Part shown: positions 1-64,000 of the stretch, in pieces | Layout: every line of letters starts with the position of its first letter | Numbering within the stretch: the first letter of the stretch is position 1 | Assembly (NCBI GenBank): GCA_018402085.1 | Contig: JAGYJM010000002.1 | Span: forward strand, 1,488,001 to 1,552,000 | Origin: Flavobacteriales bacterium | GTDB taxonomy: Bacteria > Bacteroidota > Bacteroidia > Flavobacteriales_D > Sanyastnellaceae | Reading direction: 5' to 3' | DNA: 64,000 bases | Translations under genes and position numbers: made by a program | Notes under the pieces: generated by a model | Seen by the model: the letters and a program-made list of their open reading frames with translations, nothing else | Database searches by the model: none | What the model was told of the DNA's origin: nothing

Positions 1-985
1 CCCCATCCCCGATCACCGATCCACCATCCATGGACGGCTATAAGCCGTCCTCTCAGAATGGTGGAGGGGATGAATTAGCAGCGCAAGGATGCGCTGCAAA
101 GCATCCCCATCCCCGATCACCGATCCACCATCCATGGACGGCTATAAGCCGTCCCTCAGAATGGTGGAGGGGATGAATTAGCAGCGCAAGGATGCGCTGC
201 AAAAGATCCCCATCCCCGATCACCGATCCACCATCCATGGACGGCTATAAGCCGTCCCCTCAGAATGGTGGAGGGGATGAATTAGCAGCGCAAGGATGCG
301 CTGCAAAAGATCCCCATCCCCGATCACCGATCCACCATCCATGGACGGCTATAAGCCGTCCCCTCAGAATGGTGGAGGGGATGAATTAGCAGCGCAAGGA
401 TGCGCTGCAAAGACCCCATCCCCGATCCCCGATCCACCATCCATGGACGGCTATAAGCCGTCCCTCAGAATGGTGGAGGGGATGAATTAGCAGCGCAAGG
501 ATGCGCTGCAAAGATCCCCATCCCCGATCACCGATCCACCATCCATGGACGGCTATAAGCCGTCCCCTCAGAATGGTGGAGGGGATGAATTAGCAGCGCA
601 AGGATGCGCTGCAAAGACCCCATCCCCGATCACCCGATCCACCATCCATGGACGGCTATAAGCCGTCCCCTCAGAATGGTGGAGGGGATGAATTAGCAGC
701 GCAAGGATGCGCTGCAAAAGACCCCCATCCCCGATCACCGATCCACCATCCATGGACGGCTATAAGCCGTCCCCTCAGAATGGTGGAGGGGATGAATTAG
801 CAGCGCAAGGATGCGCTGCAAAAGACCCCCATCCCCGATCCCCGATCCACCATCCATGGACGGCTATAAGCCGTCCCCTCAGAATGGTGGAGGGGATGAA
901 TTAGCAGCGCAAGGATGCGCTGCAAAAGACCCCCATCCCCGATCCCCGATCCACCATCCATGGACGGCTATAAGCCGCCCCCCCC
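1..985. repeat. Tandem two-hairpin array 1 (about 104-bp unit)
   Basis: About ten copies of a 103-105 bp unit, already running at the left edge of the window. Each unit has hairpin H2 (GACGGCTATAAGCCGTC), a 27-nt spacer, hairpin H1 (GCAGCGCAAGGATGCGCTGC), and a GATCCCC/GATCACC-rich linker. Units differ by one or two bases or small indels. Short reading frames across it are by-products of the repeat. No gene is visible before 1091. Confidence 0.95.
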
Positions 986-1090
986 TCAAGTGTGCGGAGA
1001 GGGGTGGCATGCAGCGGCACAATTACCAACCATCTATGATATCATTGAAATATACTACCTTCCGTCTCGATAACCTCTAAAACACGCGCT

Positions 1091-2035
1091 ATGCGAAAAA
1101 TTTTACTCTGCCTCATTGCGGTATCAGCAATGAACTTTTCAAATGCACAAACCACCCTTTTCTTTGATGATTTTGAAGGGTATACGCCCAACGAAGGTAT
1201 CTCTGGTCAAAGCGATACAGACCCGTGGTTTTTATGGAATGTCAGCAACGACGATTTCGATGCCAATATCGTAGACAGCATCGCTTTCAGCGGTACGCAA
1301 TCGGTGGTACTCGATCAATCGGTAACCGATGACATCGTCTATCTCGCTGATGAAACCGCCATCAGTTCAGGAGTTTACAGTGTGAGCTTTAAGATGTACA
1401 TCCCGACCGGACAAGAAGGTTACTTCAATTGCATGCACCTGTGGGACTACGAAACGACCACCAACTATGAGTGGGCAGTGGATGCCTTCTTCGGTGATGG
1501 AAATATGACCTGGGTTGTTGGCGGACAGCCAGGCGGTGCTCTTTCGTTCAACCATGACGAATGGTTTGATATCTCGGTGTTTATTGATATCGACAATGAC
1601 AATGCCATTCTGCTACTCAATGGAGAAGAAGCGGTTACTTTCCAGTGGTCACTTGATAATGCTGACGGACAATCGGGCAGCAATACCTGGCAAGTGGTGA
1701 ACTTCTTCGCTTATGGGCCATCTGAAACGAACGGACTCTACTACATCGATGATTTCACCGTCATTCAGGATCCTGCCACCAATGTGCGTGAAATTTCACA
1801 AGAGCTCAGCGTTTGGCCAAATCCGGCGAATGACGCGATCAATGTTGAGCTGCCGGCAACAGAAGCTAAGCTTGTTCGACTTGTCAGCGCAGATGGCAGG
1901 ATTGTTCACGAGCAGCAAAACCTCTCGTTACAGGGCATCCACACCATTCAGGTAAATGATCTCGCACCGGGCAATTACTTCTTGCAAGTGATGACAGACA
2001 AAAACGTATTCCTTAATCAGGTCGTCATTCAATAA
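1091..2035 (+). CDS. Secreted protein with T9SS type A sorting domain
   Basis: A 314-residue secreted protein. Residues 1-20 form a signal peptide ending in SNAQ. Residues about 25-230 are rich in beta strands, Asp and Trp and look like a jelly-roll/concanavalin-like fold (for example YYIDDFTVIQD at the end of the domain), the usual shape of a carbohydrate-binding module; this is inference. Residues about 235-314 match a T9SS type A C-terminal domain: a WPNPA motif, three short beta segments and GNYFLQVMT near the end. The protein should cross the outer membrane by T9SS and be anchored or released. A strong terminator follows 20 bp after the stop, so it is probably monocistronic. The substrate is unknown. 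Confidence 0.85.
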   Translation: MRKILLCLIAVSAMNFSNAQTTLFFDDFEGYTPNEGISGQSDTDPWFLWNVSNDDFDANIVDSIAFSGTQSVVLDQSVTDDIVYLADETAISSGVYSVSFKMYIPTGQEGYFNCMHLWDYETTTNYEWAVDAFFGDGNMTWVVGGQPGGALSFNHDEWFDISVFIDIDNDNAILLLNGEEAVTFQWSLDNADGQSGSNTWQVVNFFAYGPSETNGLYYIDDFTVIQDPATNVREISQELSVWPNPANDAINVELPATEAKLVRLVSADGRIVHEQQNLSLQGIHTIQVNDLAPGNYFLQVMTDKNVFLNQVVIQ

Positions 2036-2054
2036 CGGCCATGCAACTCCTTTT

Positions 2055-2080
2055 AAAAGCCGCCTTCGGGCGGCTTTTTT
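2055..2080 (+). terminator. Rho-independent terminator
   Basis: AAAAGCCGCC-TTCG-GGCGGCTTTTTT: a GC-rich stem with a TTCG loop and a T-run, 20 bp after the stop codon of the preceding gene. Confidence 0.9.
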
Positions 2081-2139
2081 TATGCATGTGACTTTTTCGT
2101 CAGATATGCGTCAAAAGAGTGAACCGCAATTTAAAACTC

Positions 2140-2868
2140 ATGAAAACACTGGTGTCTACCCTCTTTGTATTCTTCATATTTACCAGCGTGCTGGCTCAGC
2201 AGCAATATCCCGTCCTTGAGAACGCCGTCGAAACGGCGGATCGCGAAGCTAAACTGCAACGCACCAAAGAAATCGAACGCGAACTTGACAAGATTGAACG
2301 CTCTATAGATCGCAACCTTAAGGTCGTTCGGAATCGCGAAGCGGATGTGCGCAGCTATGAGCGTGAATTGAGCTTCGCTCAAGAACAGCAGCAACGCGCA
2401 GAAAGCAGCGCGAACAGTCTGCGTGCAGAAATCCGCGGACATGATCTCGACGCGCTCAAAGATGAGGTTGATCGCCTCGATCGCGACCAACGCAAACTGG
2501 AGCGTGTCAACCACAAAGCCGAACGAGCCATTGTGAGGAAAAAAGCTAAAATCGAGCGACTCCTCAATGAAATTGGCATAATGGACAATACAATCGTTGA
2601 TAACGGTCACCGTATTGAAGAGAAAGAGAGTGAGAAAGCTGCAGCACAGAATGAAATTGTAGCGTATGGACTCGTGAGTAAGAACGAGCGCATTCGCGAA
2701 CTGGATAATGAACGAGCCTCACTCGAAAGCAAGAAGAAGCGCATTGAACGCAAAAAGGGTCGGGCACAGGATGAGATTTACGCGAGCGAAAGCGAGAATG
2801 AAGCAATGCAGATTCAACGTCGCAACCTTATGATGGAGCTAGACCAGCTACTCTCGTTCTTCAACTGA
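2140..2868 (+). CDS. Exported coiled-coil protein, function unknown
   Basis: About 242 residues from the ATG at 2140; a GTG at 2119 would add seven residues, but the ATG gives a clean signal peptide (MKTLVSTLFVFFIFTSVLAQ). The rest, residues about 25-235, is almost entirely charged heptad-like coiled coil rich in Arg, Glu, Lys and Asp, with no catalytic motif or obvious membrane segment. It is probably a periplasmic or outer-membrane-associated structural protein. The gene runs into the convergent ABM-domain gene with 4 bp between the stops. I do not recognise a family. Confidence 0.8.
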   Translation: MKTLVSTLFVFFIFTSVLAQQQYPVLENAVETADREAKLQRTKEIERELDKIERSIDRNLKVVRNREADVRSYERELSFAQEQQQRAESSANSLRAEIRGHDLDALKDEVDRLDRDQRKLERVNHKAERAIVRKKAKIERLLNEIGIMDNTIVDNGHRIEEKESEKAAAQNEIVAYGLVSKNERIRELDNERASLESKKKRIERKKGRAQDEIYASESENEAMQIQRRNLMMELDQLLSFFN

Positions 2869-2872
2869 TTTT

Positions 2873-3169
2873 TTACTCCATCTCAACAATCGCATTGACT
2901 GACCACGCTTGTGGTCGCTCTGCGAACAGCACCCTGGTTTGTGGCCAGACGGTCTTGAATGTGTCGCTGTGGCGATACCGTTCGAGATCGTCTGCGCTCT
3001 GCCAGAAGCTGTAAGTGAAAAACACTTCACGCTCATCGGTGCTTTGCCAGAGCTCGAGGTGTGTGCAACCGGGTTGGTTGCGGATTTCGCTGCGGTACTG
3101 CTCAAACAGTACTTTAAAAGTCTCCACCTCCTCGCTGCGGAAGTGCATTTTAACGATGCGCTTAATCAT
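2873..3169 (-). CDS. Antibiotic biosynthesis monooxygenase (ABM)-domain protein
   Basis: A small protein (98 residues from the ATG at 3169; an ATG at 3178 would add MYS). It has the dimeric alpha/beta-barrel ABM fold pattern: a starting strand IKRIVKMHF, a helix, PGCTHLELWQS, then FFTYSFWQSADDLERYRHS. Family members are small monooxygenases or ligand-binding proteins; the substrate cannot be told from sequence. Its start overlaps the stop of the upstream SAM hydrolase gene by 8 bp, so the two are probably translationally coupled. Confidence 0.8.
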   Translation of the reverse strand: MIKRIVKMHFRSEEVETFKVLFEQYRSEIRNQPGCTHLELWQSTDEREVFFTYSFWQSADDLERYRHSDTFKTVWPQTRVLFAERPQAWSVNAIVEME

Positions 3170-3962
3170 GGAATACAACTAATACGAGGTCTCCTTTTGT
3201 TAATCCGAGAAGGCTCGCCACCCCCCCACCCGATCCGGGTGCTCCTCCATTGATTGCCACCTCAAGCAATCCGCCTGTATTGAATAGAGCCACAGTGCGG
3301 CCCTCCTCCGCGTCGTGGTAGTGCGTTGAAAGTTCCTTGATGTGATGCTTCTCAAGGCGAAGCCGAATCGTGTAAGCCCTGCCACGACCAATCTCACGGA
3401 ACAAGCTTTGTGTAATATCGGTGATGAGGTTGCCAAAGGCATCAACGTGAATGATATGACCGCGAATGCTGTCTGCATCGGTAATCGGACGAACGGGCTC
3501 GCTCCTTTTGATGCCTTCAACCTTACGGCCAATGACCTCAGGGGTTCCTCCGCGTAAAAGATGACAAGCAACCTTGACCAGCAGATGTAAAACAGGAAAG
3601 GTCAGAATATCATTGTCATACGGCAGGTTAATGTCGTACACCGCATCAGGCTCACGATCGAGGATCAAACTGAACACCCCGTTGTCTGCCCCCACAAAAT
3701 AATGCCCTTCAAAAGCCACCAGCCGGTGGGGTGCCTTATCAGAATGGTCTGCATTCACTCCGATGAGATGCACGCTGCCTTTCGGGAAATACCGAAACAC
3801 CTGCCTTATATGATATGCGGCTTCTTTGGTATCAAAAGGCGACACCAGGTGCGTGACGTCTACAATGCGCGCCTCCGGAAGCTGAGAATATACGGCTCCC
3901 TTTACGGCTGCCACATAGTGATCAGACAACCCATAGTCAGATGTGAAGGTTAAGATTCCCAT
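3162..3962 (-). CDS. S-adenosyl-L-methionine hydrolase (DUF62 family)
   Basis: A 266-residue member of the SAM hydroxide adenosyltransferase (DUF62/duf-62) family, related to the fluorinase/chlorinase SalL fold. Family members hydrolyse SAM to adenosine and methionine. The N-terminus has the diagnostic TFTSDYGLSDHYVAAVKG segment, followed by IVDVTHLVSPFDTKEAAY and FVGADNGVFSLI. The C-terminal beta-barrel domain contains HVDAFGNLITDI. Length is normal. It is first in a two-gene minus-strand unit with the ABM protein and divergent from phoH. Confidence 0.9.
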   Translation of the reverse strand: MGILTFTSDYGLSDHYVAAVKGAVYSQLPEARIVDVTHLVSPFDTKEAAYHIRQVFRYFPKGSVHLIGVNADHSDKAPHRLVAFEGHYFVGADNGVFSLILDREPDAVYDINLPYDNDILTFPVLHLLVKVACHLLRGGTPEVIGRKVEGIKRSEPVRPITDADSIRGHIIHVDAFGNLITDITQSLFREIGRGRAYTIRLRLEKHHIKELSTHYHDAEEGRTVALFNTGGLLEVAINGGAPGSGGGVASLLGLTKGDLVLVVFHD

Positions 3963-4008
3963 AGCTTTTCATTACCCTGCAAAGGTGCGAATTCAAGGTC
4001 CTTTTCAT

Positions 4009-4015
4009 TACTTTG
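4009..4015 (+). promoter_or_regulatory. Candidate promoter -7 box for phoH
   Basis: TACTTTG fits the Bacteroidota -7 consensus TAnnTTTG apart from one missing n, about 43 bp before the phoH start. No clear -33 TTG is seen. Confidence 0.35.
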
Positions 4016-4057
4016 CATTACACGTAGAAGTAACAATGCAGGCTTAATAAATCACAT

Positions 4058-5077
4058 TTGGAGCAGGAAAAGCAAATCCCCATTCCTTTCGTTGACCCTT
4101 TGGAGTTGTTCGGAACGAATAACACCAAGTTTAAACTGATCACGTCTTACTTCCCAAAGCTCAAGATTGTAGCGCGTGGCAGCACGATCAAAGCCATAGG
4201 AGACCCCCGGGAGCTCGAACGGTTCGAAAAAAAACTCGACCTGATCTTCTGGCACATCGATAAGTACAACAGGCTGACTGAACGAAATATTGAGCAAATG
4301 ATGTCTGCCGATGCCGAAGAAATCCGAAAAACAGCCGATAAAGAGGATGTACTGGTTTATGGGCCGGGCGGACTTAAAGTCAAAGCCCGCACTCCCAATC
4401 AGGCACGGCTCGTGAAAGCTGTAGAAAAAGACGATATGTCCTTTGCCATTGGTCCGGCCGGTACAGGAAAAACCTACACCGCTGTGGCGCTCGCAGTGCG
4501 CGCCCTCAAAGAAAAACAAGTGCGACGCATCATCCTGACACGCCCGGCCGTTGAAGCAGGTGAAAACCTCGGCTTTCTGCCCGGTGACCTCAAAGAAAAG
4601 CTTGACCCCTACCTGCAACCATTGTACGACGCCCTGCTCGATATGCTCCCCTACGATAAGGTGGCCGATTATATCGATAAAGGTGTCATTGAAGTGGCGC
4701 CACTCGCGTTTATGCGAGGTCGAACACTCGATAAGGCCTTTGTGATTCTCGATGAAGCCCAAAATGCTACCGTGGCTCAGATGAGGATGTTTCTCACCCG
4801 GATGGGGCAGCAGGCGAAGTTTATCATCACCGGAGACGTTTCACAGGTCGACCTGCCTCGCAAGCAACAAAGTGGATTGGTGAAGGCTGTGCAATTGCTC
4901 GATGGCAAAGAAGGCATCAGCATCATTCGCCTGACCGGAGAAGATGTCATCCGGCATAAACTGGTCACCCTCGTCATCAACGCGTTTGAAGTTGATGATG
5001 CTGAACAACAGGCGAAACGTGATAGAATCGCTCAGGAGAAAAAAGACAAGGCAGGTGAAAAACATGCTTCTGCCTAA
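4058..5077 (+). CDS. phoH: PhoH-like ATPase
   Basis: A 339-residue cytoplasmic PhoH/YbeZ-type ATPase linked in the family to RNA metabolism and ribosome-associated functions. After an N-terminal KH-like segment (about 20-105), the P-loop domain has Walker A GPAGTGKT (about residue 130), then [30 protein letters not shown] (Walker B) and [12 protein letters not shown]. The start is TTG; it gives the conserved length and no in-frame ATG lies close by. The gene is followed after 71 bp by purC on the same strand. A tail rich in Lys, Asp and Glu closes the protein. Confidence 0.93.
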
Positions 5078-5113
5078 GTTCACCGCCACAAATGGCGGGA
5101 TGCGAACACCTGC

Positions 5114-5138
5114 CCATCCGGCGTTTTCACGCCGAAAG
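5114..5138. repeat. GGATG-tagged hairpin before purC
   Basis: CATCC followed by the hairpin CGGCGT-TTTC-ACGCCG, ending 11 bp before the purC ATG, where a ribosome-binding region would lie. The same 21 bases occur inside the gene at 6566-7066. Confidence 0.8.
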
Positions 5139-5148
5139 AAAAAGAATC

Positions 5149-6096
5149 ATGAATGCACTGTATAGAACGAACTATAAATTCGACGGCCAAACCGACCTCT
5201 ACCACGGAAAGGTGCGCGATGTATATTTCATTGGCAACGATCTGCTGGTCATGGTCGCTAGCGACCGCATCAGCGCATTTGACGTCATTCTCAACCGCGG
5301 AATTCCCGGTAAAGGTCAGGTGCTGAACCAACTTGCCTCGCGCTTTCTTGACGCTACTGCAGATATCGCCCCCAACTGGAAAATTGCCTCACCAGACCCG
5401 AATGTCACCATTGGTAAGCGTTGTGAACCGCTTCGCGTGGAAATGGTCATTCGTGGATACCTCACCGGCCACGCATGGCGCACCTATAAAAGTGGGCAAC
5501 GCATGCTCTGCGGCGTAGAGATGCCGAAGGGAATGAATGAACACGACCGTTTTCCCGTGCCTGTCATCACACCGGCAACCAAGGCCGAAGAAGGTCATGA
5601 CGAAGACATCAGCCGAGAAGACATTATTGCGCAAGGTATTGTGCCTGAAGCTATTTATCAGCAGATGGAATCACTAACGCGCAAGCTGTTTCAACGCGGG
5701 ACTGACATTGCGGCGGAAAACGGATTGATCCTGGTCGATACCAAATACGAGTTCGGTCTCTTCAATGGAGAACTGACCCTGATTGATGAAATCCATACGC
5801 CTGATAGTTCACGCTACTTCTATGCCGATGGCTACGAAGATCGACAGAGAAAAGGAGAACCCCAGAAACAGCTGTCAAAAGAGTTCGTGCGCGAATGGCT
5901 CATGGAGCATGAATTCATGGGGAAAGACGGACAGCAACAGCCCGCGATGGATGATGCTTTTGTAGAGCATGTCAAAGATCGCTACATTGAACTCTACGAG
6001 AAAGTCACCGGAGAAAACTTCTCTCCTGCCGGCGATAAAGACCCCGAAAGTCGCGTTGAGCAGAATGTGCGCGCATGGTTGGCAGTAAACCGTTAA
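5149..6096 (+). CDS. purC: Phosphoribosylaminoimidazole-succinocarboxamide synthase
   Basis: SAICAR synthetase, 315 residues, which joins CAIR and aspartate with ATP in purine biosynthesis. The start at 5149 gives the conserved N-terminus [20 protein letters not shown]; an upstream frame from 5092 would translate a hairpin repeat and is unlikely. Visible motifs are GKVRDVYF (nucleotide-binding loop), [12 protein letters not shown], the signature [14 protein letters not shown], and [11 protein letters not shown] with [13 protein letters not shown] near the active site. It is a full-length, long-form enzyme of the Bacteroidota type. It lies downstream of phoH, possibly co-transcribed, with no other purine gene in the window. 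Confidence 0.96.
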
Positions 6097-6125
6097 AACG
6101 TATCTTGCCTTTAAGATCTGAAACT

Positions 6126-6458
6126 ATGGACATCCACCATCCTTCTACATGGGAACAACACGAATTTGAAGCCTTTATTCTATTAATTGCGGCCTCCGTT
6201 GACCTGGAGGTACAACCTGAAGAAAAGCAGCCCATTCGCGATAAAGCCGGCAATTCCTGGAACAGCGTCGTTAATGCCTTTCGCTCTATGAATGATGCTG
6301 AGCGTATTGAGCTGGTTATTCAACACCGCGAGCGTTTTCTGAAAACGCCTGAAGACCATGAGCGTATCAAGAAGGACGTGCACGATATGTTCACTGCAGA
6401 TGACGACTTCGCCGCCATCGAACACGGGGTGGAGTCTATTTTGAGGAAGATTCTTTAG
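6126..6458 (+). CDS. Small acidic helical protein, unknown function
   Basis: 110 residues from the ATG at 6126 (MDIHHPSTWEQHEFEAF). The sequence is predicted helical and acidic (ILLIAASVDLEVQPEEK; MFTADDDFAAIEHG). The helix pattern and an EVQPEEK-type helix break loosely recall TerB-like helical bundles, but key residues cannot be assigned. It starts 30 bp after purC, so it may be the last gene of that transcript. No signal peptide. Confidence 0.65.
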   Translation: MDIHHPSTWEQHEFEAFILLIAASVDLEVQPEEKQPIRDKAGNSWNSVVNAFRSMNDAERIELVIQHRERFLKTPEDHERIKKDVHDMFTADDDFAAIEHGVESILRKIL

Positions 6459-6565
6459 GCATCTGCAATACAAAACCAGAAAATAATTCTACCCGGCCTC
6501 CGGCTGCCTCCAACTTGTAGAAACAACGATCTGTATATGCCCGGTCGAGACCCTGAAAAAGACTT

Positions 6566-7066
6566 TCAAAGGGAACTCAGCACCTCCACCCTGTTGCCTT
6601 CAGACAGCATCATCCTTTCGAGCTTTCTGCTGTCGCCTTCGTTAAAGTGAAGTGACTCGTTTGGATCGATCGCACAGCCATCCGGCGTTTTCACGCCGTG
6701 CATAAACAACAAACCTGACTTCAGTTGGCGAATTAATCGCGCGCATTTCTGATCGGTAACGACCCTGAAGAAGACTGCAAGCGTTGCCGCTGCATCCGGC
6801 GAAAGATTGACCTTGTAGAATGATGCTGCCTTCAACCCGATTGAAAGATGATCGGGTGACATATCAAAGAGATCCCAGGCGAGGTCAGGCAGCACAACGC
6901 CTCCGTGTTCAATACGTTCAGGGCGCTCAACAATGACTTCAGTGAAGCGATCAGAAGCCATTTCGGGCGATGACAAATGATCGATTCTACCGCACCAGCC
7001 GTCGTGCTTTCCGATACGCGCCGCGATGAGATTCCCCGATTTGATCGAATCAACTATGTTCTTCAT
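6566..7066 (-). CDS. Hypothetical protein carrying an in-frame hairpin repeat
   Basis: 166 residues, cytoplasmic by lack of a signal sequence, with no recognised family. It begins MKNIVDSIKSGNLIAARIGK and has a mixed alpha/beta look. Codons near residue 125 (LFMHGVKTPDGC) are the CATCC-tagged hairpin also found just upstream of purC, so part of the protein seems to derive from a repeat insertion. It is divergent from the type B T9SS gene. Confidence 0.6.
   Translation of the reverse strand: MKNIVDSIKSGNLIAARIGKHDGWCGRIDHLSSPEMASDRFTEVIVERPERIEHGGVVLPDLAWDLFDMSPDHLSIGLKAASFYKVNLSPDAAATLAVFFRVVTDQKCARLIRQLKSGLLFMHGVKTPDGCAIDPNESLHFNEGDSRKLERMMLSEGNRVEVLSSL
6678..6698. repeat. GGATG-tagged hairpin inside a coding region
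   Basis: CCATC followed by CGGCGT-TTTC-ACGCCG. It is identical over 21 bases to the copy before purC and is read in frame as GVKTPDG on the minus strand. Confidence 0.8.
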
Positions 7067-7077
7067 TGGTACTGTAG

Positions 7078-7085
7078 TAACTTTG
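7078..7085 (+). promoter_or_regulatory. Candidate Bacteroidota -7 box
   Basis: TAACTTTG matches TAnnTTTG exactly, 44 bp before the start of the T9SS type B gene. A -33 TTG at usual spacing is not evident. Confidence 0.4.
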
Positions 7086-7129
7086 GTGCGACTTTTGTGG
7101 TGTAAGCTACTGAAAGACCTGCAATTGAA

Positions 7130-9109
7130 ATGAACAACCTGCTTCGTTATTTCGTTCTCACAAGTTTTTTCTCACTGATTATCAGTGGAGTAGCTGCGCA
7201 GTGCGGTGCCTGCGAATTTCTCAGTGAAAACCTTGTAGAAAACGGTGATTTTGAAGATGGCAATACAGGATTCTCTACTGACTACTCACTCGCCACTGTG
7301 CCGGGCCCATTCGGACTGTTGAGTGCCGAAGGACAATATGTGGTTGATAACGATGCCAGCGATGCGCATACGTTTTTTCAAGGCTTTGACCATACCAACC
7401 CTCCCTTCGGAAACTTCATGATGGTCAACGGTTCAGGAACTCCGAATACGAATGTCTGGTGCCAAACCATTGATGTGCTGCAAGATCAATGGTATGATTT
7501 CTCTGCCTGGGTGCGCAATATTGACACCAACCCTGACAACAGCACCTTCGCTGAGTTGCAATTCTTTATTAACGGCGTGCCATTGGGTCCTGTGCATACT
7601 GCTGACGGCGCCTGGGAGGAGATCTCTGTTGAGTGGTTCAGCGGCAACAATACCACCATCGATATCTGCCTGATCAACCAGCAAAATGAAGGCGGCGGAA
7701 ACGACTTCGGCGTGGATGATATCTCCTTCATCACCTGCTTTGAGTACGATGTTGAAGGGCAAGCGGATGCGGGTGAAGACCAGGCAATCTGCAGCGGCGA
7801 AACCGTGACGCTTGGCACGCCTGAGCTTGATGATTTTGATTACGACTGGGATGGTACGGGCATCAATGTCCAGCAATCAGGGCAAGCGCAACCTACGTTT
7901 TCGCTTATCAACAACGGTGATGAACCGCTGACTTATACTTACGTGCTCACCGTTGATACGGCCGGACTTGGTTGCGTGCAAACCGATGAAGTTGAGGTAA
8001 CGGTGAACCCCCTTCCCGAACCTGACCTCGGCGAAGACCTGATCATTTGTGATGACCAGGTGATCCTCATTGATGCCGGTGGGGGCTGGGAAGCTGTGGA
8101 GTGGCAGGATGGCAGCACAGGGCAAACCTTTGAGGCTGATGCGCCGGGTATTTACGAAGCGACCGTCACCCTGCTCAATTGCCAGGCGTCTGATGAAATT
8201 GAGCTGTTGGCGCCTGACCTGCCGGTGATCGACCTTGGCGCTGACCTATCTATCTGTGAAGATGAAACAGCAACACTGAACGGCGGCGCAGAAGGATTAT
8301 GGTCAACCGGTGAAGTAGCTCAGAGCATCGAAGTAAATGAACAGAACTGGTATTGGCTAGAGGGGGAAAACCAAGGCTGCACCCGCCGCGATTCGCTCTT
8401 TTTGACGACCATCGTCTACCCTGAGCTGAACCTCGACAGCCTCGTTGAACTTTGTCCGGGTGAAAGCCACACCTACTATGTCAGCCAGGAGGGTCAATGG
8501 ACCACCGGTGAGGTGAGTGACAGCCTGGTGGTCAATACTCCCGGCACCTATGGGGTAACCCTGAATAACAACCAATGCGCGGTGAGTGATGAGAGTATTA
8601 TTGAGTTTCTCGAATTGCCATCGGTTGACCTTGGTCCCGATCAAGAACGCTGCATCCGAGATGTGGTAGTACTCGACGTTGAGGGTGCCTTTAATGACAG
8701 TGCGCTCTGGGCTGATGGCAGCGAAGAATTCATACGCGAGATCACCGAAACAGGCTTATACGGCGTCTTGATCTGGAACCAGTGCGGTACTGCCGAAGAT
8801 CAGGTCGAACTCGTTTTTCAAGACTGTGACTTTGGGCTCTACATCCCCAATGCCTTCACCCCTGATGGCGATGGTGTCAACGAAGTCTGGTGTCCGATCG
8901 GCCTCAACATGGTTGAAATGAAAACGGAAGTCTTCAATCGCTGGGGTGAACGCATTTTTTACAGCGAATCACTTGAGCCCTGTTGGATGGGCGATGTCAA
9001 CGGCGGTAGTTACTTTGCACCTGACGGCATGTACGTTTACCGCGTCACAGCCCTTACCGATCAATCGATGCCGATCGTAGAAACCGGCAGCATCGTCATT
9101 CTTCGCTGA
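7130..9109 (+). CDS. Secreted multidomain protein with T9SS type B (CHU_C) domain
   Basis: A 659-residue secreted surface protein. It has a signal peptide (1-23, ending VAAQ) and an N-terminal carbohydrate-binding-like beta domain (about 30-205; NLVENGDFEDGNTGF, then DFGVDDISFITC). Four or so Ig/PKD-like repeats follow (about 210-565), each with a DLGxDxxICxxExxxL pattern. The last 90 residues are the gliding-motility-associated C-terminal domain (IPNAFTPDGDGVNEVWCPIG, FNRWGERIFYS, PDGMYVYRVT). This is the type B sorting signal, usually paired with PorP/SprF-like partners for surface attachment. A type A T9SS gene follows 53 bp downstream. Confidence 0.92.
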   Translation: MNNLLRYFVLTSFFSLIISGVAAQCGACEFLSENLVENGDFEDGNTGFSTDYSLATVPGPFGLLSAEGQYVVDNDASDAHTFFQGFDHTNPPFGNFMMVNGSGTPNTNVWCQTIDVLQDQWYDFSAWVRNIDTNPDNSTFAELQFFINGVPLGPVHTADGAWEEISVEWFSGNNTTIDICLINQQNEGGGNDFGVDDISFITCFEYDVEGQADAGEDQAICSGETVTLGTPELDDFDYDWDGTGINVQQSGQAQPTFSLINNGDEPLTYTYVLTVDTAGLGCVQTDEVEVTVNPLPEPDLGEDLIICDDQVILIDAGGGWEAVEWQDGSTGQTFEADAPGIYEATVTLLNCQASDEIELLAPDLPVIDLGADLSICEDETATLNGGAEGLWSTGEVAQSIEVNEQNWYWLEGENQGCTRRDSLFLTTIVYPELNLDSLVELCPGESHTYYVSQEGQWTTGEVSDSLVVNTPGTYGVTLNNNQCAVSDESIIEFLELPSVDLGPDQERCIRDVVVLDVEGAFNDSALWADGSEEFIREITETGLYGVLIWNQCGTAEDQVELVFQDCDFGLYIPNAFTPDGDGVNEVWCPIGLNMVEMKTEVFNRWGERIFYSESLEPCWMGDVNGGSYFAPDGMYVYRVTALTDQSMPIVETGSIVILR

Positions 9110-9119
9110 GGGTGCAACA

Positions 9120-9147
9120 TTGATTGCCGTTTCGCAGTATATCTTTA
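9120..9147 (+). promoter_or_regulatory. Candidate promoter (TTG-N17-TATCTTTA)
   Basis: TTG at 9120 and TATCTTTA at 9140, separated by 17 nt, approximate the Bacteroidota -33/-7 pair just before the next gene. The last -7 base deviates from consensus. Confidence 0.35.
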
Positions 9148-9162
9148 TGAGACCCGATCCTT

Positions 9163-10104
9163 ATGAAGTACTTTCTACTCTTTTCATTCGTTCTTTTTTC
9201 TTTCTGCGCAAAAGCGCAGGATGATTGCGCACTCGTATCGATTGAAGGCATCTTCATGCACCCGACGCAACCCGATATCCTCATGATCCACACGTCTGTG
9301 GAAGGAGATCCGATCTTCAACTACCCCGGTTTTCGTGTATATGCAGACGGTCAGGAAATAGGCACCGGAGAAACCGTGTTTTTCATGCTCGCCGGCGTGC
9401 AGTTTCACGCCATCAATCTTTCAGCGGCTATCAACGAAGGTGAAAGCTACGACCTGAGCATTGAATTATGGACGACCTTTTTCGGCAGCCAAGCGTGTAC
9501 CTTTGAATGGCAGGGAGTTCCGTATGATACTGCTGAATGCTTTGACGGAAACCTGTGGCTCACCCTCAGTGGCACGGAAGCCGAGACCGTTGACATCTCA
9601 ATTGAGCACGACAACGGCACGGAAGTCTTCAGCCTCGATTACACATTTGACATCAATAATCAAAGTTGGAGTGATCCGCTCTGCATCGGACGCGGTTGCT
9701 ATAGCATCATAGCTACTCCGTCAGATGGCGCTTTTTCTGAGGATATCTTTATCAGTTACCAGACTGAAGGTTATACCTGGTTCAATGAACTAATGGAAGA
9801 AGGCTCCGACAGCTACATCAGTACCCTTGAAATATGGCAAGGATGCACGATTGTAGGCGTCAATGAACAAGAAGAGCTCACACCGAAAGTAGTTCCCAAT
9901 CCGCTGCGCCGTAACCAGTCCTTCCGCATTATGGGTACATCAGGACTTCAGTCTGTTGAGATTCGCAATCTTTCGGGCGCCCTCGAGGCGAACCTCTCCC
10001 CTGCTCAGTTGAAAGATTTTCGCTTCAGTCGGGCAGGGATGTACTTCGTGATTTCGCGGTTCAGCGATGGAGCGGTGCACACTTCGCGATTGGTTGTGGA
10101 GTAG
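9163..10104 (+). CDS. Secreted protein with T9SS type A sorting domain
   Basis: A 313-residue protein with signal peptide MKYFLLFSFVLFSFCAKAQ. Residues about 22-225 hold two beta-rich segments with paired cysteines (DDCALVSIEGIFMHP and ACTFEWQGVPYDTAEC), of no recognised family. Residues 240-313 form a type A T9SS C-terminal domain (VVPNPLRRNQSFRI, VEIRNLSGAL, GMYFVISRFSDG, LVVE). The signal-peptide cleavage region is encoded by a GGATG-tagged hairpin shared with two other genes in the window. A hairpin array begins straight after the stop codon. Confidence 0.82.
   Translation: MKYFLLFSFVLFSFCAKAQDDCALVSIEGIFMHPTQPDILMIHTSVEGDPIFNYPGFRVYADGQEIGTGETVFFMLAGVQFHAINLSAAINEGESYDLSIELWTTFFGSQACTFEWQGVPYDTAECFDGNLWLTLSGTEAETVDISIEHDNGTEVFSLDYTFDINNQSWSDPLCIGRGCYSIIATPSDGAFSEDIFISYQTEGYTWFNELMEEGSDSYISTLEIWQGCTIVGVNEQEELTPKVVPNPLRRNQSFRIMGTSGLQSVEIRNLSGALEANLSPAQLKDFRFSRAGMYFVISRFSDGAVHTSRLVVE
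9203..9223. repeat. GGATG-tagged hairpin in a signal-peptide region
   Basis: TGCGC-AAAA-GCGCA followed by GGATG, read as CAKAQDD at the signal-peptide cleavage site. The same 24 bases (with CTTTC in front) occur at 15124 and, inverted, at 40988. Confidence 0.8.
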
Positions 10105-10110
10105 GCTGCA

Positions 10111-10858
10111 GACCTATCGACCTATCGACCCATCGACCTGTCGACGCAACCTTGGATCGGGGATCGGGGATCGGGGGTCAATGACAGCGCATACTTGCGC
10201 TGCATATTTACACATATATCCACCTGCGGGGACGGCTTATAGCCGTCTGACCTGGTAGTTTCTCCCAGCGCTCCCGTGGATGGCGGATCGGGGATTGGTG
10301 CCTTTGGCAGCGCATCCTTGCGCTGCATATTTACACATATATCCACCTGCGGGGACGGCTTATAGCCGTCCGACCTGGTGGTTTCTCCCAGCGCGCCCGT
10401 GGATGGCGGATCGGGGATCGGGGGTCAATGACAGCGCATCCTTGCGCTGCATATTTACACATATATCCACCTGCGGGGACGGCTTATAGCCGTCCGACCT
10501 GGTGGTTTCTCCCAGCGCGCCCGTGGATGGCGGATCGGGGGTCAATGACAGCGCATACTTGCGCTGCATATTTACACATTTATCCACCTGCGGGGACGGC
10601 TTATAGCCGTCCGACCTGGTAGTTTCTCCCAGCGCTCCCGTGGATGGCGGATCGGGGATCGGGGGTCAATGACAGCGCATACTTGCGCTGCATATTTACA
10701 CATATATCCACCTGCGGGGACGGCTTATAGCCGTCCGACCTGGTAGTTTCTCCCAGCGCGCCCGTGGATGGCGGATCGGGGGTCAATGACAGCGCATACT
10801 TGCGCTGCATATTTACACATATATCCACCTGCGGGGACGGCTTATAGCCGTCCGGGAA
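10111..10858. repeat. Tandem two-hairpin array 2 (about 115-125 bp unit)
   Basis: It opens with four copies of an 8-9 bp GACCTATC-like repeat (10111-10145), then six units. Each unit has H1 (GCAGCGCATACTTGCGCTGC), a 26-nt spacer, H2 (GACGGCTTATAGCCGTC) and a linker that includes GATCGGGGATCGGGGG. Unit length varies because the GATCGGG part is duplicated or lost. Nothing else is seen up to 10946. Confidence 0.95.
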
Positions 10859-10946
10859 ATGGTGCACTTTGCCTCTATTCGGTAGGACGACCTGATGCCT
10901 TCTGAAAACCCCAGTTTCCTACTGAGCATAAATTCTGAATGACTCC

Positions 10947-11714
10947 TTACTTCCCTCCCAATCGATACGACAGCATGGCAACGTAATTAATCATCGACAC
11001 GTCGTAGTTGTTGGCATAGAAAGACGTAGTGACCTCCTCGACGAGCCCATCATCGTAGATATTCTCCACAAAAGTGTCATTACCTGCCGTGAAGGCCGTG
11101 ATCGCGCTCAAATTGAATCCGACGCCAAAGTTGCCGAAGTAATACCGGGCACCAAGTCCGAAGTTCGTCGCGAATGCCGTGTACACTTCACCACCGGAGA
11201 TGTAATAATCACTGGCACCACCCGTCAGGTCAATAATGTCTTCGATAATCGGAACTGAGTAAGTATTCAAGCCTACCTGAGCGCGTGCATCGATTACCAG
11301 GCGGTCATCCATCAGCGGAATGGCGACAACGGCACCAGCCGTGATGGTGTTGTGAACCCACTCCTCATAAACGTTGGTGTAACTGACCAATTCCGGGCCC
11401 CAGAAATCCTCAATTCCATCTGCACGAGGTGTGAACCACAGATCATGCATCGAATAATTCCAGTCCAGACTCACGCCGATATTTTTATGAAAGAAATAAG
11501 ATCCACTCAGTCCGAAGTTGAACCCACCAAAAGCACCACCTCCTTCAAAAGGATACAAGGCATCCGCATAATCTGCACGAATAAAATCAGTGGTACCATA
11601 CAAGCCAATCGGGGTCGAACCTCCACCGAAGATGTTGATGTGTGCGCTACCCTTTTGTGCATACAATGGCACTGAAAGCGCAAGAATTGCAGCAAGCGAC
11701 AATACGTTTTTCAT
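10947..11714 (-). CDS. Outer-membrane beta-barrel protein
   Basis: 255 residues with signal peptide MKNVLSLAAILALSVPLYAQ. The mature part alternates hydrophobic and polar residues in strands rich in Gly, Tyr and Phe (FGGFNFGLSGSYFFHKN, ATNFGLGARYYFGNFGVGFN) and ends in VAMLSYRLGGK, typical of an 8-12-strand OmpA/OmpW-like barrel. Ligand or role is unknown. The gene stands alone between two copies of the same hairpin array family (10111-10858 and 11838-12503). Confidence 0.8.
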   Translation of the reverse strand: MKNVLSLAAILALSVPLYAQKGSAHINIFGGGSTPIGLYGTTDFIRADYADALYPFEGGGAFGGFNFGLSGSYFFHKNIGVSLDWNYSMHDLWFTPRADGIEDFWGPELVSYTNVYEEWVHNTITAGAVVAIPLMDDRLVIDARAQVGLNTYSVPIIEDIIDLTGGASDYYISGGEVYTAFATNFGLGARYYFGNFGVGFNLSAITAFTAGNDTFVENIYDDGLVEEVTTSFYANNYDVSMINYVAMLSYRLGGK

Positions 11715-11837
11715 GAGTACAGAAATTAATTAGTTAAGTAATGATCAGGTTTGATATTCAGAGAACTGGCTCAAGATACTGCACGAATACATCCGTTGCA
11801 AGAACAAATAGTAAATAATGATTTATTTCGATCAAGA

Positions 11838-12503
11838 AGGCAGCGCATTCTTGCGCTGCTTTTGGCTACAACTCGAAATGAGGAGACGGCTTATAGCCGT
11901 CTGTGGAATAATAAATAGTAAGCAATGAGTAATGAATAGTAAATGGCATGTAGACATCGCATACTTGCGCTGCATATTTACACATATATCCACCTGCGGG
12001 GACGGCTTATAGCCGTCTGACCTGGTGGTTTCTCCCAGCGCGCCCGTGGATGGCGGATCGGGGGTCAATGACATCGCATACTTGCGCTGCATATTTACAC
12101 ATATATCCACCTGCGGGGACGGCTTATAGCCGTCCGACCTGGTAGTTTCTCCCAGCGCGCCCGTGGATGGCGGATCGGGGATCGGGGGTCAATGACAGCG
12201 CATACTTGCGCTATCTTTTTATAATATCCGCAATTGAGGGGACTGCTTATAGCCGTCCGACCTGGTAGTTTCTCCCAGCGCGCCCGTGGATGGCGGATCG
12301 GGGATCGGGGGTCAATGACAGCGCATACTTGCGCTGCATATTTACACATATATCCACCTGCGGGGACGGCTTATTGCCGTCCGACCTGGTGGTTTCTCCC
12401 AGCGCGCCCGTGGATGGCGAATCGGGGGTCAATGACAGCGCATACTTGCGCTGCATATTTACACATATATCCACCTGCGGGGACGGCTTATAGCCGTCCG
12501 AGA
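11838..12503. repeat. Tandem two-hairpin array 3
   Basis: Six units of the same family as array 2. The first (11838-11912) is diverged, with an unrelated spacer of about 24 nt between H1 and H2. The fourth (near 12196) has a damaged H1 and a different spacer. The remaining units match array 2 closely. After the array, 12504-12621 has short CTGACGG-type direct repeats and no gene. Confidence 0.93.
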
Positions 12504-12621
12504 AATAGTGAACCATCATTCCGAACAAGTACAAGGCTCACAGCCTTGCGAGAGATGTAGCCCCAAGCCCGCAGTCGGCAGACGGCTGACAGCTGACGGC
12601 TGACCGCTGACGGCGCAGCCA

Positions 12622-15186
12622 CTAAAACTTAAACGCCACCTTCAGGTTCACCCTCCTTCCCGTCAGGAAGTTCGGAATGGCATACAGACGTCCGTTCACA
12701 TCTTCAATCCAGGTGTGGTTGATGGTGTTGTTGATGCCCAAAATATTGAAGATTTCCAGCGCTACAAAGCCTTCTTTCATCCACTTGAAGCGTTTGCGAT
12801 CAACGTTCCTGGGTGTGATGAGATCTCGTGAAAAGCCTATATCCACACGTCGGTAGGCGCTGGTGCGCAAGATGTCGAGGTAGCGCTCGAAGCTGGGCGG
12901 ACCAAAAGGCAATCCTGTACCGTAGAAGACGCTCACCAACACTTTGTACTCCGGCCATTTCGGCATCTCGTCCTGGAAGAGCATCGAGAAGTTGACGCGC
13001 TGGTCGGTCGGACGAGGTATAAAACCGGGCTCGACGCGCACGCTGTCTACCGGTGTGTCGTTCAGCGTGAAGCCCGGTACAATCAGCTGACCTTCATCGT
13101 TGTAATACTCAAAGAAAAAGTCATCGTTCAGGTCTTCTTCGGTACGCAAAACCGATAGTCTGAGCCAGCTTTGGATGCCCTTGATGAACTCACCGTTGAC
13201 CATCAGATCAGCTCCTGTGGCATACCCTCGGGCATTGTTGCGCGCATAATAGCGCAGGCGCACGTTCTCCACCTCGTAAGGAATGAGCTGTCCGTAATCT
13301 TTATAGTACACCTCCCCGACCAGTTTGAACGGACGATCCCATGCGTAAAAGATGTAATCGACTCCGGCCACAATGTGTATGGAACGCTGCGCACGGATGT
13401 TTTCATTGAGTGTGCCGTCAATAGCGCGCATTTCGCGGTAAAAAGTGGGCTGGAAATACCACCCCCCGGCGAGGGTGAACACGATGTCACGTTTATAGAG
13501 GGTGTCACCATCAGCAGTAGCACTGCGAATCCAGTTCGGTGTGAAGGCCATGTTGGCACGTGGCCCCCCGACAAGCTGCTTGTTGAAGGTCCAATAATTA
13601 CCGCGGAGACCTGCGTTGAAGTCCCAGACATGGCCTCCCTCCGTTTCTTTCTGCCAGGTGTTTTGCACATAAGCTGTGTACCGCTGTGAAGTGACGCTGT
13701 TGACGCTTTTGACTACATCATTGAGCTCGATGATCTGATCGGGCTGAAGGTCAGGAACGGTGTAGCCTATCGAGTCTTGCGGATGTGGACTCGAGTAGCC
13801 TGATGAGTCAATAAAACTCCACTCACTCAAGCGGTCGTTGATCTGTTCATGCTGCAGTCGCACCCCCCACTCGAGGCGGTGCTCGCCATTGTCGAATAAC
13901 CTGAAACCGGTATGCGTGAAATTCAGTACCGTAGCATCCAACTCATTGCGGGCGTGATCGAGAAAACCACCCACGCCCCTGTTAGTCAGCACTTCACCGA
14001 ACTCATCACTGCCCAGGTCACGCTCCAGTTCATCCAGAAAATACTGCCCAAGGATGTCGAATGTCTCGAATTCATAAGTCTGGAAAGCTGACGCGATAAA
14101 GCGCATGCGGCTTACGTCTGTTTGACGTTCTGCACTGAAGGCGCCAAAATAGGTCTCAAAACCGGTGCGCTCTTGTCCGTCAAAGAAAATCGTCAATCGC
14201 AAGGCCTCATTAATGGTTCCCACGTCGGTCTCACGCGTTTGCGGAATAAAGTTGTAGCGGTTACGGCTGATGTTCCCTAAGAAATTATACGTCCAGGTGC
14301 TGTAACGGCTCTTACGCCAGGTCAGGTAAGTCTGAAAATCGAGGTAGTTCGGATTGTAATCGCCCTGTTCGTCAAGCGATCCGAGCACGTAACTGTTGTT
14401 GCGGTAGCGAAAACCGCTGTTATGACTAAAAGTACCTTTCTCGTTCACGTCTTCTACATGCAGCGCAACGCCCAGCATCGAAGCGGTCACGCTACCTCTG
14501 AATCGCGTGGGTTGCCGATAGCTGATGTCGAGCACCGAACTCATCCGGTCGCCGTATTTCGCCTCAAATCCGCCTGCCGAGAAGTAAATATTGTTCACCA
14601 TATCGGGGTTCGGAAACGATAGCCCTTCTTGTTGTCCGGCCCGAACAAGAAACGGCCGATACACCTGAATATCATTGACGTACACAAGGTTTTCATCGAA
14701 ATTTCCTCCTCGCACGTTGTAAGAAGAGCTCAACTCGCTGGTGAAATTCACCGGTGCCTGCAACAGGAGGTCTTCAATGGTGCCGCGCGCTGAAGGTATG
14801 CTGGATGCAATTTTAGGGTCGATTCTGCGAATAGGCTTGGTGCGCTCACCGTCACCAATGACTTCAGCCGGACCAATTTCGAGGTTACGAACGAGTGTGA
14901 TGTCTTGCTCATAGGCCTCTCCCTCGGCCAGGTTAAGGCTCACACTCTTTTGGCGGGCACCTACAAAACTATAGCTGATGGTGACTTCACCGGCGGTGAC
15001 TTCAAGGGTGTAACTACCATCAAGTTCAGTGACAGTGCCCTCCAGGCGGTTATTCGCATTGCGCACATAAGCGCCGGGAAGCGTTTCCCCTTTGTCGTCT
15101 TTGACAACTCCGGTGACAGTGGCTTTCTGCGCAAAAGCGCAGGATGCGAAAAGGATCCCTATAATGAGCGTGAAGTACCAGCGCAT
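12622..15186 (-). CDS. TonB-dependent outer-membrane receptor
   Basis: 854 residues. A signal peptide (1-20, SCAFAQ) is followed by a carboxypeptidase-regulatory-like domain (about 22-95, VTGVVKDDKGETLPGAYV), a plug domain (about 125-235, IEDLLLQAPVNF, YNVRGGNFDENLVYVND, GFEAKYGDRMSSVLDI) and a large beta-barrel to the C-terminus (NLKVAFKF). It probably imports a ligand using TonB energy; the substrate is not identifiable. No SusD partner is next to it, so it is unlikely to be a classical SusC. The signal peptide is encoded over a GGATG-tagged hairpin. Confidence 0.92.
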   Translation of the reverse strand: MRWYFTLIIGILFASCAFAQKATVTGVVKDDKGETLPGAYVRNANNRLEGTVTELDGSYTLEVTAGEVTISYSFVGARQKSVSLNLAEGEAYEQDITLVRNLEIGPAEVIGDGERTKPIRRIDPKIASSIPSARGTIEDLLLQAPVNFTSELSSSYNVRGGNFDENLVYVNDIQVYRPFLVRAGQQEGLSFPNPDMVNNIYFSAGGFEAKYGDRMSSVLDISYRQPTRFRGSVTASMLGVALHVEDVNEKGTFSHNSGFRYRNNSYVLGSLDEQGDYNPNYLDFQTYLTWRKSRYSTWTYNFLGNISRNRYNFIPQTRETDVGTINEALRLTIFFDGQERTGFETYFGAFSAERQTDVSRMRFIASAFQTYEFETFDILGQYFLDELERDLGSDEFGEVLTNRGVGGFLDHARNELDATVLNFTHTGFRLFDNGEHRLEWGVRLQHEQINDRLSEWSFIDSSGYSSPHPQDSIGYTVPDLQPDQIIELNDVVKSVNSVTSQRYTAYVQNTWQKETEGGHVWDFNAGLRGNYWTFNKQLVGGPRANMAFTPNWIRSATADGDTLYKRDIVFTLAGGWYFQPTFYREMRAIDGTLNENIRAQRSIHIVAGVDYIFYAWDRPFKLVGEVYYKDYGQLIPYEVENVRLRYYARNNARGYATGADLMVNGEFIKGIQSWLRLSVLRTEEDLNDDFFFEYYNDEGQLIVPGFTLNDTPVDSVRVEPGFIPRPTDQRVNFSMLFQDEMPKWPEYKVLVSVFYGTGLPFGPPSFERYLDILRTSAYRRVDIGFSRDLITPRNVDRKRFKWMKEGFVALEIFNILGINNTINHTWIEDVNGRLYAIPNFLTGRRVNLKVAFKF
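15124..15147. repeat. GGATG-tagged hairpin in the TonB receptor signal peptide
   Basis: TGCGC-AAAA-GCGCA then GGATG on the plus strand; read on the minus strand as SCAFAQ. It is in the opposite orientation, relative to its gene, from the copy at 9203. Confidence 0.8.
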
Positions 15187-15284
15187 GGCGCGCGAATCTA
15201 CGAATCTGAAATGGTTAACTGAGGCATTAACGGGTTGGTTGTTTAAAAAGTATACATCGTGAAGTTGGATGTTGGTGGGTGCAG

Positions 15285-18065
<2,781 letters not shown>

Positions 18066-18070
18066 GGCTG

Positions 18071-18078
18071 CAAAGATA
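18071..18078 (-). promoter_or_regulatory. Candidate -7 box for the barrel protein/ligA unit
   Basis: TATCTTTG on the minus strand exactly matches TAnnTTTG and ends 6 bp before the ATG at 18065. If used, the transcript would be nearly leaderless. Confidence 0.4.
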
Positions 18079-18165
18079 CGGTTCAGATCGGGGTGTCAGG
18101 CATGGGTTCCCTCACCCAATAACGTGGATTTATGGTTTTTAAAACAAAAGGCGTGCCAGGAATGG

Positions 18166-18357
<192 letters not shown>

Positions 18358-18483
18358 ATACGGCAGGTAAAGTTATCGCAGCTATTCTGACGGCAGGCAG
18401 CTGCGGCACTTGGAAGCTAGTTCTGATTCATAGCCCCCATTTCGTCGTGGGGTGAGTCTGTCGGTATCCCTAAGAAATTGAGC

Positions 18484-20064
18484 TTATGGACAAGCTGATC
18501 CAAAGAGGGTCAGGAAATTTAGCAGGTCAGCACTGCTTACAACGCCATCACCATTGGTATCAAAAGCGCAGGAAAACGCGCAGCTTCCGTTATCGATTGT
18601 AGCGGCAGGATTATAGTTAGCAGCTTCCGGGTAGGTGCAGCCTTGAACCGCATCAACGGGTATGCAGATCAAGTCGCCGTCGCAGTTGTAGCATTCAGGA
18701 GGATATATGCATGAACCATTATCGCTATTGGCTTCAGGGTCATAATTACACGCCGTTACATCTGAGCAGCCCTCTAGCAATTGAAGGGTATAAACTCCTA
18801 CGAGTCCGGCATTGGCTCCATTCTCTCCATTCGCAGGTGCGCCTACAGCTAAGGTGTTTGATGTCGACATACATGTAGAATGTCCAAAATTATCGCCTAC
18901 ACCGGCACCTTCAATCGTCGCTCCCTGTTGCATCCAGGACACACCACCCCACTCATACAGTCTCACTTTTCCGGGTGTCCCGAGATGCACTGCTCCTACC
19001 GCCAATGTGTTACTATCAGGCATACTCACCGACCAGCCTGCGAGTTCACCTTCACCGGCTCCGTATATGTCGGCACCTTTCTGCACCCAAGTAACTCCGT
19101 CCCACTGGAAAACCCTTACGTGTCCACTGTTTATACCGTTGCCGTCATTGTACCTGCCTCCGACGGCCAAAATGCCGGGTTCAGGCATGCACAGGGAAAA
19201 ACCAAATTCATCGCCCATTCCGAGTCCGTCTATATCCTCACCTTTTTGTTCCCACGACATTCCATTCCAGAAGAAAACACGTGCGTGCCCTGTTACGCTG
19301 CCATTTTCTGCATTAAAGGGTGCACCAATAGCTAGGGTGTTTGCATCGGGCATACTTAATGACCACCCTGACCGATCTCCTGACCATTCTCCTTGAATGG
19401 TATTTCCTTTTTGTAGCCATTCACTACCACTCCAGCTGAATACCCGCACGTGACCTTCAGGTAGATCACCGGAGTTATACTGTGGTGAGCCGATAGCGAC
19501 AGTATTGGGATCAGGCATTGCTATTGCATATCCGGATTGATCGCCACTACTTTCACCGGAAATGTCTGCTCCTCTTTGAATCCAGGCGGTTCCATCCCAT
19601 GTGTACACCTTTACGTGACCAGAAGCATTACCGTTATTGTCATTGCCATTAGCCCCTATCGCAAGGCTATTGGAGTCAGCCATCCAGACCGCTCGCCCGA
19701 ACTCATCGCCTTCAGCATCACCAAAAAGTGCAGCGCCTTTTTGGGACCAAATGCTACCGTCCCATGCAAAAACCTTGACTTGCCCGGCGTTTGTGCCGTT
19801 CTCATCATTAAGACGCGCACCAATCGCAACCGTGGTCTCATCCGGCATGCTTACCGACCACCCGAAGCGATCGCCTTCGAAACTTCCCAACAAGTTAGCA
19901 CCGAGTTGGATTTGTGATGAAACGTCAAACGTCCTGAATACTGTAAGTAGCACTATAAGCGAGAGTGAATAAGCCGCGGAAGAACGCAAGACAAATTGAA
20001 GTCTTCCGAATTTTCTATTCGTACCTAAACTATACTTACCGCGGATGCATAAAAAGAAGACCAT
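18484..20064 (-). CDS. Surface protein: seven-repeat beta-propeller plus GCTD repeats
   Basis: About 526 residues from the ATG at 20064. A TTG at 19989 would give a better signal peptide (MRSSAAYSLSLIVLLTVF), so the true start is uncertain. Residues about 60-430 are seven repeats of about 54 residues with the pattern GDxFGxSVSMPDxNTLAIGA, NDxNG, HVRVFxWDGxxWxQKG, as in FG-GAP-like seven-bladed propellers. Two cysteine repeats follow (GCSDVTACNYDPEA, GCTYPEAANYNPAA), then the short C-terminal module DTNGDGVVSSADLLNFL ending SACP. The propeller could bind ligands or partners. It is the smallest of the six genes sharing this C-terminus and is flanked by direct copies of a composite repeat. Confidence 0.82.
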   Translation of the reverse strand: MVFFLCIRGKYSLGTNRKFGRLQFVLRSSAAYSLSLIVLLTVFRTFDVSSQIQLGANLLGSFEGDRFGWSVSMPDETTVAIGARLNDENGTNAGQVKVFAWDGSIWSQKGAALFGDAEGDEFGRAVWMADSNSLAIGANGNDNNGNASGHVKVYTWDGTAWIQRGADISGESSGDQSGYAIAMPDPNTVAIGSPQYNSGDLPEGHVRVFSWSGSEWLQKGNTIQGEWSGDRSGWSLSMPDANTLAIGAPFNAENGSVTGHARVFFWNGMSWEQKGEDIDGLGMGDEFGFSLCMPEPGILAVGGRYNDGNGINSGHVRVFQWDGVTWVQKGADIYGAGEGELAGWSVSMPDSNTLAVGAVHLGTPGKVRLYEWGGVSWMQQGATIEGAGVGDNFGHSTCMSTSNTLAVGAPANGENGANAGLVGVYTLQLLEGCSDVTACNYDPEANSDNGSCIYPPECYNCDGDLICIPVDAVQGCTYPEAANYNPAATIDNGSCAFSCAFDTNGDGVVSSADLLNFLTLFGSACP

Positions 20065-20212
20065 GTGAAAAAGGTTTAGTTGCAGTCTGCCATAATCTAT
20101 CACGTAAAATACGATATACGAATTGAAATAGGTCCGGCACAAACGGTTTAACGTTAAGCCAACTGCCCGATGAGTACCCCGTAATTCGCATCGCATCTCG
20201 GGGTTAGGGGTT

Positions 20213-20338
20213 GTAGATGGAAGATCGGGGATCGCGTGTTAGGCGATTTGGAGAGCCTCTCTCATTCTAACTCTCCCTCTCAAACTCCAACTCAAACTGC
20301 CGCGAGGCGATGTCATACTAGGGTTAGAGGTAGGGTGT
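20213..20338. repeat. Second copy of the composite repeat
   Basis: GATCGGGGATCG, GATTTGGAGAGCC, short CTCTCC/TCTCAA hexamers and the 62-bp core also present at 18294-18356, in direct orientation. It flanks the propeller gene on its upstream side. Confidence 0.85.
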
Positions 20339-20404
20339 CTGGCCTCGGGAGTTAGGGGTTGGGCAACTGGAAGGCAACCGCTTTCAATTTGCCTCCATTC
20401 AACG

Positions 20405-20720
20405 TCAGCGCCGCAAGGATGCGGCGACATCCATTTCCATGTGCGCACTGCAGTGCGCACTTACATTTTCATGTGCGCACCGCAGTGCGCACTTACATTT
20501 CCATGCGCACACGGTTGTGTGCGCCTACATGGCCTTTGTGCAATGGAATGTCGTGATTCGAAAATTCCCGGGCGGCTGTGAGGTCGTACCTCTCGGTGTA
20601 AACGGCAATTCACATTACCCGAACATTCTCGGACGCCAAGATGGCGTCCCTATCCAATGCCATCATAAAAAGGCAGGCGCCGCAAGGATGCGGCGGCATC
20701 CGTATCCATGCGTGCACTGC
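20405..20720. repeat. Cluster of short palindromes
   Basis: Contains GCCGC-AAGGAT-GCGGC twice (20409 and 20682), GTGCGCACTGCAGTGCGCAC and a one-base variant, GCACAC-GGTT-GTGTGC and GGACGCCA-AGA-TGGCGTCC. It fills the gap before the four-helix-bundle sensor gene; no gene is seen. Confidence 0.85.
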
Positions 20721-20732
20721 AGTGGGCGCCTA

Positions 20733-21344
20733 CTACCTTTTGTAAAACAGCACGACCTGCAGCACGATGCCTACTAAGATCACGATGGCAATTTCAATTT
20801 GAGACATGAAGGCATTCTGGTTGAGTGATTCCTGGGCGATTTCGGTCATGCGTTTACCTTCTCCCTGCTGAATATCAGCAAGGACATCGAGGTAGGTTGA
20901 AATATCACGATAAGCCTTTGATGCGGCCTCATACCGTTCGGAATTACCTTCAAAGACGGCTGTTTCAGCATCTTTCAGGCGGAGAAATGTGCGTTGTAAC
21001 TTTTCAAAATAGGCACCTTCATCTGGGGTTAGCCGGGTCTTTGAAAAATTATCGATGACCGACTGAATCTTGCTGTTCAAAGCTGTTTGTTTCACCAGGT
21101 CGGTTCCGGGGATGCTGTCAGTAGTATCTGCAAAATCCGCCCTAAAAATCTCGAGTCCGATCTTCTTCTCATCAAAAATCTGATCCATTTCATAGATGTA
21201 GCCCACAGCAACCAGTCGGTCTTCATATACCGATCGGGTGATGTCTTGCACCTTCTCAAAGTGGTACCTGTCTATGCGGTTCGTTCCGAACACCAGCAAA
21301 ATGACGACGATCAGAGACAAAGCGAGTTGAAGGCGGTTGCTCAT
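20733..21344 (-). CDS. Membrane protein with periplasmic four-helix-bundle (MCP-like) domain
   Basis: 203 residues. An N-terminal membrane helix (7-22, LALSLIVVILLVFGT), a periplasmic helical domain (about 25-175; VQDITRSVYEDRLVAVGYIYEMDQIF, EGNSERYEAASKAYRDI) and a C-terminal membrane helix (IEIAIVILVGIVLQVVLFY) ending in KR. This is the sensor half of a 4HB_MCP chemoreceptor without any HAMP or signalling domain, a form seen in Bacteroidota. It may act with a partner or as a stress-sensing membrane protein; this is inference. Confidence 0.8.
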   Translation of the reverse strand: MSNRLQLALSLIVVILLVFGTNRIDRYHFEKVQDITRSVYEDRLVAVGYIYEMDQIFDEKKIGLEIFRADFADTTDSIPGTDLVKQTALNSKIQSVIDNFSKTRLTPDEGAYFEKLQRTFLRLKDAETAVFEGNSERYEAASKAYRDISTYLDVLADIQQGEGKRMTEIAQESLNQNAFMSQIEIAIVILVGIVLQVVLFYKR

Positions 21345-21474
21345 ATACTATTCTTTGAAATCTATTTGGTAGCAAGATAGAGAGAACGAATCAAAGGTGG
21401 CAGAATATCGCATCCCTCTCTGAAAACGGCCTATGCACCACGTTACCTTCAACAATGATCGGCAATTGGGAAAC

Positions 21475-21502
21475 AAAAAACCCCGGCGTCGGCCGGGGTT
21501 TA
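21475..21502 (-). terminator. Rho-independent terminator
   Basis: AACCCCGG-CCGACG-CCGGGG then a T-run on the minus strand, 20 bp beyond the stop of the 2104-residue surface protein. Confidence 0.88.
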
Positions 21503-21522
21503 GGGATTTAATCAATGTCTTC

Positions 21523-24500
21523 TCACGGACAGGCAGAACCAAACAACCCAAGGAAATTCAAAAGATCAGAGCTGTTGACCAACTGATCACCGTTGAAATC
21601 TCCTGTGCAACTGAAATTGCAGTTGCCATCATCGACGCTGGCTGCGGGGTCGTAGTTGAAGCCGTTCTCGTAGGTACAACCGGTGATCTCTTCAAGGTCA
21701 CAAACGCCGTTGTTGTTGTAGTCTGCGATGCACGTGCCTGCGCAGTCATACCCCTCCAGCGGATAGGTACAGGTGCCGTTGTCGGTCTCTGCGGCGGGGT
21801 CGTAGTTGCAAGCATCTTCGTAGGTGCAGCCTTCTGCTCCTGTTGGTGCACAGACTTCATTTCCCTCACAGTCGAAGCCTTCTTCAGGATAGGTACAACT
21901 ACCGTCATCTGAAGTCGCTGCCGGGTCATAGTTGCAAGCTTCTTCGTAGGTGCAGCCGCACAAATCAAGGGAAGGTAGTACCTCTGCATGAATGGTGTCT
22001 TCACAACCATTCCCATCTATGACCGTCCAGGTATACTCCCCTTCAGCGTATCCGTGATCACTTCCCAGGGGCCATTGCGAGGTGTATGGCTCGGTGCCGC
22101 CCGCTGCAGTATATGCGAGTTGCCCTGATAATGAATCATCACATTGGATTCGATAGGCAAAACCTGCAGCAACAAGTGGTTCAGGTTGTGAAATAACAAA
22201 AGTGCTATCAAATACACACTGCACACTGTCTGTAATGAACAGTTCAACGACTCCAGGCTCTAAAGCCTGAGGATCCGCTCCGCTCCAGTCAACAATGTAA
22301 GGTTGTATTCCGCCAACAACATCGAGTTCAGCCGTTCCGTCATCGAGACCGTAACAACTTACTGACGTTGTCTCAAGGCTCACTGCCATGTCACTCACCT
22401 GAATGAGTACAGAATCTGTGCAATTTCGAAGCCCCTCCACATAAGTAGCTGTAATAAGCGAATCAGCAACCGGGGTCACCCATAGCTGATTTCCGACATC
22501 TTCTGTAGACCAATTCACAGAAGGAAGCACATCAGAAATAGACAGAAATACCGTATCACCTTTGCAGATGGCCATGTCATCTTGTTCAATCTGCATTTGC
22601 GTGAAGTATAAATGAATTGAATCGGTAGCGCTGCAATTCACAGAGTCGGCGATTTCAACTGAATACCATCCTGAACTATTTGTTTGGATCGTTTCAGAGC
22701 TCTCACCGGTGCTCCAGTCATATGCTGACCATTGTTGCTCAAGACCGATTTCATATGGCTCTTCACCACAAATGATCAATGAATCGCTTGTAAAGTAAGG
22801 CTGCGGGTCACTGACGGTAATTGCAACGCTGTCAATACAAGCAGTGATACCATCTGTGTATTCAACCGTGTAGGTTGTGGTACTGTCAGGTGAAACTATG
22901 AGCTGATCGGATTGCGTTTCATCAGACCAGACCACACTCGAGTATGACCTATTGGAAATGGAGGATAATCTGAAATTATCGAGGGCCCAGCTTTCATCGC
23001 AAAGATCCTGCAATCCAAGTGCCTCAAAGTCTATGACAACAGAATTTGATGAATGAGGCACCGTTCTCGCTATCTGATAGCGGAAGCTTTGTGTAGGGTG
23101 ACAAATAGGTGCCACAGTTTGATCACTGCCCGTGCCGGCCGGGTTTGAAGCAGGGCAATTATCAGGATAACATTGAGGATGGTTAAACGACGAAAAGCCT
23201 GTAGACAGCACCGAGACTTCATCCACGTAGACTTCGAACAATTCGCCATGCAGAATACCATCCCATGAATCAAGGGGATAAAAAGTGAACTCTACCAACA
23301 GGCTATCATGGGATGGGAGATTGTTCATATTGAAACTGACCGTTCCGTTAGAAAATCTGCCCAATGCTTGTTCTCCATGAATCGAGGTGGTTTGGGCTGT
23401 GCTCCACAAAGCGCCGGCGCCATTGCTGAAGTCATTGAAGTAAATCAATTCTTCGAAGGCCGACAGGTCGACCAATTCGAGCATAATTGAATCTGAAAAA
23501 CAGATTGTTGTATCGCCGGGCAAGATGGTAGCATTCACCAACGAAACCAGAACAGAATCAATTGATTGGCACCCCACTGTGTCGCTGACCGTGAGGGAGT
23601 ATGTACCTGAAGACTGCACCCAGGGATTCTGCGCTGTTGAGCCATGCGACCATTGATACAATTCAAATCCATCGGGAGCCTCAATAAGCACGCTGTCTAC
23701 AGAACAAAACGAGAGCGTGTCAGCCTGAATGTCTAATTGTGGATCATTGACATATACCATTATGGAGTCAAGGCAAGACGCAGACTCATCGCTAAGCGTT
23801 ACCGTGATTGATTGATCCGTCTGAGGCTGTACTTGAATCGAATCTGATTGCTCACCGGTTGACCATAGGATTTCATAGAAATGTAGTGCAGAGTCAGGCA
23901 GAGCTTCGATAGAAAGGTCAATACTTGAACCTATACAAATGGTTGAATCTTGTATTCCGATGCCTGAACCCAGTTTCCACACCTGAATTGTGTCAGTTAC
24001 TGCGCACAGCGGTAAACAAGCCAACTCAGGTGCATCCTCGGTATAGTTGATTCCTTGTAACTGACCGTTAAAACCCTGAGGAACCGAATTGAAGAGGGTT
24101 GTTCCATTTCCTTCGCTCGCATTAAAAACAGCCAGAAGGCCCTCTTCTTCACCGGTCGGGGTACATTGGGCATATTGCGCCACCCCCTGAGGGCTCAATG
24201 CTACAGACCACATCTGAACCTCATCAAAGAATCCAATGGGTTGAGGATCCGTCGTATGACCTCCAATAATTTCAACATTACCTGAAACTTGAACAGCGGC
24301 AGTACCAACAGGATATCCGTCTAGATAAAAGTCAGTTTGATTATTCTGAGCCACAGCCATAATCTGATGCCAGCCATCAGGGATTTGAGACTCATTTAAA
24401 CCACAACTGTAAAAATTTGGAGTCTCATATACCCCTAATTCTCCTTGAGGATTGAAGAGAATATGGTGATAATCACCTGCTATTCGCTCGAAAAGGGTAT

Positions 24501-27500
24501 GGTAGGTATTGCCTGATGGTAAGGGAAATTTCACCCATGCACCAAGGGTAAATTGATCTGGCGTTGACCATGACGGAATGGTCACTACCTGGGTTCCTGA
24601 CCCCACCAGGGCAAATGCATTTGACGGCGTCTCAAAAGAACCAAAGCCTGCTGTCACTTCAATAAGCTCAGAAGCACGAATTGTCACCGATTGCGTTGAA
24701 TCACCCGTTGACCAAATATAATAGTCATATTCACTGCCTGCATCAAGTGTAAGAGAGTCGTCATGACAAATTGAAGCATCGGGCCCAAGACTGAAGCTCG
24801 GTAAAATAACACAGGAACCATCATCGCATACTGCGTTCTCACTGTAATTGCACGCGAGGGGATCCGTACAGCCGGACTCTTGCAAGAGGATATTTATTGT
24901 ATCTGTAATTGAGCAGATCGTAGCGCATGCTATTTGAGGAGCATCCGTATTTGATAACCCATTTATAAGTTGACCGTGGCGTTGATTCGGACTACTGTCG
25001 TGAATTTCGTTTTCTATGATTTCTTCAAATCGGTAGAATGCAATCAAGTCCGGATCATCAACCGCAGGAGTACACTGGATTATCTCTGAAAGCTCTTCAC
25101 TTGAAAGTGCCTTTTGCCATATACTCACCTCGTCAACCCCTCCAATTTCCTGACTATACAGGTTATGATTACCTATGACCTCCACCGGAGCTGTCACGAC
25201 AGTGTTAACAGAACCAACCTGTTCACCGTCAATATAGAACATCGTTTGACCGGAAGAAGTAATTGCAGCAAGGTGGTGCCAGCCAGCAGTTAATGTGTTC
25301 ACATTGAATGATGAGGCTGAGAATCCGTTGGTGAATAAACCCAATTCACCGTTCACATCTACTATTACATGGTGGTCATTGTCGCCCGACTTTTTGAATA
25401 GTGTGCGCCAACCATTATTCGAAGATTGAAGCGGAAATTTCACCCACGCACAGAGTGAAGACTGAGGCGTTGGAGACCATGACGGAACGGTCATGTATTC
25501 ACCAAAAGATTGAAACTGTAGGCTTCTTTCATTATTCCCTAATTCGTTTCCTACCACTCCTTCAAGCACATATTGTCCGGATTCGGTGACGTTTAATGAC
25601 TCGTCTCCCTGAATGCCATTCCACCGATAATAATCAAAACCGGCCGGTGCCGTCAGAACAAGGCTATCACCTTGGCAACCAACGAAGTCTTCTCCTAAGT
25701 TCACTTCCGGTGCGAAGGCGCAACTTCCGTCATCGCATCCGGCACCTGCATCATAATTGCATGCTTCAGGATTGGTGCAACCTGTAAGCAGAAACTCAAC
25801 CTGAATAGAATCGGTGGCATAACAGTATGGATCACAATTCAATTCAGGCCGGTTACTTGAGATGCTTAAACCACCTGAAACCGTGCCGTCGTAGCCGTTA
25901 CCTGTTAAATCAGGAATAACCCCATTGACAATTTCATCCATCGACCAAAAGGCAACGAGTCCCTCACTATCAAATGCCGGACGGCAGTTACGCACTTCGT
26001 TAATCTCGTCAGCGGTTAGGGCGTAATTCCAGATCTGAAGTTCGTCAACCAGACCCATAGGTTGAGTAGGAGATGTGTGATTGCCAAGAGCGCCTATGGT
26101 CTGAGTCAATCTGGCCGGACTTGTGGCAACCAGGTTTCCGTCTATATAAAAGTCTGTCTGGTTGTTAAAAGCAACTGCAGCAATGTGATGATACCCCGGA
26201 GCCAATGTATTTACATTGAACCCTGAGCTTACGAAGCCATCATTCCAGAGACCCAGCACGCTATTGAAGATGATAACATGGTGATAAACGCCATTATCAC
26301 GCACAAAAAGCGTATTGTAAGTGGCCGGTGGTAGTGGAAAACTAACTTGTCCTGCCAAAGTGTACTCAGCCCCGGGCTGCCAGTCGGGAATTGTGATTAC
26401 CTGACCACTCTGTACCGAAGCCGCACCATCGTTGCTTATCGGCTGGCTCGTTTCAACCCCAACCGTCAATTCGATAGTGCCACTTTCTGTTACAACAATG
26501 GCAGAATCCATTTGTCCGGTTGACCATTCGTAATTGTCATACTGAAAAGGCACGCTAAGCAGGGCGGAATCACCTTGACAGAGGGTAATATCATCGCCCA
26601 GGTCTAATGCCGCCAACTCGGCAATGAGAATGCAACTTCCGTCATCGCAACCGGCTTCAGCATCGTAATTACAAGCTGCAGGATTCGTACAACCTGCTGA
26701 TGCAACAATCACTTCAACGGTGTCGCTGTAGGCACAAGAGGAGCTGCACGTCAAGTCAGGAAGGTCTTGCGAATAGGAAGCACCTATGATCGTACCATGA
26801 TAACCATTGCCTGAAATGTCAAGAACGGTTCCACCCTGCCCTTCTTCAAAATTCCAGAAGGCAACAAGTCCTTCTGCAGTTGCGGGTGGTTCGCAAGCCG
26901 ATGCGGCAATTTCTTCAGGTGAAAGGGCATAGTTCCATAGTGAGAGGTTATCCATATGCCCTATCGGTTGGTGGCCTATGACATGATTACCTAAGATGCC
27001 AACCGGTTGAGTCACCTTTGTATTCACTGCACCTACAAAGCTGCCGTCAATGTAAAAGTTGGTGCTGTTTCCGGAAGCCACGATGGCGATATGGTGGTAG
27101 CCTGCTGACAAAGAGGACTGATTCACACCGACACCGGAAAAACTACCGTTGTAAAGTCCTAATTCACCCTGAGGAGAAAAAAGGATGTGATGATAACCGC
27201 TGCCATATTGAACCATTGTACGCCACTCAGATATCGGCAACAGAGGAAACTTGACCAATCCGCCTAATGTGTATGAAGAGGTCGGTGTCCAGTCTTGGAT
27301 ATCAACGTACTGCCCGTTATTGCAAAAAATTGAATAGTTGTTGGATGATTCTGTTGCGCCATAGGTTCCTGTGAACTCAATGGAATTGGTCGTATTTACA
27401 GATATTGACTGACCCTGGTCGCCTGTACTCCACAAGTAGCTATCCCATCCTGCACCTGCATCAATTAGCACGGAGTCACCCTCGCAAAGGGTGATATCTG

Positions 27501-27837
27501 AACCCAGGTCTAACTGAGGCGGCACCTGGCAACTGCCATCGTCAAACTCAGCATCGGGGTCATAGTTGCACGCTTCAGGATCTGTGCAGCCTTGTGGGCA
27601 ACCGGTGTCTATGTTCAGAGAGGGGTCATAACAATTGCCGCATAAATCCAGAATAAAGGAACCACCACAGATACCCGCGCAATCGATATCGAATGCGCAA
27701 CTTCCGTCGTCAACTTGTGCGTTTGGATCAAAATTGCACGCTCCTTGATCTGTACAACCTCCTTGAGCCTGCGCTTCTATTGAGAAGAAGCAAACCACGC
27801 CTGTGAAAACCAGAGCGCATATTAAATTTAGCCGCAT
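21523..27837 (-). CDS. Giant surface protein with four LamG domains
   Basis: 2104 residues. Signal peptide 1-25. Two GCTD repeats lead into four blocks, each made of an Ig-like segment (DLGxDxxLCxGDSxxL, YxWSTG), a LamG/concanavalin-like domain (about 160-365, 464-668, 766-972, 1068-1275; YHHIAIVASGNSTNFYIDGS, SLWNYALSPEEI) and a GCTD repeat. The LamG domain sits between the middle and the last strand of the Ig-like repeat, so it is nested. Then come plain Ig-like repeats, a 170-residue beta domain (SLLVEFTFYPLDSWDG, LQDLCDESWALDNF) shared with the SUEL-lectin protein, a SprB repeat (SVSCYGLDDGTAELDVVGG), four GCTD repeats and the cysteine-capped C-terminal module (SSDLLNFLGLFGSACP). It is probably a cell-surface adhesin. 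It has neither a type A nor a type B T9SS domain. Confidence 0.88.
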   Translation of the reverse strand: MRLNLICALVFTGVVCFFSIEAQAQGGCTDQGACNFDPNAQVDDGSCAFDIDCAGICGGSFILDLCGNCYDPSLNIDTGCPQGCTDPEACNYDPDAEFDDGSCQVPPQLDLGSDITLCEGDSVLIDAGAGWDSYLWSTGDQGQSISVNTTNSIEFTGTYGATESSNNYSIFCNNGQYVDIQDWTPTSSYTLGGLVKFPLLPISEWRTMVQYGSGYHHILFSPQGELGLYNGSFSGVGVNQSSLSAGYHHIAIVASGNSTNFYIDGSFVGAVNTKVTQPVGILGNHVIGHQPIGHMDNLSLWNYALSPEEIAASACEPPATAEGLVAFWNFEEGQGGTVLDISGNGYHGTIIGASYSQDLPDLTCSSSCAYSDTVEVIVASAGCTNPAACNYDAEAGCDDGSCILIAELAALDLGDDITLCQGDSALLSVPFQYDNYEWSTGQMDSAIVVTESGTIELTVGVETSQPISNDGAASVQSGQVITIPDWQPGAEYTLAGQVSFPLPPATYNTLFVRDNGVYHHVIIFNSVLGLWNDGFVSSGFNVNTLAPGYHHIAAVAFNNQTDFYIDGNLVATSPARLTQTIGALGNHTSPTQPMGLVDELQIWNYALTADEINEVRNCRPAFDSEGLVAFWSMDEIVNGVIPDLTGNGYDGTVSGGLSISSNRPELNCDPYCYATDSIQVEFLLTGCTNPEACNYDAGAGCDDGSCAFAPEVNLGEDFVGCQGDSLVLTAPAGFDYYRWNGIQGDESLNVTESGQYVLEGVVGNELGNNERSLQFQSFGEYMTVPSWSPTPQSSLCAWVKFPLQSSNNGWRTLFKKSGDNDHHVIVDVNGELGLFTNGFSASSFNVNTLTAGWHHLAAITSSGQTMFYIDGEQVGSVNTVVTAPVEVIGNHNLYSQEIGGVDEVSIWQKALSSEELSEIIQCTPAVDDPDLIAFYRFEEIIENEIHDSSPNQRHGQLINGLSNTDAPQIACATICSITDTINILLQESGCTDPLACNYSENAVCDDGSCVILPSFSLGPDASICHDDSLTLDAGSEYDYYIWSTGDSTQSVTIRASELIEVTAGFGSFETPSNAFALVGSGTQVVTIPSWSTPDQFTLGAWVKFPLPSGNTYHTLFERIAGDYHHILFNPQGELGVYETPNFYSCGLNESQIPDGWHQIMAVAQNNQTDFYLDGYPVGTAAVQVSGNVEIIGGHTTDPQPIGFFDEVQMWSVALSPQGVAQYAQCTPTGEEEGLLAVFNASEGNGTTLFNSVPQGFNGQLQGINYTEDAPELACLPLCAVTDTIQVWKLGSGIGIQDSTICIGSSIDLSIEALPDSALHFYEILWSTGEQSDSIQVQPQTDQSITVTLSDESASCLDSIMVYVNDPQLDIQADTLSFCSVDSVLIEAPDGFELYQWSHGSTAQNPWVQSSGTYSLTVSDTVGCQSIDSVLVSLVNATILPGDTTICFSDSIMLELVDLSAFEELIYFNDFSNGAGALWSTAQTTSIHGEQALGRFSNGTVSFNMNNLPSHDSLLVEFTFYPLDSWDGILHGELFEVYVDEVSVLSTGFSSFNHPQCYPDNCPASNPAGTGSDQTVAPICHPTQSFRYQIARTVPHSSNSVVIDFEALGLQDLCDESWALDNFRLSSISNRSYSSVVWSDETQSDQLIVSPDSTTTYTVEYTDGITACIDSVAITVSDPQPYFTSDSLIICGEEPYEIGLEQQWSAYDWSTGESSETIQTNSSGWYSVEIADSVNCSATDSIHLYFTQMQIEQDDMAICKGDTVFLSISDVLPSVNWSTEDVGNQLWVTPVADSLITATYVEGLRNCTDSVLIQVSDMAVSLETTSVSCYGLDDGTAELDVVGGIQPYIVDWSGADPQALEPGVVELFITDSVQCVFDSTFVISQPEPLVAAGFAYRIQCDDSLSGQLAYTAAGGTEPYTSQWPLGSDHGYAEGEYTWTVIDGNGCEDTIHAEVLPSLDLCGCTYEEACNYDPAATSDDGSCTYPEEGFDCEGNEVCAPTGAEGCTYEDACNYDPAAETDNGTCTYPLEGYDCAGTCIADYNNNGVCDLEEITGCTYENGFNYDPAASVDDGNCNFSCTGDFNGDQLVNSSDLLNFLGLFGSACP

Positions 27838-28058
27838 GTTTAGTCATTTTTAGTCAATTTAAAAATACTGAAAACGGCAGTGCAGTAGCTTTCGGGAAAA
27901 TGAAGAAATCTTTATGATCGACAACACAGCATCTCAGGATATCCTTCACTGCAAACCATTGTCTGAGTGCACTGCCCTGCCAGTTTGTATTCGCCGACAG
28001 CCAAAGCCTCATTTCCGTGGAGTTCTGGTATGAAGCAACACGCATCGATCATTTGTGT

Positions 28059-28181
28059 GTTGCGGCAACAAATTATTGCGGCAACTAAATTCCAGAAGAT
28101 TTCTTTGTTGCGTCGGGAAAGTGTTGCGGCAACAAAAGTTTAAACACAATTTGTGTTGCGGCAACAAATTGTTGCCGCAAC
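28059..28181. repeat. Cluster of GTTGCSGCAAC palindromes
   Basis: Five intact or near-intact 11-bp palindromes (28059, 28075, 28123, 28155, 28171) plus a broken one at about 28107, often followed by AAAT. They lie 220-345 bp upstream of the LamG protein start and beyond the terminator of the GLUG protein. The rest of 27838-28250 shows nothing recognisable. Confidence 0.85.
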
Positions 28182-28254
28182 AGGCTTCGAGAAATGAAGT
28201 ATTCCCCTTTTCCCTTCACTTTTAGCTAGGGCATGACCATAGAATTCAGATCAA

Positions 28255-28283
28255 CAAAAAAACCCCGGCCGGTGCCGGGGTTT
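28255..28283 (-). terminator. Rho-independent terminator
   Basis: AACCCCGGC-ACCG-GCCGGGG followed by a long T-run on the minus strand, 25 bp beyond the GLUG protein stop. Confidence 0.88.
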
Positions 28284-28307
28284 AGGGTTGTTAGTCGAGA
28301 TCATTCA

Positions 28308-31300
28308 TTACTCACAAGCCTGGCCAAAGGTGCCCAGGAACTGGAGTAGGTCAGAGCTGTTGACGAGTCCGTCACTGTTAAGGTCTTCCGGACATTCGTT
28401 TGCTTCCGGCAGGCATTGCCCCGCGTCTGCATCAAAGTATGTACCCTGTCCGCAGATAGATTCTGAAAGCTGGCATGAGCCATCATCATCTGTTGCCTGT
28501 GGATCGAAGTTAGCTGCAAGCTGGTAGGTGCACCCGGCTATTTCATTCTCATCGCAGACTCCATCGCCGTCCGCATCACTTAAACAATTGCCATCACAAT
28601 CGATGAAGTCAGTAGCGTAAACACAGCTGTCATCATCAAGGTTGGCATTCTCATCGTAGTTGCAGGCCGCTTGATCCGTGCAGCCGGGCACTTCATTTTC
28701 ATCACAAACGCCATTATTGTTTGCGTCGTTCAGGCAATTGCCTTCACAATCAAGCAACGGATCATTTGAGAATTGACATAATCCATCGTTTACCACACTG
28801 ATCTGAGTGAAATCTTCAGGGGTGGTATAGTCATAGTGATAGGTTGTCCAACCACTATTTTGATTTGCCCAATAATAGGTAAGTTCGAAATCAGCGTTAG
28901 CCAGAGCTTGCAAGTGATAGTATGGATTATCTACGATGCCGACAATTGCGCTACCGTAGAAATTCGTCACTTCAAACAAATGGGTATTTCCTGAATAGAG
29001 GCGGAAAGAGTCGCTTTTCGGGCTCTCTCCGAACTCATTATGGATTTCGGTTCCACCGTCTACAAAAACGAGGCGATCAAACGACTGAGTTTCAGAATAG
29101 CCTCCCGTATACGTGATCGTATAATCAACCGGAGCTGAGGGCATCCAGGCCTTAATGTCACATCCGACCAGAATGGCATCAAAGAGAAAATCGTCGTCGC
29201 ATGCATTGATCTGATCAAAGGCAGCATCTAGCGTTAGGTCAGATGCATCAATGGTAAAGGTCAATGTGACCTGGTCATCTTCATTTATTCCGGCAGGTGC
29301 GTTGCCTCCGTTCACCGAAGTTACGGTTGAAGTGAAAGAAACGGTAATGAGCCCGCCATCATCGGTAGCTGTTATGTCATAGTTACATGCGTTTGGATCA
29401 TTGCAACCCGGGACTTCATTTTGATCGCAGATGCCGTCCATATCGAGGTCACCGAGGCAAGTACCACTGCAATCGTATCCTACCTCAGGGTAAGTGCACG
29501 AGCCATCATCCTGCGTAGCGTTTACATCATAATTACAGGCAGCTTCATCTGTGCAACCAAGGCATGATACAAAATCACAGCTCCCGTCATCATCCGTCGC
29601 TTCTGCGACGTAATTACATGCTGTTTGATCCGTGCAACCATCAATTTCAAGCTCATCACAGACTCCATCGCCGTCAGTATCGCTGAGGCACTCATCATCA
29701 CAGTTGTAATAGATTGCAGGATAGATACAAGCAAGGCTTTCAAGAGACACCTGTACCACATCCTGAGGTGTAGTGTAGTCGTAGTGGTATGTTCCCCAAT
29801 TACCCCAGTTCGCCCAGTAAAATGAGAGGTCGAAATCTGCAGATTCGATATCGGCTAATTCTGTGAGCAATTCCATTGAAAGGTTTGTTTTGTAATTGCC
29901 ATCGAAGCGCGCCGCTTCAAAGATGTCGTTAAGGTTGTCGTAGAAAAATATCTGGTCTTGTCGTGGTGATGGGTCTCCAAAACCATAATCCTCGAAACCA
30001 CCATCCACAATCACGATATGCGTGAACGTACCTGATTCAGAATAGCCACTTTCATAAGTAATGGTGTAATCAGAGGGCTCACCCATAGCCCAACTGATGG
30101 CATTGCAGTCAATGAGATCAGGTGAATTACAGAAATTGAGGTTATTCAAATGGTTTTGGTCAGACACGATATTCTCATCTGAGAATGTAACCGTGAAAAT
30201 GACGGAGTCTCCGTCAGCGATTCCGGCCGGATGATTACCCGCGAGGTTGGTGACCTCCGCTGAATTGAACGTGATGCTTGTCAGCCCACCGGGCTCTGTC
30301 GCCGCCGGGTCATAATTGCAGGCAGTTTCATCTGTACATCCTAAAATCTCATTCTCATCACACACTCCATCGCCATCGGCATCGTTCACGCAGTTGCCGT
30401 CGCAGTCGAAGAGCGGATCTTCAGGGTAAGTACAAACTGCTTCATTGGTTATTGACACTTGGGTTACATCACCTGGTGTGGTGTAGTCATAATGATAAGT
30501 CAGCCAACAACATCCCCAGTTAGCGAAGTATTGAGTCATGTCAAAATCAGACTGCAGAAGCGACAAAATATTGGCGTAAATATTCGTCGGAACACCACCC
30601 TGCATGAACTCGCCGTTGAACCTCGTTGCTTTGTACATGTCGTCATTGCCCAGGTAGAGATAGAAGTAATCTTCACGGTTGTTGATTGAACCTAAGAAAT
30701 TCTCAAATCCACCATCTACAAATACCAGGTGATCGAAGGTTCCGGTTTCACTATACCCCCCGGTGTAAGTGATGGTATACTCCGTAGGCTGGGCTGTTTG
30801 CCATGCTTTCATATCGCAACCTTCAATGTTGGGGTTGAATTCATCACAATCATAGTTTGCAGAGAATCCGGGGTTCAGGGTGAGGTCGTTGACATCAACG
30901 GTAAAGCTTAATGTGACCTGATCGCCAACATTCACTCCTGCCGGTAACTGGCCACCAGTTGTAAAAGTGACTTCTGAAATCATTGTAACAGTGATATTAC
31001 CACCGCTATCCGTCACTGACGCATCATAGTTGCAGGCAGTTTGATCGGTGCAGCCGGGTACTTCATTGAGGTCGCACACACCATCACCGTCTGTATCAGA
31101 AAGGCAGACATCATTGCAATCGTAGCCTTGATCCGGGTATTGACACGAGCCGTTATCAAGGGTGGCTGCATTGTCGTAATTGCATGCAAACTGGTCGGTA
31201 CATCCCGCGCAAGACTCAAACTCACAAGTGCTATCGTCTTGCGTAGCTTCATTGTTATAGTTACAAGCTGTTTGATCTGTGCAGCCGAGTACCTCGTCTT

Positions 31301-33536
31301 CATCGCACACGCCGTCACCATCGCTATCGTTGATACAGTTTCCATCGCAATCCAGAAACCCACTGGGGTAAATGCATGCATAAGACTCATAACTGATCAG
31401 TACAATATCCTGAGGTGTAGTATAGTCGTAGTGGTATGTTCCCCAATTACCCCAGTTCGCCCAGTAAAAAGACTTGTCAAACTCCGCATTCTGCAGGTTG
31501 TCGAGGTTATTGAAGAAATCGGTGTAAAGTGTTGGGTAGGTTCCACCATTATTGGTATTCGCCTCGTAAATGTCATTGCCTCCGTCGAAGAATTCGATTC
31601 GGTCAGACCTGTCCCACGGAAACCCGTCTCCAAAATCCTCTATTCCGCCATCTTCCATCACGATTCGGGTGATGCTTCCTGATTCAGAATAGCCACTTTC
31701 GTATGTGATGGTGTAAGAACCGGCCGGAGAGATTTCCCAGCTCAAGAGGTCGCACTCACTTACCCAGGGGTCATCGCAACTTCCCCCTCCGTATCCGGAG
31801 TCATAGGAAATAGCAGAGTCATCGAAGGTAACGGTGAATTCCACCGCATCGTCATCAGCGATTCCGGCCGGATGATTACCCGCGAGGTTGGTTACCGCAG
31901 CCGAATTAAAGGTAAGGGTTGTCGTACCACCGGGATCTGTGGCAGTAGCGTCGTAGTTGCAGGCGTTGCTGTCTGTACAGCCTAAAATTTCATTCTCATC
32001 ACACACTCCGTCACCATCGGCATCGTTCACGCAGTTGCCGTCGCAGTCGAGCAACTCTGAATCCGGATATATGCATGAGCCATCGTCTTGGGTCGCTTCT
32101 AAATCATAATTGCAAGCGTCCTGGTCTGTACAACCATCAATTCCACAAGAATTCAAACCTTCCCATGCAAGCGTAGGATACCCGCCGTTGGCCATGCCTT
32201 CAGCCCAAATGTTTTCTGAGCCATCATCTTCGGTGCACAAAAAGTCCCAATTCACAAAAGTATTTACGTCATGGGGAAAAGTCATTTCAGAGGTAGTTCG
32301 CCCTTCTGCTGTGCCGTCTGAAATGAGTAATCCCGAAGCTTCTGTATCCCAGTATGAATCGGAAATAGTACCTCCATTCACGTCGGCAAAACCATAAGCT
32401 GCATTATCTTCAGAGGTAACGGTTCCTGTGGAGTAACATCGCGTGATTGTAGATCGGTTATGACCTGCGAAACCACCAGATCCAGCGTTATAGCCTGCAG
32501 TTTCAATCACATTGCCTCTTGCGTAGCAATCGGAAATGAGTGTACTATTGTGCCAGCCTACAAATCCACCCACAGCACCTGCACCTACGACGTCGCCAGT
32601 AGCTTTGCACCGAAGAATGTTTACACCTGACATATCTGTGTGGCCACAGAAACCACCTATGTAATTTTCATCAGCTTCTACGAGACCGCGACTTTCACAC
32701 TCCTCAAGAAGGGCATCAAAACGCACAGAACCTACAAAGCCCCCCACTTCAGTAGAACGAATTAGGTCTTGTATATCAGTTGTAGAGATACAGTTTCGGA
32801 CTTCACCTCCATCCATATTTCCAATAAATCCGCCGCAATAGAAAGAAGAACCCGTTAACGCTCCATTGCTCTGCGAATTAGAGATCGTTCCCCCATTCGT
32901 ATTTCGACCTACAAAACCGGCCATCCACTGCGGACTGCTGCAGCAACCTCCATCCAAGCCTTCCACGTTAACGGTTGTTGAGCAACTATCAATCGCACCT
33001 CCTGAGTTCTCACCAGCCAGACCTGCAAAGCTCTGTGCACAATCGAAATATACCTCTCCCGGAAAAAACTCATATTCTTCGCGAAGACCAGTTATACTAC
33101 CTCCTGCTGAACAAGCTACTACTGTGCCTTGGTTTCGTCCCACAAGACCACCAACAGAAAACCTGCCACTGACATCCATGTTTGACAAGTGTACATTTCT
33201 GATTTCGGCGTTGCTTCCTGTTTCACCAAATAATCCAATGTTACTTCCTAACCGATTTATAAATAAGCCACTAATCGTGTGACCGCCACCGTCATATCTA
33301 CCGTTGAAAACCGCAATCGGAAGCCACCCTTCTCCTTCATTGAATGGCGCAACGTCCAAATTTATTGGTGAGGTTTGTAAAAAATGGGCATTCAAGTGGT
33401 TTCTAACTTCATTTAACTGTTCGGCGGTGTTAACCAAATACGGGTCATTAGGTAAGCCCGATCCGCCGTCAAATTGTGCGAATGTCCAATTTGTAAGCAT
33501 GACAAACGTCAACAAGCTTATTACAATCTTTCTCAT
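28308..33536 (-). CDS. Giant surface protein: GLUG repeats and four copies of an unknown domain
   Basis: 1742 residues. Signal peptide 1-21 (WTFAQ). Residues about 80-400 are a right-handed helix of GLUG-type repeats (GGFVGxNxGxIxxCxSxGxV). The rest alternates GCTD repeats with thrombospondin-3-like calcium loops (DADGDGVCDENE). Four GCTD repeats are interrupted by a 175-185-residue domain (first copy about 538-720) that starts like LTFNSAAVTNLAGNHPAGI and ends YWANWGNWGTYHYDYTTPQD. This domain lies between the NYD half and the closing Cys of the repeat. Its opening (P-A-G-I, then a GDxV..FTV strand) weakly recalls a domain of PEP-CTERM proteins; I cannot name it. The C-terminus is SSDLLQFLGTFGQACE. 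Confidence 0.86.
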   Translation of the reverse strand: MRKIVISLLTFVMLTNWTFAQFDGGSGLPNDPYLVNTAEQLNEVRNHLNAHFLQTSPINLDVAPFNEGEGWLPIAVFNGRYDGGGHTISGLFINRLGSNIGLFGETGSNAEIRNVHLSNMDVSGRFSVGGLVGRNQGTVVACSAGGSITGLREEYEFFPGEVYFDCAQSFAGLAGENSGGAIDSCSTTVNVEGLDGGCCSSPQWMAGFVGRNTNGGTISNSQSNGALTGSSFYCGGFIGNMDGGEVRNCISTTDIQDLIRSTEVGGFVGSVRFDALLEECESRGLVEADENYIGGFCGHTDMSGVNILRCKATGDVVGAGAVGGFVGWHNSTLISDCYARGNVIETAGYNAGSGGFAGHNRSTITRCYSTGTVTSEDNAAYGFADVNGGTISDSYWDTEASGLLISDGTAEGRTTSEMTFPHDVNTFVNWDFLCTEDDGSENIWAEGMANGGYPTLAWEGLNSCGIDGCTDQDACNYDLEATQDDGSCIYPDSELLDCDGNCVNDADGDGVCDENEILGCTDSNACNYDATATDPGGTTTLTFNSAAVTNLAGNHPAGIADDDAVEFTVTFDDSAISYDSGYGGGSCDDPWVSECDLLSWEISPAGSYTITYESGYSESGSITRIVMEDGGIEDFGDGFPWDRSDRIEFFDGGNDIYEANTNNGGTYPTLYTDFFNNLDNLQNAEFDKSFYWANWGNWGTYHYDYTTPQDIVLISYESYACIYPSGFLDCDGNCINDSDGDGVCDEDEVLGCTDQTACNYNNEATQDDSTCEFESCAGCTDQFACNYDNAATLDNGSCQYPDQGYDCNDVCLSDTDGDGVCDLNEVPGCTDQTACNYDASVTDSGGNITVTMISEVTFTTGGQLPAGVNVGDQVTLSFTVDVNDLTLNPGFSANYDCDEFNPNIEGCDMKAWQTAQPTEYTITYTGGYSETGTFDHLVFVDGGFENFLGSINNREDYFYLYLGNDDMYKATRFNGEFMQGGVPTNIYANILSLLQSDFDMTQYFANWGCCWLTYHYDYTTPGDVTQVSITNEAVCTYPEDPLFDCDGNCVNDADGDGVCDENEILGCTDETACNYDPAATEPGGLTSITFNSAEVTNLAGNHPAGIADGDSVIFTVTFSDENIVSDQNHLNNLNFCNSPDLIDCNAISWAMGEPSDYTITYESGYSESGTFTHIVIVDGGFEDYGFGDPSPRQDQIFFYDNLNDIFEAARFDGNYKTNLSMELLTELADIESADFDLSFYWANWGNWGTYHYDYTTPQDVVQVSLESLACIYPAIYYNCDDECLSDTDGDGVCDELEIDGCTDQTACNYVAEATDDDGSCDFVSCLGCTDEAACNYDVNATQDDGSCTYPEVGYDCSGTCLGDLDMDGICDQNEVPGCNDPNACNYDITATDDGGLITVSFTSTVTSVNGGNAPAGINEDDQVTLTFTIDASDLTLDAAFDQINACDDDFLFDAILVGCDIKAWMPSAPVDYTITYTGGYSETQSFDRLVFVDGGTEIHNEFGESPKSDSFRLYSGNTHLFEVTNFYGSAIVGIVDNPYYHLQALANADFELTYYWANQNSGWTTYHYDYTTPEDFTQISVVNDGLCQFSNDPLLDCEGNCLNDANNNGVCDENEVPGCTDQAACNYDENANLDDDSCVYATDFIDCDGNCLSDADGDGVCDENEIAGCTYQLAANFDPQATDDDGSCQLSESICGQGTYFDADAGQCLPEANECPEDLNSDGLVNSSDLLQFLGTFGQACE

Positions 33537-33565
33537 AACTGAATCATTATTGTTTAAGGATTATG

Positions 33566-33573
33566 CAAAAGTA
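33566..33573 (-). promoter_or_regulatory. Candidate -7 box for the GLUG protein gene
   Basis: TACTTTTG on the minus strand matches TAnnTTTG, 30 bp before the ATG at 33536. Confidence 0.4.
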
Positions 33574-33720
33574 GGCTGTAGCGCACACCCTAAAACCAGG
33601 GTGGTGTTATCGTTAAGATAAATACTACGAAACCGCATTAAGAGACGATCAGTCACTCAATATCATCGACCGGCTGAAAGACTGAATACTTTACCTTGCT
33701 TTCTCGTGATACGCTCTATG

Positions 33721-35667
33721 CTACTCGCAAGCTGTTCCGAAGGTACCCAGGAACTGCAGCAGGTCAGAGCTGTTGACGAGTCCGTCACTGTTCAGATCTT
33801 CCGGACATTCGTTTGGTGTGGGGAGGCATTCACCAGTGGCTATATCAAAGTAGGTACCCTCGCCACAAGCTATCTGGCTGTACACACAACTTCCGTCGTC
33901 TCTTGTAGCGGCGGCATCGTAGTTCTCTGCACCTTCATAGGTGCAACCGTAACAATCAAAGTGGCATGACTGGTCGTCTACATCACTGTTCTCATCATAG
34001 TTGCAGGCCATCGGATCGGTGCAGCCCTGCACTACCGGAATTTCAGAAAACACGCAGCTTCCATCATCGATGGTAGCGACCGGATTGTAGTTCTCTGCAG
34101 CGTCATAGGTGCATCCTGTGTACTCACAGGAGCCGTCATCATCCGTCGCTTCAGCGACGTAATTCACAGCCTCAATATCGGTGCATCCCGAAATTTCTTC
34201 TTCGTCACAGATGCCATCCAGGTCACCGTCATTCAAACAATTCCCCTCGCAGTCGAGGTATGGTAACTCCGGGTAGGTACATGAATTGTCATCATCCGTC
34301 GCTTCTGCGACGTAATTACAGGCAAGGATATCTGTACATCCGGGCACTTCATTTTCATCGCAGATCAAATCGCCGTCAGCATCATTCAAACAGTTGCCGT
34401 TGCAATCAAGATAAGGCTCATCAGGGTAGACACAGCTCTCATCGTTTACGTTTGCAGCCTGATTGTAATTACATGCTGTTGGATCTGTGCAGCCGGGAAT
34501 GGCTTCCGGACAAGTGGTTGCGCACAGGGCGGGCTGAACGTAGTCATAGAACGAACCGAGCGACAAAAAATAGTTGTTGATATTGTCATGGGCCAAAAAA
34601 CTACCGGGCAAACTGTTATCATGACGCTGCATGAGGTAGTGGCGATTTCCTGACCAGAAGAACTCTCCATTATTCTGCACCCACACCTGGTCCATGAACC
34701 CTATGCCTATCGAATCTGCCCACTGTTCAATGTTGGTGATCTGCTCAAGATCGGTCCAGTCTGCCAGTGCGTATTCAGGTCCAAATTCGTCAATGCACTG
34801 TTGGTTGGGATCCGCCTGTTCATTGAACGAAGTACTCGTTAATGTGAATTGCGGCTGATCGAGTTCAAAGGTCAGGCAAGAACCGTCATCAATGGTTGCT
34901 TCAGGGTCGTACTGACAGCTCAGAGGGTCTGTACATCCGGAAATATCCCCTATGCAGTTGCAGTTTGCGTCAATCAGATCGTTTATGCTAGCCGGATTTC
35001 CATCATCACAGGGGTCTCCGGGATAGGTCAGGCACGAGCCATCATTGACTTCTGCATCCGGATTGTATTCGCAACTCAAGGGGTCTGTGCACCCCAAAAG
35101 CTGACCAACGCAATCACAATTCTCATTTACCGAGTCATTCAGCGTTTGCAGATTACCATCGTCGCAAAGGTCTCCGGGATAGGTGAAGCAAAGGTTGTCA
35201 TCTTCTGTCGCCGCAGGGTTGTAATCGCAGCTTGACGGATCCATGCAGCCGGGCACTGATACTATCTGGGTATTCTTGCAAAGCACATACCGGTTTCCCT
35301 GCCAGGAACCCAGGTCAATAAAGTTGTTTGCGATATCGTCATGCACAAGCCACCCACCCGGAGTATTCCCATTGTGACGTGCCATAAAATAGTGCCGGTT
35401 GGCACTGTAGAAGTACACGCCATTTTGCCTCAGGTAGACTTCCTGATTCAGCATAAACCCGATCGAATCAGACCATTGCACGATGTTCGGAATGGCTTGC
35501 ACATCGCTCCAGTCGGCCACGTACGATTGCTCCCCATAGGCGTCACGACATACCTGCTCAAGGTCTGCCAGGTGGCTGTGTGTATCGGGGGTAATACTCA
35601 GGCTTTCTTGCGCATTGCTTTGTACAATAAAGCTAAACACAAACGATAGAAAACAAATAAAACGCAT
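33721..35667 (-). CDS. Surface protein with GCTD repeats and a duplicated unknown domain
   Basis: 648 residues. Signal peptide 1-20 (SFIVQSNAQ). Two copies of an unknown domain of about 110 residues (about 22-135 and 268-385), each with VADWSDVQ/LADWTDLE, a WADSIG segment, an ANRHYFMARHNG/GNRHYLMQRHDN motif and HDDIANNFIDLGSW. Between and after them are about ten GCTD repeats, some with DGDLDGICDEEE calcium-type loops. The C-terminal module is nearly identical to that of the upstream-numbered GLUG protein (SSDLLQFLGTFGTACE), which suggests a shared route to the surface. It could be an adhesin or a scaffold. Confidence 0.82.
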   Translation of the reverse strand: MRFICFLSFVFSFIVQSNAQESLSITPDTHSHLADLEQVCRDAYGEQSYVADWSDVQAIPNIVQWSDSIGFMLNQEVYLRQNGVYFYSANRHYFMARHNGNTPGGWLVHDDIANNFIDLGSWQGNRYVLCKNTQIVSVPGCMDPSSCDYNPAATEDDNLCFTYPGDLCDDGNLQTLNDSVNENCDCVGQLLGCTDPLSCEYNPDAEVNDGSCLTYPGDPCDDGNPASINDLIDANCNCIGDISGCTDPLSCQYDPEATIDDGSCLTFELDQPQFTLTSTSFNEQADPNQQCIDEFGPEYALADWTDLEQITNIEQWADSIGIGFMDQVWVQNNGEFFWSGNRHYLMQRHDNSLPGSFLAHDNINNYFLSLGSFYDYVQPALCATTCPEAIPGCTDPTACNYNQAANVNDESCVYPDEPYLDCNGNCLNDADGDLICDENEVPGCTDILACNYVAEATDDDNSCTYPELPYLDCEGNCLNDGDLDGICDEEEISGCTDIEAVNYVAEATDDDGSCEYTGCTYDAAENYNPVATIDDGSCVFSEIPVVQGCTDPMACNYDENSDVDDQSCHFDCYGCTYEGAENYDAAATRDDGSCVYSQIACGEGTYFDIATGECLPTPNECPEDLNSDGLVNSSDLLQFLGTFGTACE

Positions 35668-35791
35668 TGAATCAGGTTAAAGTTTCAGTGCGTAAAAATA
35701 CTACTAACTAAAAAGATTTTTAACTGACTACTAAATATTTACGTTATCATAACGATCGATAAGTGATCGTCGCTAATCCACATGATTTTAA

Positions 35792-35811
35792 CTGCGCAAA
35801 AGCGCAGGATG
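35792..35811. repeat. Intergenic GGATG-tagged hairpin
   Basis: CTGCGC-AAAA-GCGCAG then GATGG between two surface-protein genes. It is the same hairpin found in three signal peptides, here outside any gene. Confidence 0.75.
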
Positions 35812-35888
35812 GCTTCTCACTCAGGCGCTGAACGATGTTGCTTTCACCAGACCCTGATCAACCGCTGACTATTCAGGATTACGTCAAA

Positions 35889-35916
35889 CAAAAAACCCCG
35901 GCAGATACCGGGGTTT
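35889..35916 (-). terminator. Rho-independent terminator
   Basis: AACCCCGG-TATCTG-CCGGGG then a T-run on the minus strand, 20 bp past the SUEL-lectin protein stop. It appears to end the two-gene lectin operon. Confidence 0.88.
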
Positions 35917-35936
35917 TCGTCGCTTTCGTTGCAGGT

Positions 35937-36375
35937 TTACGGACAAGCGGTTCCGAAGATGCCCAGGAATTGGAGCAGGTCGGATGAATTTACCAGGTCA
36001 TCGCCATTGAAATCTCCGGTGCAACTGAAATTGCAGTTACCATCATCGACGGTAGCCGCGGGGTCGTAGTTGAAGCCGTTCTCATAGGTACAGCCGGTGA
36101 TCTCTTCAAGGTCACAAACGCCGTTGTTGTTGTAATCAGCGATACAGTTGCCTGCGCAGTCATACCCCTCCAGCGGATAGGTACAGGTGCCGTTATCGGT
36201 CTCTGCTGCGGGGTCGTAGTTGCAAGCGTCTTCGTAGGTGCAACCTTCTACTCCTGTTGGTGCGCAGACCTCATTGCCAGCACAGTCGAAGCCTTCTGCA
36301 GGATAGGTACAGCTACCGTCATCTGAAGTGGCCGCAGGATCATAGTTGCAAGCTTCTTCATAGGTGCAGCCGCAG
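35937..36375. repeat. Near-identical 3' cassette, copy 1
   Basis: About 435 bp encoding four GCTD-type cysteine repeats and the C-terminal module. It is almost identical to 41091-41530 in the neighbouring gene, with scattered single-base changes. The matching part of the LamG gene (21523-21960) is clearly more diverged. Confidence 0.9.
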
Positions 36376-39300
36376 GTTTCAGAAGAGGCCTCAAGTGATA
36401 AGCTGTTCTCAAATGAGCAGCCATTTTGATCAACAACGGTGAAGTTATAGGATCCGGGTGTTGTTGGGGTGCTGCCTTGCGACCAGTTCAGTGTAAACGG
36501 TTCAGTTCCGCCGGCAGCCGACCAATTCAGCACGATGCTGTCATTGCAGGCGTTGAAAAGTCCGCTTGCTGAAGCTACCAACGGAAGCGGCTGCGTTATC
36601 ACAAATGTAGTGTCAAGCGAACAACCGATGCTGTCAGTAAGGGCAAGGAAATGTGCCTCAGGGGTCAGTGCAAGCGGGTCAGAGCCGCCCCAATCAAACT
36701 GATAGGGCAATATTCCACCATCAGCGGTCGCCAGAGCAGTGCCATCGGCAGCTCCAAAGCAAGAGACGTTCACCAAATCAAGATCCAGTTCGAGGTCGCT
36801 CACACGAATAAATACGCTATCCGCACACTGGCCTATGCCATTTTCATAGGAAGCTATCAGCAAGGTATCACCGGCCGGGGTGAACGTGAACGGATCATTG
36901 TTCACACCATTTGACCAGAAATAGGCCTGGGAGTCATCCAATACTTCAAGCAGCAATGAGGTTCCCACACAAACAGATGTATCTTCTTGTTGAATCTGCA
37001 TCTCCGCGAAATAAGCGTAAAGTGAATCCTGCGTGGCACATCCTATGCTATCAGTCACCTCAACCGTATAAGTTCCGGTTGCTGAAATTGCAATCGTATC
37101 TGTGGTTTCAGCGGTACTCCAAAGGTAGCTTTCCCATTCCTGCTCCAGGGCGATTGGATACTCTGAGAGCGAACAGAGTAAAATCGAGTCCTGATCAAAT
37201 GAAGCCTGCGGATTGCTGACGTTCACCTGCACGCTGTCTGTGCACGTCATTACACCGTCAGAAATGACCACATGGTACCATTCAAGCGAGTCTGGTGCCA
37301 CGATGATAGAATCTGCTGTCTCTCCTGTTGACCAGAGGATATCGCTATAAGAGACTTCAGAAACGACTTGAACACTGAAATCATCGAACGCCCAGCTTTC
37401 ATCACACAAACTTTGCAGACCGGCGGCTGAGAATTGCATTTCAAGTGACGACCCTGAATGTGGAATCGTTTTTGAAATCATATACTTGAAACCGTCCATC
37501 GCAAAACAAAAACCATCAATGACGCCCTCGCTCGTTGTTCCGTAAGGGTTTGATGCAGGGCAATCATAAGGATAGCATTGCGACTTATTGCTGAACGAAG
37601 TGAAATTGGTGCTTAGCACGTTCTCACCATCGGCGGTCCAGGTCCATAATTCATCACCATTCGAGCCATTTCCATCCCACGAGTCAATCGCATAGAAAGT
37701 GAATGACACCGTGACTTCCTGATGAGGAGGCAAACCCTGCAGATTCAGGGTGACCGTTTCATTTGCGAAGTTCCCGAAAACTTGTGAATCATCAATGTTT
37801 ACACGATCTGTCCGGCTCCATTCGTTGCCGACGGGTGCTTCAAAATCATTAAAGTAAAACTGACTACCACTGAGGTTCGGGTCGTTCACCACTAACTGAG
37901 CGCTGTCTCCTATGCAAATGATGGTGTCCGGTGTCATGATCTCGCCATTGACGATGGAAACAAGCACACTGTCTGATACCTCACAACCAAATGCATCTTG
38001 TCCGGTAACCGTGTAAGTATCACTGAATGAGACGTAATTCTGCTGATCTGTGCTTCCGTTTGACCAAAAGTATGCTTCAAATCCTGCGGGGGCCTCCAGT
38101 AGCACACTGTCAACAGCACACAGAGAAATAGTGTCATTCATCAATTGCAATACCGGATTGCTGACATCCACGGTGATCTCATCGGTACAGGTGAGGTCTT
38201 CATTGCTTACCTCGAGGGTATACACCGATTGTGACTGGGGAGCAACGTTAATCAGCTCATCCGTTTCGCCCGTAGACCATAGAATATCTGCATACACCTC
38301 ACTCTGACCGTAAGAGGCTTGTACCGTCAGCCATTTACCGGTTCCGTCACAAGGATCGACAAATGTATCATTGTCAACCGGGATGGTACAGGTACTTTGA
38401 CCAAGGCAAAGGCTCTCTACGATTTGAGAAGATGATGCGGCATGACAGGCTCCAATAGCAAAACTACCGCATGAGCCTGAGGCTGTGCCGTAGCTTGCAA
38501 AGTCAATTGAATTAAAAACGGTACCGGCAGGTGCGGTAAGGGTCAATGACCCTGATTGTTCTGTGGCCGTCCCGCAAACTGTACCTGAGTTATTGATTTG
38601 TGGAATGTTCTCAACAAATAGATCCAGTGAATCGCCAATACAAATTGTAGTGTCAGAAGGCATGATGCCTGAACCCAGCACCCATAGATAGATGGTATCT
38701 GATGCCTGGCAGCCCAGCGAGTCAGTGACCTGTACGCTGTATTCACCAAACTGGAAAGGCTCAATCGAAGCGGTTGAAGCCCCGGTCGACCAGTCATAGG
38801 CTGCGTAGCCGAGACCTGCTTCCAGACTGAATCCTTCACCGCCACATACGCTCAGGGTATCCGGGCCCAGATCCACAAAGGGCAATGAAAGAGCTACATT
38901 CACCGTATCATAACAAGTGATAAGCCCGTTACTCACCTCCACACTCACGGTAGTGTCAGACAAAGCGGTGTAGGTGTATGATTCATCTTCAGAGCCGTCA
39001 AACCAATTGATGTTTTGTGGAAAAGTACCGGCATCTGAGTCAACTGCAAACGTTATTTCGTCTCCTTGGCAGAGGAAGAGGCTGTCAGGTCCAATCTCAG
39101 CACTCATGAGCGAAACCCATACAGCAGCCGTATCTGCGCAAAACAATGAGTCGGTTACAATAAGCTCATATACGCCGCTTTCTGTCACCTCAATGCCATC
39201 TGCCGTGCTGCCGTCTGACCAGAGGTAGGTGCTGTAACCGGCCGGAGCATTCACCTGCAGGGTATCTACCCCACAAAAGGTCAGCGTATCTTCAGCGAAG

Positions 39301-41054
39301 CTGAGTGAAGGATTATTCACTTCAATCTGTATGCTGTCTGAGCAGGCAAGACCATTGAAGCTCACTGTTGAAACCAGCCAAAGATCTTCATCAGGATACA
39401 GGGCCACACCGGGCGTCTCTGCCCCCGTTGACCATTCAATATCAGCCGATGTCACTGCTCCACTCCACGTTGCTTCAACAGCAAGAATTTTATTGATGCC
39501 TTGACAAGGGTCTGCGAAAACATCGTTTGAAGCCTCCACGGTGCAGCTATTCTGCCCGAGGCAGGCAGCCTCTACAATCTGGAGGGTATTGCCTGAATGG
39601 CAGTTTCCTATCTCGAAGTTACCACATGACCCGGTCGGCGTTCCATAACTTGCAAAGTCAATTGAAGTAATGACCGCCCCGGGAGGCGCGGTGAGTGTAA
39701 TGGACTCATCGTTGATCTCAATAGCTGTATCGCAGATAGTGCCACTTTCGCCCTCCATGATCAGCTCATTCACGTTGGCCTCAAACAGTGTTGCCGCACA
39801 GATAGTTGTGTCGCCTTGCACAATGCCCTGACCAAGCACATACGCGCGCAAGCTGTCACTTGAAGTACAACCCAACGAATCGGTAACGGTCAGCGAATAA
39901 AGGCCGGAAGTATTGTACGAAATCGATTGTGTGTCCTCGCCTGTACTCCAATTATACAACGCATAACCAGGAGGTCCGGTGAGGGTTTCTGCTTCAAAGC
40001 CGCACCTTGTTATGGTATCGGTCTCGAAGTTGACTTCGGGTGTTGACACCAGTATCTGCGCTGAATCTGTGCAAGAAAAAAGACCATTGCTGACTTCTAC
40101 CTGAACAAGCGTATCGCTGAAAACGGTGTAATTGCTTTGTTCACTTGTGCTGCCATCGTTCCAAAGTACCGTTTGCAACAGCGGTTCTGTGTCTGTTTCG
40201 AGGGTAAACTGCACTTCTGTTCCAGCGCAAAAGCGCTGGGATGCGAAATCCAGTCGGGCATCCAAAATGGATATCACTGCGCTGTCAGAAGCGACGCATC
40301 CAATAGAGTCGGTCACGCTGAGACTGAAAACACCTGAAACCGAAACCGTAATGGATGGCGTTGACTCACCAGTGCTCCAGTTGTATTCATTAAATGATCC
40401 CGGCGCACTCAACAGCACTTCTGCAGGAGCACAAACTGACAAGGTGTCAACTCCAAGGTTGAGGTTCACTGCTTGCGGACTAATGAAAATGCTGTCTTCG
40501 CACAAGACTCCCTGATCATCGAGTTCAACAGCTATCCAGGCTGAAGAGTCTGCTACGAAAACAAAGTCAGAAGCCGTGCTGCCATCAGACCAAACCACTG
40601 ATGGCGGTGTGATCAAAGATGAATACTCCATTTCAACCGTCAATCGCTTGGGTAAGCCAGGACAAGGGTCATCAAAAATGTCGTTCGCTGCCTCGATCGT
40701 AAAACTACCGTTGCCCAGGGCGGCTGCTTCGACGATGGCCACAGAGCTTGAGGCATGGCAAGAAGATGTTGTGTAGCTTCCACAACTGCCATTCGGGGTT
40801 CCGTAGCTTGCAAATATCACATCCGTAAAGACGGCACCCGCCGGCGCAGTCATGGTCAGAGTGCCATTCTCTAAAACGGTTTGGCAAATTGTGCCCGTTG
40901 CTGCTTCAGGCACATTATGAGCTGAAAGCACGACCTCTTCCCCCGGGCATACGAATAGGGTATCAGGACCAAGGTCGACCGGACAGCCATCCTGCGCTTT
41001 TGCGCAGAAAGGAAGCAGAAGAATGAGGAACAATCCTCTAAAAGCATTTTTCAT
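35937..41054 (-). CDS. Giant surface protein with three SUEL-type lectin domains
   Basis: 1705 residues. Signal peptide ends CAKAQ (residue 21). A chain of Ig-like repeats (DTTICxGDSxxL, YxWSTGxxT, LxVTDSxGCxxSDS) carries three SUEL/rhamnose-binding lectin domains at about 54-146, 438-531 and 823-916. Each has FASYGTxxGSCG, a CH motif, EAACLGQNSC or equivalent, and a DPCxGxxK close. About 1065-1235 is a different beta domain (SWDGNGSNGDELW, SLCDESWAFDDF). All four insertions sit between the VxLxV strand and the WSTG strand of the Ig repeat, and uninserted repeats show the same junction. A SprB repeat (about 1428-1495), four GCTD repeats and SSDLLQFLGIFGTACP end the protein. It starts 36 bp after the C-type lectin gene, so the two form an operon. 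Confidence 0.88.
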   Translation of the reverse strand: MKNAFRGLFLILLLPFCAKAQDGCPVDLGPDTLFVCPGEEVVLSAHNVPEAATGTICQTVLENGTLTMTAPAGAVFTDVIFASYGTPNGSCGSYTTSSCHASSSVAIVEAAALGNGSFTIEAANDIFDDPCPGLPKRLTVEMEYSSLITPPSVVWSDGSTASDFVFVADSSAWIAVELDDQGVLCEDSIFISPQAVNLNLGVDTLSVCAPAEVLLSAPGSFNEYNWSTGESTPSITVSVSGVFSLSVTDSIGCVASDSAVISILDARLDFASQRFCAGTEVQFTLETDTEPLLQTVLWNDGSTSEQSNYTVFSDTLVQVEVSNGLFSCTDSAQILVSTPEVNFETDTITRCGFEAETLTGPPGYALYNWSTGEDTQSISYNTSGLYSLTVTDSLGCTSSDSLRAYVLGQGIVQGDTTICAATLFEANVNELIMEGESGTICDTAIEINDESITLTAPPGAVITSIDFASYGTPTGSCGNFEIGNCHSGNTLQIVEAACLGQNSCTVEASNDVFADPCQGINKILAVEATWSGAVTSADIEWSTGAETPGVALYPDEDLWLVSTVSFNGLACSDSIQIEVNNPSLSFAEDTLTFCGVDTLQVNAPAGYSTYLWSDGSTADGIEVTESGVYELIVTDSLFCADTAAVWVSLMSAEIGPDSLFLCQGDEITFAVDSDAGTFPQNINWFDGSEDESYTYTALSDTTVSVEVSNGLITCYDTVNVALSLPFVDLGPDTLSVCGGEGFSLEAGLGYAAYDWSTGASTASIEPFQFGEYSVQVTDSLGCQASDTIYLWVLGSGIMPSDTTICIGDSLDLFVENIPQINNSGTVCGTATEQSGSLTLTAPAGTVFNSIDFASYGTASGSCGSFAIGACHAASSSQIVESLCLGQSTCTIPVDNDTFVDPCDGTGKWLTVQASYGQSEVYADILWSTGETDELINVAPQSQSVYTLEVSNEDLTCTDEITVDVSNPVLQLMNDTISLCAVDSVLLEAPAGFEAYFWSNGSTDQQNYVSFSDTYTVTGQDAFGCEVSDSVLVSIVNGEIMTPDTIICIGDSAQLVVNDPNLSGSQFYFNDFEAPVGNEWSRTDRVNIDDSQVFGNFANETVTLNLQGLPPHQEVTVSFTFYAIDSWDGNGSNGDELWTWTADGENVLSTNFTSFSNKSQCYPYDCPASNPYGTTSEGVIDGFCFAMDGFKYMISKTIPHSGSSLEMQFSAAGLQSLCDESWAFDDFSVQVVSEVSYSDILWSTGETADSIIVAPDSLEWYHVVISDGVMTCTDSVQVNVSNPQASFDQDSILLCSLSEYPIALEQEWESYLWSTAETTDTIAISATGTYTVEVTDSIGCATQDSLYAYFAEMQIQQEDTSVCVGTSLLLEVLDDSQAYFWSNGVNNDPFTFTPAGDTLLIASYENGIGQCADSVFIRVSDLELDLDLVNVSCFGAADGTALATADGGILPYQFDWGGSDPLALTPEAHFLALTDSIGCSLDTTFVITQPLPLVASASGLFNACNDSIVLNWSAAGGTEPFTLNWSQGSTPTTPGSYNFTVVDQNGCSFENSLSLEASSETCGCTYEEACNYDPAATSDDGSCTYPAEGFDCAGNEVCAPTGVEGCTYEDACNYDPAAETDNGTCTYPLEGYDCAGNCIADYNNNGVCDLEEITGCTYENGFNYDPAATVDDGNCNFSCTGDFNGDDLVNSSDLLQFLGIFGTACP
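40222..40244. repeat. GGATG-tagged hairpin inside the SUEL-lectin gene
   Basis: CCAGCGC-AAAA-GCGCTGG then GATGC, in frame as SQRFCAG within an Ig-like repeat. Confidence 0.65.
40988..41012. repeat. GGATG-tagged hairpin in the SUEL-lectin signal peptide
   Basis: CATCC then TGCGC-TTTT-GCGCA, read on the minus strand as FCAKAQDG at the cleavage site. It is the same 24 bases as at 9203 and 15124. Confidence 0.8.
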
Positions 41055-41090
41055 AACCTACGAATTGCTGTGCGTTTAAAGAGGCTTTTA

Positions 41091-41530
41091 TTAAGGACAA
41101 GCGGTTCCGAAGATGCCCAGGAACTGGAGCAGGTCGGATGAATTTACCAGGTCATCGCCATTGAAATCTCCGGTGCAACTGAAATTGCAGTTACCATCAT
41201 CGACGGTAGCCGCGGGGTCGTAGTTGAAGCCGTTCTCGTAGGTACAACCGGTGATCTCTTCAAGGTCACAAACGCCGTTGTTGTTGTAATCAGCGATACA
41301 GTTGCCTGCGCAGTCATACCCCTCCAGCGGATAGGTACAGGTGCCGTTATCGGTCTCTGCTGCGGGGTCGTAGTTGCAGGCGTCTTCGTAGGTGCAACCT
41401 TCTACTCCTGTTGGTGCGCAGACCTCATTGCCAGCACAGTCGAATCCTTCTGCAGGATAGGTACAGCTACCATCATCTGAAGTGGCCGCAGGATCATAGT
41501 TACAAGCTTCTTCATAGGTGCAGCCGCAGG
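41091..41530. repeat. Near-identical 3' cassette, copy 2
   Basis: Counterpart of 35937-36375 in the C-type lectin gene. Identity breaks off at the SSETCG codons, where the SprB/Ig part of each protein begins. Confidence 0.9.
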
Positions 41531-44500
41531 TTTCAGAAGAGGCCGGTACCATTACGGTCTGCTCTGCTTCACAACCGTTCGCGTCGAGTGCTGAAAGGGT
41601 GTACTCTCCCGGTGCTGCAGCATCAGGATCGATACCGCCAACATCAAAGGTGTAAGGCGTTGTGCCTCCGGTCGCTTGCGGAATGATCACCCCATCTGCC
41701 CCGGCACAAACCGGAGGAAGTGCGGTGCTGTAAAGGAAGAAAGGTGCAGGCTCGGTCATTTGAAGGACGGTATCCACCGTGCAGCCTATCGAGTCGGTCA
41801 CAGTGAGTGCGTAGCTTCCTTTGCCAACCTGGGCAGGATTGAAGCCGTTCCAGTCAAAGCTGTAAGGTTCAATTCCGGCAGAAGGATTGACGATGAACGA
41901 TCCGTTCAGCGAATCGTAGCAGCTCGGTTCAGTGAGCAATACTTCAAGCGCGATATCACTTACACTGACTGCAGCTGTATCGAAACAGGTCGCTATGCCG
42001 TCAAATACCTGGTAAACGATGAGGGTATCGGCTTCAGGAGTGATGTCAAAAGTAGCTCCCGTAATATCACCCGGCCAGGTGACTGTTTCATTGTTGAGTG
42101 TCAACTCAAAATTCACTTCGCTACCGATGCACAATGTGGTATCACGAATGTTGATTGCCGGCGACACGAAGAAGTGTGCGTAGGTGGTATCCGCATTTAC
42201 ACACCCGAGGCTATCGGTGACTGTAACGCTGTAGTCACCGTCTTGTCCTACAGTGATTACGTTGCTGGTTTCACCGGTGTTCCAGGAGAAAGTGCTGGCG
42301 TCTACTTGTGGGTCAAGTAATAGGCTGTCAGCTTCACACACAATCAGGGTGTCTCCACCGAGGAAGGGCTGCGGAAGCAGGTTGACCTCCACAAAGATGC
42401 TGTCTGTACAGGTTGTGATGCCATCAGATACGGAAACGCCATACAAGAATGTTGAATCAGCCACCAGGGTAAGCTCAGGGATGGTATCACCGGTTGACCA
42501 GATGATTTCGAGCTCTGTACCGCCGCTAAACTCGCATACGCTGAGATAAGCTTGATCTCCATCTACGTCATTCCAGTCATTGGTCGAACGGATGTGGACG
42601 TAGTCTTCACCTGCGCCTGAATCGCTCGGTTCGTTGCTTCCCCAGTTGGTATAGGTCACCGGCTCGCCCGTGACCCATTCAAAGGTGCCTTCCTGGTTCA
42701 CATCATTCAGACCGATATAAATGTTTGAAGAAGACAGTCCGGCCACCAGGTTCTGCTCAGCGAGTGAGGTAATCGTCGCGAGATGTCCGCCCACATTTGT
42801 GCAGTTCGCTTCAGAGGTTGCGTAATTCGCCGTACCATTTGAGATGAAATAGTAATTGCCGTTCAATTCACCTCCGTAGCTGTATCCGGGCAGCTGGGTG
42901 TTTTCATTGACGTTGGTATTGACGGTGTTCAGGATGAGTTCCTGTCCGAAACAAATCGAAGTATCGTTCTGCGCGATCGTTGCATCCACGAGGCTCAGGA
43001 AGAGGGTATCATTGGTGATGCAGGCACCTTCGTCTACTTCAATGGTGTATAGTCCGCTGCTGTTGACGGTTGTTGAGGTGCTGTCAGATCCGGTGCTCCA
43101 GAGGTAGCTGCTGAAGCCTGCTTCAGCAGTGAGTGTAGTTTCTGCGCCACATACCTGAACCGTGTCACTTTCAAAAGCGAATTGAGGTGTATTCACCGTC
43201 ACCTGAACGGTATCGCTGCAGATTTGTACGCCGTTGTCAATGGTCACGTAGTAAGTGGTTGTTGTATCCGGCGTTGCGGTGATCGATGCAGTGGTATCGC
43301 CTGTAGACCAAAGGATGTCAAGACCCGGGATTGCATCAAACTCGCAGGTATAGCGACGAGAACCGCTCACTGAATTATCATTCCAGGTTCCTGCTGTATT
43401 GAAGTGTGCATAATGCTCAACGTTTCCGGAGTTGTTGGGTTCGATGCCCCCCCAGTTGGTATAGGTCACCGGTTCTCCATTTACCCAAACCCATTCGTCT
43501 TCAACGGCTTCATCGGTGAAACCAATCCATTGCTCGGTGGACGGAAATAAGTTTCTGATAAAGTTATTTTCTGCAGCTGAGCCAATCACAGAAAGGTAGC
43601 CTCCCTGAGAAGCACATGCATTGGCAGCGTTGGTCCAGTTTGCGGTACCTGTTGAAGTATAATAATAGTTGCCATTGAACTCACCTGCGAAAGAAAGTCC
43701 ATCCAGATCATCCGGCGCTTCTGCGCCGCCGGCTGCAATCGTCATCGTCACGGTCTCACCTGCGCAGATGTTCTGATCACCCTCCTGAATGGTTGGATCG
43801 AGCATGAAGACGTTCAGTGTATCTTCTGTAATGCAAGCCCCTTCATCTACCGTGGCGCTGTAAATTCCTGTCTCAGAAATGGTCAGGGTTTGGCCGCTAG
43901 CTCCTGTACTCCATGCAACCGACTCCCATCCTGTTCCGGCATCGAGAATAGTCTCGCTGTCACAGATAAAAAGTGAATCGAGTCCGAAATCAAACTGAGG
44001 TTCAAATACGTTCACAGCAACCGTATCTGTGCAGGTTTGGAACTCGTCGGTCACCGTCACGAAGTAGATCGAATCAGCGACCGGCGAAACGGTTATGGCT
44101 TCAGTGGTATCACCCGTAGACCATTGAATGTCAACCGTAGTCAGGTTGGTGAATTCGCAGACAAAGGTGTTCAATATGGCATCATTGGGCATGTCGTTCC
44201 ACTCACCGGTTGAGCCGCTCATTTCTCCGTAATGTTCTATACCACCGGAGTTATTTGGCTCATTTGGCGTATTCCAGTTGGTGTAGGTTACCGGCTCGCC
44301 CGTGACCCATTGCCAGTCGCCCTCAACATCTTGATCGGTAAAGCCGATCCATTGTCTTGTAGGTGAATGAATCGAGAGGATAAAGTTGTTTTCTGCTGCT
44401 GAATTGATGGTCACGAGGTGGCCACCGAGTCCGCTGCAGGTGCTCTGTGCGTTGGTCCAACTCTGTGACTGCCCGCTGATGTAGTATTGGCTGTCACCAA

Positions 44501-46529
44501 ATTCCCCTCCATAGTTGAGTCCAACTATATCGCCGGGCTGAGTAGCATTTTGATTGATACTAAAAGTCACTGAATCGCCGAGGCAAATATCCTGATCGTC
44601 TTCAATGATGTTCGCTTTAAGCAAGAACAGCTCAAGTGTATCTGCAGAAGTGCAGGCCCCTTCGTCAACGTCAACATAGTATTGACCAGATTCTGTAACG
44701 GTAATCGTCTGTGTAGTTTCACCGGTATTCCACAGGTATGACGCCATGCCTGCACCGGCATCGAGGATCGCTTCAGGTCCGCAGACATACAGGGTATCTT
44801 CCGGGAGTTCGTACTGTGGGGTGAACACCTCAATGAGGACTGAATCAGTGCATGTTTGATTCTCATCGGTGAGAGTGAGCGTGTACCAGGTGTCCTGAGT
44901 AGGCTGTACATTAATGCTGTTATCCGTAGATCCGGTGCTCCATTCAAGCGCAACGTCGTTGAATTCAGAGACTTCACAAACGAAACGCTGAGCAGAGAGT
45001 CCGCTCACATCATTCCAGTCGCCAAATGCAGTCATTACGGTAAAGTCTTCGCCTCCTGCACCAGGGTCAGAGTCATTCGGTTCACCGCTGTTCCAGTTGG
45101 TGTACGTAACCGGGTCACCGTTCATCCACGTAAAGGTGCCTTCATTATTCTCATCGGTAAAGCCGATGTACACCTGGCTGTTTCCGGTGAAACTGTTAAT
45201 GAAGTTGTTCTCAGCAGCACTGTTAATCGAAACCAAATAGCCACCGTTGTCTTCGCAGGCCGTTCTGGCATTGGCTACCGGCGAGGTACCATTCGAGTAG
45301 TAGTATTCACTTCCGTTGAACTCACCCTCGAAAGAGAAACCGGCAAAATCGCCGCCTCCGGATGGAGTAGTCACTGCTGATAGGGTTACACTCTCACCGA
45401 GGCAGATTTGTTGGTTGCCCTCAGCAATGCTCGGGTCGAGAATAATAACCTCAAGGGTGTCTTCAGCTATACAAGCGCCTTCGTTCACGGCTAAAGAGAA
45501 AGTGCCTTCTCCGGCGTCAATGGATTGGGTTGTTTCGCCGGTACTCCAGAGATAACCTTCAGCGACCCCTGCATCGAGCGTAGTTGTTGGTCCACACGCA
45601 TAGAGGGTATCTTGTGCAAAGGAGAACTGGGGATTTTCTACTGAGACAGTGATGCTGTCGGTACAGGTTTGAATGCCATTATCGAAGGTTACGTAGTAGG
45701 TTGTTGTTACGGATGGAGAGACCGTGATGCTGTTACCCGTTTCATTGGTACTCCAGGTCACTTCTACGTTCTGACCTCCGTCAAATTCGATCAGAAACGG
45801 GAAACTGGCTGTACCGTCAAGGTCGTTCCATTCAGCGTCTTCCTGCATTTCGCCGTAATGCTCAGCACCTTGCAGGTTATTGGGTTCGGGAGACGGACCG
45901 CCTTCCCAGTTGGTGTAAGTTACAGGTTCTCCGCTGAGCCACACCCAGTCGCCTTCTGTGGCTTCATCGGTGAAGCCGATCCATTGGCGGACAGCAGGGT
46001 TGGCCGCATGGACGAACGCATTCTCTGCTGCACTGTTGATGGAAACCAGGTACCCACCTTCTGCATTCGCACGATCGCGGGCATTGGGCCACGTGTCTGT
46101 ATCGGGCGACTGATAGTAGAAATGCCCGTCGAGCTCGCCGTAAAAGGAGAACCCTTCCGGATCAGGGGCGATACCGCTGTATGCGACGGTGGCACTCAGT
46201 GTAAGGCTTTCACCTGCACAGATGGTGGTATCCGGCTGATTAATTGCTCCGTTCAAAAGGTCAACGTAGACACTGTCAGTAATCGTACACAGCGCAGATG
46301 TAGCCGTCAATGTGTAATATCCTGAGGCATCTGCTACGATGTTGGTTGATGTTTCTCCTGTGCTCCATGAGTAGGTGTCAAAATCAGTCGGACCCATAAG
46401 GGTGGTGGTGTCCACCTGACAGAGTACGATACTGTCTTGAAAGGTGAAGCTGCAATCCTGGGCTTTGAGGGTATTGGCCGTAATAGCGAGAACAGCCACT
46501 AAGGCTAGTAAAGTTAAAGTTGAGCGCAT
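41091..46529 (-). CDS. Giant surface protein with five C-type lectin domains
   Basis: 1812 residues. Signal peptide 1-24 (ANTLKAQ). Five C-type lectin-like domains at about 128-249, 398-520, 670-792, 944-1065 and 1216-1334, each with GGYLVSINSAAENxF, WIGFTDxxxEGxWxW and EPVTYTNW. The first four carry an EPN motif and all five have WND, the calcium-site pair typical of mannose-type sugar binding; the fifth has EPS instead. Each lectin domain is inserted in an Ig-like repeat between (I/L)CxGESVTLS and the WSTG strand. Empty repeats, a SprB-like region (about 1530-1600), four GCTD repeats and SSDLLQFLGIFGTACP follow. First gene of an operon with the SUEL-lectin gene. Confidence 0.9.
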   Translation of the reverse strand: MRSTLTLLALVAVLAITANTLKAQDCSFTFQDSIVLCQVDTTTLMGPTDFDTYSWSTGETSTNIVADASGYYTLTATSALCTITDSVYVDLLNGAINQPDTTICAGESLTLSATVAYSGIAPDPEGFSFYGELDGHFYYQSPDTDTWPNARDRANAEGGYLVSINSAAENAFVHAANPAVRQWIGFTDEATEGDWVWLSGEPVTYTNWEGGPSPEPNNLQGAEHYGEMQEDAEWNDLDGTASFPFLIEFDGGQNVEVTWSTNETGNSITVSPSVTTTYYVTFDNGIQTCTDSITVSVENPQFSFAQDTLYACGPTTTLDAGVAEGYLWSTGETTQSIDAGEGTFSLAVNEGACIAEDTLEVIILDPSIAEGNQQICLGESVTLSAVTTPSGGGDFAGFSFEGEFNGSEYYYSNGTSPVANARTACEDNGGYLVSINSAAENNFINSFTGNSQVYIGFTDENNEGTFTWMNGDPVTYTNWNSGEPNDSDPGAGGEDFTVMTAFGDWNDVSGLSAQRFVCEVSEFNDVALEWSTGSTDNSINVQPTQDTWYTLTLTDENQTCTDSVLIEVFTPQYELPEDTLYVCGPEAILDAGAGMASYLWNTGETTQTITVTESGQYYVDVDEGACTSADTLELFLLKANIIEDDQDICLGDSVTFSINQNATQPGDIVGLNYGGEFGDSQYYISGQSQSWTNAQSTCSGLGGHLVTINSAAENNFILSIHSPTRQWIGFTDQDVEGDWQWVTGEPVTYTNWNTPNEPNNSGGIEHYGEMSGSTGEWNDMPNDAILNTFVCEFTNLTTVDIQWSTGDTTEAITVSPVADSIYFVTVTDEFQTCTDTVAVNVFEPQFDFGLDSLFICDSETILDAGTGWESVAWSTGASGQTLTISETGIYSATVDEGACITEDTLNVFMLDPTIQEGDQNICAGETVTMTIAAGGAEAPDDLDGLSFAGEFNGNYYYTSTGTANWTNAANACASQGGYLSVIGSAAENNFIRNLFPSTEQWIGFTDEAVEDEWVWVNGEPVTYTNWGGIEPNNSGNVEHYAHFNTAGTWNDNSVSGSRRYTCEFDAIPGLDILWSTGDTTASITATPDTTTTYYVTIDNGVQICSDTVQVTVNTPQFAFESDTVQVCGAETTLTAEAGFSSYLWSTGSDSTSTTVNSSGLYTIEVDEGACITNDTLFLSLVDATIAQNDTSICFGQELILNTVNTNVNENTQLPGYSYGGELNGNYYFISNGTANYATSEANCTNVGGHLATITSLAEQNLVAGLSSSNIYIGLNDVNQEGTFEWVTGEPVTYTNWGSNEPSDSGAGEDYVHIRSTNDWNDVDGDQAYLSVCEFSGGTELEIIWSTGDTIPELTLVADSTFLYGVSVSDGITTCTDSIFVEVNLLPQPFLGGDTLIVCEADSLLLDPQVDASTFSWNTGETSNVITVGQDGDYSVTVTDSLGCVNADTTYAHFFVSPAINIRDTTLCIGSEVNFELTLNNETVTWPGDITGATFDITPEADTLIVYQVFDGIATCFDTAAVSVSDIALEVLLTEPSCYDSLNGSFIVNPSAGIEPYSFDWNGFNPAQVGKGSYALTVTDSIGCTVDTVLQMTEPAPFFLYSTALPPVCAGADGVIIPQATGGTTPYTFDVGGIDPDAAAPGEYTLSALDANGCEAEQTVMVPASSETCGCTYEEACNYDPAATSDDGSCTYPAEGFDCAGNEVCAPTGVEGCTYEDACNYDPAAETDNGTCTYPLEGYDCAGNCIADYNNNGVCDLEEITGCTYENGFNYDPAATVDDGNCNFSCTGDFNGDDLVNSSDLLQFLGIFGTACP
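43709..43728. repeat. CATCC-tagged hairpin in a lectin-domain linker
   Basis: CATCC then GGCGC-TTCT-GCGCC, read as GGAEAPDD exactly at the junction between the Ig strand and the fourth C-type lectin domain. Confidence 0.7.
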
Positions 46530-46697
46530 TTTTTGGTCAGTTAGTAGGCCGTGAAAGTACTTTGATCTTTTTCGAGGTCAAAGTGATCGATAAGGAGTTA
46601 ATGATTAATTAACCCCTGATTTAGAGAGGGATGGCCACTTCATGCAATCGCACGCTCCTCCCCTTTTCACATCTCTTGTATTCAAGTCTACAATCTT

Positions 46698-46715
46698 TAT
46701 CGTAATATTGCGATA
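46698..46715. promoter_or_regulatory. Palindromic operator-like site before arsM
   Basis: TATCGTAAT-ATTGCGATA: 9-bp arms with one mismatch, ending 15 bp before the arsM ATG. This position and symmetry suit an ArsR-type repressor. No arsR gene is in the window. Confidence 0.5.
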
Positions 46716-46729
46716 TACAATTGACCACT

Positions 46730-47611
46730 ATGGAAAACGAAAAAGCACTCAAAGACATCGTCAAGACGCGCTACGCGCAGATAGCAGAGCAAGGCAAAGC
46801 TGAAAATGCCTCTTCCTGCTGCGGAGCGACCACACCTTCAAATAAGGTGTACAACATCATGATGGACGATTACACCGGTACTGACGGCTACGTAGAGGAT
46901 GCCGATCTCGGCCTGGGTTGTGGACTTCCAACTGCGTTTGCGCAAATCAGCAAGGGTGATACGGTGATTGACCTCGGCTCCGGCGCCGGGAATGATTGCT
47001 TCGTCGCCCGCCATGAAACCGGTCCGGAAGGCAAAGTGATTGGCATTGACTTCACCCCGGCTATGATCAATAAAGCCCGGGAGAATGCTGAGAAGCTCGG
47101 ACTCAACAACGTGGAGTTCCGAGAAGGGGACATTGATGCAATGCCGGTGAACGACAACGTTGCAGACGTCATCGTGAGTAACTGTGTGCTGAACCTCGTG
47201 CCGAACAAAGAGAAAGTCATCAACGAAATCTACCGAGTACTCAAACCGGGCGGACATTTCAGCATTTCAGACATTGTGCTTGTGGGTGACCTTCCGGGTG
47301 CCTTACGCGCCGATGCCGAAATGTATGCGGGCTGCGTAGCGGGTGCGATTCAAAAAGCAGACTACCTACAACACATCCAGGATGCCGGATTCACCTCAGT
47401 CACCGTACAAAAAGAGAAAACGATATCCATTCCGGATGACATTCTCGAAAAGTACCTGTCTTCAGCAGAAATCGAAGCGTTCACATCAGGCGAGACCGGT
47501 ATTTTCAGCATCACGGTTTACGCCGAAAAGCCGGGGGACAAACCTACAAAGCGAAAAGTGAAGCTCGCAGACGTCCAGAGTGGGTGCAACCCTAAATCCG
47601 GATGTTGTTGA
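46730..47611 (+). CDS. arsM: Arsenite methyltransferase
   Basis: 293 residues from the ATG at 46730 (a TTG at 46721 would add three). It transfers methyl groups from SAM to As(III), a detoxification step. SAM motif I is DLGSGAGNDCFVAR, with GKVIGIDFTPAM and RVLKPGGHFSISDI downstream. Cysteines expected for As(III) binding are visible in SSCCGATT, GLGCGLP, SNCVLNL and MYAGCVAG, plus a Cys-rich end (SGCNPKSGCC). It is probably controlled by the palindrome just upstream. It stands alone, without arsenite pump or reductase genes nearby. Confidence 0.92.
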   Translation: MENEKALKDIVKTRYAQIAEQGKAENASSCCGATTPSNKVYNIMMDDYTGTDGYVEDADLGLGCGLPTAFAQISKGDTVIDLGSGAGNDCFVARHETGPEGKVIGIDFTPAMINKARENAEKLGLNNVEFREGDIDAMPVNDNVADVIVSNCVLNLVPNKEKVINEIYRVLKPGGHFSISDIVLVGDLPGALRADAEMYAGCVAGAIQKADYLQHIQDAGFTSVTVQKEKTISIPDDILEKYLSSAEIEAFTSGETGIFSITVYAEKPGDKPTKRKVKLADVQSGCNPKSGCC

Positions 47612-47705
47612 TGTACGATTCATGATGTACAATTCACAATGCACGATTCATGATGTACAATTCACAATGCACAATGCATGATGCACGATGCACAATGGAC
47701 GATGA
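47610..47705. repeat. Degenerate 14-17 bp direct repeats
   Basis: Six or so imperfect copies of ATGTACAATTCACAATGCAC-like sequence fill the gap between arsM and the convergent CRTAC1 gene. No terminator hairpin was found there. Confidence 0.75.
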
Positions 47706-47721
47706 AATGCACAGAACCGAA

Positions 47722-50700
47722 TTATAAATTATGCATTCTCACAAAGGTCACCCTCCCCTGGTTCGCCACCCCAATCAGGTAACTTTCACCATTGATGGTA
47801 AGCTCCTGCACATCGCGCATGTCGTACGGAAGTGACAGGCCACTTTGTGGAGTAAGCTCGGATTGCCAGCCGTCCGATGTGTTGTAAAGCACGACTCCAT
47901 TGCCGGCGTCGTAACGGACCGTCTCCACTTCGGCGCCGAAGAAGTTGCCGGCAAGGATGAGATCCATTCGGTTATCGTTGTTGAGGTCGCGGACGATAAT
48001 ACTGCGCGTAGGTGCGAGCTGTGCAGCGACCGGAAGCTTCTCTTGGCGCCAACTGCCTTCTTCATTCCACAAAATCATGCTTGAGAAGGTGTGCGCCTCC
48101 AGTTGGTAGGATGCATCGAGTTTCTCTTGTGTGTAAATCGACTCAAGGTCGCTGGTGGCGAAGCTTTCGTAATCGTCAAACTTCTGAGCGATGAAGGGCA
48201 TTTGCTCAGAGCTGCATTCACGTCCGCGGACAGGCAGCAAGGTTTCATCGCCATACTTCGCCAGCACAATATCGAGGGTGCCGCTGTCGTCGAAATCATT
48301 GACGTAGCAAAGCAGCGGCTTCTCGGGCTTGGGATGAAACTTGTTGTTCTCACCGAGGTTGCCGCAGATCAGATCCTTATCACCGTCGCCATCGAGGTCG
48401 GCTGCTTGCACACTGAACCACCAGCCGTTGAGCTTATCACCAAACGATTGTGCGTCGCTGAGCCCATCCGGGCCACCCAGAAAGAACTGTGGTGCCATCC
48501 ATTCGCCTACGACGACAAGGTCGAGCCAGCCATCCCGGTCAAGATCTACCCAGGTGGCATCCGTGACCATCCCGAGGTCTGCCGCAGCCGGAAACAGCTC
48601 TTCTGTCGCATCCTCGTACCCACGTCCGGTGTTGCGCAAAAGTTTGCATCCCGGTGCATACGGGTAGCGTCCCGGAATATGGCGTCCGGCCACGAAAATG
48701 TCGGGATCGCCGTCCTTGTCCGCATCCGCCGCTTTTGCGGCGCCTGAAGCCATCAACAACTTGGGTAGCAAACCGGTCGCATCGCGCAGCACGCCATTCT
48801 CGTTCACGTACAAGCGGTCTTGCAAAAAGGGCGAACCACTGCCCTGCCCCGCATCACCGCTGCACACGTACAAATCGATGTCGCCGTCACGATCAGCATC
48901 CAGCGCTTCTGCGCTGACATCTTCAGTACCCAGATGCTGCTGCAAATCAGGCTGTTGCGTCAACTCAAAACGCCCGTCAGCCGTCTGCGCATACACCGCG
49001 GCAGGTTGACCCGCCGTGCCTCCGATGAACACATCATCGCGCCCATCGCCCGTGAAATCAGCCACTGCGAGCGCCGGACCATGCTGCGACATGCGATGCG
49101 GCAAGAGCACCTCCTCTTTGAAGTCGTTGAACTTGTTCTCACGATGCACGAAATCGATGCCGAGGCGATCAGTGAGCGTTTCAAAGCGTTTATTTTTTCC
49201 GCGTAAAAACGCGGGATGCGAACGCGCACCTTGCTTCACGAGGTCGTGAATGGTATTGGCGCTCAGGTCTTTGTAAACATCCGCGGTGCCATCCGGCCAC
49301 CACACGGTGATACTATCAATCGATGACTGCGTGCCAAGACCGAAGTACAGACGATCATCGACTGAACCGAGGTAACCGCGGACGGGCTGGGCGTAACGCA
49401 CCTGGTCGAGCTCGCCCGCAGTGACCGCAATGCGCGCACCGATGCGATGCTGCTGCGGCAAGGTGAAGGCAATCCAGTTGTGGTCTTTTCCGGCGGCGGT
49501 ATTCTCGTACACCGAGGCCACTTCATCGATGTTGTTCACGATCAGCTCGAGGTCGCCATCGTTATCGAGGTCTGCATAGGCGGCGCCGTTCGAGTTGATC
49601 TTCTGCTGAAGTCCCCACTGCTCATTGCTGCGCTCAAAGCGTAGGCCGTTCGTGTTCCGAAAGGCGTAATTGCGCAACTTCGTTGACGGAATCAACTCAA
49701 GGATGTCGCCCAGCGCAAGCTCTTCTTGCTGCTGCTGCAGTTCTTCAACGTTCTTGCGGAGGTCGTTGTCTTTGGTATCGCGCTTGTAGCCGTTCGTGAT
49801 GTAGATATCCTGCAAACCATCGAGGTCGAAATCAGCGAAGAGTCCGGCCCACGACCAATCGGTCTGGTGGACACCACTCACCTGCGCGATGTCGCTGAAG
49901 GTGTTGTCGCCATTGTTCAACTGGAGGGTATTCACCATGTACTGGTAGTGCCAGCCGAGCTGCACCCGCGCCTGAAAACGCTCGAGGTCCATCGAGGCCA
50001 TGTTGCGCTTGGCGCGTTCGTGCGTTTCAAAGGCCATATCAAGCTGTAGTAAATCAGGCCAGCGGTCGTTGTTGAAGTCAGCGAAGTCGCAGCCCATGCC
50101 GTAGTTCGAGGTGTGCTTCATGCGCGCAGTGACTTCGTTCTTAAAAGTACCGTCGCCCTGGTTCACCCAAAGGTGGTCGCCTTCGTCGAAATCGTTCGAG
50201 ACATAAATGTCAGGCCAGCCGTCGAGGTTGACGTCGTCAATCGCAACGCCGAGACCGAAGGCAAAATCAACGATGCCCACGGCTTCAGTGGCATCCACGA
50301 AACGGCCGTACTCATTGCGGTAGTAGCGATCTGATTCGAGCAATCCGGCTTGCAGCATCTGCTGCAGCTCTTGCATATTGAGCCGGTTGCGAAACTTGTC
50401 AGGATGCGTCACCAGGTAGCAGTCGAGGTCACCGTCGCGATCGGCATCAAAGAAGGCCGCCTGGGTGGAATGCCCTGTGTAATTGAGTCCGTAGCGCTTC
50501 GCTTCTTCTTTGAACCCCTTCCCCTCCTGATTGATGAATAGCCGATTGGTACGTTGCGTCGCGTCAACGTGCGGACCGGTGCGACAGACGTAGAGATCAA
50601 GCCAGCCGTCGTTGTTGATGTCCACCACGGATGCACCACTGCTCCATCCCGGGTACTGATCAATGCCCCAGGAGGCGCTCACATCTTCAAAGGTCAGGTC

Positions 50701-51021
50701 GCCTTGATTCAGGTAGAGCTTATCGTTGACCTGATTCCCGGTGAAATAGAGGTCTTGCAGTCCGTCATTGTTAAAATCACCCACCGCCACACCACCACCG
50801 TTGTAGAGGTAATCGTAGCGAATGACGTTGATGCTGTCGTTCTCGACGAGGTCATTCCGAAAATGAATGCCCGTTGCTGCAGTGTCGAGCAATTGAAACA
50901 ACGGTTGGTCGGCAGCATCCGATTCAGCAGAGGCATCAGTGCTTTGCTCAGGCGCTGAAGCATCGCCGCAGGCAGCGACAAGCAGAGAAAACAGGATTGC
51001 GATGAAGGCCAGACTTCGCAT
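47722..51021 (-). CDS. Lipoprotein of the CRTAC1 family (VCBS/FG-GAP and ASPIC/UnbV domains)
   Basis: About 1099 residues from the ATG at 51021, which gives a lipoprotein signal (MRSLAFIAILFSLLVAAC, lipid on Cys18) with acidic residues after it, as in surface-export signals of this phylum. About fourteen calcium-loop repeats of the type DxNNDGxxDLY form two propeller-like blocks (about 55-490 and 610-1085). Between them is an ASPIC/UnbV domain (about 500-580: RIGARIAVTAGE, YFGLGTQSSIDSITVWWPDG). Members are often next to SusCD genes, but none are here. Three tagged hairpins lie within the coding sequence, two of them right before calcium loops. Confidence 0.9.
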   Translation of the reverse strand: MRSLAFIAILFSLLVAACGDASAPEQSTDASAESDAADQPLFQLLDTAATGIHFRNDLVENDSINVIRYDYLYNGGGVAVGDFNNDGLQDLYFTGNQVNDKLYLNQGDLTFEDVSASWGIDQYPGWSSGASVVDINNDGWLDLYVCRTGPHVDATQRTNRLFINQEGKGFKEEAKRYGLNYTGHSTQAAFFDADRDGDLDCYLVTHPDKFRNRLNMQELQQMLQAGLLESDRYYRNEYGRFVDATEAVGIVDFAFGLGVAIDDVNLDGWPDIYVSNDFDEGDHLWVNQGDGTFKNEVTARMKHTSNYGMGCDFADFNNDRWPDLLQLDMAFETHERAKRNMASMDLERFQARVQLGWHYQYMVNTLQLNNGDNTFSDIAQVSGVHQTDWSWAGLFADFDLDGLQDIYITNGYKRDTKDNDLRKNVEELQQQQEELALGDILELIPSTKLRNYAFRNTNGLRFERSNEQWGLQQKINSNGAAYADLDNDGDLELIVNNIDEVASVYENTAAGKDHNWIAFTLPQQHRIGARIAVTAGELDQVRYAQPVRGYLGSVDDRLYFGLGTQSSIDSITVWWPDGTADVYKDLSANTIHDLVKQGARSHPAFLRGKNKRFETLTDRLGIDFVHRENKFNDFKEEVLLPHRMSQHGPALAVADFTGDGRDDVFIGGTAGQPAAVYAQTADGRFELTQQPDLQQHLGTEDVSAEALDADRDGDIDLYVCSGDAGQGSGSPFLQDRLYVNENGVLRDATGLLPKLLMASGAAKAADADKDGDPDIFVAGRHIPGRYPYAPGCKLLRNTGRGYEDATEELFPAAADLGMVTDATWVDLDRDGWLDLVVVGEWMAPQFFLGGPDGLSDAQSFGDKLNGWWFSVQAADLDGDGDKDLICGNLGENNKFHPKPEKPLLCYVNDFDDSGTLDIVLAKYGDETLLPVRGRECSSEQMPFIAQKFDDYESFATSDLESIYTQEKLDASYQLEAHTFSSMILWNEEGSWRQEKLPVAAQLAPTRSIIVRDLNNDNRMDLILAGNFFGAEVETVRYDAGNGVVLYNTSDGWQSELTPQSGLSLPYDMRDVQELTINGESYLIGVANQGRVTFVRMHNL
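48722..48742. repeat. GGATG-tagged hairpin inside the CRTAC1 gene
   Basis: GCATCC then GCCGC-TTTT-GCGGC, read as GAAKAADA and leading into the calcium loop DADKDGDPD. Confidence 0.65.
48895..48916. repeat. GGATG-tagged hairpin inside the CRTAC1 gene
   Basis: GCATCC then AGCGC-TTCT-GCGCT, read as SAEALDA before the calcium loop DADRDGDID; the same register as the copy at 48722. Confidence 0.65.
49199..49219. repeat. GGATG-tagged hairpin inside the CRTAC1 gene
   Basis: CCGCGT-AAAA-ACGCGG then GATGC, read as SHPAFLRGK in the linker after the ASPIC/UnbV domain. Confidence 0.65.
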
Positions 51022-51062
51022 GGTGGTTGGGGTTTGGGACGAAGTTAAGGCATACAGACGTG

Positions 51063-51168
51063 TGGACAAATGGACTCATGGACTTATGGACTTATGGACA
51101 ATTTCGGGAAACTGGGGAACTGGGGAACTGGGGAACTGGGGGACTGGGGGACTGGGGGACTGGGAAGT
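51063..51168. repeat. TTATGGAC and GGGGAACT simple repeats, copy 1
   Basis: Several TTATGGAC-like 8-mers, then TTTCGGGAAACTGGGG and about seven GGGGAACT/GGGGGACT 8-mers. The same two-part tract recurs at 52536-52650 on the other side of the HTH/nucleotidyltransferase module. Confidence 0.88.
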
Positions 51169-51175
51169 TCAAAAA

Positions 51176-51209
51176 GCAGCGCATCCCGATAGCTATCGGG
51201 ATGCGCTGC
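51176..51209. repeat. Perfect 34-bp palindrome
   Basis: 17-bp arms, starting GCAGCGCATCCCGATAG, meet with no loop. It combines the H1-type outer stem with CATCC/GGATG tags on both sides. It could extrude as a cruciform or act as a transcript hairpin. Confidence 0.9.
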
Positions 51210-51239
51210 CCATGAACCTGCAAACCTACCCAGTGTGGC

Positions 51240-51255
51240 GGCGGCTATTGCCGCC
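51240..51255. repeat. Short hairpin GGCGGC-TATT-GCCGCC
   Basis: A perfect 6-bp stem with a TATT loop; a degenerate relative lies near 51285. The remaining bases up to 51378 show no gene. Confidence 0.7.
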
Positions 51256-51378
51256 GGTCTAGTGAAGCGAAGCGCATCACAACTCAGCAGCGGCTATTGG
51301 CGCCAGCATATTGGATGCCAACACACATCTTCTGCAAGCCTGATGTTAACCAGCTTCTGAATTCATACGAGCAAGCGG

Positions 51379-51935
51379 TTAAAGCTCACTCACGATTTGC
51401 TTGATGCTATTCATTATCCGCTTGCTTCTTTCCTCTCTACCTTCGTAAAAAAGATGCCCGAGAATGGCTTCCTGCATTATCCGTTTGTCGAGTATGTTTT
51501 CCAATTGTTCTTTCAAGTAAGGTCTTACATCCTTCGGCGAGTGGATCAGTTGCTCCACGATATCTGTACGATTATCGAATACGTATACTATGTCTTCAAA
51601 GTCATGACTTGTCCTTGGGTCACTCGCGCCTCTATCGTTAAAAGCGGTGAATTTGGAAGCTAAGAAGTAAGGCAGCGGCAGGTTACGTTGTCTTCCGCTG
51701 TTTGCTTAAATCCTTTTTGAGTCAATTCCTCCCGAATGGCCTCCAATTCTCCTATAGAAGCAATTGCCATGCTGATGTCTACGTCCTTTGTTGGCCGCAC
51801 GTCATCAGCTGCCGAATCATTAATGTATAGGCTCACCGTAGCGCCTCCTACGTACACCACCTGCTCATTCATTTCCCCGAGAGCCGTAGCGATTTTGCGG
51901 ATTACTGCAAGATTGATAGCTGTGTTCTTTAGCAT
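51379..51935 (-). pseudogene. AbiEii-like nucleotidyltransferase, internal deletion and frameshift
   Basis: The intact 5' part (51660-51935) encodes 91 residues with the nucleotidyltransferase start VVYVGGATVSLY and TKDVDISM, then stops after CRCLTS. In the next frame from 51675 down to the stop at 51379, 98 residues continue the same family: PYFLASKFTAFNDRG, RTSHDFEDIVYVFDNR, and a helical end (KRIMNSIKQIVSEL). The middle of the enzyme (roughly 60-70 residues expected between the CRW-like and PYFLA segments) is missing at the junction. The gene overlaps the HTH gene by 7 bp. This looks like an inactivated AbiE-type toxin; a truncated functional product cannot be excluded. Confidence 0.75.
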
Positions 51936-52444
51936 ATTCGACTTTTCAGTTCTTCAATGGCCAGATTTTTCTCTCTTGCTTTTCCAGCGCGCAATGCATC
52001 CGTTAAGGCCAGGAGTGCATAAAGGTTTTGGTCTTCCAATGCTGCTTGAGGCGCAGATTTGTAGAGAGGAACAATGGCTTGCCCCCTTACCTGACCAGTG
52101 GCAAAGGGCCAAACGTAGTGTTCACCACTGCTAATCACTTCATTTAATGGTGCAGCCGAGTGGGCCGTTGGCAGCCCTCTCACTACTGATCCGGGTTTGA
52201 CGGGAAAGACGACCGCAATTCCGTATTGTAAAAAATCCATTAAGGCTAGCCGCATCACTCTTTTACCGCTATGGTCTAGCAAGCCAGCATATTTCGAGCG
52301 GGCGACCGACTGACTGACCTCACTTTGGCTCATTCTCAGTGATTGTGCCAACGGTATTTGCTGCCAGTTATCATTGCCAAGTGCTATGATTTTTAAGAGC
52401 ACAACAATGTCTTGTGGCTTCATTCCAGAGTGTATTGGTCTCAT
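51929..52444 (-). CDS. MarR-like winged-helix regulator (AbiEi-type partner)
   Basis: 171 residues from the ATG at 52444; an ATG at 52423 (MKPQDIVVLLKI) is an alternative start. Residues about 8-70 form a winged helix (LLKIIALGNDNWQQIPLAQSL, MSQSEVSQSVARSKYAGLL). The C-terminal half has AVVFPVKPGSVVRGLPTAHSA and VWPFATGQVRGQ, a pattern found in regulators paired with nucleotidyltransferases. It would act as antitoxin or autorepressor of the two-gene unit. An almost perfect 24-bp palindrome lies 11 bp before its start. The partner enzyme is broken. Confidence 0.8.
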   Translation of the reverse strand: MRPIHSGMKPQDIVVLLKIIALGNDNWQQIPLAQSLRMSQSEVSQSVARSKYAGLLDHSGKRVMRLALMDFLQYGIAVVFPVKPGSVVRGLPTAHSAAPLNEVISSGEHYVWPFATGQVRGQAIVPLYKSAPQAALEDQNLYALLALTDALRAGKAREKNLAIEELKSRIC

Positions 52445-52454
52445 CTTTTTGTAT

Positions 52455-52478
52455 TATCGCGTATTGCAATATGCGATA
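52455..52478. promoter_or_regulatory. Palindromic operator of the HTH/nucleotidyltransferase unit
   Basis: TATCGCGTATTG-CAATATGCGATA: 12-bp arms with one mismatched pair, 11 bp upstream of the HTH start. It is a likely binding site for the HTH protein. The outer TATCG...CGATA matches the palindrome before arsM. Confidence 0.6.
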
Positions 52479-52535
52479 TTTTTCGCGAAATCACGCCTTA
52501 CGCAACCTCTGATTTGAAGATATTTCGAGAAACTT

Positions 52536-52650
52536 GTGGACTTATGGGCCTGTGGACTTATGGACTCATGGACCTATGGACCTATGGACCTATGGACTTA
52601 TGGACTCATGGACCTATGGACTATTTCGGGGAACTGGGGTACTGGGAAAT
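52536..52650. repeat. GGACCTAT and GGGGAACT simple repeats, copy 2
   Basis: About ten TGGACCTA/TGGACTTA 8-mers, then TTTCGGGGAACTGGGG. It is the partner of 51063-51168 in the same orientation. A run of ten G lies just after it at about 52675. No gene is seen between 52479 and 52845. Confidence 0.88.
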
Positions 52651-52778
52651 GTGGAACGTTAAAGGCAATTCGTCGGGGGGGGGCTTTGTGGTACAAGTCT
52701 TCTTGTCTCTCCCGACACCCTTGCCAATATTTTTAGCAAAGCTTGCGTTCAATTCAAAAAACTAACTAAATTAGCAAT

Positions 52779-52805
52779 GCCAATAAGGTGAGCAATCTTA
52801 TTGGC
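52779..52805. promoter_or_regulatory. 9-bp dyad upstream of the Y-family polymerase
   Basis: GCCAATAAG, 9 nt, CTTATTGGC: a perfect hyphenated dyad 40 bp before the polymerase start. It could be an operator for damage-inducible control; its similarity to any known LexA site is not established. Confidence 0.4.
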
Positions 52806-52845
52806 GCTTACCTGAACAGTAGTAACCACGTAAAAACCCTGCGAG

Positions 52846-54060
52846 ATGGCGGAGCGATCTATTATGCATCTTGATCTCGACACCTTTTTTGTGTCGGTAG
52901 AACGGCTGGCTGACCGACGGCTGGCGACGCGTCCCATTCTGATTGGCGGCACAAGTGACCGCGGTGTGGTGGCATCGTGCAGCTATGAGGCGCGCCGCTT
53001 TGGGGTGCACTCGGGCATGCCCATGAAAATGGCGCGGGAGCTTTGTCCGGAAGCCATCGTCATTCGCGGCAACTCGGCAACCTATTTAAAGTACTCCGAT
53101 ATGGTCACTGAGATCATTCGTGAAGAGGTGCCCATCTTCGAGAAGTCGTCAGTAGATGAGTTCTACACCGACCTGACGGGCATGGACCGTTTCTTCGGCT
53201 GCGTGAAGTTTGCGCACGAGTTGCGGCAGCGGGTGATCCGCGAGACGGGGCTGCCTTTGTCGTTTGGATTGTCGACCAGCAAGACCGTGGCGAAAGTAGC
53301 GACGGGCGAGGCGAAGCCCAACAGCGAGCTGCACATCGCCCGCGGCACCGAGCAGCCCTTTCTGGCGCCTTTGTCGGTGCGGAAGATCCCGATGGTGGGA
53401 GAGAAAACCTACCAGACGCTCCGCAACCTCGGAGTGCGGGTGATCCAGACCATACAAGAGATGCCGCCTGACATGATGGAGAACGTCCTCGGGAAGAACG
53501 GCATCGCGATCTGGAAGAAAGCCCGTGGTGAAGACAACGCCCCGGTGATGCCCTACAGCGAGCGCAAGTCGATCTCGACCGAGCGCACCTTTGACCGCGA
53601 CACCACTGACGTGTCGAAGCTGCGCGGCATCCTGCTGGCGATGGCCGAGAACCTGGCGTTTCAGTTGCGCCGCGGACAAAAACTCACCTCCTGTGTGACC
53701 GTCCGCGTACGCTATTCTGATTTTCAGACCTACACCTTGCAGCAGCGCATTCCGTACACCGCCGCCGACCACTTGCTGGTCCCGCGGGTGCTCGAGCTCT
53801 TCGATCGCCTCTACAACCGCCGTTTACTGGTACGTTTGATCGGCGTGCGCTACAGTCACCTTGTGGGCGGCGGCTACCAGATCAACCTGTTTGACGACAC
53901 CGAAGAGCGCGTCCGCCTCTACCAGGCGATGGATAAGATCCGCATTCGCTACGGTGACCGCGCAGTAGTCACCGCCGCCGGATTGCACGCCCGCACAATC
54001 GGAAGGAGCAATCCGTTTAATGGGGATGCGCCGCTATTGCTTGCCAATAGGCGGCAATAA
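52846..54060 (+). CDS. dinB: Y-family DNA polymerase IV
   Basis: 404 residues. It copies damaged DNA with low fidelity. Catalytic motifs are LDLDTFFVSVE (first Asp and steric-gate Phe) and SVDEFYTD (Asp-Glu pair). The thumb region holds a helix-hairpin-helix-like VGEKTYQTLRNLGV, and the little-finger domain spans about 240-350. The C-terminus (NPFNGDAPLLLANRRQ) lacks an obvious clamp-binding peptide. The length exceeds typical Pol IV slightly. It heads a cluster with an SRAP protein, an error-prone DnaE and a radical SAM protein, so a role in damage-induced mutagenesis is likely. Confidence 0.9.
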   Translation: MAERSIMHLDLDTFFVSVERLADRRLATRPILIGGTSDRGVVASCSYEARRFGVHSGMPMKMARELCPEAIVIRGNSATYLKYSDMVTEIIREEVPIFEKSSVDEFYTDLTGMDRFFGCVKFAHELRQRVIRETGLPLSFGLSTSKTVAKVATGEAKPNSELHIARGTEQPFLAPLSVRKIPMVGEKTYQTLRNLGVRVIQTIQEMPPDMMENVLGKNGIAIWKKARGEDNAPVMPYSERKSISTERTFDRDTTDVSKLRGILLAMAENLAFQLRRGQKLTSCVTVRVRYSDFQTYTLQQRIPYTAADHLLVPRVLELFDRLYNRRLLVRLIGVRYSHLVGGGYQINLFDDTEERVRLYQAMDKIRIRYGDRAVVTAAGLHARTIGRSNPFNGDAPLLLANRRQ

Positions 54061-54263
54061 CGAACAATCAAACCATTGAGCATTCGAACAATCAAACTAT
54101 TGAACGATGATAAAGAAAACAGCAGCATCCGTAAATCGGGCCGGAATTCAGAACAGAATGCACCTTCAAAGTGGCTATTTTCAGAGGCACAAAGGCATTC
54201 CACCATGACTTACAGACGGCTTGATGACCGGTTGGTTTCATGGGTTCTCGAGAATACCCCTCT

Positions 54264-54490
54264 GTCCCGCACATGCGGGACATCTCCCCTGATTTCAGGG
54301 GAGACTTGGTTGAGTAGTATGCTTTATAAAACAAGGCTCTCCTCAGATGAGGAGAGCTGTCGCCCCCCGAGACTTCGGGGGGCGACTGAGAGGTTGATAT
54401 GAGAACTTCGGGAGCGACCTGTTAAGGACGGCAATATGCCGTCCCCTCAGGGGCTTTGGACGGTATTCAAGCAGCGCAAGTATGCGCTGC
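54264..54490. repeat. Cluster of six unrelated perfect hairpins
   Basis: GTCCCGCACATGCGGGAC (54264), a 22-nt TCTCCCCTGA stem (54283), a GCTCTCCTC stem (54336), a 12-bp GTCGCCCCCCGA stem with a GACT loop (54359), H2 variant GGACGGCAATATGCCGTCC (54426) and H1 variant GCAGCGCAAGTATGCGCTGC (54471). The last two are 26 nt apart, a solo unit of the array design. The rest of 54061-54637 has AATCAAAC- and AATCTGCAATC-type short repeats and no gene. Confidence 0.85.
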
Positions 54491-54637
54491 CGACCACGCG
54501 ACGGTTAGACCATCAGTCTGTCAGTCCGCAATCGCCAATCTGCAATTATCAATGCTTACCTTTCACCAACACCCACACTTCTGAGCACCTGATTGCAATC
54601 AGCAATCTGCAATCGGCGCTCTGCAATCATAAATACC

Positions 54638-55414
54638 ATGTGCGGACGCTACATCACCGTTTCGAAAATAAAGACCATTGAAAAGCGCTTCAACGTGACC
54701 GCGCCTCAACCCGAGCTATACACGCCGAATACGAACGTGTCGCACGGAGAGCGGGCGCCGGTAGTGGCGAGCGATAAACCGGGAGAGCTGCAGTTCTTCC
54801 AGTTCGGGTTTACCCCGTTCTGGGCACAGAAGCAATTCTACATGATCAACGCCCGGGCCGAAGGTGATTACAACAAAGAAGACGACCCGGCATTCACCGG
54901 CACGCGCGGCATCATCAACAAACCGATGTTCCGCAAATCAATTCGCTCGAAGCGCTGCCTGGTGGTTGCTGACGCCTTCATCGAAGGACCAAAGAAGGAG
55001 AAGCTGAGCAAGCCCTACGTGGTGTACCTTAAAGACAAGGTTCGTCCGTTCGCGCTCGCAGGCATCTGGGATGAATGGGTGAACAAGCAATCGGGCGAGG
55101 TGGTGCATTCGTTCGCAATCATCACCACGGTCTCGAACGACCTCCTGCAGCGGGTCGGGCACCACCGCTCGCCGGTCATTTTACGTCCGGAGCAAGAGCG
55201 CGACTGGATCAACCCCGATCTCGCACTGAGCGAGGTCACCGCCATGCTTGATCCCTGCGACCCCGCGCTGATGAACGCCTACCCGATTGATCCGCAGATC
55301 AAGAATCCGCGCGCCAACGGCGTCGATCTTCTCAAACCCATCGGAGAACGGGTGTATTCGGAGTATGAGTATGAGATTTATGAAGAAGTCAAGCTTGAGG
55401 GGATGAAAAGCTGA
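54638..55414 (+). CDS. SRAP/HMCES-type abasic-site processing protein (YedK family)
   Basis: 258 residues starting MCGRYITVSK. After Met removal, Cys2 is the residue that in this family bonds to abasic sites in single-stranded DNA. Further conserved parts are INARAEG (about residue 70), AFIEGP, FALAGIWDEW, SFAIITTVSN and the HHRSPVIL histidine motif. Length is slightly above the E. coli form. The start at 54638 is fixed by the need for Cys at position 2. It sits between the Y-family polymerase and the DnaE gene, as in other SOS-type clusters. A hairpin array begins at the stop codon. Confidence 0.92.
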   Translation: MCGRYITVSKIKTIEKRFNVTAPQPELYTPNTNVSHGERAPVVASDKPGELQFFQFGFTPFWAQKQFYMINARAEGDYNKEDDPAFTGTRGIINKPMFRKSIRSKRCLVVADAFIEGPKKEKLSKPYVVYLKDKVRPFALAGIWDEWVNKQSGEVVHSFAIITTVSNDLLQRVGHHRSPVILRPEQERDWINPDLALSEVTAMLDPCDPALMNAYPIDPQIKNPRANGVDLLKPIGERVYSEYEYEIYEEVKLEGMKS

Positions 55415-57005
55415 AGAGTGAGAGTGAAAATGAAAATGAAAATGAAAGTGAAAGTGAAAATGAAAGTGAGAGGAGGGTTGGTCGATGACGCCGCATTCTT
55501 GCGGCGCGCTGCGGCTTGGGTAAATCACAGATAGGGACGGTCTTCCAGCCGTCCGAGAGTTTTTGAATCACGATGCGTATTGTGGAATGAAAATGAAAAT
55601 GAGAGTGAGAGGAGGGTTGGTCGATGACGCCGCATTCTTGCGGCGCGCTGCGGCTTGGGTAAATCACAGATAGGGACGGTCTTCCAGCCGTCCGAGAGTT
55701 TTTGAATCACGATGCGTATTGTGGAATGAGAGTGAGAATGAAAATGAAAATGAAAATGAGAGTGAGAGGAGGGTTGGTCGATGACGCCGCATTCTTGCGG
55801 CGCGTTGCGGCTTGGGTAAATCACAGATAGGGACGGTCTTCCAGCCGTCCGAGAGTTTTTGAATCACGATGCGTATTGTGGAATGAGAGTGAGAATGAAA
55901 ATGAAAATGAGAGTGAGAGTGAGAGGAGGGTTGGTCGATGACGCCGCATTCTTGCGGCGCGTTGCGGCTTGGGTAAATCACAGATAGGGACGGTCTTCCA
56001 GCCGTCCGAGAGTTTTTGAATCACGATGCGTATTGTGGAATGAGAGTGAAAATGAAAATGAAAATGAGAGTGAGAGGAGGGTTGGTCGATGACGCCGCAT
56101 TCTTGCGGCGCGCTGCGGCTTGGGTAAATCACAGATAGGGACGGTCTTCCAGCCGTCCGAGAGTTTTTGAATCACGATGCGTATTGTGGAATGAGAGTGA
56201 GAATGAAAATGAAAGTGAAAGTGAAAGTGAAAGTGAGAGGAGGGTTGGTCGATGACGCCGCATTCTTGCGGCGCGCTGCGGCTTGGGTAAATCACAGATA
56301 GGGACGGTCTTCCAGCCGTCCGAGAGTTTTTGAATCACGATGCGTATTGTGGAATGAGAGTGAGAATGAAAATGAAAATGAGAGTGAGAGTGAGAGGAGG
56401 GTTGGTCGATGACGCCGCATTCTTGCGGCGCGCTGCGGCTTGGGTAAATCACAGATAGGGACGGTCTTCCAGCCGTCCGAGAGTTTTTGAATCACGATGC
56501 GTATTGTGGAATGAAAATGAAAATGAGAGTGAGAGGAGGGTTGGTCGATGACGCCGCATTCTTGCGGCGCGCTGCGGCTTGGGTAAATCACAGATAGGGA
56601 CGGTCTTCCAGCCGTCCGAGAGTTTTTGAATCACGATGCGTATTGTGGAATGAGAGTGAGAATGAAAATGAAAATGAAAGTGAGAGTGAGAGGAGGGTTA
56701 GTCGATGACGCCGCATTCTTGCAGCGCGCTGCGGCTTGGGTAAATCATAGATAGGGACGGTCTTCCAGCCGTCCGAGAGTTTTTGAATCACGATGCGTAT
56801 TGTGGAATGAGAGTGAGAATGAAAATGAAAATGAGAGTGAGAGGAGGGTTGGTCGATGACGCCGCATTCTTGCGGCGCGTTGCGGCTTGGGTAAATCACA
56901 GATAGGGACGGTCTTCCAGCCGTCCGAGAGTTTTTGAATCACGATGCGTATTGTGGAATGAGAGTGAGAATGAAAATGAAAATGAAAATGAAAGTGAGAG
57001 GAGGG
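55415..57005. repeat. Tandem two-hairpin array 4 (138-163 bp unit)
   Basis: Ten units. Each has a GAGAGTGAGAATGAAAATGA hexamer-like tract of variable length, GAGGGTTGGTCGATGA, H1 (CGCCGCATTCTTGCGGCG), a 28-nt spacer, H2 (GACGGTCTTCCAGCCGTC) and GAATCACGATGCGTATTGTG. Units are almost identical apart from hexamer number. One unit (about 56703) has a base change in H1. The array runs up to the stop of the four-helix-bundle gene fragment. Confidence 0.95.
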
Positions 57006-57014
57006 TTGTGATGG

Positions 57015-57328
57015 TCACAGTTTCTTCGTGGCGGTTCGGATGCATCCGATGAGGATACCGGTTAGTTCACCAGCTTCAGTAATGAGTGGAGTGAGTTGTT
57101 CTTTGCGGGTAGGCTTTACACTCAATAGTATTCTCAATCCGAGTTTGGTCTCATTCAGTTCCTTGAGAGCAATGCGGATTTTATGAATATAGTCTTTGAC
57201 AGATTCTGCTCCACGTGCCTCTCCGTAGTTCAATGCCACTGAAACTGAGGAGCGAACAAGCTGTTTCGCGATACTGACCTCTACGAGACTATTCTCCGGG
57301 CGATCTAGTTCTTTACACACCCCGGCTG
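57015..57328 (-). pseudogene. Four-helix-bundle protein, 3' part, cut by an IS
   Basis: Encodes the four-helix-bundle (23S rRNA intervening-sequence-like) family: VSIAKQLVRSSVSVALNYGEARGA, VKDYIHKIRIALKELNET, LGLRILLSV, then the final helix. The reading frame continues into the IS end and would start at a TTG there (57353), adding MTHFSEQSPAG in place of the original N-terminus. The original start lies beyond the IS at 58655. The fused product might still be made, but lacks the native first 15-17 residues. Confidence 0.8.
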
Positions 57329-58603
57329 GAGACTGTTCAGAAAAGTGTGTCAAGGCAAATGAAATAACAAATACCTTGATACAATGAAAGAGAAATCAGA
57401 AGCAGACAAGTTACTGGAAGCGGTCTTATCGGCACTTCAGTCAGGCAAGCCTTTAACGGGTAAGGATGGCGCACTGACGCCTATGATCAAGCACGTTCTA
57501 GAAGCGAGTCTTGAGGGCGAGATGGATGCACACGTTGAATCAGCTCGTCCGAACCGTCGTAATGGCAAGGGTAAGAAGCGTGTGAAGACGAGTTCTGGAG
57601 AGATAGAAATCGAGACTCCGCGCGACCGCGACGGCACTTACGAACCGAGTCTTATACCGAAACGACAACGGGCGTTAGGCGATAGTCTTGAAAAGAAAAT
57701 CATAGGGCTTTACAGTTCAGGTATGAGCTATCAAGACATCTCCGATCATATCGATGAGATGTATGACATGAACTTGAGTAAGGCACAACTAAGTGCCATC
57801 ACAGATAGAGTATGGCCAGAAATCGAAGAGTGGCGAAGCCGGCCGCTCGACTCGGTGTATGTGTTCTTGTGGATGGATGCTATGTTCTTCAAGGTCAAGC
57901 AAGACGGACGGGTTAAACAAATGGCTGCTTACATGGCACTTGGAATGAACGTTGAAGGAGAGAAGGATCTTTTGGGCATCTATCTATCAGAAACAGAAAG
58001 TTCAGGCTTCTGGTTGGGAGTACTGAATGACCTTGAGGCAAGAGGTGTAGAAGACATAATTATCGCCAGTATCGACAACTTGAAAGGCTTCAAGGAGGTC
58101 ATAACAACAGTCTTTCCTAGGACAGACGTGCAGCTTTGCATAGTTCATCAGATCCGCAACTCAACACGCTATGTGAACTGGCAAGACAAAAGAGCTGTGG
58201 TCCGAGACATGAGGCTGATTTACAGGGCGAATAGCATCGACCAAGCAGAGACTGAACTAGAGAACTTCGAAGAGAAGTGGGGCAAGAAATATCCTGCAAT
58301 GATCCAATCATGGAAGCGTAACTGGGAGCATCTCACCACCTTCTTCGGATACGATGAACATGTGAAACGAGTAATGTATACCACCAACTCCATTGAGGGC
58401 TTCAATCGTCAAGTTCGGAAAGGCACCAAGGCCAAAGGGGCACTCACCTCTGAACGAGCTCTGTTCAAACTGCTGTACCTTGTTACCCAGAAGGTGCAGA
58501 AGAAATGGAGTCGACCACAATCCTGGTCAAGGGTTATTGCATCACTTATGATAACCCACAGGGATAGGCTTAGACTCAAATGACACACTTAACTGAACAC
58601 ACC
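57329..58603 (+). mobile_element. IS256-family insertion sequence, 1275 bp
   Basis: Ends share an inverted repeat: TGTTCAGAAAAGTGTGTCA at the left and TGTTCAGTTAAGTGTGTCA on the opposite strand at the right (two mismatches). It is bounded by a perfect 9-bp direct duplication CCCCGGCTG at 57320-57328 and 58604-58612. It carries one complete transposase gene. The perfect duplication and intact gene point to a recent insertion. Confidence 0.92.
57384..58583 (+). CDS. IS256-family (Mutator-type) transposase
   Basis: 399 residues, full length for the family. It catalyses cut-and-paste or copy-out movement using a DDE centre: Asp in FLWMDAMFFKV (about 165), Asp in IIIASIDNLKGFKE (about 230) and Glu in YTTNSIEGFNRQVRKGTK (about 335). 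The N-terminal part has the typical AHVESARPNRRNGKGKKRV and IETPRDRDGTYEPSLIPKRQR segments. No frameshift was seen, so the element may be active. Confidence 0.95.
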   Translation: MKEKSEADKLLEAVLSALQSGKPLTGKDGALTPMIKHVLEASLEGEMDAHVESARPNRRNGKGKKRVKTSSGEIEIETPRDRDGTYEPSLIPKRQRALGDSLEKKIIGLYSSGMSYQDISDHIDEMYDMNLSKAQLSAITDRVWPEIEEWRSRPLDSVYVFLWMDAMFFKVKQDGRVKQMAAYMALGMNVEGEKDLLGIYLSETESSGFWLGVLNDLEARGVEDIIIASIDNLKGFKEVITTVFPRTDVQLCIVHQIRNSTRYVNWQDKRAVVRDMRLIYRANSIDQAETELENFEEKWGKKYPAMIQSWKRNWEHLTTFFGYDEHVKRVMYTTNSIEGFNRQVRKGTKAKGALTSERALFKLLYLVTQKVQKKWSRPQSWSRVIASLMITHRDRLRLK

Positions 58604-58655
58604 CCCCGGCTGCGAAATTCACCATTCGATTTTCAAGTAGCAGTCCTCTATTCAT
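58604..58655 (-). pseudogene. Four-helix-bundle protein, detached 5' end
   Basis: From the ATG at 58655 the frame reads MNRGLLLENRMVNFAAG and meets the IS. Joined through one copy of the 9-bp duplication it continues in frame as VCKELDRPENSLVEV in the 3' part, restoring a normal family protein. Confidence 0.75.
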
Positions 58656-58766
58656 GAGTGCTTTTGCAATAAAAAAACAGAGAATAATGCCAGATCAGAC
58701 AATTACTTCATCAACGTACCGAAAAACTTTATGGATGTATAGCATTGCCGTTTATCTACCTCTGTT

Positions 58767-58866
<100 letters not shown>

Positions 58867-58870
58867 TAAC

Positions 58871-61800
58871 ATGCATTCCCACTTCTCCCTCCGATACGGC
58901 ATTCTTTCACCTCACGAAGTGTTGCAGCACTACGTGGCTGGCGGATTTGACTATGCGCTCATGGCGGATGTCAACAACACCTCCGAGTCGCTGAATTTTG
59001 TGCGGATGGCGCAGAAAGAGCAGGTGCGCGCGCTGGTGGGCGTTGATTTTCGCAATGGGGCAACGCGCAAGTACCTAGTGGTTGCGAAGAACAATGAAGG
59101 ATTCAGACAGATCAATGTGCACCTGTCAGATCACCTCGAGACAAAGCGGCCGTTCGGCGAGCGGGCGCCGTTGATGAGCGAGTGCCTTATTTTTTATCCC
59201 TTCGGGGGGCTGCCAAAGCAGCCGATGGCGAATGAGTATGAACTCCTGGAGCCACTGGAGGTACAGCGATACGAGGTGTTGTGCGCACTCGGACAAATCG
59301 ATGCGAGGCGGCGCGAGCGGATGGTCGCGCTGCCGACGATGAGTTTCCGCCACCAGCGCGACTTCAACACACACCGACTGCTGCGCGCGATCGACAACAA
59401 CATGCTGCTGAGCAAGCTGCCCGGGTCGGCACAGGCATCGCCCAATGACCGCTACCGCACCCGCGAAGAAGTAGAGCAGTGCTACGCGGCAATCCCTGAA
59501 TGCCTCGAGCGGGCTGACCAACTGCTCCATCAATGCAGTTTTCACTTCAACTTCGGGACCGAACATCCGCATAAGAACCAACAGACCTATACCGGCAGTC
59601 ACGAAGAAGACGACCAACTCATCCGGCGCCTTTGCGCCGAAGGAATGAGCTACCGCTATCCGAAAGTGACCCCTGAAATTGAAGCGCGAATCGAGAAAGA
59701 GCTGCAAATTATCAGCGAGAAGAAGTTCACGTCGTACTTTCTGATCAACTGGGACATCACCCGCTACGCGCGGAGCAAGGGCTATTTCTACGTAGGGCGC
59801 GGCAGTGGGGCGAACAGTGTGGTAGCTTACATCTTGCGGATTACCGATGTGGATCCGATTGAGCTCGACCTCTATTTTGAGCGCTTCATCAACCTCTACC
59901 GGCAGAATCCGCCCGATTTTGACATCGATTTTTCCTGGACCGACCGCGAAGACATCACCCGCTACATCTTCGAGCGCTTTGAAAATGTATGCTTGCTCGG
60001 GGCCTACAACACCTTTCAATACCGCGCCGTGGTGCGTGAGCTGGGTAAGGTGTTCGGACTGCCGAAGCATGAGATCGACCGCATCGCCGAGGGCGGTTTC
60101 AAGCTGCAGGAACTTGATGAACTCTCGCGGCTGGTGGTGCGCTACAGCGAACGCATCCACGGTTTTCCGAACAATATCAGCATACATGCGGCGGGTATCC
60201 TGATCACTGAACACCCGATTCAGAACTACACGGCGACGTTCATGCCGCCGAAGGGTTTTCCGACGGCACAGTTCGACATGGTCATTGCCGAAGATGCGGG
60301 CATTTACAAGTTTGACATCCTGAGTCAGCGCGGACTGGCGAAGATTCGCGAGTCGCTGGACATCATCGCTTACAACCACCCGGAGGCCGAGGAAATTGAC
60401 ATCCACGATATGAAGCGGTTTAAGCAGGATGAACGCATCAAGCATCTGCTGCGCAACGCAGAAGCGATTGGCTGCTTCTACGTAGAATCGCCCGCGATGC
60501 GAATGCTGATGCGCAAACTGCGCGTGGATGACTACCTCGGGCTCGTCGCGGCGAGTTCGGTGATTCGTCCGGGTGTGGCAAAGAGCGGTATGATGCGCGA
60601 GTACATTCTGCGCTACCGCTTTCCGGAACGACGCGAAGATGCGCACCCCATCATGCGCGAGATCATGCCGGAGACCTATGGCGTGATGGTGTACCAGGAA
60701 GACGTGATCAAGGTGGCGCACTACTTCGCCGGACTCACCCTGGGTGAAGCCGATGTCCTGCGCCGCGGGATGTCGGGAAAGTTCCGCTCGCGCGATGAGT
60801 TCAACAAGGCGAAGCAGAAATTCTTTGACAACTGCCGCAAGAAGGGGCACAGCGATGAACTGACGGCTGAAGTCTGGCGGCAGACCGAGAGCTTTGCGGG
60901 TTATGCCTTCGCGAAGGGACACAGCGCCTCGTATGCGGTGGAGAGCTACCAGAGTTTGTTCCTCAAGGCCTACTATCCGCTTGAGTACATGGTAGCGACC
61001 ATCAACAACTTCGGTGGTTTCTACCGCACCGAACTGTACGTACACGAAGCACGAATGCTTGGCGCAACCATCGAAGAGCCCTGCGTGAACCGCGGCGGGA
61101 TGTCGGCCGTGATCGAAGGGAAAACCATCTTGCTGGGCTTGATCCATGTGAAGGGTATAGACGAGCGCACCGGTCGCTTGATGCTCGCGGCCCGAAAAGA
61201 AGCCGGAGCATTCGCATCGCTCGAAGACTTCGTCGATCGCGTGCCGATCGGACTCGAGCAACTGACGTTGTTGATTCGCTGCAATGCCTTCCGCTTCACC
61301 GGGAAATCGAAGAAAGAGCTGTTGTGGAATGCCCACTTCTTGCTCGGACATGCACGCAAGCGCACGCCGGTGCACACCTTGTTTCGCTCAACCGTTCGTA
61401 CGCATCAGTTGCCTGAGCTGTATACTGCGCAGCTTGAAGATGCCTTTGACCAGATCGAGCTGTTTGGCTTCCCTTTGTGCAATCCGTTTGAGTTGCTGCG
61501 CGATTATCCATCAGAGGCCCTCGATGCGGCAGAGCTTGAACAGCACATCGGCGAGACGGTTACCGTAGTGGGTTACCTCGTGACCGCGAAGATGACCAGC
61601 ACCGTGAAGCGCGACAAAATGTTCTTCGGCACCTTCATCGATCGCAAAGGCGCCTGGCTTGACTCGGTGCACTTCCCGCAGATTGCGGCGAAGTATCCGT
61701 TTCGCGGACGCGGCATTTACAAGATCACCGGGAAGGTCGTGGAGGAGTTTGATTGCCTCTCGGTAGAAGCCGCGCAGATGGAGAAGCTGCCGATTGTAGA

Positions 61801-61903
61801 AGATCCCCGGTATGCTGAGAAAAAGGCCTTTGAGAAAACCTTGATGCAGAACAGTGCTGACCGCAGCCGGTCGCGTGGCACCAACAGCGCACAAAATGTC
61901 TGA
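58871..61903 (+). CDS. dnaE2: Error-prone DNA polymerase III alpha subunit (DnaE2-like)
   Basis: 1010 residues from the ATG at 58871 (MHSHFSLRYGILSPHEVLQH). An N-terminal PHP domain (about 1-230) keeps the HSH start but shows LMADVNN where active forms have a DH motif, so nuclease activity may be lost. The polymerase core has the catalytic aspartates in PPDFDIDFSW (about 355) and GRGSGANSVVAYIL, ISIHAAGILIT and GYAFAKGHSASYAVESYQ. A helix-hairpin-helix-like part and an OB fold (about 885-985, VTVVGYLVTAKMT) finish the protein. It is shorter than replicative DnaE. It is translationally coupled to the radical SAM gene by an 8-bp overlap. Confidence 0.9.
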   Translation: MHSHFSLRYGILSPHEVLQHYVAGGFDYALMADVNNTSESLNFVRMAQKEQVRALVGVDFRNGATRKYLVVAKNNEGFRQINVHLSDHLETKRPFGERAPLMSECLIFYPFGGLPKQPMANEYELLEPLEVQRYEVLCALGQIDARRRERMVALPTMSFRHQRDFNTHRLLRAIDNNMLLSKLPGSAQASPNDRYRTREEVEQCYAAIPECLERADQLLHQCSFHFNFGTEHPHKNQQTYTGSHEEDDQLIRRLCAEGMSYRYPKVTPEIEARIEKELQIISEKKFTSYFLINWDITRYARSKGYFYVGRGSGANSVVAYILRITDVDPIELDLYFERFINLYRQNPPDFDIDFSWTDREDITRYIFERFENVCLLGAYNTFQYRAVVRELGKVFGLPKHEIDRIAEGGFKLQELDELSRLVVRYSERIHGFPNNISIHAAGILITEHPIQNYTATFMPPKGFPTAQFDMVIAEDAGIYKFDILSQRGLAKIRESLDIIAYNHPEAEEIDIHDMKRFKQDERIKHLLRNAEAIGCFYVESPAMRMLMRKLRVDDYLGLVAASSVIRPGVAKSGMMREYILRYRFPERREDAHPIMREIMPETYGVMVYQEDVIKVAHYFAGLTLGEADVLRRGMSGKFRSRDEFNKAKQKFFDNCRKKGHSDELTAEVWRQTESFAGYAFAKGHSASYAVESYQSLFLKAYYPLEYMVATINNFGGFYRTELYVHEARMLGATIEEPCVNRGGMSAVIEGKTILLGLIHVKGIDERTGRLMLAARKEAGAFASLEDFVDRVPIGLEQLTLLIRCNAFRFTGKSKKELLWNAHFLLGHARKRTPVHTLFRSTVRTHQLPELYTAQLEDAFDQIELFGFPLCNPFELLRDYPSEALDAAELEQHIGETVTVVGYLVTAKMTSTVKRDKMFFGTFIDRKGAWLDSVHFPQIAAKYPFRGRGIYKITGKVVEEFDCLSVEAAQMEKLPIVEDPRYAEKKAFEKTLMQNSADRSRSRGTNSAQNV

Positions 61904-62993
61904 TTCGAAACGCCATATTCAACGCTCATCCCTGCGCAGTTCGCGCGGTTCGCAGACGAATCCGCACAACCGCTTTATTGCGCACGAATACGAGGTGCTC
62001 GACGAATACCGCGAGCTGTGCCGCATCGAAGATGAACCCGTTGAGAGCGATCGAACCCGCTATATCGCTGTGCATCCGAAGACGATTGTCACGAAAGTGA
62101 ACAGTCCGGATGTCAACTTCAGCTGGTCGATCAATCCCTACCAGGGCTGCGAGCACGGCTGCGTGTACTGCTATGCGCGCAACAGCCATGAATACTGGGG
62201 GTACAGCGCAGGCAAAGACTTCGAGCGCACGATTTTGTACAAGCCGAGCGCGCCACAGCTCTTGCGCGAACACTTTGCGAAGAAAAGCTGGCAGCCCGAG
62301 CTGGTCATGCTCAGTGGTAATACCGATTGCTATCAGCCGGCCGAGCGAAAGCTCGGGATTACCCGGCAGCTCCTGGAAACCTTTGCAGAGTGCAAGAACC
62401 CGGTAGGGATCATCACCAAGAACGCCCTCATTTGTCGCGACCTGGATGTGCTGAAAGAGCTGAACGCCCAGAACCTCCTACGCGTGACCCTGTCTATCAC
62501 TACCTTGAACGGAGACCTGCGCCGCACGATGGAGCCCCGCACCTCAAGTGTGAAGCAACGCCTGAAAGCACTCGAAGTACTGACCGAGGCGGGCATACCG
62601 GTCCACGTGAACATGGCACCGATCGTGCCCGGACTCAACAGTCATGAGATCTTTGACCTCGTCAAAGCCGTGGGAGAAAGAGGTGCGATTGGCGTGTCGT
62701 ACATCATGGTGCGTTTGAACGGACAAATCAGCGACATCTTCGAAGACTGGATTGCCGAGGCCTGGCCTGACCGGGCGCCGAAGGTGCTGAACCAGATCCG
62801 TGAGTTGCATGACGGTACGTTGAATGACAGCGCATGGGGCCGACGCATGAAAGGCAGTGGTCACATTGCCGAGCAGATCAAGCAGATGTTTGATGTGGCA
62901 CGCAAACGTCACATCCGGCCTTTTCAGGCCGAACCCATCAACACCCGTAGTTTCAAACGTCCGTCGAAGCATGGACAGACGACGCTGTTTTAG
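61896..62993 (+). CDS. Radical SAM protein, PA0069/SplB-like family
   Basis: 365 residues from the ATG at 61896, overlapping the DnaE stop by 8 bp. The iron-sulfur motif is CEHGCVYCYAR (CxxxCxxC, about residue 85), in the SINPYQGCEHG context typical of the PA0069 family. Downstream are LVMLSGNTDCYQPAE, VGIITKNALICRDLDVL, and IPVHVNMAPIVPGLN. The family resembles spore photoproduct lyase in its core, and here its linkage with polymerases suggests a DNA-lesion role; this is inference. A hairpin array starts straight after the stop codon. Confidence 0.9.
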   Translation: MSDSKRHIQRSSLRSSRGSQTNPHNRFIAHEYEVLDEYRELCRIEDEPVESDRTRYIAVHPKTIVTKVNSPDVNFSWSINPYQGCEHGCVYCYARNSHEYWGYSAGKDFERTILYKPSAPQLLREHFAKKSWQPELVMLSGNTDCYQPAERKLGITRQLLETFAECKNPVGIITKNALICRDLDVLKELNAQNLLRVTLSITTLNGDLRRTMEPRTSSVKQRLKALEVLTEAGIPVHVNMAPIVPGLNSHEIFDLVKAVGERGAIGVSYIMVRLNGQISDIFEDWIAEAWPDRAPKVLNQIRELHDGTLNDSAWGRRMKGSGHIAEQIKQMFDVARKRHIRPFQAEPINTRSFKRPSKHGQTTLF

Positions 62994-63740
62994 AGTGAGA
63001 ATGAGAGTGAAAGTGAGAGGATGTTTGGTCGATGACGCCGCATCTTTGCGGCGTGTCACACCTTAGGTAAACCACAGAGAGGGACGGTCTTCCAGCCGTC
63101 CGAGAGTTTTTGAATCACGATGCGTATTGTGGAATGAGAGTGAGAATGAAAATGAAAATGAGAGTGAAAGGAGGTTTGGTCGATGACGCCGCATCTTTGC
63201 GGCGTGTCACACCTTAGGTAAACCACAGAGAGGGACGGTCTTCCAGCCGTCCGAGAATTTGTGAATTACGATGCGTATTGTGGAATGAGAGTGAGAATGA
63301 AAATGAAAATGAAAGTGAGAGGAGGGTTGGTCGATGACGCCGCATCTTTGCGGCGTGTCACACCTTAGGTAAACCACAGAGAGGGACGGTCTTCCAGCCG
63401 TCCGAGAATTTGTGAATTACGATGCGTTTGGTAGAATGAGAGTGAAAGTGAGAGGAGGGTTGGTCGATGACGCCGCATCTTTGAGGCGTGTCACACCTTA
63501 GGTAAACCACAGAGAGGGACGGTCTTCCAGCCGTCCGAGAATTTGTGAATTACGATGCGTTTGGTAGAATGAGAGTGAAAGTGAGAGGATGTTTGGTCGA
63601 TGACGCCGCATCTTTGCGGCGTGTCACACCTTAGGTAAACCACAGAGAGGGACGGTCTTCCAGCCGTCCGAGAATTTGTGAATTACGATGCGTTTGGTAG
63701 AATGAAAGTGAAAGGAGGTTTGGTCGATGACGCTGCGGCC
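62994..63740. repeat. Tandem two-hairpin array 5 (about 130-150 bp unit)
   Basis: Five full units and a decayed sixth. Same design as array 4, but with H1 CGCCGCATCTTTGCGGCG and a different 28-nt spacer starting TGTCACACCTTAGG; H2 and the GAATTACGATGCGT linker are shared. The hexamer part shortens along the array. The bases from 63740 to 63840 show no gene. Confidence 0.93.
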
Positions 63741-63840
63741 TCGGGCCGTATGGACGAAGTTAGGAAATCGGTGAATAGGGAGGCTTGATTTGAATAAGCC
63801 GAGGCATCGAAGGCAACAAAATTTATTACCTCACGTTTCT

Positions 63841-63876
63841 ATGCATAGATAAATGATGTATATTTGTCCTATGCAT
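63841..63876. promoter_or_regulatory. Promoter and inverted-repeat operator of padR
   Basis: ATGCATAG (63841) and CTATGCAT (63869) form an inverted repeat around TATATTTG (63859-63866), an exact TAnnTTTG box. The right arm overlaps the start codon, so a leaderless, autorepressed transcript is plausible. Confidence 0.55.
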
Positions 63877-64000
63877 ACGAAAGAACTCATTAAAGGCACC
63901 TTGTCTACCATTATCCTGACCCTGTTGCGAGAGAACGGTCGGATGTACGGCTACGAGATCTCACGGGAAGTGAAGGAGCGCACAGCCGGTAAGATCCTTA
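63871..64000 (+). CDS. PadR-family transcriptional regulator (partial)
   Basis: The first 43 residues are visible before the window ends: MHTKELIKGTLSTIILTLLR followed by GRMYGYEISREVKERT, the winged-helix start of PadR repressors. Such proteins usually repress themselves and a neighbouring transporter or membrane-protein gene. The rest lies outside the window. Confidence 0.88.
   Translation, partial: MHTKELIKGTLSTIILTLLRENGRMYGYEISREVKERTAGKIL

Follow-up and report, generated by a model that had tools for sequence, protein, structure and literature searches.

In two adjacent genes of this Flavobacteriales genome, C-type lectins (CTLs) and SUEL lectins are inserted at the same point of an Ig-like repeat, after its second and before its third strand (the BC slot). 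A third gene of the cluster uses the same slot and, apparently, a second one nearer the repeat end. The three products (G1, G2 and N5) are probably modular adhesin-type arrays, in which lectins bud from BC and FG sockets and payloads have been gained, lost and replaced on a persisting scaffold.

Genes and repeat architecture

Coordinates refer to the window, i.e., the whole stretch of 64,000 nucleotides analyzed, and all features described lie on its minus strand. G1 (41091..46529; 1812 aa) contains six plain type-1 Ig-like repeats alternating with six type-2 repeats, of which five are filled with a CTL and one is empty. The adjacent G2 (35937..41054; 1705 aa) has six plain type-1 and seven type-2 repeats, followed by a SprB repeat and a C-terminal tail; three of its type-2 repeats are filled with SUEL lectins, one with a further beta domain, and three are empty. 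Both genes lie exactly where an earlier note, made from the sequence, had placed them. The third gene, N5 (21523..27837; 2104 aa), has six type-1 repeats, four of them with a LamG domain in the FG loop, and three type-2 repeats, one filled with the beta domain and two empty. The C-terminal tails of G1 (41094..41543) and G2 (35940..36389), each of 150 residues, are identical.

The two repeat types alternate in all three proteins, and the BC socket is confined to type 2. With types assigned by eye, the BC slot was occupied in 10 of 16 type-2 versus none of 18 type-1 repeats (hypergeometric ~6e-5), and the FG slot in 4 of 18 type-1 versus none of 16 type-2 repeats. Empty repeats occur in the same proteins as filled ones, as the earlier note had observed; its quoted example corresponds to residues 1351-1420 of G2 (36795..37004), and two further empty type-2 repeats of this protein are located at 40041..40262 and 38883..39104 (all three identified by eye).

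Identity of the inserted domains

The lectin assignments of the earlier note were borne out by Pfam, well over the cut-offs. PF00059 (C-type lectin) matched G1 in five stretches (E 6.1e-99), with a whole-protein score of 326.5 bits versus a curated cut-off of 22.6 and individual copies scoring 57.1-86.6 bits. The corresponding inserts occupy 45765..46181 (with linkers), 44952..45365, 44133..44546 and 43320..43727, all four defined by profile match and the split-profile test described below, and 42510..42914, the copy that was modelled. EPN (or QPD) and WND are the Ca2+/sugar motifs of C-type lectins; WND is present in all five copies and EPN in four, with EPS in its place in the fifth, modelled copy. 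This copy aligned with mannose-binding protein C (1kza) over 115 residues (Z 20.5, rmsd 1.4), and the 50 VIA matches listed for the model were all lectin or CTL-fold chains.

In G2, PF02140 (SUEL lectin) matched three stretches (E 4.6e-48) with 76.3, 62.9 and 50.9 bits (curated cut-off, 31.4); the inserts lie at 40602..40916, 39444..39761 and 38289..38603, and the split-profile test agreed for the first and third. PF13385 (Laminin_G_3) matched N5 in four stretches, with a whole-protein score of 146.1 bits versus a curated cut-off of 27.6. The further beta domain is common to G2 (37344..37877; split-profile test) and N5 (22939..23463; split profile and array comparison), and occupies a BC slot in each. 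Pfam gave nothing for the G2 copy at E values up to 0.5, and no NCBIfam family was assigned to it; the NCBIfam scan as a whole gave two weak matches only, both under cut-off.

The Ig-like repeat is split by its insert

By eye, the eight lectins and the beta domain of G1 and G2 are all flanked by a strand ending in CxGxxVxLx, with variants allowed, and by a following WSTG or WSDG, in keeping with the two motif strands between which the earlier note had set all nine. For the split-profile test, a profile of 69 positions was built solely from those repeats of G1, G2 and N5 that are uninterrupted, 20 in all. The filled BC repeats matched it in two complementary pieces, clearly so in 9 of 10 cases, such that the left flanks cover only the first ~25 of the 69 positions and the right flanks cover the remainder. 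The right pieces were strong in all ten (i-E 5.8e-06 to 2.7e-11). The left pieces were short and weak, with i-E values of 3.9e-05 to 0.039 in nine repeats; that of the second SUEL repeat (G2 residues 408-581) was not significant (i-E 1.3).

A segment of G1 comprising a type-1 repeat, a CTL-filled type-2 repeat, another type-1 repeat and the empty type-2 repeat (41955..42167, identified by eye) was modelled with AlphaFold2. Of the five models, two were good (pLDDT 78 and 77) and three poor (51-53). The mean pLDDT was 78.4, part of the empty repeat being under 50, and at a pTM of 0.45 the relative orientation of the domains is not readable from the model. DSSP placed the strands of the plain repeat at 9-13, 17-20, 27-30, 38-41, 45-52 and 57-67, and those of the filled repeat at 76-79, 83-88, 227-230, 238-242, 247-254 and 259-269, with the CTL at about 100-225. 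The filled repeat thereby shows the strand series of the plain repeat plus one long gap, with two strands before the lectin and four after it, strand pairing being taken solely from DSSP order in this one CTL copy. Both the profile and the model support placing each BC insert inside a single Ig-like repeat, where it separates the second strand from the third; the earlier view that the lectins lie within, and not between, Ig domains is thus upheld.

A probable second slot in N5

In four type-1 repeats of N5, LamG domains appear to occupy a second socket, nearer the repeat end, between strands F and G (26737..27354, 25825..26442, 24916..25545 and 24007..24636; Pfam and split profile). The right half of these repeats is only ~12 residues long and gave i-E values of 0.23-0.97 in the split-profile test. 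An AlphaFold2 model of one such repeat, computed from a four-row alignment, had a pLDDT of 36.4 and was set aside.

Related genomes and other Ig-like families

Comparison across related genomes revealed other families in the same socket. BC slots of relatives carry CTL, SUEL, LamG, GH2_N-like and unassigned domains, with weaker matches to Lcl_C and ArabFuran-catal. One protein of another genus (L176) combines a CTL and a LamG in successive BC slots with a LamG in an FG slot, and a second FG LamG was recognized there by eye. The insert of L022 that looked by eye like a PA-IL lectin gave no such match in Pfam. Among loci L146-L175, 40 LamG domains were placed in context by eye in 28 of 30 loci, few of them within this Ig repeat type. 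The context counts leave out a SUEL match in G109 (L145), for which no clear frame could be read; no insertion was called in L182.

The scaffold role is not confined to this repeat: Ig-like families of the HYR and SprB type are also used as split scaffolds. Profiles for both were built iteratively, the regex seeds having given 0 and 1 sequences. In a survey of 197 CTLs, 45 split a HYR domain; overall, split calls were obtained for 56 of 197 real flanks versus 4 of 3940 shuffled ones. The single fixed insertion site proposed in the earlier note therefore stands in part: unrelated lectins do share the BC slot, but at least two sites exist, and HYR and SprB-type domains are used as well.

Proposed gain, loss and exchange of payloads

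The arrays of G2 and N5 align repeat by repeat, in register, although the in-register pair has the top identity in fewer than six of six rows. The SUEL-filled repeat at residues 794-966 of G2 (the third insert) is most similar to the empty N5 repeat at the homologous position (23743..23970; array comparison), with 49% identity and a score of 150, the highest of its row and column. In the preceding in-register pair a plain repeat in G2 faces a LamG-bearing one in N5. Moreover, LamG domains resembling 'GNANDESGNGNNGTVNGATLTxDRFG' are found in BC slots and, elsewhere, close to N termini, where they are not part of Ig repeats.

These three observations speak against an old, fixed unit of split Ig plus lectin that spread by duplication only, with empty and filled repeats as separate lineages. 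Such a unit would nevertheless fit the CTL copies of G1 and its ortholog in L023, which resemble unit duplications (5 versus 6 copies), and the payload order of G2, which is the same in its ortholog in another genus; it is a possible though rather unlikely account. Since that order is conserved, exchange is probably slow. The domain swapping suggested earlier agrees with the filled and empty repeats at a homologous position and with the other families in relatives; the order retained by the G2 ortholog gives no sign that it is frequent. On the socket reading, the direction of each gain or loss would be a matter of interpretation.

Secretion and genomic context

No T9SS sorting domain (C-terminal type A or B) was found over cut-off in G1, G2 or N5 with Pfam and NCBIfam. 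Such domains are present in relatives (PF18962 in L177 and PF13585 in L179), and the genome has a SprA_N match of the T9SS translocon (E 3.6e-125), although it falls into two frames and includes a TGA. Secretion and surface display of the three proteins are presumed. A weak TonB-receptor-like plug match lies at 12622-15186.

An array of this kind might help the cell to forage for polysaccharides or to hold its own matrix together, instead of attaching it to a foreign surface. The LamG, GH2_N-like and ArabFuran-like payloads of relatives belong to carbohydrate-associated families, and in the passages of PMC8481357 that were available, the surface lectin RemA works via galactose-containing EPS of neighbours. 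The scanned neighbours (window 12622-46529), however, included no polysaccharide-utilisation enzymes by Pfam, and the genes adjoining G1 and G2 encode further repeat proteins; this role is possible but rather unlikely.

Implications of the socket arrangement

It is highly improbable that each lectin is simply strung between two complete small domains whose sequences merely resemble Ig halves: the left halves are weak by themselves, one of ten not being significant, but the complementary profile coverage, the strand order of the modelled copy and the near absence of split calls with shuffled flanks all argue otherwise.

In the preferred reading, G1, G2 and N5 would be long adhesin-type proteins with a backbone of the two alternating repeat types. 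The chain would exit a type-2 repeat after strand B, fold a whole lectin, and re-enter to finish the Ig domain; in type-1 repeats of N5 a LamG would be accommodated likewise between strands F and G. The Ig-like repeats may act as spacers from which the lectins project sideways, in multivalent display. The EPN-type CTLs would be expected to bind sugars of the mannose class in a Ca2+-dependent manner, and the SUEL lectins those of the galactose/rhamnose class. Payloads at these loops would be gained, lost and replaced over evolution as the scaffold stays. With yet other domains in the same loop of relatives, this loop resembles a standard socket from which adhesins with several lectins are assembled.

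A broader extension, which we offer tentatively, is a socket-and-payload architecture throughout the Bacteroidota, with fixed sockets in several Ig-like families (the present GhpA-related repeat, HYR and the SprB type) and unrelated glycan-binding folds swapped whole along one fibre; the BC and FG loops of this repeat would correspond to antibody CDR1 and CDR3. If true, a lineage would tune its glycan range by swapping domains, not by altering loops. In practical terms, an insert that follows position ~25 or ~53 of the profile would flag candidate ligand-binding domains from sequence, including those without a family (e.g., the beta domain of G2 and N5), in giant Bacteroidota proteins lacking known targets. 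Proteins in which filled repeats stand beside empty ones also provide natural controls for how one site takes unrelated folds.

Comparison with known systems

The scaffold repeats appear related to those of GhpA from Aureispira (PDB 9flp and others), which matched the uninterrupted-repeat profile in 12 stretches (E 1.1e-35). GhpA was also the top Foldseek row for the model (E 8.2e-14), but with an rmsd of 44 and a TM of 0.23; the likeness is therefore one of a similar Ig-domain chain and not a superposition. Its matches are spaced ~83 residues apart over long stretches, which suggests plain repeats there. PF19081 (Ig_7 / CHU_C-associated Ig-like) was not found in G1 or G2 at E up to 1, and matched the relative L177 (E 6.1e-07).

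The CTLs of G1 share their fold and an EPN/WND-type site with the mannose receptor and mannose-binding protein. The CTL domains of vertebrate C-type lectin receptors and collectins are arranged in tandem or terminally and are not known to lie within Ig domains. RemA, a mobile surface protein of Flavobacterium johnsoniae, has a lectin of the SUEL type. The passages available from PMC8481357 and PMC12618676 describe it as a T9SS-secreted Bacteroidota adhesin with a lectin domain, and present no split-Ig arrangement for it. A search of the open-access literature found no description of lectins in split Ig domains in the Bacteroidota.

Split Ig-like domains of RTX adhesins have reportedly been treated by Graham et al. 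in 2024. In FrhA of Vibrio cholerae, AhLap of Aeromonas hydrophila and MpIBP, according to the passages available from PMC10865825 and PMC12077191, a ligand-binding, often sugar-binding, domain buds from a discontinuous Ig-like domain of a long, fibrillar adhesin that also has Ig-like extenders. The sockets of G1, G2 and N5 are closest to this arrangement: in G1 and G2, as in the RTX adhesins, a candidate ligand-binding domain appears to leave an Ig-like domain that is discontinuous in sequence, with Ig-like repeats in between. The differences are equally clear. In FrhA only one strand precedes the insert (12 residues on that side, 106 on the other), whereas the inserts described here come after the second strand (BC, profile position ~25) or after the penultimate one (FG). 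Unlike the RTX adhesins, G1 and G2 gave no match to an RTX family in Pfam at E up to 1; one chain has socket after socket, payloads of several families use one and the same site, and empty sockets coexist with filled ones. The principle of the split domain, seen in RTX adhesins, would thereby reach a different phylum and apply to a different scaffold and different loops.

Sockets in the Ig-like repeats

Five adjacent minus-strand genes encode repeat proteins: G1 (41091-46529, 1812 aa), G2 (35937-41054, 1705 aa, 36 bp from G1) and, in succession, N3 (33721-35667), N4 (28308-33536) and N5 (21523-27837). Pfam detected five C-type lectin (CTL) stretches in G1, three of SUEL lectin in G2 and four of Laminin_G_3 (LamG) in N5. 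N4 carries four beta-rich units of ~170 residues each, located between GCTDPxACNYD-like motifs and all containing HYDYTTP; its Pfam matches were limited to Glug, outside these units, and a weak DUF7141.

The backbone of the putative adhesins G1, G2 and N5 is an Ig-like repeat of ~69 residues. With hand-set boundaries, 34 repeats were counted, 18 of type 1 and 16 of type 2, alternating for the most part; types were assigned by eye from position and end motif (DSLGCxxxD or DEGACxxxD near the repeat end in type 1, TCTDSVxVxVxN in type 2). The segment that links strand two to strand three is here called the BC slot, after our lettering of strands as A, B, C, E, F and G (hence BC and FG). It was filled by a payload domain in 10 of the 16 type-2 repeats and short in six, and was filled in none of the 18 type-1 repeats. 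The ten payloads comprise five CTLs, three SUEL domains and two copies of a beta domain without a Pfam family, one each in G2 and N5.

A profile built only from the 20 uninterrupted repeats was run against the 14 filled ones. In nine of the ten BC-filled repeats the left piece matched from profile position 3-8 to 21-28 (to 38 in the N5 beta repeat), with i-E values of 3.9e-05 to 0.039; in the SUEL repeat 408-581 of G2 the left match to this profile was non-significant (positions 7-16 only, i-E 1.3). The right piece matched in all ten, from 18-29 to 67-69 (i-E 5.8e-06 to 2.7e-11). For the four LamG-filled N5 repeats, this profile put the end of the left piece at 52-56 and the start of the right piece at 53-58, and on this sequence evidence the LamG position in these type-1 repeats is a second socket (FG). 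The FG right piece is short (i-E 0.23-0.97), and a Cxx[STA]D[ST] motif follows LamG in all four cases (shuffled rates 0.003-0.019 each).

One CTL-filled repeat, together with neighbouring plain and empty repeats, was modelled with AlphaFold2 from 12 rows drawn from the window and loci L023 and L024. The five models had pLDDT values of 78, 77, 53, 52 and 51, the best reaching a mean of 78.4 with pTM 0.45. The plain repeat was modelled with six strands, and the filled repeat, in this one copy, with the same six, two before the CTL and four after it; pLDDT fell below 50 in linkers 91-98 and 222-224 and in 362-382 of the empty repeat. The modelled CTL part matched mannose-binding protein C with Z 20.5. 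EPN occurs in four of the five G1 CTLs and WND in all five, the modelled copy being the one with EPS.

Filled and empty repeats at homologous positions

The G2 repeats 725-1420 can be paired one-to-one with the N5 repeats 1012-1816. The in-register pair had its row's top score in five of six cases, the exception being the first (114, with plain type-1 repeats scoring 135 and 117). In-register identities were 44, 49, 57, 41, 43 and 37%, the sole top value in four cases, tied in one (37%) and second in one (41% versus 44%). Pair 1 is plain in G2 versus LamG-filled (FG) in N5, and pair 2 SUEL-filled versus empty (BC); pairs 3-6 are plain, beta-filled, plain and empty in both proteins. This sequence register is the best evidence in our analysis for an apparent payload gain or loss at a standing repeat.

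Payloads in relatives

Ig repeats were matched in all 61 family genomes searched, our own included. The G2 ortholog L019, from another genus of the family, carries three SUEL domains and the beta domain in unchanged order, and L023, the ortholog of G1, has six CTLs where G1 has five; with these profiles, both lectins were absent from the two other searched genomes of the genus. L023, the closest G1 relative, comes from a MAG titled Chryseobacterium gleum, which may be a mislabel; L103, which is from the same-family genome G016, has identical CTL flanks.

An automatic scan of 18 selected loci plus G1, G2 and N5 gave 30 BC, one FG and three C-E insertion calls, and was conservative, overlooking two of the three SUEL domains of G2, all five N5 inserts and those of L019. 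BC payloads in relatives include CTL and SUEL, the latter also in G099 (L020) and G769 (L179). Among eight selected BC inserts scanned with Pfam, two matched LamG, one Glyco_hydro_2_N (31.9 bits, cut-off 28), one Lcl_C (30.5, under the cut-off of 34.9) and one ArabFuran-catal (24.4, under 25), and three had no Pfam family. A single protein, L177, holds three LamG-like inserts and the Lcl_C-like insert in BC slots; L176 has CTL in one BC slot, LamG in the next, and LamG also in an FG slot, with a second FG LamG recognized by eye. SUEL was further seen by eye in the BC slot of another Ig-like repeat (G461, L144). It also lies in a different loop of SprB-like repeats in G085 (by eye) and G685 (called by the scan); for G094, visual inspection suggests the FG position. 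The SUEL hit of G109 (L145) is left out of these placements. In a second own-genome cluster (L018:5929-13758), CTLs lie within another loop of SprB-type repeats (the scan called two of three), and the C termini resemble, by eye, a type A T9SS tail.

Survey of C-type lectins

The survey covered 109 loci (80 named, 29 of the order) and 197 CTLs from 202 hits, five short ones being excluded. Its split test used thresholds set by us and profiles that were grown from uninterrupted copies and are biased to Bacteroidota. Eleven CTLs lay in a split repeat of the G1/G2/N5 type, 45 split a HYR domain, and 141 were uncalled. Shuffled flanks gave split calls in 4 of 3940 cases and re-paired flanks in 84 of 985, random pairing of true halves predicting ~8%. 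Sorted by us from record titles, Bacteroidota had 44 of 70 CTLs called split (24 of 36 loci), other named records 0 of 90 (44 loci, three titled only 'bacterium') and the order 12 of 37 (9 of 29 loci); these counts are partly non-independent, because L103 is partly a duplicate of L023, and L129 of L036. Many of the 26 uncalled Bacteroidota CTLs are in tandem or between other domains; insertion is therefore common, not the rule.

HYR domains are split by CTLs at a near-constant point (profile ~35 of 74) in L036, L046, L031, L029, L037 and others, including Saprospiraceae and Flavobacteriales records. Pfam confirmed HYR and Lectin_C in L036.

Proposed working and C-terminal tail

Our computation shows the domain anatomy of G1, G2 and N5; we infer their secretion, display, binding and role. 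Most likely, the arrays would be secreted, with Ig repeats as spacers from which lectins bud laterally, allowing multivalent, multi-specific glycan binding. Signal peptides were assessed visually. For T9SS, the genome contains a translocon match (SprA_N), and tails of this system occur in relatives. The SprA_N match (G000:C2:2719168-2720723) spans two frames with an in-frame TGA, reflecting either a sequencing error or a lesion.

The C termini of G1, G2 and N5 bear a tail other than the T9SS tails of relatives (41091-41543, 35937-36389 and 21523-21980, respectively), which also occurs genome-wide. It consists of GCTYxxxxNYDPxA repeats followed by GDFNGDxLVNSSDLLxFLGxFG. The final 52 residues of the tail had 131 genome matches, many partial. 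Over 153 codons, tail DNA identity was 96.7% for G1/G2 and 84.5% for G1/N5. The tail is a candidate sorting or anchoring tag of an undescribed kind.

Comparison with known systems

The repeats of GhpA, the Aureispira grappling-hook protein, are related to this scaffold by sequence profile; its Foldseek match to the model was top-ranked, the superposition not being tight. For RTX adhesins, PMC10865825 and PMC12077191 already describe split Ig-like domains out of which a ligand-binding domain buds; the sugar-binding domain of FrhA, the Vibrio cholerae RTX adhesin, comes after a single first strand. The split-Ig principle is known and shared; relative to the RTX adhesins as described there, G1, G2 and N5 differ in scaffold, loop, phylum and payloads, and in sockets that recur along the chain.
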